Positions 1 to 33,980 of a stretch of 33,980 nt of DNA are shown one piece after another. Under the pieces are notes generated by a model. That model saw nothing but the letters and a program-made list of their open reading frames with translations. It was not told the origin of the DNA and ran no database searches. Position numbers and translations under genes: made by a program. Positions within the stretch are counted from its first letter, which is position 1. Every line of letters begins with the position of its first letter. This DNA comes from Myxococcaceae bacterium (GTDB lineage Bacteria > Myxococcota > Myxococcia > Myxococcales > Myxococcaceae): the NCBI GenBank assembly GCA_025459425.1, contig JALOQF010000048.1:1-33980 (forward strand), written 5' to 3'.

Positions 1-1
1 G

Positions 2-247
2 GTGTCGAGTGGCGTGCTGGTGACGGAGCGTGTCGTGAGCGTCACCGGGGCGCCATTCTCGTCAGGGCAGGGCTGGTTCCCGGTGCCGCCTGCGCCGGTC
101 TCGTTGAATCCGGCAGTGGGCCCTTCCTGCGTCGGCACCGCCACGGGAATGGCGTGTGCGGTCAGCAGCCTCAGCCCGCCCGAGGTCTGGCTGGTCATGC
201 TCGGACCGTCGGGCGCGGTCTGGGAGCGCGCCGGGCCCATTCGGTAG
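2..247 (+). CDS. 3' end of an unidentified gene (partial)
   Basis: An open frame enters from the left edge and ends at a TAG at 245-247. Its third codon positions are about 80% G/C and G is frequent at first positions, as in coding DNA of this genome. I do not recognise the roughly 80 residues; they contain no clear domain and end in a hydrophobic stretch (VWLVMLGPSG). The opposite strand is also open across 1-240 in the frame that shares the same third positions, so a minus-strand gene starting at 240 and leaving the window is an alternative. The plus frame is preferred only because of its first-position G bias. The real start lies outside the window. Confidence 0.35.
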   Translation: MSSGVLVTERVVSVTGAPFSSGQGWFPVPPAPVSLNPAVGPSCVGTATGMACAVSSLSPPEVWLVMLGPSGAVWERAGPIR

Positions 248-393
248 CTGGGCCAGCTCGAACGAGCAGCCCTTCCGTTGACCCCGGGCTCGGGCGTGCC
301 GAGCGGACTCGCCCGAGAATGGTCGCCTGGGGCCACGCGCGAGTCGTGTGACGCCGACGGCCCTTGCTCAGGCGGTCTCCGTCCGCTCGACCG

Positions 394-1134
394 TTAGCGC
401 GCCACACCTCCCTCGAGCCGCTGGGCGAGCGCGGTGTGCCCGGCTGCGCGCGCCATGGACGCGGCCGTCTGCTTCGCCTTCGTCTTGGCCTTCACGTCAG
501 CCCCCTCGGCCAGCAGCGCGTCGACCAGCCCTTCGAGCCCGCGCTGCGCCGCCGCGTGGAGCGGGGTTCTCCCATCGGCCGCTGCGTCTGCGACGTTGGC
601 GCCCAGCGCGATGAGCAGGCGAGCGGCGTCGAGCGCACCGGCTTCGATGGCGAGCAACAGCGGCGTCTCGAGCGTCTTCTCGTCACACCCGTCGAGCTCG
701 TCGCCCTGGTCGATGCGGGCCCGGAGCGCGTCGAGGTCGTTCGCCTTCGCGGCGGCGGCGAGGCGCGGCACGGGGTCGGGCCGCCCGATGATGACCTTCC
801 CGCCCTGGTGAATCGTCATGGAGCCACCGCGCTCGATGACGAGCTTGCGCAGGTACAGCGTCTCGATGACGAGCCGCGCCTGACAGTGGCTGCAGCGCTT
901 CTCGGCGGCGGGCGTCGAAGCACCACAGAAGGGGCACGCGCGGACTTCTCCGCGCTCGGCGCCGACGACGACGTGGGCGCCGTCGATGACGACCTGGCCC
1001 GGTGCGTGCTCCCGAACGCCAGGGCCGAGCGCGTCGAGCCTCACGGCCGCGCCGCAGTACGGACAGCGGCGAAGCGAGTGCACGACGGGCGCGCGGCACG
1101 ACGTGCACTGCATCACCACCCGTGAACGAGTCAT
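394..1134 (-). CDS. Double zinc-ribbon / ankyrin-repeat protein
   Basis: This 246-residue protein has two four-cysteine zinc-ribbon-like knuckles: C10/C13 with C24/C27, and C67/C70 with C81/C84. A short beta-rich linker follows, then about three ankyrin-type repeats from residue 125 to the end, with the typical TPLLLAIEAG and TPLHAAAQRG signatures. No signal peptide or membrane segment is visible, so it is probably cytoplasmic. Zinc ribbons plus ankyrins suggest a protein- or nucleic-acid-binding adaptor, but no substrate can be named. The start is well supported: a GGAGG ribosome-binding site lies 6 nt upstream of the ATG at 1134. The downstream gene on this strand, if any, would begin at about 240. 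Confidence 0.85.
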   Translation of the reverse strand: MTRSRVVMQCTSCRAPVVHSLRRCPYCGAAVRLDALGPGVREHAPGQVVIDGAHVVVGAERGEVRACPFCGASTPAAEKRCSHCQARLVIETLYLRKLVIERGGSMTIHQGGKVIIGRPDPVPRLAAAAKANDLDALRARIDQGDELDGCDEKTLETPLLLAIEAGALDAARLLIALGANVADAAADGRTPLHAAAQRGLEGLVDALLAEGADVKAKTKAKQTAASMARAAGHTALAQRLEGGVAR

Positions 1135-1168
1135 GCGCGTCCTCCGAGGCAGAGAGCCGGCGTCGGCC

Positions 1169-1702
1169 TCACTTCGGTGTCGCCGACACCCACCAGTCGG
1201 GCTGCACCCACGCGACGCCAGCCGTGGCGGCCAGACTCACGCAGCGTGGAAACACCTCGGGTGGAGGGACCTCGACGCGCACCACCCTCGTCTCGAGCAC
1301 CGTGCCCTGGCCGAGCGCCGCGCGCAGCGCCTTCGCGGTGGTTCCCTTCTTCGGCACCACCAGCACGCCGCCGATGGGCACGCGCACCTTCGCGCCGCTC
1401 TCGTCGCGGTACACGGGCAAGAGCGCGGCGTCGGCGGCCAGCAGCACCGAGGCGTTCTCGACTCGCCACAGGCGCATACGGCCCTTGCGCCGACTCACCA
1501 TGGCGCCCTTCTCACGCAGCGCGGTGGCCTGCGCGTCGGAGCCATCACGGTCGGCCACGAGCGACTCGTCGAGGTGCACGGTGCGCGCAGTGGGCCCGTC
1601 TTGCCACGTGGCCGTCACCGGCCAGGCGCCGTGGTACTCGATGGGCGCGCCCGGCGCGGGCGTCACCAGCTGGGTCAAGACGAGAGCGAGCACCGAGGTC
1701 AT
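1169..1702 (-). CDS. Small exported protein resembling a stand-alone subtilisin prodomain
   Basis: From the ATG at 1702 the protein is 177 residues and opens with a signal peptide (hydrophobic MTSVLALVLTQLVTPAPG). The last ~70 residues follow the layout of the prodomain (inhibitor I9 / fervidolysin-like) that precedes subtilases: a G-V-L-V-V-P-K-K-G strand, an alanine-rich helix, a V-V-R-V-E-V strand, and an ending T-A-G-V-A-W-V-Q-P-D-W-W, comparable to the usual 'P-x-V-x-x-A-E-P-D-Y'. No catalytic domain follows. A kexin-like protease without its own prodomain lies two genes upstream on the same strand. A longer frame starts at 1831-1834 in a TGATG overlap with the Uma2 gene, but its added 43 residues are not signal-like, so the internal start is preferred. 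Upstream of 1702 no strong ribosome-binding site is visible. Confidence 0.65.
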   Translation of the reverse strand: MTSVLALVLTQLVTPAPGAPIEYHGAWPVTATWQDGPTARTVHLDESLVADRDGSDAQATALREKGAMVSRRKGRMRLWRVENASVLLAADAALLPVYRDESGAKVRVPIGGVLVVPKKGTTAKALRAALGQGTVLETRVVRVEVPPPEVFPRCVSLAATAGVAWVQPDWWVSATPK

Positions 1703-1830
1703 CGCGAAGGCCACAGTCTGACACGGACCGGGCGTCGAATTGAGAAACTGGCCGCGGTGGGAACGCGTGCCCGGCTCGAGGCCGGATTCATGAAGAGTCA
1801 ACCCTGGGCTCGAGCGCCCGGAGTGCACCA

Positions 1831-2385
1831 TCACGCGGGAGTCGGCTCGTACACGTCGGCGACGGGGAACGTGACGTCGAGCGAGGCGAGCGTCACCGTG
1901 CTCCCCGCTTCATGGATGGAGAGGACCCAGCGCTCGCCCTCACGTCGAAAAACCTCGATGCGTGGTGTGTCCTGGTTCACCAGCACGTACTCGAGCAGGG
2001 TTTCGAGCCGGCGGTAGTGCGCGAACTTCTCGCCTCGGTCGCTCCGCTCCGTCGCTTCGGAGAGGACTTCGACGATGACGGTCGGGTTGGTGATGGCGTC
2101 AGGGTCATCGGCGGCAGGGCGCTCACGACCACAGATGATGGTGAGGTCAGGGTAGGTCGCGCGGTCGGTGCGCTCGATACGAACCCGCAAATCGGAGGAG
2201 TAGGGGGTGCAAGGCTTTCCGCGAAGGGCCGTCCCCAGGACGCGCGCCATCGCGGCCGAGAGGCGCGCGTGCGTCGGTGTTCCCCCAGCCATCGCCCACA
2301 CGTCACCGCGAAGGTACTCGTGCTTCACCGCGCTCGTTCGTTCGCGCGACAGGTACTCGGCGTACGTCATCACCGGGTCCTTCAT
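1831..2385 (-). CDS. Uma2-family putative endonuclease (DUF820)
   Basis: This 184-residue protein is full length for the Uma2/DUF820 family, which has a PD-(D/E)XK nuclease-like fold and no settled biological role. Family landmarks visible are MTYAEYLSRE near the N-terminus, H22-E23-Y24, the YPDLTII strand with D80, the V-I-V-E-V-L-S core with E106, K120 in the G-E-K-F-A-H-Y helix, and a terminal segment E-Y-V-L-V. D80, E106 and K120 would form the metal-binding active site. It is cytoplasmic. Uma2 genes are typically multi-copy and patchy in cyanobacteria and myxobacteria, suggesting mobility, but no terminal repeats flank this one. Its stop overlaps an ATG of the following frame (TGATG at 1829-1833), so coupling with the prodomain-like gene is possible. 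Confidence 0.9.
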   Translation of the reverse strand: MKDPVMTYAEYLSRERTSAVKHEYLRGDVWAMAGGTPTHARLSAAMARVLGTALRGKPCTPYSSDLRVRIERTDRATYPDLTIICGRERPAADDPDAITNPTVIVEVLSEATERSDRGEKFAHYRRLETLLEYVLVNQDTPRIEVFRREGERWVLSIHEAGSTVTLASLDVTFPVADVYEPTPA

Positions 2386-2435
2386 TGGTCGTCAACGTAG
2401 TCGAAAGCCGCGCCGCGGCGCGACCTGCTGTGCGG

Positions 2436-4364
2436 TCAGCGACCGAAGAGCGTGAGCCTCCACGAGACCAGGCGCCCAACGTCCTGCGCCGCGAGGTCGC
2501 GCACCACCAGCCGCCACCGTCCATCGCCCGACTCGTCGAGGTGCCGCACGCTGGTGAAGGTGACTTGCGCGAGTGGGCTGCACGCCGGTTGTCCATTGCG
2601 CCCCGGCGCGCACGCGTGCTGCGGGTGGAGCCGCGAGAAGCCGCCGCCCTCGTGCTCGAGCCGCACCTCGAGGTCGCCCGAGTGCGGGTGCTCGATGGTC
2701 AGCGTCACCTCCACCACGTCGACCTCGGCGACGCCGCTGCCCTGCACGGTGATGACGTTCGACACGCCGGTGGCGCTCGCGTCGGGAATCGCCTGGTTCA
2801 CCTGTGCCACCGCGCTCGAGAACGTCTTCTCGGGAGCCCCCGCCACGAAGTCCTTCGCCAACTGCACGGCCGCCGTCGCGTTCACCACCCCGAAGCCGTA
2901 GTCGTGGTTCACGGAGAGCCCTGCGCCGTTGACGCTCCAGTCGGGGTGCGAGGGGTGGTTGCGCCGCGCCGAACGGGCCAGCACGCGCCGCACGTCGCGC
3001 CAGGTGAGTTGCGGGTTCTCCTGGAGCAGCAGCGCCACCACGCCCGCCACCAGCGGCGTCGACGCCGAGGTGCCTTCGAACGTCTGCGTGTAGTGCGGGT
3101 TGGCTGGCTCTCCCGCGGTGCGGCCCGAGTTGTAGCCGTCAGCGCCCGTGACGTCGGTGGTGACGAGGTAGCGCGCGCCGCGGTGCCCTGATGGAGCGCT
3201 CACCAGCACGTTCGCGCCCGCCTCGGCGTAGGCCGCCCGGGTGCCGTCGTCGCTCACCCCGCCGATGGCGAAGACGAAGCGGCTGTTCGCCTGGCCATCG
3301 AAGTTCGAGTCGTCGACGAAGCGCCCGTCGGCGCCGTTGCCCGAGGGGAAGAGGTACACGATGCCGCGGCCGCCGCGCCCTTCACGGGTGCCCCGCTCGA
3401 CGCCCATCAGCCACAGCGCGTCGGCGGTGGTGAGCTGCCCGGTGCCGTCGTCGGCGTCGCCCCAGCTGTTGTTGCTCACCTGCACCACGTCGAGGCCGCG
3501 CACCATCGCGTCGAGCTCGTTCGCCGAGGTGGAGTCCTGCAGCAGGTTGAACGAGGCCACGCTCGCCCGCGGCGCCACGCCACGCCCGCCCAGCCCGTTC
3601 TCGTCCCGCGCGCCGATGAGGCCCGCCACTGCGGTGCCGTGCTCCGCGAGGTCGGCGGTGGCGTTGCCGAGGTAGTCGTGGCTGCGCGTGACGTCGACGT
3701 TGGCGACGAGGTCTTCGTGCGCCAGGTCGACGCCATCGTCCACCACGCTCACCAGCACCCCTTCACCACGCACCGACGCCCAGGCGCCGATGACGGACAG
3801 GTCTTCACCTGCGCGGCCCTGAGATTGGCCGGTGTTCAACAGGTGCCACTGCTGTGAGTACAGCGGGTCTCCCAGGCCCGGCGTCACGGCCACCGTCACG
3901 CTCGCCGTCGCGCCGTCACAGTCGAGCGAGAACGTCTGCGTCGACGTCACCCGCAGCCTCATCGACCCGCTGGCCGGGCCCTCGCGGCCGGGCGGCGTCA
4001 CCGTGCAGCGCGAAGCGCCGACGGACTCCCAGGTGAGCGTGACGAGGTCGCCGCTCGACGCCGTCACCGGGAACGCGGCGAAGCGCACGATGCGCACCGG
4101 GTCGACCTCGACGCGAACGCTCGCCGTGGCAGCACCGCACGTCAGCCCGTAGTCCGTCGTGACGGCCGGCGTGACGGTGAGGGCACCGGCCACGCTGAGC
4201 GGCTGGTCTCCGGGCGTGAGGCGACAGGCCGCGGCGCCCATGCTGCTCCACGACAACTGCGTCGAGGCGCCAGCGACGACGCGCGCCGGCTCGGCGGTGA
4301 AGAAGCTGATGGAGGCCGGCGTGCACCCGGTCAGCACCACCACGCCGAGCACCAAAGCGCGCAT
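2436..4364 (-). CDS. Kexin-like S8 serine protease lipoprotein with two Ig-like domains and a P domain
   Basis: A lipoprotein signal ends at C14 (VVVLTGC). Two Ig-like repeats follow (about 17-90 and 91-163), each with an S-W-S/T-W-E-S strand and a cysteine pair. The proprotein-convertase-style entry segment D-P-L-Y-S-Q-Q-W-H-L-L-N-T-G is at about 166. The catalytic triad is visible: D209 (VVDDGVD), H242 (EHGTAVAG) and S433 (EGTSASTP), with oxyanion N343 (SGNG). The last ~125 residues form a P/homoB-type beta domain. The protein should be anchored in the envelope and cleave proteins outside the cytoplasm. It is odd in having no I9 prodomain between signal and catalytic domain; Ig-like domains occupy that place. 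A separate prodomain-like protein is encoded nearby at 1169-1702. No ribosome-binding site is obvious before the ATG. Confidence 0.93.
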   Translation of the reverse strand: MRALVLGVVVLTGCTPASISFFTAEPARVVAGASTQLSWSSMGAAACRLTPGDQPLSVAGALTVTPAVTTDYGLTCGAATASVRVEVDPVRIVRFAAFPVTASSGDLVTLTWESVGASRCTVTPPGREGPASGSMRLRVTSTQTFSLDCDGATASVTVAVTPGLGDPLYSQQWHLLNTGQSQGRAGEDLSVIGAWASVRGEGVLVSVVDDGVDLAHEDLVANVDVTRSHDYLGNATADLAEHGTAVAGLIGARDENGLGGRGVAPRASVASFNLLQDSTSANELDAMVRGLDVVQVSNNSWGDADDGTGQLTTADALWLMGVERGTREGRGGRGIVYLFPSGNGADGRFVDDSNFDGQANSRFVFAIGGVSDDGTRAAYAEAGANVLVSAPSGHRGARYLVTTDVTGADGYNSGRTAGEPANPHYTQTFEGTSASTPLVAGVVALLLQENPQLTWRDVRRVLARSARRNHPSHPDWSVNGAGLSVNHDYGFGVVNATAAVQLAKDFVAGAPEKTFSSAVAQVNQAIPDASATGVSNVITVQGSGVAEVDVVEVTLTIEHPHSGDLEVRLEHEGGGFSRLHPQHACAPGRNGQPACSPLAQVTFTSVRHLDESGDGRWRLVVRDLAAQDVGRLVSWRLTLFGR

Positions 4365-4418
4365 CGCCGGCGCCGATAGTCCGAAGCGCCGAGCCGGCGC
4401 AACGTGCTGCGCTCTGGC

Positions 4419-4793
4419 TCAGGACGACCGAGCGGGCAACGCCGTCCGCCGCGCCAGCTGCCAGCCCGCGCCGATGAAGAGCAGCTGCACCACGACCCGC
4501 ACGAGGGCAGCGCCGACTGGAGCGAACATGGGGTCGGGCCGCACGAAGTCCCACAGGTGCAGTGGCAGGTAGGCCAGGCAGAGCGCTGCGAAGGCGAGCC
4601 CCGCCAGCCGCCGCGTCCCGGGCCAGAGCGCGGCGAAGCCGATGGCCAGCTGGAGCACCCCCGTCACGGCAATCACCGGCCCGGCGGGAAGGAAGGACGG
4701 CACCAGCGGCACGAACTGGTCGGCCTGCAGGAAGTGGGCGGCGCCGCCCGCCAGCATCACCACGGCGACGACTCCGGTCAGCGCGCGCGTCAT
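4419..4793 (-). CDS. DoxX-like four-helix membrane protein
   Basis: This 124-residue protein has four hydrophobic segments (about 3-18, 37-58, 62-80 and 92-112). It carries the H-F-L-Q-x-D-Q-F-V-P-L-V-P-S-F-L-P motif after the first helix that marks the small DoxX-like family (COG4270 type). Members are inner-membrane proteins, often beside oxidoreductases, with poorly defined function. Its ATG overlaps the stop codon of the upstream dehydrogenase gene by 4 nt (ATGA at 4790-4793), so the two are translated as a unit. Because that dehydrogenase is disrupted, expression of this gene by coupling could be reduced. Confidence 0.85.
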   Translation of the reverse strand: MTRALTGVVAVVMLAGGAAHFLQADQFVPLVPSFLPAGPVIAVTGVLQLAIGFAALWPGTRRLAGLAFAALCLAYLPLHLWDFVRPDPMFAPVGAALVRVVVQLLFIGAGWQLARRTALPARSS

Positions 4794-5540
4794 GGCTTCT
4801 GCCTCTCGGCCGAGCCGTCAGCGCTCCGGGCCACGACGTCCCACCGCTTCCACTCGGCGATGCGCTGCTCGGTGCGGTGCACGGCGAGGTCCTGGGCGAA
4901 CGACCCCAGCAGCACGCGCGCCGGTGGCTCTGCCACGTCGACGATGGACAAGAGCGCCGCCACCGTGTCCTCCGGCCCGGGCAGCCGCATGCCCGTCGCT
5001 TGCGCCGCCATCGCGTCACGAATGGGCTGGTACTGCGGCAGGGGCGTCGAGCGGCGTGCCGAGGGCCCGGCCCAGTCCGTCGCGAAGCCGCCGGGCTCGA
5101 TGAGCGTGGTGCGAATGCCGAACATCGCCACCTCGGCCGCGAGCGCCTCGGTCAGCCCTTCGAGGGCCCACTTCGACGCGTGGTAGATGGACAGGTTGGG
5201 GAACGCGACCACACCGCCCACGCTCGACACCTGCAGCAGGTGGCCTCCGCCCTGCGCCCGAAACAGGGGAATGGCGGCCTGGGTCGTCCACAGCGCGCCG
5301 AAGAAGTTGGTCTCGAGCTGGGCCCGGGCGTCGGCCTCGGACAGCTCCTCGACGAACCCGAAGTGGCCGTAGCCCGCGTTGTTGACCACGACGTCGACGC
5401 GCCCGAAGTGAGCGCGCGCCGCCTCGAGTGCCTCGAAGCTCGCCGCTCGGTTCGTGACGTCGAGGCGGCAGGGCCGCCGTCGCCCAGGCTCTGCCGAAGC
5501 CGCGCGACGCGCCCGTGATGTACCAGGTCTTCTTTCCCAT
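4790..5540 (-). pseudogene. Short-chain dehydrogenase/reductase disrupted by an internal deletion and frameshift
   Basis: The start is sound: a GGAGG site lies 6 nt before the ATG at 5540, and the first 24 residues carry the nucleotide-binding motif TGASRGFG. The homologous continuation then jumps to another frame, beginning R-L-D-V-T-N-R-A-A, and runs intact to the stop with NNAG, the catalytic S of Q-V-S-S-V-G-G, and Y-H-A-S-K. NNAG falls at about residue 54 instead of the usual 85, so about 30 residues covering beta-2 and the cofactor-specificity loop are missing and the frame is shifted. The junction (about 5464-5478) is a small inverted repeat, GGCGGC-AGG-GCCGCC. It could be real decay or an assembly or sequencing collapse at a hairpin. 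The intact family would be NADP-dependent oxidoreductases, typically regulated by a divergent AraC gene as here. Confidence 0.8.
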
Positions 5541-5624
5541 GTTGGTCCTCCGTGTGTGGGTTGGTGCTGGCCACTTCGTACGGCGGGGAGGCTTCGGTGG
5601 CCTGCCAGAAGCTCGCTCGTGCTT

Positions 5625-5642
5625 GCCTGATTCTCTTCAGGC
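5625..5642. promoter_or_regulatory. Perfect inverted repeat in the divergent SDR/AraC intergenic region
   Basis: GCCTGA-TTCTCT-TCAGGC is a perfect 6-6-6 dyad, 15 nt upstream of the AraC-gene ATG and 84 nt upstream of the dehydrogenase ATG. It is the clearest symmetry in the 117-bp shared promoter region. The position suits autoregulation, but AraC proteins more often bind direct repeats, so a different regulator or chance is possible. Confidence 0.35.
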
Positions 5643-5657
5643 TCGTAGTTTTTGTGT

Positions 5658-6566
5658 ATGACGGCCATTCCCGGGTTGCTTCCCGCTGACGCGGCCATTG
5701 AGCGCCTCACGGCAGAGGCGACCCGCATCGCAAGCCAGTCATCGACGAGGAACGGCCCCATGGCCACCCTCATGCCCGGCGTGAGCTTGTTGCAGCACGA
5801 GGAGCCGACGCTCGCCGAGGGGGTCACCTACACGCCGCTCGTTTGCCTGATACTCCGCGGGCGGAAAGAGACCTCGTTCGCTGGCAGGACGATGCGCGTC
5901 AGGGCTGGAGAGCTGCTGCTCGTCAGCCACGACGTGCCCATCGTCGCGCGCGTTCTCGAGGCGCCCTACCTGGCGCTCGTCTTCGAGCTCGAGCTCTCCA
6001 TGCTCAGGAGCCTGTACGAAGAGGTCGGTGAGGCCGTGCCTGCCAGCGACCGGGGGCAGGCCGTGCAGGTCGCGCGCGCTCCCGTCGCCATCGTCGAGGT
6101 CTTCGAACGCCAGCTGGCCCTCGTCGACGCGCCCATCGATGCGCGGGTGCTCGGGCCGATGCTCCGGCGCGAGCTTCACTACCGGCTGCTCTTCGCGCCC
6201 TTCGGAGCCATGCTGCGCGACCTCCTTCGCCACGACAGCGACGCCAGCGCCATCGCGCGGGCCATCGGCATTCTCCGCCGCGACTTTCGCAAGACCATCG
6301 CGATTCCCCAGCTCGCGCGTGACGTGGGCATGAGCAGCTCGGCGTTCCACAAACACTTCAAGCGGGTCACCTCGGTGTCTCCGCTGCAGTACCAGAAGGG
6401 CCTGCGGCTCGACGAGGCACGCCGGGCGCTCCGCTTCGGGAACGAGCCCGTCTCGTCGGTCGCGTACGACGTCGGCTACGAGAGCCCGACGCAGTTCAGC
6501 CGCGAGTACGCGCGCCGCTTTGGGCGACCGCCGAGCCGGGACGCAGGTCAGGCAACGTCAGGGTGA
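5658..6566 (+). CDS. AraC-family transcriptional regulator
   Basis: This 302-residue cytoplasmic regulator has an N-terminal AraC_N-type cupin-like sensing domain (about 15-190, including L-V-C-L-I-L-R-G-R-K and L-L-L-V-S-H-D-V-P-I). A C-terminal pair of helix-turn-helix motifs spans about 205-295: I-P-Q-L-A-R-D-V-G-M-S-S-S-A-F-H-K-H-F and V-S-S-V-A-Y-D-V-G-Y-E-S-P-T-Q-F-S-R. The frame can begin at a TTG at 5652, but the ATG at 5658 is chosen. It is transcribed divergently from the dehydrogenase/DoxX pair across 117 bp. In this family the regulator usually controls the adjacent oxidoreductase in response to a small aromatic or toxic compound; the inducer cannot be read from the sequence. The regulator appears intact although its likely target gene is broken. 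Confidence 0.93.
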   Translation: MTAIPGLLPADAAIERLTAEATRIASQSSTRNGPMATLMPGVSLLQHEEPTLAEGVTYTPLVCLILRGRKETSFAGRTMRVRAGELLLVSHDVPIVARVLEAPYLALVFELELSMLRSLYEEVGEAVPASDRGQAVQVARAPVAIVEVFERQLALVDAPIDARVLGPMLRRELHYRLLFAPFGAMLRDLLRHDSDASAIARAIGILRRDFRKTIAIPQLARDVGMSSSAFHKHFKRVTSVSPLQYQKGLRLDEARRALRFGNEPVSSVAYDVGYESPTQFSREYARRFGRPPSRDAGQATSG

Positions 6567-6616
6567 ATCTCGGCGGCGGCCCGCGCAGCCACGGCCAGGC
6601 AGGCTGAGCGAGCTCG

Positions 6617-9076
6617 TCACGCGCCGCTTCGAGCGAGGCCTCGTCGTCGTCGCACGAGCCCCAGCAGCGCGAGCCCGGCGAGGGCGCTCGCTCCGCTCCC
6701 GCTCTGGCAGTCGCAACCCAGCCTGAACGAGCCCGGAACGGTGGGCTCGCCAGCGCCCGGGTTGGTGACGCGGCCCGCGTCGGCGTCCTGGCCAGCGGAG
6801 CCTGCGCCGCCATCGGGCTCGAGGGGACCCTGTCCGGCATCACCACCATCGACCGAGCCCGCATCGGGCGGCATGAGCAGGCCGCCATCGTCACCACCAT
6901 CGACCGAGCCTGCATCGGGCGGCATGAGCAGGCCGCCATCGACCAGCGCGCCGCCGTCCGGCATCGAGACACCGGCGTCGAGGGTGGGCGAGCCACCATC
7001 GAGCACACAGCGCCCGGCCACGCACGCACCGCTCCCACAGGCCCAGCCGCCCAGACACCCGGCGTCGGGCCCGTTCGGCGTCCACACCCGGCGGAAGGCC
7101 TGCGGCACGGAGCGCGTCACGTCGGGCTCGAGCGTCACGAGGGTGAACGGCGTCAGCGCGAGGCTCGGGCGCAGGGCGAACTCGCCGGGTGGCAACAGCT
7201 GCAGCGGAGCCCCGGCGTCCACCGAGCTGCCAGCCACGCTCACCTGCCACAGCAGCAGCTCGCCAGTCTGCAGGTCCGACGCCGTCACCAGGGCGCCTTC
7301 GGGCACCGGCGCGACGGTGTGGAAGCGCAGGTCGCTCCGAAGGACGACGGGCGGCGAGGCCGTCGCACCGCTGAGCCGCTGCGCGACGAGGCCGTTCGCG
7401 AAGGTGTTGCTCACCACGATGGCGCCACCCAGGCCGTCGGGAACCAGCTTCGGGTCTTCACACGAGCCCGTCTGACAGACGAGGAACGACGAGATGGCGG
7501 CGCCCGACTTGCGGGCCGCCGACACCCGGGCCTCTTCGTTGGCGGGTCGCTCGGTCCAGGCGACGTAGCCATCGCCAGCCTCGTCGAGCGTGACGCTCAC
7601 GGACTCGGGCCTGACCGTGGTCGAGACGCTCCATCTGTCGCGCACGCCGCCGTCGGGGAAGAAGCCGGCCACCACCACCTCGTTCTGTCGCCCGCGGGCC
7701 ACGTGGAACGAGCCCTGGCTGACGACGAGCGCCGGGCAGGCGCTCACCTGTTGCTCGAGCGTGAGTATCGGGCCCAGCACGCCGTTCGGTTCGACGGTCC
7801 GGAACTCGACTTCGTCGCCATTGCGCCAGGCGACGCCGAAGCGCGCTCCATCGAAGGCCACCGTCGGGCAGTCGCGGCTGCCGGGGTCCATCGCCGACGC
7901 CACCGAGAACGGCGCCTGGCCCGGGAAGGCGGCCTGAATGGCGCTGAAGGGCTGCGACGGCTCGCGCCACACGGTGAGGTTGGTGCCCGCGCCGACGGCC
8001 ACCGCAGGCAGCTGGTGGTAGGTGAAGGGCGTCGCCACCTGGAGCGACGCGCCGCGCGGCGCGAGGGCGTCGTCGAACCACTGCGCCTCGCCGCCCGTCG
8101 ACAAGGCCAGGGCGCTCGAGGGCCCCGTCGCGAGCGACAGCTGAAAGCCGGTGAGGCCGGGTACGAGCGTGGCGCCGCTCCACGGGCCCGCCTGCGTCGA
8201 GGTGTGGAAGACGGCGGTGCCCAGCGAGGTGAGCGCGAGCGCTGCGAGCCCTCCGTCGGACTGCACCGCGAGCTCGGCGTCGCCCGGCACCGTGGGCGTC
8301 GAGAACACCAGCGAGCGCTGGCCCATCGTGCTCGTGGCCACCAGCTCGTTCGAGCTCGACTGCCCGAGAAAGAAGCCGGACGCCGCGCTCGTGCCCATCG
8401 CCTGGCGCGGCGACGAGAGCGGTTGCACGTCGGTCAGACGATTCGATGACAGCGGCAGCTCGTCGGGCCCGAGGGTGACGAGGCCGGTGCCGAGGCCTCC
8501 ATCAGGGTGCGGCGCGCCGAAGATGACGAGCGGCCCTTCGACCCGGGGGCACGAGACGTCTTCGTTCGAGAACACGACCGACTGCGCATCGATGGGGGCC
8601 AGCGTGGGCCCGTAGCGCCGCAGGAAGCCGCCCTGCCAGCCGCCGCCGGCCACCACCAGCACGCCACCGTCGCGGGTGGGCTTGAGGTCCGCGCAGGTGC
8701 CAGGGCCCACCCGCTGGGCCGGGCCCGAGAAGACACCTGCCGGTGAGAAGGCCCGCAGCCACGTCTCGCCGTAGTGGCTCCACACGACGACCCACCGGCC
8801 GCCCACGAAGCGCACGCGCGGCATGGTGCCGAAGAGCTGGCTGATGGTGAAGCCACGCGGGTCGACGAGCCCGCCGTCGGGCCACACGCGCGTGCCGATG
8901 ATGGCCGAGTCTGCGCCGGTGAACCGTTTGTCGGCCCACACCGCGAAGAAGCCGCCATCACCGTCGGAGGCGACGTCGGGGTGGTACATGAAGCTCGGCG
9001 CGGGAACGGGCGGACCCACCGGCGCCACCGCCGCTTCAGGGCCCAGGCCTGCGAGGACCACCGCGATGAACCACAT
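6617..9076 (-). CDS. Large exported surface protein with MYXO-CTERM-type sorting signal
   Basis: The 819-residue protein begins with a signal peptide (M-W-F-I-A-V-V-L-A-G-L-G). About 620 residues of repeating beta-strand pattern follow, with motifs such as D-G-D-G-G-F-F-A-V-W-A-D and V-A-F-D-G-A-R-F-G-V-A-W typical of beta-propeller-like proteins. A cysteine-rich patch (C-L-G-G-W-A-C-G-S-G-A-C) and an Asp-Gly/Asp-Ala-Gly linker come next. The end matches MYXO-CTERM: a C-D-C motif, a hydrophobic helix L-A-G-L-A-L-L-G-L and an R-R-R-R cluster. The signal predicts export, cleavage and attachment at the cell surface. The linker contains a 17-residue perfect duplication encoded by a 51-bp DNA repeat. 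No enzymatic motif is recognised. It converges on the AraC gene with 50 bp between them. Confidence 0.88.
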   Translation of the reverse strand: MWFIAVVLAGLGPEAAVAPVGPPVPAPSFMYHPDVASDGDGGFFAVWADKRFTGADSAIIGTRVWPDGGLVDPRGFTISQLFGTMPRVRFVGGRWVVVWSHYGETWLRAFSPAGVFSGPAQRVGPGTCADLKPTRDGGVLVVAGGGWQGGFLRRYGPTLAPIDAQSVVFSNEDVSCPRVEGPLVIFGAPHPDGGLGTGLVTLGPDELPLSSNRLTDVQPLSSPRQAMGTSAASGFFLGQSSSNELVATSTMGQRSLVFSTPTVPGDAELAVQSDGGLAALALTSLGTAVFHTSTQAGPWSGATLVPGLTGFQLSLATGPSSALALSTGGEAQWFDDALAPRGASLQVATPFTYHQLPAVAVGAGTNLTVWREPSQPFSAIQAAFPGQAPFSVASAMDPGSRDCPTVAFDGARFGVAWRNGDEVEFRTVEPNGVLGPILTLEQQVSACPALVVSQGSFHVARGRQNEVVVAGFFPDGGVRDRWSVSTTVRPESVSVTLDEAGDGYVAWTERPANEEARVSAARKSGAAISSFLVCQTGSCEDPKLVPDGLGGAIVVSNTFANGLVAQRLSGATASPPVVLRSDLRFHTVAPVPEGALVTASDLQTGELLLWQVSVAGSSVDAGAPLQLLPPGEFALRPSLALTPFTLVTLEPDVTRSVPQAFRRVWTPNGPDAGCLGGWACGSGACVAGRCVLDGGSPTLDAGVSMPDGGALVDGGLLMPPDAGSVDGGDDGGLLMPPDAGSVDGGDAGQGPLEPDGGAGSAGQDADAGRVTNPGAGEPTVPGSFRLGCDCQSGSGASALAGLALLGLVRRRRGLARSGA
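6840..6941. repeat. Two tandem 51-bp units inside the linker of the MYXO-CTERM gene
   Basis: Units 6840-6890 and 6891-6941 differ at one base (C/T at 6860/6911). Each encodes 17 residues of Asp/Gly-rich linker, so the frame is kept. Near-identity of the copies points to a recent duplication. Confidence 0.9.
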
Positions 9077-9084
9077 CGAGTCGA

Positions 9085-9096
9085 CACGCTAGCGTG
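9085..9096. promoter_or_regulatory. 12-bp perfect palindrome upstream of the MYXO-CTERM gene
   Basis: CACGCTAGCGTG reads the same on both strands. Its inner edge is 8 nt from the ATG at 9076, where a repressor or an mRNA hairpin could affect initiation. No ribosome-binding site is otherwise visible there. Function is inferred from position only. Confidence 0.3.
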
Positions 9097-9475
9097 CATG
9101 CCGAGCGCGCGCGCCGTCGGCACCGACACGACATGTCCGGCGGTGTGGGTGGATCAGCGGGCGGCGCGGGCGTCACCGAGCGCCGGGGCGCCTTCCTTCT
9201 GGTGAAGGCCGCGCCGGAGTTCACCGCTGGTGGAGGTGGTGAACTGCACCGCCTGCGATGGCGAGAGACGTGCCGCCTCGTTCGAGCCGCTCGTCTGGGA
9301 AGCTCGGCCGCCCGAATCGAACGTTCGCTCCGCGAGGTCCCGAGGCCGAGGTGGTCCAGACTCTTCAGACCGGGGCCGCCCTTCGGTGCTCGTTCAGCAT
9401 CGAGGAGTCGAACCTTCCGAGAAGGTCGCGGCGCCTGGAGCCTGGGTGGAGCTTTGGGGGCTGCGTGTCGAGCCG
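9097..9475. other. Gene-poor stretch
   Basis: About 380 bp between two minus-strand genes. Apart from the haem-gene remnant at 9150-9230, the open frames here are arginine-rich and resemble no known domain. They look like by-products of high GC content rather than genes. No tRNA, terminator with a T tract or insertion-sequence end is visible. Confidence 0.6.
9150..9230 (-). pseudogene. Decayed copy of the 3' end of the haem-motif lipoprotein gene
   Basis: Positions 9180-9215 match 10766-10817, the end of the intact gene at 10740-11726, base for base except for one missing 16-bp block. The missing block is exactly one copy of the direct repeat GGTGA plus the 11 bases between the copies, and it contains the codons for C-T-V-C-H. 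Downstream the remnant still encodes E-G-A-P-A-L-G-D-A-R-A-A-R and a stop codon, against E-G-A-P-A-L-G-G-A-Q-A-A-R in the intact gene. Before the match it reads A-V-N-S-G-A-A-F-T against K-F-V-T-G-A-A-F-T. This pattern suggests a diverged paralogue that lost its haem site by slippage and is now out of frame; the rest of the gene is not detectable. Confidence 0.7.
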
Positions 9476-10522
9476 TCACTCCTGGGCGTGAGCGGCATCG
9501 ATGGAGAGCCCGACGATGAACGGGTGCGCTCCCTGGCCCAACCCCGCGAGGCGCCGCGCGTGATGCCGCGGTTCGAGGGCCGGAGACACCTCGGCGTTGT
9601 TGACGACGAACCCACGCCCCTGGCGGTCAGTCACCGTCGCCAGCACGTGTGTGCGGTCGCGACTGACGGCGTGCTGAACGGTGAACATCGGCTGCCCCGT
9701 GCCATCCCGGAGGTTTCCCAACAGCCGCTCGGTCAGCATGCCGAAGCCCTCACAATCGATGAGCTGTCGCCGCGCGACGTCGCGAGGCAGGTCGGCGGTG
9801 AGGTGCTCGAGGGCCGTCACGCGCGCCGACGGCGTCATCGTGCGCGTCCAGTCGGCGCCACTGCCCGAGTGGGTGTAGAAGGCCGGCAAGTACGAGGCGA
9901 AGGCCGAACGAACGGCCTCCGGGTCTCCACGACGCGCCAACGTCTCGAAGTAGGCGCGCGCATCACCGATGCGCTCGAGGTTGAGCGGACGACCGACGAG
10001 CCGCGACGCCTCGGCAGACAGCTCGACCTGCGCGAGCCGCACCCGCGCCTGGGCGGCGAAGGTGCTCGGCGTCTGGTCGTCGGTGACCCGGAACGTCACG
10101 TAGCGGCTGCGGTGATTCGAGTCGATGCCGCTGCGCGGCTGCACCGGCTCCTGCGCCAGGCGTGAGCTCGCGTACTGCTGCAGCGCATCGCGCGCCTCGC
10201 CGAAGCGCCCCTGGGCGACGAGCCGATCGACCAACTCATGGACCTCGGCGCTCGCGCGAAGCGTCGCGCGCCAACGCGCATCGTCGGGTGCCCCAGTGCT
10301 CTGCGGCCCGACCAACGCCGAGCGCAAGCCCAGGCGGTCACCGAGCGTTCGCACCTGGTCGCTCAGCCCGTCCTTCGACTGCGAGCGAGGCTTCGACTCG
10401 AACCGGTCGTCGGTCACCCGAGGCCGGCCGGGCAGGTGCGGTGTCGGCCTCGGAGCGCTCGAGCGAACGTGAAGGGAAGGCGGGGTGCTGCGCGGCTGGC
10501 TTCGGCGAATGGGGGTGCTCAT
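9476..10522 (-). CDS. Uncharacterised protein with possible Cys-His-Asn (transglutaminase/papain-like) core
   Basis: From the ATG at 10522 the product is 348 residues. Residues 1-60 are rich in Ser, Pro and Arg and look disordered. The middle (about 85-230) is helical, with E-A-R-D-A-L-Q-Q-Y and Y-F-E-T-L-A-R-R-G segments. The C-terminal third has a spacing seen in transglutaminase/papain-fold enzymes: C257 at the start of a helix (L-I-D-C-E-G-F-G-M-L-T), H292 in a strand (T-H-V-L-A-T-V) and N308/N309 after it (G-F-V-V-N-N-A-E-V). That assignment is inference from motif order only. No signal peptide is visible, so it could be cytoplasmic or secreted by a non-Sec route. A GTG at 10612 would add 30 residues encoded by AT-richer DNA and is not favoured. 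Confidence 0.7.
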   Translation of the reverse strand: MSTPIRRSQPRSTPPSLHVRSSAPRPTPHLPGRPRVTDDRFESKPRSQSKDGLSDQVRTLGDRLGLRSALVGPQSTGAPDDARWRATLRASAEVHELVDRLVAQGRFGEARDALQQYASSRLAQEPVQPRSGIDSNHRSRYVTFRVTDDQTPSTFAAQARVRLAQVELSAEASRLVGRPLNLERIGDARAYFETLARRGDPEAVRSAFASYLPAFYTHSGSGADWTRTMTPSARVTALEHLTADLPRDVARRQLIDCEGFGMLTERLLGNLRDGTGQPMFTVQHAVSRDRTHVLATVTDRQGRGFVVNNAEVSPALEPRHHARRLAGLGQGAHPFIVGLSIDAAHAQE

Positions 10523-10739
10523 GAAGGCGACGCCATTGCAGTCCGGCTGCCACCCGAAGAGCTGAATGAATCCAAAGACTTTGGGGTTGATGGCTGTAAC
10601 CGCGGCCGTCACCCGTAGCCTGGCACTTCACGTCGCGCGCACCTGAACCAGCTGAGCAGCGCAGAACCGGGGAGGCCGCGGCCGAGTGGGTCGTCGACGC
10701 GGGGTTTCGGGCCAGGGGGCGGGCGCGACAGTGAGGGGC
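10523..10739. other. Intergenic region, 217 bp
   Basis: This stretch separates two minus-strand genes and should hold the promoter of the 9476-10522 gene. It includes a locally AT-richer segment at about 10560-10605. I see no clear operator or terminator. Confidence 0.4.
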
Positions 10740-11726
10740 TCACCGGGCTGCCTGAGCGCCGCCCAGCGCCGGGGCGCCTTCCTTCTGGTGACACACGGTG
10801 CAGGTGAAGGCCGCGCCAGTGACGAACTTCTTGTCGGCGGGCTGCTCGCGGGGCTCGGCGCGAAACGCCTCGACGTTCGAGTCCGCGGCGGCGATGCGGG
10901 CCTCGAGGAGCGCGCGGTACGGCCACCGCTCGTAGTTCGCAGAGGCGCGCGCGCTCGCGTACACCTTCTTCGCCGGCTCGACCTCGCCCTGCTTCACCAG
11001 CAGGTCGCCGAACACCAGCATCGAGCCCTCGAAGTTGTACGGCGCCTTCCAGGTGTTGAAGCAGATGGCCTTCTTCGGGTCGTTCGGGTCGGGCCGGGCG
11101 AACTTCGAGAAGTCGGGGTTCTTGCGGTCAGGCTTGCCGCCGGCGCACACCTCGACGTTCGTCCAGAAGGCCTCGACGGCCTGCGCGTACTGCGGCGAGT
11201 CGTGCTTCGTCTGCGCCAGCATGATGGCCTTGGTGAAGAGGTTCAGCTCGGGCCACATGGCCACGGCGTCTTCGAGCTTGAAGTACCCGTCGCGCACGCG
11301 CGCCTCGTCCTTGTGAATCGCGCCCTCGGCCAGCACGGTCGACGCCCAGAAGCCGCGCACGAGCGCCCAGTCGGGGCGGAGCTGCACGGCGTCTCCGAAG
11401 TACACCCGGGCCATCGACATGTCGTCGGTGATGCTGGCCACCAGGTCGGGGCTGCGGGCGCTCTCGGCGATGCGCCACATGTGCAGGAAGCCCGTGTGGG
11501 CGGCGATGTCCGCGTCGTACGGGTGCGTGAGGTACGCCTGCTTGTGGCGCTCCAGCAGCGGCCCGATGTCCTCGTAGCGCCCGCCGTGGAGCGCCTTCCA
11601 GAAGTCCTCCGTCACGCCTTTGGCGAGCGGTCGGTCGTCGGCCTTCGGCTCTTTCTTCGGGGCCATCGAGACGGCGAGCGAGGCACACCCGGCGAGAGCA
11701 CAGGACGCGAGGAGGACGAGGCGCAT
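10740..11726 (-). CDS. Helical lipoprotein with a single C-terminal haem-binding motif (CxxCH)
   Basis: The ATG at 11726 gives 328 residues with a lipoprotein signal (L-A-G-C, C14). The body is strongly helical, with TPR-like segments such as A-R-V-Y-F-G-D-A-V-Q-L-R-P-D-W-A. Sixteen residues before the end is C309-T-V-C312-H313, a c-type haem attachment motif. Two further cysteines (V-E-V-C-A-G-G-K and K-K-A-I-C-F-N-T) may form a disulfide. The protein is expected to sit in the outer or inner membrane facing the periplasm. One haem on a TPR-like scaffold could serve electron transfer or sensing; no partner oxidoreductase is adjacent. A longer frame reaches 11804 but lacks a signal and overlaps the divergent mutase gene. 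A decayed copy of its 3' end lies at about 9150-9230. Confidence 0.82.
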   Translation of the reverse strand: MRLVLLASCALAGCASLAVSMAPKKEPKADDRPLAKGVTEDFWKALHGGRYEDIGPLLERHKQAYLTHPYDADIAAHTGFLHMWRIAESARSPDLVASITDDMSMARVYFGDAVQLRPDWALVRGFWASTVLAEGAIHKDEARVRDGYFKLEDAVAMWPELNLFTKAIMLAQTKHDSPQYAQAVEAFWTNVEVCAGGKPDRKNPDFSKFARPDPNDPKKAICFNTWKAPYNFEGSMLVFGDLLVKQGEVEPAKKVYASARASANYERWPYRALLEARIAAADSNVEAFRAEPREQPADKKFVTGAAFTCTVCHQKEGAPALGGAQAAR

Positions 11727-11797
11727 GCGCGGCACCGAAGCACTGCTGGCGACGTTTTGCGACCTCTGCGGCGCGGCGAGCGCGGTACAACACGCCC

Positions 11798-12541
11798 ATG
11801 CCATCGACCCTGTGCATCGTGCGTCACGGACAGAGCAGTTGGAACGAGAAGAACCTCTTCACCGGCTGGGTGGACGTCGACCTGACGGAGAAGGGTGAAG
11901 CCGAGGCCCGGCACGCCGGCGCGCTGATGAAGCAGGCGGGGCTGTGGTTCGACGCGGCGCACACCTCGCTGCTCACGCGGGCGGTGCGCACGGCCAACCT
12001 CGCGCTCGAGGTCTCGGGCCAGGTGTGGCTGCCGGTGTCGCGCACCTGGCGGCTCAACGAGCGGCACTACGGCGACCTGCAGGGCAAGGACAAGGTCGAG
12101 ATGGTGAACCAGTTCGGCAAGGAGCAGGTGCAGCTCTGGCGTCGCAGCTACGACGTGCCGCCGCCGCCGGTGAAGCGCGACCACGAGTTCCACCCGGCGA
12201 ACGACAAGCGGTACCGCGCGCTGGCCACCGACGCGCTGCCGACGAGCGAGTGCCTGAAGGACGTGGTGGCCCGGGTGCTGCCGTACTGGCACGACGCGGT
12301 GGTGCCACAGCTGCGCGCGAACCAGTCGGTGCTCATCGTCGCGCACGGCAACTCGCTGCGGGCGCTCATCAAGTACCTCGAGCGCATCGGCGACCAGGAC
12401 ATCGTCGAGCTCAACGTGCCGACGGGCATGCCGCGGCTGTACCGGTTCAACGACGACCTCTCGTTCGCCGAGGCGCCGCGGTACCTCGACGAGGCCGCGG
12501 CGAAGGCAGGCGCGGCGGCGGTGGCGAAGCAGACCGGCTGA
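11798..12541 (+). CDS. gpmA: 2,3-bisphosphoglycerate-dependent phosphoglycerate mutase
   Basis: This 247-residue enzyme interconverts 3- and 2-phosphoglycerate in glycolysis and gluconeogenesis in the cytoplasm. The histidine-phosphatase signature L-C-I-V-R-H-G-Q-S-S-W-N carries the phospho-accepting H10 with R9. E88 (L-N-E-R-H-Y-G-D-L-Q-G) is the acid/base residue and H183 (V-A-H-G-N-S-L-R-A-L) completes the active site. Length and all motifs match GpmA. It is divergent from the haem-motif lipoprotein gene with 71 bp between starts, so the two share a promoter region. It is the one clear housekeeping glycolytic gene in the window. Confidence 0.97.
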   Translation: MPSTLCIVRHGQSSWNEKNLFTGWVDVDLTEKGEAEARHAGALMKQAGLWFDAAHTSLLTRAVRTANLALEVSGQVWLPVSRTWRLNERHYGDLQGKDKVEMVNQFGKEQVQLWRRSYDVPPPPVKRDHEFHPANDKRYRALATDALPTSECLKDVVARVLPYWHDAVVPQLRANQSVLIVAHGNSLRALIKYLERIGDQDIVELNVPTGMPRLYRFNDDLSFAEAPRYLDEAAAKAGAAAVAKQTG

Positions 12542-12672
12542 GCCGCGACGTTCCGCTCCAGGACGACGAAGCCGGTCGACGAGTCGTGCGCGGGTGGTGG
12601 CCCTCGGCGCACCTCGTCCGGCGCGGCAGTTACCTCGGGGCGACGCACGGTCGCTCCTCGAGTGGCATGCTG

Positions 12673-12695
12673 TTCGATATCAGCGAGTTATCGAA
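12673..12695. promoter_or_regulatory. Inverted repeat upstream of the fatty-acid hydroxylase-like gene
   Basis: TTCGATA and TATCGAA form a perfect 7-bp dyad separated by 9 bp, giving half-site centres about 16 bp apart. It ends 53 nt before the ATG at 12749, in the most AT-rich patch of the surrounding kilobases. This is a reasonable place for a dimeric repressor operator in the 207-bp gap after gpmA. There is no T tract, so a terminator is unlikely. Confidence 0.4.
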
Positions 12696-12748
12696 TGGCC
12701 TACGCGATGTAACTCCAGGGAATCGACGAGTCAGGGCATGACGGCGCC

Positions 12749-13927
12749 ATGTTCGTCACCCTGGCGGTGGTTGCCGTGGCTGTCGTGATGATGCTGGTCG
12801 AGGCCCTGCGGCCCGGAAGAACCTTCGCGCAGAGCGCTGGGTGGTGGTGGCGGTCGCTCAGCCTCAGCGGCGCGCAAGCCGCGCTCCTCCTGGTGGCCGG
12901 TCGCGCCGTCGACCCCTGGCTGCAGGCCCACCGGCCCTGGACCGTCGAGGCCGTCGGCTTCGCTGGCGCCGTCGTCATCGGCTACTTCGTGCACGCGTTC
13001 GTCTACTACTGGTGGCACCGGGCGCGGCACCACTCGCCGTTCCTCTGGCGCTGGGTGCACCAGCTGCATCACAGCCCGGCGCGAATCACCATTCTCACGA
13101 GCTTCTACAAGCACCCGCTCGAGATTCTGCTCAACAGCCTCGTCTCGAGTCTGGTGCTGTACGGCGTGCTGGGGTTGGGCGTCGAGTCGGCGATGTGCGT
13201 GATGCTCATCTGCGGGCTCGCCGAGCTCTGGTACCACTGGAACGTCGCGACGCCGCGCTGGCTGGGCTTCATCGTGCAACGGCCCGAGAGCCACTGCGTG
13301 CACCACGAGCGCGGGCGTCACGCGATGAATTACGGCGACCTGCCCGTGTTCGACTGGCTCTTCGGCACCCTCGAGAACCCGGAGCGGTTCGACGGTGAGT
13401 GCGGCTTCGGAGACGACCGCGAACGCCGCTTCGTCGACCTGCTCGCGGGCCGGGATGTCTCGACGACGCCAGCCACGAAGCGCTCGCTCCCACTCGCGGC
13501 CATCGCGTTGTTCCTCGTCGGGAGCGCGCAGATGGTGGGCGACCTGGCGTCGATTCCCGCGCTGAAGGGGTTGGGCGCGGCGACGGCGCTCTCGCCCGCT
13601 CCGAAGGTGTTCACCTCGGTGCGTGGCTTCGAGACCTTCTCGAACCGCTTCGTGCTCGAGGCCCAGGGCCAGACGTGGGAACTCTCCGGGAGGCTTCGCG
13701 GCCCCTACAACCGGCGCAACGTGTACGGCGCGGCGCTGGCGTACGGCCCGGTTCTGCCACCTGCGATTCGCGGCCCGGTGCTGCGCGCGGCCCTGTGTGG
13801 CGACCAGGTGATGACCGAGCTGGGCATGCCCCTGGCGCGAGCGGGTGAACGACGTGCGGTCCGATACGTTCCGGCCCAGCCGCTGCCGCCGGGCCTCTCG
13901 GACACCATCGAGGTCGACTGCCCATGA
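12749..13927 (+). CDS. Fatty-acid hydroxylase / sterol desaturase-superfamily membrane protein with C-terminal extension
   Basis: The first ~235 residues are a fatty-acid-hydroxylase-type di-iron membrane domain. Histidine clusters are H90-x3-H94-H95, H104-x2-H107-H108 and H182-x2-H185-H186, followed by H191, set among about four membrane segments. Members insert oxygen into, or desaturate, lipid substrates at the inner membrane. After the domain there is another hydrophobic segment (about 250-270) and a soluble part of about 110 residues (R-G-F-E-T-F-S-N-R-F) that I do not recognise. This tail resembles soluble parts attached to HTTM-type proteins. The stop overlaps the next gene's ATG by 4 nt (ATGA at 13924-13927), which suggests a joint complex. 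The lipid substrate cannot be inferred. Confidence 0.88.
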   Translation: MFVTLAVVAVAVVMMLVEALRPGRTFAQSAGWWWRSLSLSGAQAALLLVAGRAVDPWLQAHRPWTVEAVGFAGAVVIGYFVHAFVYYWWHRARHHSPFLWRWVHQLHHSPARITILTSFYKHPLEILLNSLVSSLVLYGVLGLGVESAMCVMLICGLAELWYHWNVATPRWLGFIVQRPESHCVHHERGRHAMNYGDLPVFDWLFGTLENPERFDGECGFGDDRERRFVDLLAGRDVSTTPATKRSLPLAAIALFLVGSAQMVGDLASIPALKGLGAATALSPAPKVFTSVRGFETFSNRFVLEAQGQTWELSGRLRGPYNRRNVYGAALAYGPVLPPAIRGPVLRAALCGDQVMTELGMPLARAGERRAVRYVPAQPLPPGLSDTIEVDCP

Positions 13928-14844
13928 AGCCCCGCGCCGACGCCGTGCCGCGAATCGCCCTGGGCGCCTACCTCGCCGTGCACTTCCTCATGTTGCTGCC
14001 GTTCGGCACCGAAGTGTTCTCGAACGAGGGCGTCTTTCCCGCCGAGGCCAGCCCGCTGTTGCACCTCTTCCCCAACGTGCTCGCGCTGTCCGATGCGCCG
14101 TGGGCCGTGACGGGGCTGCTGCTCGTCGGCGTGCTGGCGGCGATGGCGCTGGTGGTGGGAACCCGACAACGAGTCGCAGCCCTCGTGTGCTGGTACGTCT
14201 GGGCGTGTCTCTTCGGCCGAACGCCGCTCATCTCGAACCCGAGCATTCCGTACGTGGGGCTGCTGCTGATGGCGCTCGCTGCGAGACCGGTCGGCACTGA
14301 GCGGCTCTCGAGACCGCTGTTCACGGTGGTCTGGGTGTTGATGGCGCTCGGCTACTCGTACAGCGGGTGGACGAAGCTCGACAGCGCATCCTGGCTCGAC
14401 GGCTCTGCCATCGCGCACGTGCTCGAGGGCCCGCTGGCGCGCCCCGGCGGACTGCAGGTGGTGCTGCTCGCGCTTCCGCCAGTCATGTTGCGCGTCGTGA
14501 CGTGGGGGGTGCTCGGCCTCGAGTTGGCCTTCGCGCCGCTCGCGTGCGTGGCGCGCCTGCGGCCGTGGTTGTGGGCGACGATGCTGGCGCTGCACGTGGG
14601 GCTCGTGGTCCTCATCGACTTCGCCGACTTGAGCCTCGGCATGGTGCTGCTGCACCTCTTCACGTTCGACCCGCGATGGCTCCCACGGCGCGCGTTCTTC
14701 AGGGCCGTGCGCCGAACCCTGGCGAGGTCCTTCGTGCCAGATGAAAGCAGCGAGGTGTCACCTGCGAGTCCGAGCCAGCCGCAGCCCCGGCAGCGCGCCC
14801 TGTCAGGGGAGACCGCCGCGGCGATGCTCCGTCACCGGCCCTGA
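13924..14844 (+). CDS. Multi-pass membrane protein, HTTM / vitamin K-carboxylase-like
   Basis: The 306-residue product has about seven hydrophobic segments between residues 10 and 245. The motif Y-S-Y-S-G-W-T-K-L at about 141 and a long aromatic-rich helix bundle fit bacterial HTTM-type proteins, distant relatives of gamma-glutamyl carboxylase. A positively charged, Ser/Pro-rich cytoplasmic tail follows. The catalytic lysine of true carboxylases cannot be assigned with confidence, so no carboxylation activity is claimed. It is translationally coupled (4-nt overlap) to the fatty-acid-hydroxylase-like gene, so the two proteins probably act together on a membrane lipid or lipid-linked substrate. 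Confidence 0.7.
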   Translation: MKPRADAVPRIALGAYLAVHFLMLLPFGTEVFSNEGVFPAEASPLLHLFPNVLALSDAPWAVTGLLLVGVLAAMALVVGTRQRVAALVCWYVWACLFGRTPLISNPSIPYVGLLLMALAARPVGTERLSRPLFTVVWVLMALGYSYSGWTKLDSASWLDGSAIAHVLEGPLARPGGLQVVLLALPPVMLRVVTWGVLGLELAFAPLACVARLRPWLWATMLALHVGLVVLIDFADLSLGMVLLHLFTFDPRWLPRRAFFRAVRRTLARSFVPDESSEVSPASPSQPQPRQRALSGETAAAMLRHRP

Positions 14845-14973
14845 CGCTCGTGCCCTGACGGGCGTGCCACCAATGCCAGAATTCTGAGTCTTGCTCGGCA
14901 CGCGCGTGCCTCCCCTGACGCGCACTTGCACCGGCGCGGTCCGGTACGGACTTTGAAAAACGTCAGCAGCGTC

Positions 14974-16785
14974 ATGTCACGCCACCACCTCGTGTTGTCT
15001 CTGCTCGTGCTCGCTGGCTGCCCGGGCCCGGTCTTGGGTCCCGATGATGGAGGCGTCCCGGAACCCGCCGACGGCGGACGCGGCGACGCGGGACAGGTCG
15101 ACGACGCAGGGCGGCCCGACGACGGGGGCCTGCTGGAGGACGCGGGCCACGCCGACGCTGGACCCTCGCCTGCTCCTTCCGACGGCGGCGTGCACTTTCT
15201 CGACTGGTTGACCGAGCGCGGCGCGCCCCTGTCGCCGGTGGTCGAGGCCGAGGTGTCGGGCCGGGCCTTCGCCCTCTCGGACACCGCCTATGCCGTCGAG
15301 TCTGACTGCGACGCCGGCGCCTGCACCTATACCTGGTACACGAGCGCTGGCGCGGTGCTGCGACGGCACGTCGGCCTCTCGCCCGTCGCCACCGACAGCT
15401 TCTCTCCCGACGGGACGAAGTTCGCCGCGGTCGAAGTGTCCACGCGCTTCGTCTGCAGCGCGATGGGCGCGAGCCTGCCGCTCGTCGAAGGGACCTGGGG
15501 CCTCTACGACGGCCTCACCGGAGAACGGCTCACGTCGTCTGGCCCGCTCGTCACCGACCCCGGCCTCATCAACAGCGCCTTCACCCGGCACGGCTCCATC
15601 GTTCGACGGGAGCGCTACGACCGCGTGACGTGCGAGCAGGTCGAGTCGACGCCGCTGCTGACGACGCCGCCGTACACGGTGCCCGAAGCGCTCGCTGGCG
15701 CGCCGAGCGACCCGGGCCAGGTGCCCTACGTCGAAGACGACCTCGCCGATGGGCGGCTCGTCGTGAGCGGCCGGGTCGGGCTGACGATGCCGTTGGGCGT
15801 GATGCGACCGAGAGACGGCAGCTCGTACGTGTCGCTCGATGCCGACCACCAGACGTTCCGAGAGTCGGGCGGGTTTCTGCACGTGCTCGGTGGCTGGCCG
15901 CTGACCCGGGTCGCGACGCTCCCGCCAGCCGGTGCTCCCGCTCCCGGTGCCCGCCTGCCGTCGAACGAGGCGTTCTTCAACGTCGCCGTCTTCTCGAAGC
16001 AGTTCGTGATGGCCTGTGCCCAGGACCGGCCAGGGGAGCGGCGGTGTGATGCGGTCGACGGTTCGGGCGTTCTCCCGCTGCGGAGCACCACCACAGGCCC
16101 TGCGCTGCCAGCCGTCGCGGGAGCCCTCGCGCTCGCCGTGTACGCGACGCCCGACGGTGGTGTGGAGCGGCTCGACCTCTCGAGCGGGGCGCGCTCGGCC
16201 CTCGACGTGCCGGCCACCACCGTTCGGCCCGCCGGCCGCGGAGACGGCTTTCTCCTGAGCGCGACCGAGCGGGCGTGGGGCCTCACGCGCGGAGCCCCGT
16301 TTCCACTCGGTGAGCGTGTGCGCGCGGTGCTCCCCGGCGCGACGCAGGTCGACCAGCCGCAGTCCGACGTCGTCTTCATCGTCTCGTCGAACGACACCGG
16401 CAGCCGCACCTTCCTCGACGTGTGGAACGTGAAGGAAGGCCGGGTGGCGCGCGTCACCGACCAGCTCGTCTTCAACCCGCCCTTCAACGCGCCGTTCACC
16501 GCCGACACCAGCTGTGGTGCGCCGGGGTTTTTGCGCAGCCTGGGCCCGTCGCTCGCCTCGGCGTCCCAGCCGGGCCGCTTCATTCACTTCACGACGTCGG
16601 TCCCGGGGCCACAGCCGAAGCTCGAAGTCTTCGTGATGCCGAGCGACCTCTCGGCTCCGCCGCGCCGAATCGCCGAGCTCGACCCCGACCAGTGCAGCCC
16701 GCCGCTCATCTCGCCGAGCGGGCGGAGGCTGTGGCTGCCGGTGGTGACGAACGATGGTGTTCGCGTCGTGCTGGCGACGCTCTGA
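14974..16785 (+). CDS. Lipoprotein with Asp/Gly linker and beta-propeller-like body
   Basis: The ATG at 14974 gives 603 residues with a clean lipoprotein signal (L-V-L-A-G-C, C16). Residues 23-65 are an Asp-Gly/Asp-Ala-Gly linker of the myxobacterial type. The rest is beta-rich, with recurring propeller-like phrases such as S-F-S-P-D-G-T-K-F-A-A-V and L-I-S-P-S-G-R-R-L-W-L-P-V, like TolB or WD40 blades. Cysteines occur in pairs that may form disulfides. The protein is expected on the envelope surface. No enzymatic motif is visible and no specific function is claimed. An upstream GTG at 14926 would destroy the signal peptide and is not used. Confidence 0.82.
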   Translation: MSRHHLVLSLLVLAGCPGPVLGPDDGGVPEPADGGRGDAGQVDDAGRPDDGGLLEDAGHADAGPSPAPSDGGVHFLDWLTERGAPLSPVVEAEVSGRAFALSDTAYAVESDCDAGACTYTWYTSAGAVLRRHVGLSPVATDSFSPDGTKFAAVEVSTRFVCSAMGASLPLVEGTWGLYDGLTGERLTSSGPLVTDPGLINSAFTRHGSIVRRERYDRVTCEQVESTPLLTTPPYTVPEALAGAPSDPGQVPYVEDDLADGRLVVSGRVGLTMPLGVMRPRDGSSYVSLDADHQTFRESGGFLHVLGGWPLTRVATLPPAGAPAPGARLPSNEAFFNVAVFSKQFVMACAQDRPGERRCDAVDGSGVLPLRSTTTGPALPAVAGALALAVYATPDGGVERLDLSSGARSALDVPATTVRPAGRGDGFLLSATERAWGLTRGAPFPLGERVRAVLPGATQVDQPQSDVVFIVSSNDTGSRTFLDVWNVKEGRVARVTDQLVFNPPFNAPFTADTSCGAPGFLRSLGPSLASASQPGRFIHFTTSVPGPQPKLEVFVMPSDLSAPPRRIAELDPDQCSPPLISPSGRRLWLPVVTNDGVRVVLATL

Positions 16786-16786
16786 G

Positions 16787-16803
16787 TGGGCGCCCGACGC
16801 CCA
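16787..16803 (+). terminator. Possible hairpin just after the lipoprotein stop codon
   Basis: TGGGCG-CCCGA-CGCCCA is a perfect 6-bp stem with a 5-nt loop beginning 2 nt after the TGA at 16783-16785. It lacks a T tract, so intrinsic termination would be weak. Placement is the main support. Confidence 0.3.
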
Positions 16804-16948
16804 GGGCGGGCAGAAGTCGCCGAAGCCTCGTGGCTGGAGACCAGGTCGGAGCTGTGTGCAGCTCGTCTCCCGAGGGCATGCGCGGCCCGTGCGCTGACGC
16901 ACCACGTTTCGTTCCAAGGCGCCGAACTGCGGGCTACCGTCGCGGTCC

Positions 16949-19090
16949 ATGTCAGCTGACGTACCGTCGTTCGGGGACAAGGTCCGTTACCAGGTCGACC
17001 GGTTCCTCTCGTGGAGCCCCTTCGCCCGCTTCGTCGGCCTCTTCGGGCTCTCGTTCATCCTCGTCTTCTGCTGCGCGGTGCTGGCGAAGCTGGTGATGCC
17101 GCCGCCGGAGGACCCGAACGACACCTTCGACCTCTTCGAGGCGCTGTGGTGGGCGATGACGCGCGTCGCCGACGCCGGCACCATGGGCGACGACAAGGGC
17201 ACGCTGGTGCGCTTCGTCGCCACGCTCGCCACCTTGAGCGGCGTCGGCGTCGTCGCGCTCCTCATCGGGCTCGTCTCGAGCACCATCGGCGACAAAATCG
17301 AAGACCTGCGCAAGGGCCGCAGCCCCGTCATCGACGAGGGCCACACCCTCATCCTCGGCTTCAACGAGAAGGTGTTCGCGATTCTGCGCGAGCTGCGCGA
17401 GGCCAACTCGAACCAGGCGCAGGCGTCCATCGTCATCCTCTCCGAGACGGACAAGGAAGAGGTCGAGAACGCGGTGCGCGAGCGCATGGGCGACATGGGG
17501 CCGACGCGGGTGGTGGTGCGCCAGGGCAGCCCCTTCTCGGTGCACGACCTGCGCAAGGTGGGCGCTGGGCGCGCGAAGAGCATCATCGTGCTCGCCGGCG
17601 AGGAAGAAGAAGGCGCGGAAGACACGCACGACCTGGTGGCCATCAAGACGCTCCTCGCGCTGCGCCGCATTCCCGGGGCGCTGTCGAAGAACCACGCCGT
17701 CGTCGAGCTGCTCGACGCCTCGCGCCGCACCGTCGTCGAGCAGCTGGGCGCGGGCGGCGTCGAGGTGGTGGCGATGGCCGAGACGCTGTCGCGCATGATG
17801 GTGCAGACGGCGCGGCAGAACGGGCTCGCTGCCGTGTACCGCGACCTGCTCACCTACGAGGGCAGCGAGTTCTACTTCACGCCGGTGGGCGCGCTCGCTG
17901 GCAAGGAGTTCCGTGAGGCCCAGTGGGCCACGAAGGACGCGGTGGTGTGCGGCGTGCGGCGCGCCCAGGCGCAGGGTCCGGCCGTCTGCACCCTCAACCC
18001 GCCCGACGACTTCCCCCTGCAGGACGGCGACGAGCTGCTCGTCATCGCCGAAGACGACGACAGCTTCTCGCTCACGGCGGCGCACCAGCCCACGGTGCCC
18101 GAGGCCTTCCAGGGCGCGACGCCGATGGCGCGCAAGCCCGAGCGGCTCCTCATCTGCGGCATGAGCCCCAAGCTGGGCGACATGCTTCGTGAGTTCGACA
18201 ACTACGTGCTGCCCGGCAGCGAGGCCTGGCTCATGCCCGGCCAGGACAAGGACGCCTTCACCGAGTTCATCAAGGCCGAGGTGGGCGGGCTCAAGAACTT
18301 GAAGCTCAAGCACGTCGAGGGCGACCCGACGCTGCCCGAGGCGCTCAAGCGTGTCGTCTCACCGGACTTCGTGGTGGCGATGGTGGTGGCCGACATGGCC
18401 CGCCCGGTGGACGAGGCCGACGCCCGCACCGTCATCACCGTGCTGCTGCTTCGCAACTTCTTCCGCGCCTTCAAGGACAAGAAGCCGCGCATCATCTCCG
18501 AGATTCTCGACCCCCGGACGAAGGACCTGCTCGAGACCGACTACGGCGCCGACTTCGTGGTGTCCGCCGAGATGACGTCGATGCTGCTGGCCCAGGTGTC
18601 CGAGCGACGCGAGCTCAACGCCGTCTTCGCCGACCTCTTCGACTCGGACGGCAACGAGCTCTACCTCAAGCGCGCGGCCTGCTACGCGCTGCTCGGCTAC
18701 ACCACGCCCTGGCTCACCGTGCAGAAGGTGGCCCGGCAGCGCGGCGAGGTGGCCATCGGCTACGCCAAGCTCGGCGGCACGCCCATCATCAACCCGAAGC
18801 AGGACGAGGCCATCGTCTTCGCCGAAGAAGACCGCGTCATCGTCATCGCCCAGGACGACAGCGAGGCGGTGGGCGACCAGCGCGGAGGCGACCTCACCGA
18901 GCCACCCTCGTCGCCGCTCGTCGACACGAAGGCTCCCGAGGCCAGGACACCCGGGCCCGGCCGCTCGGCGCTGCTGCCGCCCGAAGGCCCGAAGGCGCCC
19001 GACACGAAGCCGGTGTCGGCCGGGCCGCGCGTCGAAGGCCCCAGCACCCAGCCCCGGCCGCCCCTGCCCACCAAGCCACGGGGGACGTGA
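16949..19090 (+). CDS. CASTOR/POLLUX-type ion channel with two RCK domains
   Basis: This 713-residue inner-membrane channel has TM1 (about 27-49), a pore helix (61-73), an A-D-A-G-T filter region (74-78) and TM2 (87-112). An RCK domain from about 130 (H-T-L-I-L-G-F-N-E-K) and a second from about 394 (E-R-L-L-I-C-G-M-S-P-K-L-G-D) follow. The A-D-A-G filter in place of G-Y-G, and the paired RCK layout, match the CASTOR/POLLUX (SYM8) family known from plant symbiosis and from bacteria. Ion choice is therefore not simply potassium. The cytoplasmic RCK pair would gate the pore through ligand binding, perhaps Ca2+. The last ~70 residues are a Pro/Lys-rich disordered tail. Neighbours give no clue to physiology. 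Confidence 0.92.
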   Translation: MSADVPSFGDKVRYQVDRFLSWSPFARFVGLFGLSFILVFCCAVLAKLVMPPPEDPNDTFDLFEALWWAMTRVADAGTMGDDKGTLVRFVATLATLSGVGVVALLIGLVSSTIGDKIEDLRKGRSPVIDEGHTLILGFNEKVFAILRELREANSNQAQASIVILSETDKEEVENAVRERMGDMGPTRVVVRQGSPFSVHDLRKVGAGRAKSIIVLAGEEEEGAEDTHDLVAIKTLLALRRIPGALSKNHAVVELLDASRRTVVEQLGAGGVEVVAMAETLSRMMVQTARQNGLAAVYRDLLTYEGSEFYFTPVGALAGKEFREAQWATKDAVVCGVRRAQAQGPAVCTLNPPDDFPLQDGDELLVIAEDDDSFSLTAAHQPTVPEAFQGATPMARKPERLLICGMSPKLGDMLREFDNYVLPGSEAWLMPGQDKDAFTEFIKAEVGGLKNLKLKHVEGDPTLPEALKRVVSPDFVVAMVVADMARPVDEADARTVITVLLLRNFFRAFKDKKPRIISEILDPRTKDLLETDYGADFVVSAEMTSMLLAQVSERRELNAVFADLFDSDGNELYLKRAACYALLGYTTPWLTVQKVARQRGEVAIGYAKLGGTPIINPKQDEAIVFAEEDRVIVIAQDDSEAVGDQRGGDLTEPPSSPLVDTKAPEARTPGPGRSALLPPEGPKAPDTKPVSAGPRVEGPSTQPRPPLPTKPRGT

Positions 19091-19317
19091 GTCGAGGCCG
19101 CAAGGCTTTCTGGCTCGCGCACCCCCGGCAGCGCGACACCGTCGACGGTCGAACCGAAGCGGGAGTGCAGGGGGAGGACTTCGCGATGGAGCGCCTCCCG
19201 CGGTTGCTTTCGACGGCCAAAGCGCTGCAACGGCGCAGAGGTGGAACGACTCGAGGCGGGCTTCGCGCGCGTGACGAGCCTGCAATCGTGACGGCGTTGG
19301 TGCGTGTCGTCACCCGC
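19091..19317. other. Intergenic region, 227 bp
   Basis: This lies between the channel gene and the small lipoprotein. It holds the upstream region of the latter. No clear promoter, dyad or RNA gene is visible. Confidence 0.4.
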
Positions 19318-19680
19318 ATGATGCGCTGGCTGCCTGCCCTGGTGGTGGTGACTGCGGGCTGTGGGCCGCCCTGCCGGGCCGTCTCGGCTCCAGCCACCTT
19401 CGTGTACTGCCCGGCGCCTCGGGCCGACGTCTCGTTCGTCTGCTCTGCGACCGCCTCGGACGGGCGCAACGAGACGCTCATGGGGCGCTGCCTCGTCACG
19501 GTGCGTGACGGCGGCATCGACTTCTTCGTCGAAGGCGAAGCCTGCGACCGCCTGCCGTTGCCGGCTCCAGTCTCAGGGGTTCGCTGCGAAGTCCCGCCAC
19601 TCTCGCCGGGCCCCTGGGTCATCGCCGGTGTGCTCCGCGAGCTGCCCGCAGATGGCGGCGTCGCAGCCCCGCGGCCCTGA
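19318..19680 (+). CDS. Small cysteine-rich lipoprotein
   Basis: From the ATG at 19318 (a second ATG follows directly) the product is 120 residues with a lipoprotein signal ending T-A-G-C (C14). The mature part has six or more further cysteines (P-P-C-R-A, V-Y-C-P-A, F-V-C-S-A, G-R-C-L-V, E-A-C-D-R, V-R-C-E-V), suggesting a compact disulfide-bonded domain. No family is recognised. The frame is open back to 19087, but the added 77 residues look unlike protein and would hide the signal. It converges on the kinase gene with 9 bp between stop codons. Confidence 0.65.
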   Translation: MMRWLPALVVVTAGCGPPCRAVSAPATFVYCPAPRADVSFVCSATASDGRNETLMGRCLVTVRDGGIDFFVEGEACDRLPLPAPVSGVRCEVPPLSPGPWVIAGVLRELPADGGVAAPRP

Positions 19681-19689
19681 TGGCCCGCT

Positions 19690-21654
19690 TCACTGCGCGA
19701 GGAGCCGCACCTTCACCTGGCCGTTCACCGGGAGCGGACCTTCGATGGGCGGGAAGCCCTCGCGTTGGAGGACGCGGGCGATGCACTGCTCGAGGCCGCC
19801 GCCGGCGCCGCTGCCCAGCAGCTTCGCGTTCACCACTCTTCCACTCTGCTGCAGGGTGATGAGGAGCGCGGTGCTGCCGTCGACCTTCGCCGTCTCGTCC
19901 GGGTACTTCACCTGGCAGCCGCGCAGCTTCGGCCCGAAGCGGCTCATCACTTCGGCCACCGACTTCGCCGAGATGCGAATCGGCTTCCGAGGGGCGCCTG
20001 CGGCGGGGCGTCGCGTGCCTGCGTCGGCGGGGCCGGAGCCCGGCTCGACGCCAGCATCGAGTGCGTCCTCGGTGGCTCCCGCGTCGGCGAGCGCCACGTC
20101 GGCGCCGGCATCGTTGGCAGCGGGGGGCGGGCCAGCGTCGACCTCGACCGCGGGCAACGGCGTCAGCACCGCAGGTGGTGGAGGCGTGGCCACCGGCTCC
20201 GGGGGCTTTGGCGTTCGCGAGAGCCAGAAGCCGCCCACGCCCAGCCCGGCCATCAGCACCGCGGCGCCGAGCGCCACCAGGCCCCGTCGACCACCGCCCG
20301 TGCCGGGCGCGGCTTCTCCACGCAGAATCGCGCGCACCTCGTCACGCACCTCGACCATCGACTGCGGCCGCAGCTCGCGGTGTTTCTGCAGGCACTTCTC
20401 GACGAGCGTTCGCAGCCGCGGCGGAATCGACTCGCCAACCTGGTTCCTGGCCGGGAGCGGCGCGTACGGCTTCGTGATGATCTGCACCGCGATGTTCACG
20501 AAGTTCGGCGCGTCGAAGGGGAACGCCCCGGTGAGCAGCTTGTAGAGAATGACGCCCACGGCCCACACGTCGCTGCGCGCGTCGACGGCGTCGCCCTGGG
20601 CCTGCTCCGGCGACATGCAGATGGGCGTGCCGATGATGGCGCCCTCGGTGGTGGCTACCATGGCCTTGCCGTCGGTGTCGGTCAGCTTGGCGACACCGAA
20701 GTCGAGCACCTTCACGTAGTCCTTCGAGCCCCCGCGCTCGATGAGCATGATGTTGTCGGGCTTGACGTCGCGGTGCACGACGCCGACCCGGTGCGCGGCC
20801 GCCAGCGCGTCGCACAGCTGCTCGACGATGCGCAGGGCCCGCGCGAGGTCGACCGGCTGCTCCTCGATGAGGTCGCCCAGGGTGCGGCCCTGGAGGAACT
20901 CCATCACGCAGTACACCGCCGAGGGCCCCGCCTCGCCCGGCTCCTGCACGAAGTCGCTGATCTCCACGATGTGCTCGTGGTTGATCTGATTCACCGTGCG
21001 CGCTTCCTGGAAGAAGCGCTGAATCAGCTCTGGCTGCTGGTACTGCTCCGGGCGCAGCACCTTGATGGCGGCGAGCCGGCCGAGCGACTGGTGGCGCGCC
21101 TTGAAGACGTGGCCCATCGAGCCCTGCCCGAGGAGCGCCTCGATGTTCCAGGGGCCGAGCGACGTTCGGGTGACCGGCTGCGAGCCCGACGGCCTGGGCC
21201 CCGAGGTGAGCGTCTTGTCGAGGCGCACCAGCGCCCGCTTGAGCTCCGAGAGGTTGGCGAAGCGGGCCGACGGGTCTGGCGAGAGGCACTTCGCCACCAC
21301 GGCCTCGAGGTGGGCGGCGCGGGCCGGGAGCGGGGTGCCATCGGGTGGCTTGCCGGTGAGCGCGTGCACCAGCAGCGCGCCCATGGCGTAGACGTCGCTG
21401 CGGGGCGTCGGCGGCCCGCCACGTTGCCGCTCTGGCGCCGAGGCGCCCGCGACGGGCAGCGCGTCGGGTACGTTCGCCTCGACGACGCGCCCGTAGAGCG
21501 TCACCCGCGCCGGCGCGACGTCACCGAGCGTCTCGGCCGAGGCCGACTTCTCGAAGCGGTCGCAGAGGCTCCACACCACCCGCACGGCCTCGTCCACCGG
21601 CAGCGGGCCTGACTGCAGGCGTTGCTCGAGGGTGACGCGGCCATCGACGGACAT
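19690..21654 (-). CDS. Transmembrane Ser/Thr protein kinase with N-terminal degenerate kinase lobe and C-terminal AgmX/PglI-like domain
   Basis: The 654-residue protein has four parts. Residues 1-145 look like the C-lobe of a second kinase: S-D-V-Y-A-M-G-A-L-L-V-H-A-L-T-G-K-P and C-L-S-P-D-P-S-A-R-F are there, but no glycine loop, catalytic lysine or HRD. Residues 165-445 are a complete Hanks-type kinase with loop G-Q-G-S-M-G (176-181), K198, H294-R-D296, D318-F-G and A/G-T-P-I-C-M-S-P-E. A TM helix is at 458-478, followed by a Pro/Asp/Ala-rich periplasmic linker. The end (about 560-654) resembles the TonB-like AgmX/PglI C-terminal domain, with C580 and C624 probably paired. The kinase faces the cytoplasm and the tail the periplasm, fitting signal transfer from the envelope. 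Two envelope protein genes lie upstream on the same strand, 154 bp away. Confidence 0.93.
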   Translation of the reverse strand: MSVDGRVTLEQRLQSGPLPVDEAVRVVWSLCDRFEKSASAETLGDVAPARVTLYGRVVEANVPDALPVAGASAPERQRGGPPTPRSDVYAMGALLVHALTGKPPDGTPLPARAAHLEAVVAKCLSPDPSARFANLSELKRALVRLDKTLTSGPRPSGSQPVTRTSLGPWNIEALLGQGSMGHVFKARHQSLGRLAAIKVLRPEQYQQPELIQRFFQEARTVNQINHEHIVEISDFVQEPGEAGPSAVYCVMEFLQGRTLGDLIEEQPVDLARALRIVEQLCDALAAAHRVGVVHRDVKPDNIMLIERGGSKDYVKVLDFGVAKLTDTDGKAMVATTEGAIIGTPICMSPEQAQGDAVDARSDVWAVGVILYKLLTGAFPFDAPNFVNIAVQIITKPYAPLPARNQVGESIPPRLRTLVEKCLQKHRELRPQSMVEVRDEVRAILRGEAAPGTGGGRRGLVALGAAVLMAGLGVGGFWLSRTPKPPEPVATPPPPAVLTPLPAVEVDAGPPPAANDAGADVALADAGATEDALDAGVEPGSGPADAGTRRPAAGAPRKPIRISAKSVAEVMSRFGPKLRGCQVKYPDETAKVDGSTALLITLQQSGRVVNAKLLGSGAGGGLEQCIARVLQREGFPPIEGPLPVNGQVKVRLLAQ

Positions 21655-21808
21655 CGGTTGACGGGACTGTAGCGTGAGGCCGCTCGGGTTGATCCACTTT
21701 CGGCCGTTCGAGCTGACGAACGTCGCGCCTGGGTTTCAGGCCCGACGCTCGCCGAGCGTGACGGCCGTGCGGAGCGAGCGGGCGAACGCCGGGCCCACGG
21801 CAAGCCTG
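21655..21808. other. Gap of 154 bp between the FecR-domain gene and the kinase gene
   Basis: This is long enough for a separate kinase promoter, but no terminator-like hairpin with a T tract is seen. The three minus-strand genes could therefore still form one transcript. No ribosome-binding site is obvious before the kinase ATG. Confidence 0.4.
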
Positions 21809-23710
21809 TCAGCGCCGCAGCCGTCGCAGCCAGTAGCTCTCGCTGTCTCCCAGCACCACGCGGAAGAGCGCGGTGTCTCCCGACACCGGCACCGAGAAGC
21901 GCCCGCGCTCGTCCGTCTTCACCAGCTTGCCGTTGACGAACACCTGCGAGCGCCCGGGCGCCACGCCCACGGCCTTCGTGTCGGGCCCCGCGCGCTCTCC
22001 GGGGAGCGGCCGCTCGATGAGCAGCGTGGTGCGCGCGTTGTCGTACAGCACCTCGAGCTTGTTGAGCCGCACGCCGGCCTTCGCCACGCCGTTCGCGTCG
22101 AGCGGCGTCGCCGACCAGTTGAAGTTGCCTTCCGTCAGCACACCGGGCTCGAGCACCAGCCGGCCCTCGGGCACCTGCCGGTCGATGAGGGCCTTCGTGG
22201 TGCCCGCCGCGTAGAGCTGAAAGCGCCACGCCTTCGCGCCCTCGAAGGCGTTGAAGGCGAACGTGAGCGCCGGCACCTTCGACTGGTAATAGACGGTCGC
22301 CTTCTGGCCCGTCTCGGCCACCACGTCCGAGCGGGTGGCCGTGTCGCGCGCCGAGGCCACGTCGGGCAGGAAGTCGAGCCGGCCCTGCTTCAGCGTGGCG
22401 CCCGAGGCGTCGGTGGTGCGGAAGAAGAGCTGCCCGCGCGCGGCGCCCGGCACCAGCACCTGGCGGCCCACCGCGCCCGCGATGAAGGTCGAGGCGAAGG
22501 CCTCGTCACGCGCCACCTCGACGCGGTTCGTCTCGTCGGGCAGCACGATGGCCACGTTGGCGACGCCGTCGGCGTGCACCTTCACCCGGCTCGCGCCGTT
22601 CACCACCAGCCCGGGCTTGAGCTCGAGCGCCGTGGCGCGGGCGCCCTCGATGAGGAGCCCGTCTCCGGCCTTCACCACGCTCGGCTTCCCGTCGATGGTG
22701 ACGGCCACTTCGCCCGACTTCACCTCGACGCGCTGCTTCTTCCCCGTCTGCGTCACCTGCACGGTCGCTTCCTGCGACCCGCCCACCACCACGTCTCCCA
22801 CCTTCACGCCGCCCGGCCCGCGCCCGTCGAGCTGCACCGTCAGCGGGCCCACCACCTTCGTGAGGGCGAGCACCGGCAGGCCACCCTCGTCGCGCACCCC
22901 TTCGGTGATGCCCGAGGCGCCAGCAGCGAGGCCCACGCGCGCGTGGGGTGCCTCGAGGCGCGCCGCGGCCTTCGGCCCCACCTGGTACGCCGTGCCCGCC
23001 GGCACCGCCTCGCCGGACTTCGCCGCCGTGAACGTCTTCTCGCCGGGCCGCTTCACGCTCAGCTTGCCGACCTCGACGACGACCTTCACGGTGCCCGGCG
23101 GTGGAGGCTCCGTCGGCATCTCGAAGTCGACCGCGGCCGCGCCGAACGAGAACGCGCCCGGCTTCACCGTCGTGGTGCCCGCGTCGGGGAACTCGAACTC
23201 GATTTCACCGAAGGCGAGGGTGCCCGCGAAGCCACCGTCGGCGACCTGCACCCGGCCCACCGCGCCCTCGCCGAGCGTCGCGGTGCCGCTCGCCGTCTTC
23301 ACCTTGACGCCCTGCCAGGTCGAGCCGCCGTCGACCGCGCTGAAGGCCACCGAGCCCGCGAGCAGCTCGAGGCTCGCCAGCTTCGAGCCCACGCGGAAGC
23401 GCGTCTCTTCCTCCAGCTCGAGCCCGCGCCCTGCCTCGTCGATGAGGAGCGCCCGGCTCGCAGGGCCCGTCGCCAGCAGGTCTCCGTCGAAGAGCGGCCC
23501 CGGGCGCGCGGGGCCCGTGCCGCCATCGCGCTCGAGCTCGACCTGCCCCTCGACCTCGGTCAGCTGCGCGAGCGGCGTCGCCACCGGCGCGAGGGGCGTC
23601 AGCGGTGTCGAGGGCGGCGGCGTCGGGGGCGCTGGCGGTGGGGCTTCCGGGCAACCGCTCGCCAACCCCACCAGCGTCAGCGCCAGCAGCGCTCGGGCCA
23701 TGGGCGTCAT
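21809..23710 (-). CDS. FecR-domain lipoprotein
   Basis: The signal peptide ends in a lipobox V-G-L-A-S-G-C (C20), followed by a Pro/Thr-rich spacer. At least two FecR-like beta domains follow: one around 45-190 (V-E-G-Q-V-E-L-E-R-D-G and L-L-A-G-S-V-A-F) and one around 205-355 (V-E-V-G-K-L-S-V-K-R-P-G-E and V-K-S-G-E-V-A-V-T-I). The C-terminal ~250 residues are beta-rich and Ig-like, ending V-F-V-N-G-K-L-V-K-T-D-E-R-G-R-F-S-V-P-V, a glucodextranase-like 'N-G-x-x' strand. FecR domains in myxobacteria often sit in the periplasm as signal or scaffold modules. The ATG overlaps the stop of the barrel gene by 4 nt (ATGA at 23707-23710), so both are coupled. Start choice at 23710 or 23701 does not change the lipobox. 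Confidence 0.87.
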   Translation of the reverse strand: MTPMARALLALTLVGLASGCPEAPPPAPPTPPPSTPLTPLAPVATPLAQLTEVEGQVELERDGGTGPARPGPLFDGDLLATGPASRALLIDEAGRGLELEEETRFRVGSKLASLELLAGSVAFSAVDGGSTWQGVKVKTASGTATLGEGAVGRVQVADGGFAGTLAFGEIEFEFPDAGTTTVKPGAFSFGAAAVDFEMPTEPPPPGTVKVVVEVGKLSVKRPGEKTFTAAKSGEAVPAGTAYQVGPKAAARLEAPHARVGLAAGASGITEGVRDEGGLPVLALTKVVGPLTVQLDGRGPGGVKVGDVVVGGSQEATVQVTQTGKKQRVEVKSGEVAVTIDGKPSVVKAGDGLLIEGARATALELKPGLVVNGASRVKVHADGVANVAIVLPDETNRVEVARDEAFASTFIAGAVGRQVLVPGAARGQLFFRTTDASGATLKQGRLDFLPDVASARDTATRSDVVAETGQKATVYYQSKVPALTFAFNAFEGAKAWRFQLYAAGTTKALIDRQVPEGRLVLEPGVLTEGNFNWSATPLDANGVAKAGVRLNKLEVLYDNARTTLLIERPLPGERAGPDTKAVGVAPGRSQVFVNGKLVKTDERGRFSVPVSGDTALFRVVLGDSESYWLRRLRR

Positions 23711-25335
23711 CGCAGCTTCTCGAGCTCGATCTGGAAGATGGCCTGGTCTCCGTCGGCGACCTCGACCTGCTTCGTCTGCGTGACGTGCTTCGGCGCCTCG
23801 ATGACGAGCGTGTACTTGCCGCCCGGCACCTCGACCTCGAAGCGGCCGTCGGCCTTGACGGCCTGCTTCAGCTTGAGCTCGACGACGCGCACGGTGGCCT
23901 TCGCCACGGGCCCGGCGGCGGTGCTGATGACGCCGCGGAGCTTCGCCTTCGCCCGCTGCGCCGCCAGCTCGAGCGTCACGTCGAGGGTCGCCGTCGCTTC
24001 TGGAGGCACCTGGACGGCTTCGTCGGCAGGCACGTAGCCGTCGAGCATCACCCGCACCTGCACGGGCCCCGGGCCGACGCCCTCGAGCGTGTAGACGCCC
24101 GAGGCCTGCGTCGTCGTCGTCTTCGCGCCCGAGACGACCTTCGCGCCCGCGAGCGGCTTGTCAGGCGCAGCGCGCACCACACCGGTGACGCGGCCGGGGC
24201 CCGTGGGCGTCTCGAGCACCAGCTCGGTCTCGGTGAGACCCTCGTCTGCCACCACCACCGACACCCTCGCGGGGCGCAGGCCGGGCGCCGAGGCCTTCAC
24301 CTCGACGGGGCCGGGCGAGAGGTCGGTCACCTCGAAGGCGCCGCTCGAGTCGCTCTGCACGGTGCGGGCGCCCACGTTGACTGACGCGCCCGTGACGGGT
24401 GTCCGGTCGGCCTTGAGCACGCGGCCCGAGAGGCCTCGGGGTCTGCGCGCCGGCACGTCCACGCTGCCGCTGGGCGCCGGCCGACGCAGCGCCACGGCTG
24501 CGCCCAGGCTCGGGCGGAAAAGAATGGTCGAGAGCGCCGGGTTCTCCGGCGCCTCTGGCAGGCGCGGCGCGACGAGGTTCGACCATGACACCTCGGCGAG
24601 CAGCCCCACGCCGACCTCGAGCGGCCCGACCTCCAGCGCGCCGAAGCGGGCCTGCAGACCGGCCGTGAGCCCGGGCCCATGCACGCGCCCCCAGGCCGAG
24701 GCCTCTTCGAGCCCGAGGACGTATTCGGCCCGCCCGTAGACCTGGAACCAGAGGTGGCGACTGACGTCGACGTCCACCGCCAGGCCTCCCACGGGGCCGG
24801 TGGTGAGCACGCCAGTCGCGCAGCTCTGCACCGCGCCATCAGCCGGCAGCCGGCCCAGCAGACTCGAGGGACAGCTCCGGTCGAGGCGCATGTAGGGGCG
24901 GCCTGCCATCGCCCAGCCACCCTGGAGTTCGAGCCCCACCACGCCCGAGGCCTGCCAGCGCACGAGGCCGAGCAGGTGGCCCGAGAGCGCGCGGTACTCG
25001 GTGGTCCGCTCGTTGATGCGCGCCTGCTCCCCGGCGCCGATGGGTGGGTCGGACTGCTGGAAGAAGCGGAACGGGTCGACGCGCACGTCGGCCTGCACGC
25101 CGAACCACGAGCGGCTGTACCAGGTTGCCGTGAGCGCCTGGGTCAGCAGGAGAAACGGAGCATCGGTGGAGAACGCCTGGGCCGTCGCGGTGGCACCCTG
25201 GCTCTGCGAGCGGAGCAGGCCTCCGACCGTCACCAGCGCCCGGCTCTCGGTCCACCCGCCCGTGGGGAGCGTGTCAGCCTGCTGCGCGAGGGACGATGCG
25301 GCTGCCAGAAGCCCAACGAGAACGCCGATGCGCAC
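23707..25335 (-). CDS. Outer-membrane barrel-like protein with three carboxypeptidase-regulatory-like domains
   Basis: A Sec signal peptide (V-G-L-L-A-A-A-S-S-L-A-Q) leads into about 280 residues of alternating beta pattern with aromatic girdles (S-R-S-W-F-G-V-Q-A-D-V-R-V-D-P; L-W-F-Q-V-Y-G-R-A-E-Y-V-L), fitting a small outer-membrane barrel. Three consecutive carboxypeptidase-regulatory-like (Ig-like) domains follow at about 310-375, 385-445 and 460-525. Each has the G-x-V-x-D/A...P-V-x-G-A-x-V and D-S-S-G-A-F-E-V pattern. The order of barrel first and regulatory domains last is the reverse of TonB-dependent receptors, where one such domain comes first. Coupled to the FecR lipoprotein and followed by a kinase, it is the likely surface member of the module. 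Confidence 0.8.
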   Translation of the reverse strand: MRIGVLVGLLAAASSLAQQADTLPTGGWTESRALVTVGGLLRSQSQGATATAQAFSTDAPFLLLTQALTATWYSRSWFGVQADVRVDPFRFFQQSDPPIGAGEQARINERTTEYRALSGHLLGLVRWQASGVVGLELQGGWAMAGRPYMRLDRSCPSSLLGRLPADGAVQSCATGVLTTGPVGGLAVDVDVSRHLWFQVYGRAEYVLGLEEASAWGRVHGPGLTAGLQARFGALEVGPLEVGVGLLAEVSWSNLVAPRLPEAPENPALSTILFRPSLGAAVALRRPAPSGSVDVPARRPRGLSGRVLKADRTPVTGASVNVGARTVQSDSSGAFEVTDLSPGPVEVKASAPGLRPARVSVVVADEGLTETELVLETPTGPGRVTGVVRAAPDKPLAGAKVVSGAKTTTTQASGVYTLEGVGPGPVQVRVMLDGYVPADEAVQVPPEATATLDVTLELAAQRAKAKLRGVISTAAGPVAKATVRVVELKLKQAVKADGRFEVEVPGGKYTLVIEAPKHVTQTKQVEVADGDQAIFQIELEKLR

Positions 25336-25694
25336 AGGTGGAAAACGGTAGCACGGCTGGAACGGCCTTCACCGTTTCTGTGCGAAGGGCCGCTTCACCG
25401 TTGAACCCGAGCGTGCCGTGGCGCGTGGCCGGGTGATCACCACGCCACCGACTTCGAGGCGCGGGCCGGGGGCGAGGCTCGTCTCGACGGAGCTGCCACC
25501 GCCGTCGACCCGTTCAGTCACCATCGGCCGATTCAGCGCCGAGCCACCCGCATCGGAGTCTGCCCGGCACCAGCGGACGCTCGGAGGCTGCGGCGGTCCG
25601 GCATGGCCAGCCCCGAGCTCCTGGAGGAGGCCTCACGCGCGTGCCCCCAAGTCGCTGCGGGGAGCCAGCCGACTGCGGTACAAACGCCCTCGTG
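25336..25694. promoter_or_regulatory. Divergent intergenic region between barrel and Kelch genes
   Basis: About 360 bp separate the divergent starts at 25335 and 25695. Promoters for the envelope cluster and for the Kelch gene must lie here. Next to the barrel gene, TTCACCGTTTCTG (25369-25381) and TTCACCGTTGAAC (25395-25407) form an imperfect direct repeat 26 bp apart. That spacing is not a whole number of helical turns but could mark a regulator site. Confidence 0.35.
25369..25524 (-). CDS. Doubtful small reading frame or gene remnant upstream of the barrel gene
   Basis: A minus-strand frame from an ATG at 25524 gives 51 residues with protein-like phrases (V-D-G-G-G-S-S-V-E-T-S-L; G-P-R-L-E-V-G-G-V-V-I-T-R-P) and ends K-R-P-F-A-Q-K-R. 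The frame stays open upstream to about 25625 without an earlier ATG and keeps the same character, as if it were the 3' end of a longer lost gene. Third-position GC is about 78%, lower than neighbours. No ribosome-binding site precedes it. The plus strand is also open here, so this is weakly supported. Confidence 0.25.
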   Translation of the reverse strand: MVTERVDGGGSSVETSLAPGPRLEVGGVVITRPRATARSGSTVKRPFAQKR

Positions 25695-26858
25695 ATGACG
25701 GCCTGCCGTTCGTTCTCGTTGGCCGTGACCCTCGTCAGCGTGGCGGCGTCGGGGCAGGGGCGCATCCAGCCGGCGGGCGCGTTGGCCGAGGCGAGGGCCC
25801 AGCACACCGCGACGCTGCTGGCCGACGGGCGTGTGCTGGTGGCCGGAGGGCGCGGCGCCGACGCCACTGCCACGCTGGCTTCGACCGAGCTGTTCGACCC
25901 GAAGACGAACACCTGGCGCGCGGGGCCGCCGATGACGACGGCGCGGGCGGGGCACACCGCGACGCTGTTGGACGACGGCCGTGTGCTGGTGGTGGGTGGT
26001 ACGGCGCCGGCGCGTGACGGCAGCGCCCGCCTCGACGCGCTCGACTCGGCCGAGGTGTTCGACCCCGCGAAGCGCACCTGGCAGCGGGTGGGCGCGCTCG
26101 CCGAGGCGCGTAATGGGCACACGGCGACGAAGCTGGCCGACGGCAGCGTGCTGGTGGTGGGCGGCGCGCGGCCGGTGCACCAGCACCTCGCCAGCGTGGA
26201 GCGGTTCGACCCGGTGACGGCGTCCTTCACCCGCGCGGCGCCCCTGAGCCTGGGGCGGTGGCTGCACGACGCCGTGCGCCTGGCCGACGGCAGCGTCGTG
26301 GTGCTGGGCGGGCGGTCGAACCAGCTGCGGAGCGAGGGGGGCGTGGCCACGCCGAAGCCCGGGCTTCCCCTCGACGCGGTGGAGCGCTTCGACGTCGATG
26401 CCGGCACCTGGGCGCCGCTCCCGGCGTTGACCGAGCCGCGGCAGCGCACGGCGGTGGCGGCCCTCGGCACGAAGGTGGTGGTGTTCGGTGGGCAGACCTC
26501 GACGATGTCGACGAACTACGTCGAGTGGTGGCAGCCCCCGGCCAGCGAGTGGGCGCAGTCGGCCACCCATCTGTCGGTGCCCATCGCGGGGCACACGGCG
26601 TCGGTGCTGCCGTCGGGCGACGTGTTGGTGGTGGGCGGCGAGCCGCCGCAGGCCGTCGACACGGCGCGGGTGCAGCGCTGGGTGCCCTCGACGCAGCGGT
26701 GGTGTCTGGCCGGCACGCTGAAGGTGTCGCGCAAGGCGCACGCGGCGACGGTGCTGAAGGACGGCTCGGTGCTCGTCTCGGGCGGGACGTCGGCGGGTCT
26801 GGCCGAGGCGTCGGCGGAGCGCTGGGTGCCGGTGAAGGGTGAGTGCGTCGAGCCGTAG
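25695..26858 (+). CDS. Exported Kelch-repeat beta-propeller protein
   Basis: From the ATG at 25695 the product is 387 residues with a signal peptide ending near S-V-A-A-S-G-Q-G. About six Kelch-type blades follow, each with R-x-x-H-T-A-T-L-L-x-D-G-R-V-L-V-x-G-G and a later W-x-x-x-x-x-L-x-x-A-R phrase. Good examples are A-Q-H-T-A-T-L-L-A-D-G-R-V-L-V-A-G-G and A-G-H-T-A-S-V-L-P-S-G-D-V-L-V-V-G-G. The propeller should act outside the cytoplasm as a binding scaffold. Kelch genes are frequent in myxobacteria and none of the catalytic residues of galactose oxidase are evident. A frame start at 25641 would bury the signal and is not used. Confidence 0.9.
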   Translation: MTACRSFSLAVTLVSVAASGQGRIQPAGALAEARAQHTATLLADGRVLVAGGRGADATATLASTELFDPKTNTWRAGPPMTTARAGHTATLLDDGRVLVVGGTAPARDGSARLDALDSAEVFDPAKRTWQRVGALAEARNGHTATKLADGSVLVVGGARPVHQHLASVERFDPVTASFTRAAPLSLGRWLHDAVRLADGSVVVLGGRSNQLRSEGGVATPKPGLPLDAVERFDVDAGTWAPLPALTEPRQRTAVAALGTKVVVFGGQTSTMSTNYVEWWQPPASEWAQSATHLSVPIAGHTASVLPSGDVLVVGGEPPQAVDTARVQRWVPSTQRWCLAGTLKVSRKAHAATVLKDGSVLVSGGTSAGLAEASAERWVPVKGECVEP

Positions 26859-27043
26859 CCCGGTGCTGGCGTCGGACACGCGAGCGCCTCAGAGCCGTTG
26901 GTCCCCTGGGGAAGCCAACACCACTCGGGCGCGGTGTGACGCCCCTTCGCCAGGGCTGGCCGATGGAGTGCACGCCGTCAGCACACCTGGTGGCGCTCCA
27001 AGCACGGCCTGGCTCGGGCCCCGTGCCACCGTGAGCGCGCCGA

Positions 27044-27059
27044 TGTTTCACGTGGAACA
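27044..27059. promoter_or_regulatory. parS: parS centromere site (ParB binding)
   Basis: TGTTTCACGTGGAACA matches the 16-bp chromosomal parS palindrome with a single asymmetric base pair. Its reverse complement, TGTTCCACGTGAAACA, is the classical Bacillus spo0J parS sequence as I recall it. It sits in the 266-bp gap before the ureide operon, not in a coding region. ParB loads here as a CTP-dependent clamp for chromosome segregation. parS sites cluster around the replication origin, so this window is probably origin-proximal. No parA, parB or dnaA gene is in the window. Confidence 0.9.
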
Positions 27060-27124
27060 CCCGTTCAGTGGTCGCACCTTCTCCGAACGTCGGCCCTTCA
27101 AATTTGGCACAGTGCCGCGCCCTG

Positions 27125-28678
27125 ATGGCGAACGCTCCCGTGGCTCCCGAGTTCGCCCACCTCGTCGACCTCTCGGCCGATGCGTTGGGTACCTTCGTTC
27201 TCTTCGCGACCGACGACTACTTCGCCGAGAAGGAGAACCTCCTCAAACCCGGCGCGCCCGAGTGGCGTGAGGGCGCGTACACCGACAAGGGCAAGTGGAT
27301 GGACGGCTGGGAGTCGCAGCGCCGTCGCACGGAAGGGCACGACTGGGCCGTCATTCGGCTGGGCGCCAGCGGCCGCGTCCACGGCGTGCTCGTCGACACC
27401 ACGCACTTCAAGGGCAACGCGCCGCAAGAGGTGGCCCTCGAGGGCATCGACGCGCCGCTCACCTCGACGGCGCAGATGCTCGAGGCCGCGACGGGCTGGT
27501 TCGAGGTGTTGCCGCGCCAGCCGGTGAAGCCCGACTTCCCCAACGTGCTGCGCGCGAAGACGCCCTCGGCGCGCGTCACCCACGTGCGCCTGCGCATCTT
27601 CCCCGACGGCGGCGTGGCCCGGCTGCGCGTGTACGGCGAGGTGGTGGCCGAGCCGCGCACCTTCTGGCGGCGGGGCTCCGTCGACCTCGCGGCCGTGGAG
27701 AACGGCGGCACCATCGCCGCGGTGAGCGACCAGTTCTTCGGGCCTCCGTCGAACCTGCTGTTGCCCGGCCGCGGCGTGAACATGGGCGACGGCTGGGAGA
27801 CGAAGCGCCGCCGCACCCCCGGCAGCGACTGGTGCGTCATCAAGCTGGCTCGCCGCGGCGTCGTCGAGCGGCTCGAGCTCGACACGCACTACTTCAAGGG
27901 CAACGCGCCCCAGGCCACCCTCGTCGAGGCGCTCGACGAAGAGACGGTGGGCGCCGCGGCGGTGGAAGGCCTGCTCCGGGCCCCGAAGGGGTGGCAGACG
28001 TTGCTCGCGCGCACGCCGCTGGTGCAGCACCGCCGGCACCAGCTCGAGCCCGACCGCCCGCTGCCGGTGACGCACCTGCGCGTGCACATCTTCCCGCACG
28101 GCGGCGTCAACCGGCTGCGCGTCTATGGAACGGCGCTCGACACGCCAGCCGAGCGCCGGGCCCTCGCGTGGCTCCACGCCTTGTCCGCCGACGAGGCGAG
28201 CGCGCTCTTCCTCTCGTGCTGCGGCGCGCGCGCGTGGGCCGAGACGATGGCGGCCTCGAGGCCGTTCGCGTCGGCGCGCGAGCTCTTCGCGGCGGCCGAG
28301 AACGTGTGGTGGAAGCTCGGCACCACCGCGTGGCTCGATGCCTTCGCCGCGCACCCCCGCATCGGCTCGTCGAAGAAGGGCAAGGCCCAGACGGCGAAGT
28401 CGGCGGCGTGGTCGAAGGGGGAACAGCGCGGCGTCGACGCGTCGGAGAAGGCCGTGCTGGCGAAACTGAAGGCGCTCAACGACGCCTACTTCGAGAAGTT
28501 CGGCTTCATCTTCATCGTCTTCGCCACGGGCAAGTCGGCGCCCGAGATGCTGGCGCTGCTCGAGGAGCGCGTGGGCCGCTCGAAGAAGGCCGAGCTCGAG
28601 ACGGCGGCCGTCGAGCAGATGAAGATTACGCGGCTGCGGCTCGAGAAGTGGCTCGCCGAGCGCGGCGGGGAGCGCTGA
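27125..28678 (+). CDS. Allantoicase fused to OHCU decarboxylase
   Basis: From the ATG at 27125 the protein has 517 residues. The first ~335 form allantoicase: two similar halves, each with D-G-W-E-(S/T)-(Q/K)-R-R-R-T, D-W-x-V-I-(R/K)-L and T-(H/H)-(F/Y)-F-K-G-N-A-P-Q motifs. It hydrolyses allantoate to ureidoglycolate and urea. Residues ~340-517 are OHCU decarboxylase with the H410-P-R-I-G active-site motif and F-G-F-I-F-I-V-F-A-T-G-K-S. This half turns 2-oxo-4-hydroxy-4-carboxy-5-ureidoimidazoline into S-allantoin. The two steps are not consecutive (allantoinase lies between), so the fusion more likely fixes co-expression than direct channelling. An upstream GTG at 27068 would add 19 residues and nearly touch parS. 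Four nt separate it from the next gene. Confidence 0.95.
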   Translation: MANAPVAPEFAHLVDLSADALGTFVLFATDDYFAEKENLLKPGAPEWREGAYTDKGKWMDGWESQRRRTEGHDWAVIRLGASGRVHGVLVDTTHFKGNAPQEVALEGIDAPLTSTAQMLEAATGWFEVLPRQPVKPDFPNVLRAKTPSARVTHVRLRIFPDGGVARLRVYGEVVAEPRTFWRRGSVDLAAVENGGTIAAVSDQFFGPPSNLLLPGRGVNMGDGWETKRRRTPGSDWCVIKLARRGVVERLELDTHYFKGNAPQATLVEALDEETVGAAAVEGLLRAPKGWQTLLARTPLVQHRRHQLEPDRPLPVTHLRVHIFPHGGVNRLRVYGTALDTPAERRALAWLHALSADEASALFLSCCGARAWAETMAASRPFASARELFAAAENVWWKLGTTAWLDAFAAHPRIGSSKKGKAQTAKSAAWSKGEQRGVDASEKAVLAKLKALNDAYFEKFGFIFIVFATGKSAPEMLALLEERVGRSKKAELETAAVEQMKITRLRLEKWLAERGGER

Positions 28679-28682
28679 CGCC

Positions 28683-29015
28683 ATGGGCATCTCGACGCAC
28701 ATCCTGGACACCACGCGCGGCCGCCCGGCGAAGGGCGTGACGGTGCGCCTCGAGCAGCTCGTCGCCGGTGGGGCCGTCGAGCTCGCGCGCGGCGTGACGA
28801 ACGACGATGGCCGGGTGAAGCCGCTCCTCGACGCGATTCCGGCCGCGGGCGCCTACCGGCTGCACTTCGACGTGGCCCCGTACTTCACGGCCCTCGGCGT
28901 CGAGGCCTTCTACCCGTCGGTGAACATCGACTTCGTGGTGAAGGCGACGCACGAGCACTACCACGTGCCGCTGCTCCTCAACCCGTTCGGCTACGCCACC
29001 TACCGCGGCTCATGA
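28683..29015 (+). CDS. uraH: 5-hydroxyisourate hydrolase (transthyretin-like)
   Basis: This 110-residue protein is full length for the family. It starts with the S-T-H-I-L-D-T-T-R-G-R-P-A signature, has the R-x-H-F-D-V-A-P-Y-F middle and ends in the invariant tetrapeptide Y-R-G-S, which identifies HIU hydrolases against other transthyretin relatives. H6 and the H-Y-H-V-P-L-L-L strand carry active-site residues. It converts 5-hydroxyisourate, the product of urate oxidation, to OHCU, the substrate of the decarboxylase half of the preceding gene. The stop overlaps the next ATG by 4 nt (29012-29015). Confidence 0.96.
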   Translation: MGISTHILDTTRGRPAKGVTVRLEQLVAGGAVELARGVTNDDGRVKPLLDAIPAAGAYRLHFDVAPYFTALGVEAFYPSVNIDFVVKATHEHYHVPLLLNPFGYATYRGS

Positions 29016-29512
29016 GCACCGTCCGCGCCGAGCCCCTGTCCGTCGAGGCCTTCGCGCCCTTCGGAGACGTCGTGTCGGCGGGCCTGCGGGCCGGGCAGTC
29101 GGCGAACCAGGGTACGGCGACGCGCTTCGACTGGTGCACCGAGCTCGTCAACGCGCGCGCAGGGGCGCGGGCCAACGTGTCGGTGTTCCGCTCGGTGGCG
29201 AAGACGCTGCCCTTCGAGCTGAAGCTGCTCGAGCACCACCCGTGTTCGACGCAGGCCTTCCTGCCGATGGTGTGTCAGCGCTTCCTGGTGTGCGTGGCGC
29301 CGACGGCGGCCGGTGGTGGCCCCGAGGTGGGTGGCCTGCGCGCGTTCGTCTGCGGCCCCGGCCAGGGCATCAACTACCGCGTGGGCACCTGGCACCACCC
29401 CATCGTCGCGCTGGGCGCCGACGCCGACTTCGTGATGCTGGCCTTCGAAGACGGCTCGCCGCAGGACTGCGTGGTGCAGCCGCTCGTCGCGAGCGTGCGC
29501 GTGGTGGAGTGA
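29012..29512 (+). CDS. allA: Ureidoglycolate lyase
   Basis: The 166-residue protein matches AllA-type ureidoglycolate lyase: an N-terminal E-A-F-A-P-F-G-D-V motif, V-S-V-F-R-S and L-L-E-H-H-P-C-S-T-Q-A-F-L-P-M in the cupin strands, and F-V-C-G-P-G-Q-G-I-N-Y-R-V-G-T-W-H-H-P. It splits ureidoglycolate to glyoxylate and urea, the step after allantoicase. It is translationally coupled to uraH. With these genes the cell can take 5-hydroxyisourate to allantoin and allantoate to glyoxylate, provided allantoinase is encoded elsewhere. Confidence 0.95.
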   Translation: MSTVRAEPLSVEAFAPFGDVVSAGLRAGQSANQGTATRFDWCTELVNARAGARANVSVFRSVAKTLPFELKLLEHHPCSTQAFLPMVCQRFLVCVAPTAAGGGPEVGGLRAFVCGPGQGINYRVGTWHHPIVALGADADFVMLAFEDGSPQDCVVQPLVASVRVVE

Positions 29513-29518
29513 CGCGCG

Positions 29519-31177
29519 ATGCAGCTCGTCGGCCGCAGAGACCTGCTGGTGTCCTTCCTCGGCGTCGCGGCGGCGACGGCGGCCTGTCGCCGCGACGGGC
29601 GCCAGCGTCGCGAGGTGCCGACGCGCTTCGTCGATGGCGTGCACGAGGTGGGGCACCGGCTGCGGGAAGCGCCTCCACCGCTCGCGACGGTGGACGAGCG
29701 GGTCGTCGAGTGCCTCGTCGTGGGCGGTGGCGCGGCGGGGTTGTCGGCGGCCTGGCGGCTCCGCGGCGCGGGCGTGTCCGACCTGCTGGTCGTCGAGGTC
29801 GACGACGTCGAAGGTGGCACGGCGCGCTCGGGGCAGAACGCCGTCTCGCGCTTCCCATGGGGCGCCCACTACCTGCCGGCGCCGCTGTCGGCGAAGGGGC
29901 CGGTGCCGAAGCTGCTGAGCGAGCTCGGCGTGCTGACGGGCCTCGACGACGAGGGCGCGCCGGTGTTCGCGGAAGAGGCGCTCATTCACGAGCCGGAGGA
30001 GCGCGTGTACTACCGGGGCCACTGGTACGAGGGCCTCTACCTGCGCGCCGGGGCTTCGGCCGACGACCTGGCTCAGCTCAGGCGCTTCGAGGCGATGATG
30101 GAAGGCTTCGCCGCCGCGCGCGACGCGAAGGGGCGCAAGGCCTTCGCGGTGCCGCTCGAGCTGGGGAGCGACGACGACGAGTGGACGTCGCTCGACCGCC
30201 TCTCGATGGCGTCGTGGCTCGAGCAGCAGGGCTTCACCTCGCCGCGGCTCAAGTGGCTCGTCGACTACGCGTGCCGCGACGATTACGGCGCCACCGCCCA
30301 GGACACGTCGGCGTGGGCTGGCCTCTGGTACTTCTGTGCACGGCAGAGCGGCGCCGAGAAGAACGAGGGGTTCTTGAGCTGGCCCGAGGGCAACGGCCGG
30401 CTCGTTCGGCAGCTCGCGAGCGGCTTGAGCGCCCAGCAGGTGCGGCGACGCACCCTCGTGCACACGCTCGAGCCGGTGCCCGGCTCGACGGACTGGACCG
30501 CGCACGCGCTCGACGCAGCGACGATGGCGCCGGTCCGGCTACGCGCGCGGCAGGTGGTGCTGGCCACGCCCCGCTTCGTCGCGGCCCGGCTGCTGGCGCC
30601 CTGGCGAACGGCGCGGCCATCGTTCCTCGACGCCTTCGTCACCGGGCCGTGGACGGTGGCGAACCTGACGCTCTCGCAGCGGCCGAAGAGCCGTGGCTTT
30701 CCGCTCGCATGGGACAACGTCGTGCACGAGAGCCGCTCGCTCGGGTACGTGGTGGCCACGCACCAGTCGCTCCAGGCGCGCACGACGGGGCCGACGGTGT
30801 TGACGTGGTACTACCCGCACGACGGGAGCGACACCGTCGCCGAGCGCAAGAAGCTGCTCGCCACGACGCCAGCCGAGTGGGCGCAGGTGGTACTCGGAGA
30901 CCTGGCTCCCGCGCACGTCGGCTTCGAGGCGATGGTCGAGTCCATCGAGGTGATGCGGTGGGGCCACGCGATGGTGCGGCCGGTGCCGGGCTTCCTGTGG
31001 GGCTCGGCGCGGCGCGAGGCCCAGGCGTCACTGGGGCCGTCGCTGCACTTCGCGCACTCGGACCTCGGCGGGCTGGCGCTCTTCGAAGAGGCCAACTGGC
31101 ACGGGGTTCGCGCGGCGGAGCAGGTGCTCGCGGGGCTGGGCCGGTCGGGCGCGTCGTGGCTCGACGCTGGAGGGTAG
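29519..31177 (+). CDS. Tat-exported FAD-dependent oxidoreductase (amine-oxidase-like), last gene of the ureide operon
   Basis: The 552-residue protein opens with a twin-arginine signal (G-R-R-D-L-L, R6-R7) and a hydrophobic core ending at C23 (A-T-A-A-C), so it may be a Tat lipoprotein. The FAD dinucleotide motif is V-V-G-G-G-A-A-G-L-S at about 67-76, followed by an E-V-D-D-V-E-G-G-T-A-R-S-G ribose/phosphate site. It has the general layout of flavin amine oxidases, with C-terminal W-x-W-G-x-A-M motifs and E-E-A-N-W-H-G-V. It starts 6 nt after allA, so it belongs to the operon. The substrate is unknown. Context invites a role in oxidising a purine breakdown intermediate, but this is not the flavin monooxygenase family of the known FAD urate hydroxylase HpxO. 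Confidence 0.85.
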   Translation: MQLVGRRDLLVSFLGVAAATAACRRDGRQRREVPTRFVDGVHEVGHRLREAPPPLATVDERVVECLVVGGGAAGLSAAWRLRGAGVSDLLVVEVDDVEGGTARSGQNAVSRFPWGAHYLPAPLSAKGPVPKLLSELGVLTGLDDEGAPVFAEEALIHEPEERVYYRGHWYEGLYLRAGASADDLAQLRRFEAMMEGFAAARDAKGRKAFAVPLELGSDDDEWTSLDRLSMASWLEQQGFTSPRLKWLVDYACRDDYGATAQDTSAWAGLWYFCARQSGAEKNEGFLSWPEGNGRLVRQLASGLSAQQVRRRTLVHTLEPVPGSTDWTAHALDAATMAPVRLRARQVVLATPRFVAARLLAPWRTARPSFLDAFVTGPWTVANLTLSQRPKSRGFPLAWDNVVHESRSLGYVVATHQSLQARTTGPTVLTWYYPHDGSDTVAERKKLLATTPAEWAQVVLGDLAPAHVGFEAMVESIEVMRWGHAMVRPVPGFLWGSARREAQASLGPSLHFAHSDLGGLALFEEANWHGVRAAEQVLAGLGRSGASWLDAGG

Positions 31178-31267
31178 CTGCCGGCCCGGAGCGCGAGCGG
31201 CTGACGCTGCACGAGGGGAGGTCTGCGCTCCGAATCGGTCGCTGTTTCAGGTGACCGGAGCCCAGCT

Positions 31268-31458
31268 TCGGTCGAGCTCGATGTGGCCATAGGTCACATT
31301 GGCCGAGCTCGATGTGGCCATAGGTCACATTCGGTCGAGCTCGATGTGGCCACAGGTCACATTCGACCGACCTCGATGTGGCCACAGGTCACATTCGGCC
31401 GAGCTCGATGTGGCCATAGGTCACATTCGGCCGAGCTCGATGTGGCCGTAGGTCACAT
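31268..31458. repeat. Six tandem 32-bp intergenic repeats
   Basis: Units lie at 31268-31299, 31300-31330 (one base short), 31331-31362, 31363-31394, 31395-31426 and 31427-31458. Each contains CGAGCTCG (one unit CGACCTCG) and TGTGGCC-N3-GGTCACA. The latter is an imperfect dyad able to form a 7-bp stem with one G-T pair. Variation is confined to a few positions. A 32-bp period cycles through all three frames, so it is not a coding repeat. It lies in the 373-bp gap between the FAD oxidoreductase and PrsW-like genes. Confidence 0.95.
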
Positions 31459-31550
31459 TCGGGGTCGCTGGGCTCGATGGGCAAGAGGGTTGCCCGTCGG
31501 CCTCGCGGGAAACGTGCGTCGGCGCGCAGCGCGTGGTGTACCTTCGTCGC

Positions 31551-32780
31551 GTGACGCCACAGGTCCCGTCGCCACCCGTCAACCCGGCTGCGCTCGACTC
31601 CGGGCGTCGCACCGCGGGCTGCCTCTTCTACGCGCTGGGTATGGTGGCCGGCGCCGGGCTGCTCTTCTTCACCTTCTTCGTGCCTGCCGTCGTTGGCGAC
31701 GACCCGGGCCGGGAGCTCGGCGGCATGTTCACCGGCGCGCTCCTCGCGCTGCCGGCGCTGTTCCTCTACGTGTGGATTCCGTGGATCGTCGACCGCTTCG
31801 ACCCGGAGCCCCTGTGGACGCTCCTCGGTGCGCTCGGCTGGGGCGCCATCGCCGCGTGCGGCTTCTCGGCGGTCATCAACTCGACCCTGGGCGCCATCGG
31901 CACGGAGCTCGGCGGGCCACAGGTGGGCAACTTCGTCTCGGCCTGCATCAGCGCGCCCATCTTCGAGGAGCTCTTCAAGGGCCTCGGCGTCGCCGGCATC
32001 GCCTGGTTTCTCAAGCGCGAGTTCGACGGGGTCGTCGACGGCATCATCTACGCAGCCTTCGTCGCGCTCGGCTTCGCGGGCGTCGAGAACGTCATCTATT
32101 ACGGGCGCGCCGCGATGCAGGACATGGGCGCGGCGGGTGACGCGAGCGCGCTGGCCGGCACCTTCTTCATGCGCGGCCTCATGACTCCGTGGATCCACCC
32201 GCTCTTCACGGCGATGACGGGGCTGGGCTTTGGGCTCGCGCGCGAGACGACCAAGGGCTCGGTGCGCTTCCTCGCGCCGCTCGGCGGCTACGTCGCGGCG
32301 GTGGTGCTGCACTCCATCTGGAACACCGCGGCCACCCTGTCCGGCATGCTGGTGCTGGTGATGCTGCCGCTGTGGTTCCTCTTCGTCACCGGCTTCTTCG
32401 TCATCGTCATCGTGCTGGTGCGACGCAAGGGGCGCATCATTCGCGACCACCTCAAGGACGAGGTCCTCACCGGGCACCTCACGCTCGCCGAGCTCGAGCT
32501 CGTCACCAGCGCGTTCTCGTGGTGGCAGGCGACGTTCACCTGGGGCGGCGCTCCAGCGCGTCGGTTCGTCGAAGCCGCCTCTCGCCTCGCCCTGTCGAAG
32601 TGGCACTCACGCCGGGCTGCGCAGGGCCACTCGCAGACCATCAGCGGTGCCTTCGTCGCGCCGCTGCGAAAGGAGCTCCAGCAGCGACGGGACGAGATGG
32701 CGCGCTCGCTGGGTCGTGCGCTGCCGCAGCCTGCCCCGTGGCGCCCGACGCCGGAGCAGCCCCGCCCGCCCTGGCTCTGA
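31551..32780 (+). CDS. PrsW-family intramembrane metalloprotease
   Basis: The product has about 409 residues from the GTG at 31551 (a GTG at 31533 is the alternative). It has eight or so membrane helices and the PrsW motifs: E139-E140-x-x-K143 (I-F-E-E-L-F-K-G), G-V-E179-N, H216-P-L-F-T-A-M-T-G and H254-S-I-W-N. These glutamates and histidines hold the catalytic zinc in the ABI/CAAX-protease-like superfamily. PrsW proteins cleave membrane proteins, for example anti-sigma factors, within the bilayer. The C-terminal ~115 residues are a basic cytoplasmic tail with a helical stretch and a Pro-rich end. No anti-sigma/sigma pair is adjacent, so the substrate is unknown. Confidence 0.9.
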   Translation: MTPQVPSPPVNPAALDSGRRTAGCLFYALGMVAGAGLLFFTFFVPAVVGDDPGRELGGMFTGALLALPALFLYVWIPWIVDRFDPEPLWTLLGALGWGAIAACGFSAVINSTLGAIGTELGGPQVGNFVSACISAPIFEELFKGLGVAGIAWFLKREFDGVVDGIIYAAFVALGFAGVENVIYYGRAAMQDMGAAGDASALAGTFFMRGLMTPWIHPLFTAMTGLGFGLARETTKGSVRFLAPLGGYVAAVVLHSIWNTAATLSGMLVLVMLPLWFLFVTGFFVIVIVLVRRKGRIIRDHLKDEVLTGHLTLAELELVTSAFSWWQATFTWGGAPARRFVEAASRLALSKWHSRRAAQGHSQTISGAFVAPLRKELQQRRDEMARSLGRALPQPAPWRPTPEQPRPPWL

Positions 32781-32839
32781 CTGCTCCGTTCGCCGTCCGC
32801 CGTGAATCCTTCCCGGCGCCGACAGGCTCGAAAGGCTCC

Positions 32840-33658
32840 ATGACGTACGTCGAAGACGTCGAGGCGAAGGACTTTGACCAGGCCGTGCTCGCGCGCAGTC
32901 GCGACGGCGTGGTGGTGGTCGACTTCTGGGCCGAGTGGTGCGCGCCCTGCCGCATGTTGGGCCCCACGCTGGAGCGCGAGGTGAATGCGCTGGGCGGGCG
33001 CGTGCGCCTGGCGAAGGTCGACGTCGACCGTACTCAGGAGCTCGCCGCGGCCTTCCAGGTGCAGGGTATTCCCGCGGTGAAGGCGTTCCGGAACGGCGCG
33101 GTGGTGGCCGAGTTCACCGGAGCGCGTGACATGGCCTTCGTGCGGCGCTGGTTGGGCGAACTGGCTCCCTCGCCGATGGCCGAGGCGCTCGAGCGCGCCA
33201 CGACGGTCGAGGCCCTCGAGCCGCTCCTCGACGACGCCGAGGTGGGCCACGCCGCGGCGCTGAAGCTCGCTGGTGTGCATCTCGCGGCCGGGCGCGCCGA
33301 AACAGCCGTCACCCTCGCCGCGCGGGTGCCTCAGGGCCACGCGCTCGCGGAGCGCGCCGCCTCGCTCGCCCAGCAGGCGCAACTCGCCCTCGCAGCCACC
33401 GCCTTTGGTGGTGAGGCCGCCATTCGCGCCGCGCTCACCACGAACGAAGCCGACGTCGAAGCGCGCTACGCACTCGGCTGTGCGCTCGCCGCGCGCGGGG
33501 AAGACGAGGGCGCGCTCGAGGCCTTCCTCGACGTCGTCACCCGGCGGAAGGCGAGGCGAGACGATGCCCGCAAGGCGATGGTCTCCCTGTTCGAGAAGCT
33601 CGGGAGCGCGCATGTGCTCACGCAGACCTGGCGACGTCGCCTTCAGGCGGTGCTCTGA
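32840..33658 (+). CDS. CnoX-like thioredoxin-TPR protein
   Basis: The 272-residue protein has an N-terminal thioredoxin domain (V-V-V-V-D-F-W-A-E-W-C-A-P-C) with active-site C34-A-P-C37 and the cis-proline G-I-P-A-V. From about 115 to the end it has TPR-like helices (L-E-P-L-L-D-D-A; A-R-Y-A-L-G-C-A-L-A-A-R-G-E-D-E-G-A-L). This layout is that of CnoX/YbbN, a chaperedoxin that protects proteins from oxidative damage and hands them to GroEL. E. coli CnoX has lost the redox pair; here both cysteines are present, so it may be redox active. The ATG at 32840 has an AAAGG site 5-6 nt upstream. It follows the protease gene by 59 bp on the same strand. Confidence 0.93.
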   Translation: MTYVEDVEAKDFDQAVLARSRDGVVVVDFWAEWCAPCRMLGPTLEREVNALGGRVRLAKVDVDRTQELAAAFQVQGIPAVKAFRNGAVVAEFTGARDMAFVRRWLGELAPSPMAEALERATTVEALEPLLDDAEVGHAAALKLAGVHLAAGRAETAVTLAARVPQGHALAERAASLAQQAQLALAATAFGGEAAIRAALTTNEADVEARYALGCALAARGEDEGALEAFLDVVTRRKARRDDARKAMVSLFEKLGSAHVLTQTWRRRLQAVL

Positions 33659-33726
33659 CGAGGCGACGCGAGCGCGGAGGTGCCTTTCGTTTGGCGCGGC
33701 TCCGCTCCGTCACCGCGACGGACAGT

Positions 33727-33980
33727 GACGACGGCTCCAGCGCGGCGCAAGGACGGAGCGCTCGACGGATGGGGCTCGAGGGGCCTGGCCTGCGTGGCTG
33801 GCTCGACGACGCCGATGGCTCCAGCGCGGCGCGGCGTGACTCACGCGCAAGGTGACGGCGCGCGCGACGGATGGGGCTCGATGGGCCTGGCCTGCGTGGC
33901 TGGCTCGACGACGCCGATGGCTCCATCGCCGCGCGGCGTGACTCACGCGCATGGACGGCGCGCGTGACGGATGGGGTTCG
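33727..33980. repeat. Tandem repeat of about 100 bp at the right edge
   Basis: One unit runs from 33764 to 33865 (102 bp), a second from 33866 to 33965 (100 bp), and a third begins at 33966 and leaves the window. A degenerate partial unit precedes them from 33727. The core G-C-C-T-G-G-C-C-T-G-C-G-T-G-G-C-T-G-G and the following CTCGACGACGCCGATGGCTC block are identical in both full units. The period changes from 102 to 100, breaking any frame, so coding is unlikely. The block fills the 322-bp region after the CnoX-like gene, in which no gene is seen. Confidence 0.85.

Follow-up and report, generated by a model that had tools for sequence, protein, structure and literature searches.

The sequence before the ureide operon studied here resembles a centromere site (parS). 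This raises two questions: whether it is a parS of the organism itself, and whether it tells us where on the chromosome the operon lies. The site is found in a stretch of 33,980 bases (71% G+C), here called the window, which is one whole contig (C181). The source genome (G000) is the draft of an uncultured myxobacterium (8.41 Mb, 651 contigs, completeness 89.9%). The features of the window are as follows.

1169..4364, minus strand: two genes, encoding a 221-aa protein and a subtilase with a P domain; synteny marker, 10 kb from mnmE in the congener G006
16949..26858, no strand assigned: block of an RCK-domain ion channel gene, a protein kinase gene, two more genes and the Kelch gene; synteny marker, corresponding to G006:C90 264-272 kb
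25641..26858, plus strand: Kelch-repeat protein gene, upstream of the parS site
27043..27270, plus strand: 75-codon frame starting MFHVEH, out of frame with allantoicase, whose start it overlaps; probably no gene
27044..27059, plus strand: parS 16-mer TGTTTCACGTGGAACA, the sole exact match in the window; six further exact copies are on contig C302 beside parA-parB
27125..28678, plus strand: allantoicase-OHCU decarboxylase fusion, first gene of the ureide operon
28683..29015, plus strand: HIU hydrolase (transthyretin family), ureide operon
29012..29512, plus strand: ureidoglycolate lyase, ureide operon
29519..31177, plus strand: NAD(P)-binding (NAD_binding_8) protein, the next gene on the same strand; assigned to the operon by position only

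The original prediction described a near-perfect ParB-binding palindrome in non-coding DNA. The palindrome is present on the plus strand at 27044-27059; TGTTTCACGTGGAACA and its reverse complement disagree at 2 of the 16 positions. That reverse complement is the parS sequence of B. subtilis spo0J. No other place in the window comes within three mismatches; dinucleotide shuffles average 0.01 such places. The site is intergenic. The Kelch-repeat gene stops at 26858 and the most likely allantoicase start codon is at 27125, 65 bases beyond the site; the gap between these genes, together with the identification of the allantoicase-OHCU decarboxylase fusion, HIU hydrolase and ureidoglycolate lyase, confirms the predicted place before a ureide operon. 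The 75-codon frame is not supported as a real gene: it overlaps allantoicase out of frame, and its sequence is absent in genome G002. Its ATG-parS arrangement is the same as that at the mnmE start on contig C377.

Two other features of the gene content can be mentioned. Allantoicase and OHCU decarboxylase are fused in the window; among the 43 family genomes with a match, 23 have the two parts matching separately. The RCK-domain (Castor/Pollux-like) ion channel gene (16949-19090) and a gene for a PrsW-family protease (31533-32780) have one match each per genus genome (six searched, with G004 left out), and no match to either (E 1e-30) was found in the seven relatives of other genera that were searched.

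Whether the 16-mer belongs to the partition system of this organism can be judged from its other copies. A scan for it elsewhere in the genome had been set as a check beforehand, and the scan of the whole draft (two mismatches or fewer) found seven exact copies: the one in the window and six on C302. This contig has the gene order mnmG, rsmG, parA, parB, bactofilin, and the six copies are interspersed with the first four of these genes. A match by chance, with no role for ParB, would have only the lack of conservation described below in its favour. It is very improbable and is rejected, because about 0.0004 exact copies are expected genome-wide (independent bases, 70% G+C) where seven are observed; the expectation per window is 0.01 even at up to three mismatches.

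C302 contains ten GTTYCACGTGRAAC cores, at positions 191 to 6687. C377 contains one more, at the start of mnmE, the other end of which is on C302. The genome thus has 11 cluster sites, and three cores are found elsewhere: in the window, at C555:693 and at C333:3116. This census comes from the 16-mer scan at two mismatches or fewer and may miss sites with more altered ends. The ParB protein of the genome carries ParB_N, HTH_ParB and ParB_C domains; the solved chain closest to it by sequence is 7bnk, with which it has most of the HTH segment in common, including RSTVANALRLLALP and MGHARALLG. The window site is a 16-bp imperfect palindrome with the GTTYCACGTGRAAC core, and the genome has a cognate parA and parB with the same site repeated beside both. 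Since six of the seven copies stand in the parS cluster on C302, 27044-27059 matches the organism's own centromere sequence and is probably a genuine parS. The predicted identity of the site is thereby well supported.

Some parS sites overlap the starts of coding frames. This is seen at C377 821, at C555 692 and in G006:C3 near 4193 and 11909; the proteins (from mnmE, parA and an MNIO-family gene) begin with or near FHVEH, VEH or FHVKR. The MNIO-family protein (MbnB/TglH/bufferin maturase-like) is encoded at C555 692-2521 and has one weak match in five congeners (G005, 30% identity). The genes mnmE, mnmG, rsmG and parAB are found together, with parS inside and between them, in G006:C3 and in C302 plus C377; in G053, by contrast, the mnmE match is ~4 kb and parAB ~67 kb from dnaA.

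The window site is the only parS on its 34-kb contig. It does not stand beside parAB and is not kept in relatives, as would be expected of a site in an M. xanthus-type cluster. The original prediction had relied on the clustering of myxobacterial parS sites; this part does not hold, as the site is isolated and outside the cluster. No site at three mismatches or fewer was found before the allantoicase operon in any of the five congeners in which the operon was found. Allantoicase matches occur in 43 genomes (42 besides G000). Thirty allantoicase loci were read, the window included, and none of the 29 others (the five congeners among them) has a parS match at three mismatches or fewer. In G002, the Kelch-allantoicase order and the neighbours are kept and parS is absent. 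Because the site is missing at all 29 other loci, including G002 with its Kelch-allantoicase order, it was probably gained recently in this lineage.

In this family, parS sites away from the cluster seem to be uncommon; the window site belongs to a known kind and is slightly unusual. In the eight relatives with fully listed cores, 87 of 87 cores fall in one tight cluster per genome (G012, 11; G040, 17; G045, 12; G052, 15; G053, 4; G060, 3; G064, 16; G070, 9). For G016, 12 of 16 cores are listed and all of these are clustered; G063 (32 cores) is outside the positional listing. Reversed-pattern controls gave 2 sites across 15 relatives, and the real core was found at least once in each of the 15.

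The second question is the distance to the origin. The original prediction placed the window near the origin on account of the parS site. One parS alone is not enough to map a locus. What supports the placement is synteny among congeners: their gene order does favour it, and on these grounds the window likely lies near the origin. The genes at 1169-1834 and 2436-4364 have one match each in each of five congeners. In G006:C3 their distance to mnmE and the parS cluster is 10 kb, and in G001:C56 they have the same neighbours. Four links connect the window to the origin set of 16 contigs. Two of them run via G001:C56 and G003:C337, contigs that were chosen for carrying the same gene; the independent direct synteny evidence is therefore the two links to G006:C3, which come from one neighbouring gene pair. 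None of 20 control contigs of the same genome (171 called genes on 18 contigs; two contigs have none) is linked directly to any of the 16 origin contigs; these controls cover direct links only. Similarly, none of the 13 genes of C457 has a direct link to this set.

Indirect and uncontrolled links point the same way. In G005:C162, the ion channel gene (16949-19090) lies 2.8 kb away from another gene, and the partners of that gene are about 6, 3.5 and 3 kb from dnaA in G006, G001 and G003. In G001:C358, a gene beside the operon has its partner 8 kb from dnaA in G006:C86. Genes at 285-325 kb of G006:C90 have partners on the parAB contig (C302), on mnmE contigs (G003:C11, G002:C198) and on G001:C56, which carries the neighbours that mnmE has in G006. 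The link through the 16949-26858 block to G006:C90 is loose, because 2 of the 20 control contigs link there too (400 kb read) and genes from 29 to 372 kb of C90 are also found on origin-set contigs.

G005:C62 begins with parAB and has 19 reciprocal best hits with G006:C86, which has dnaA at 45.8 kb; parAB and dnaA are estimated to be 60-70 kb apart in the window's genus. In G006 and G005 the operon is on other contigs than parAB or dnaA, and gene order around the origin contigs is shuffled within the genus. The two other outlying sites differ in their links. C555 is linked three times to each of G005:C62 and G006:C86, and thus probably lies between parAB and dnaA. C333 has a five-gene match on G003:C156 (20 of 36.8 kb read), with no link to origin contigs.

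The window gene order is not kept in other genera. Relatives in which one contig carries both dnaA and the parS cluster have the two near each other (approximate gap 40 kb for G064, 43 kb for G070, 67 kb for G053, 112 kb for G052). The fused allantoicase gene is ~5.5 Mb (G064) and ~5.7 Mb (G070) from dnaA; in five more relatives (G012, G040, G045, G052, G053), allantoicase is 0.7 to 6.5 Mb from it. Placement of the window on the complete genome of another genus failed: the 400 kb surrounding the G053 dnaA held no match at ≥50% identity for any of 25 window genes. Likewise, none of the 298 genes of G006:C90 was matched within 200 kb of the G053 dnaA at 50% identity.

The three outlying sites have a flank in common. 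It consists of these features in the window:

27055..27066, plus strand: GAACACCCGTTC, the palindrome GAAC-N4-GTTC, overlapping the right half of parS
27063..27068, plus strand: GTTCAG, at the same offset in all three outlying parS sites of the genome
27053..27069, plus strand: best match to the M. xanthus SOS box CTRHAMRYBYGTTCAGS, with 3 mismatches

GTTCAG follows the core at one fixed offset in the window (27044-27059), C333 (3116-3131) and C555 (693-708), and at this offset in none of the 11 cluster sites. Its GTTC, four bases past the GAAC of parS, is at the fixed place in 3/3 outliers and 0/33 other parS sites (36 sites, contigs read). The flanks of the window and C333 sites have 11 bases in common (probability 7e-5 for a random pair); for random flank triples from the same DNA, the probability of a common run of 6 is 5.5e-5. 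Across the 16 genomes searched, the extended motif GTTTCACGTGGAACNNCNGTTCAG is matched exactly three times, always in G000. All its other matches in these genomes are at 3 mismatches, and two C302 sites are among them. This flank is unexpected and is not accounted for by parS function; a LexA-like operator is no more than a lead. The idea that phage parS sites generally carry this extension was rejected: GTTTCACGTGGAAC-N4-GTTC was found in 25 viral stretches, against 25 and 17 for two scrambled tetramers, and is thus not enriched.

One reading of the flank is that the outliers are primarily operators of a repressor (LexA or LexA-like) which recognises GAAC-N4-GTTCAG, with the parS half adding a response to ParB or being a mere resemblance. 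The fixed GTTC and the low probabilities of the common runs would fit this; so would G002, which has the same palindrome (GAACGCGCGTTC, GAACGCGCGTTCAG) at -69 before its allantoicase match, at the same distance from the operon and without parS, so that the palindrome may predate parS there. However, no GAAC-N4-GTTC palindrome precedes the operon in the stretch read in G001, G003, G005 or G006, and runs in common also occur among the 11 cluster sites, where some triple of the 165 has up to 7 bases in common; this can be put down to growth of the cluster by duplication, presumably. The SOS box of M. xanthus (CTRHAMRYBYGTTCAGS; PMC9705874) resembles the flank, but none of the three sites matches this myxococcal SOS (LexA) box: the window and C333 sites each depart from it at 3 positions and the C555 site at 2, and all three lack the 5' CT. 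In the same study, LexA was reported not to bind the recN box, which is two bases off consensus. The C333 site also has convergent genes on either side, where an operator would not be expected. This reading is improbable on balance. A bolder version treats the outliers as a separate parS class in which the site is joined to a GAAC-N4-GTTCAG operator, so that ParB loading at chosen genes is tied to a LexA-like repressor or contends with it. This is quite improbable; if true, it would link chromosome partition to gene control. The literature collection that was searched contains no publication joining parS, ParB, LexA and SOS box.

The site may also be a relic or hitch-hiker, that is, a copy of parS carried there by DNA rearrangements in the origin region, or out of an array missing from the assembly, perhaps bound by ParB but with no selected role. 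Absence from congeners, the shuffled gene order around the origin contigs of the genus and the restriction of the exact extended motif to one of 16 genomes are all consistent with this. A single bound parS allows segregation in P. aeruginosa (PMC5098823), so extra sites may be neutral. On the other hand, the outlier flanks are alike, and they have no run of 6 or more in common with any of the 11 cluster sites; the outliers are therefore not simple copies of the assembled cluster. We regard this origin as possible, though unlikely, and it overlaps the explanation preferred below, which claims binding and not selection. A hairpin or terminator that happens to include the parS palindrome is extremely improbable. 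CTGAAC and GTTCAG do stand on opposite sides of the C333 site, but single-stranded folding is no better than that of shuffles at the three sites (z 0.07, 0.80, 1.11). Nothing like a terminator was found in window 26700-27300, and an intrinsic terminator, which would need a stable hairpin and then a T run, is rejected with folding at shuffle level.

The explanation that we consider quite likely is that the window site is a genuine ParB-loading parS outside the main cluster, probably in the origin-proximal part of the chromosome. ParB is loaded at parS as a CTP-dependent clamp and slides on DNA. The ParB of this organism would recognise the window site as it does the identical cluster sites, load there as such a clamp and slide along the neighbouring DNA. 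A small ParB patch would then form over the ureide operon and join the partition complex of the origin region that is moved by ParA; mild repression of the allantoicase promoter may be a side effect. Binding, clamp loading and repression at this site are inferred, and the predicted loading and damping of the ureide genes are drawn by analogy with P. aeruginosa. There, when just one parS is left, ParB is enriched over >8 kb at it, and segregation needs no more than one bound parS provided that this is within a zone of ~650 kb around oriC (PMC5098823). Genes beside parS3 and parS4 of the same species rise when parB or parS is lost (PMC5521831). A lone parS before a metabolic operon is a natural test of ParB spread, of gene silencing and of how such sites originate.

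Known systems resemble this one to different degrees. The M. xanthus SOS box is like the outliers in its GTTCAG half and inner positions, but the outliers differ from it by 2-3 mismatches and the loss of the 5' CT (PMC9705874). The parS3 and parS4 sites of P. aeruginosa are intergenic, close to oriC and before genes which rise on loss of parB or parS; they are high-affinity main sites, whereas the window parS is an extra outlier (PMC5521831). The parABS cluster of M. xanthus, about 30-35 kb from the origin, comprises 22 or 24 sites and shares the parA-parB-bactofilin order and the parS core with our genome (PMC3778016, PMC3899335). Unlike that cluster, the sites here are scattered from the mnmE start via mnmG and rsmG to parA, with three outliers in addition. 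M. xanthus also has an outlying parS at position 349383 (PMC3899335); like the window site, this is a single parS apart from a large parAB-adjacent cluster, and it is found in a relative.
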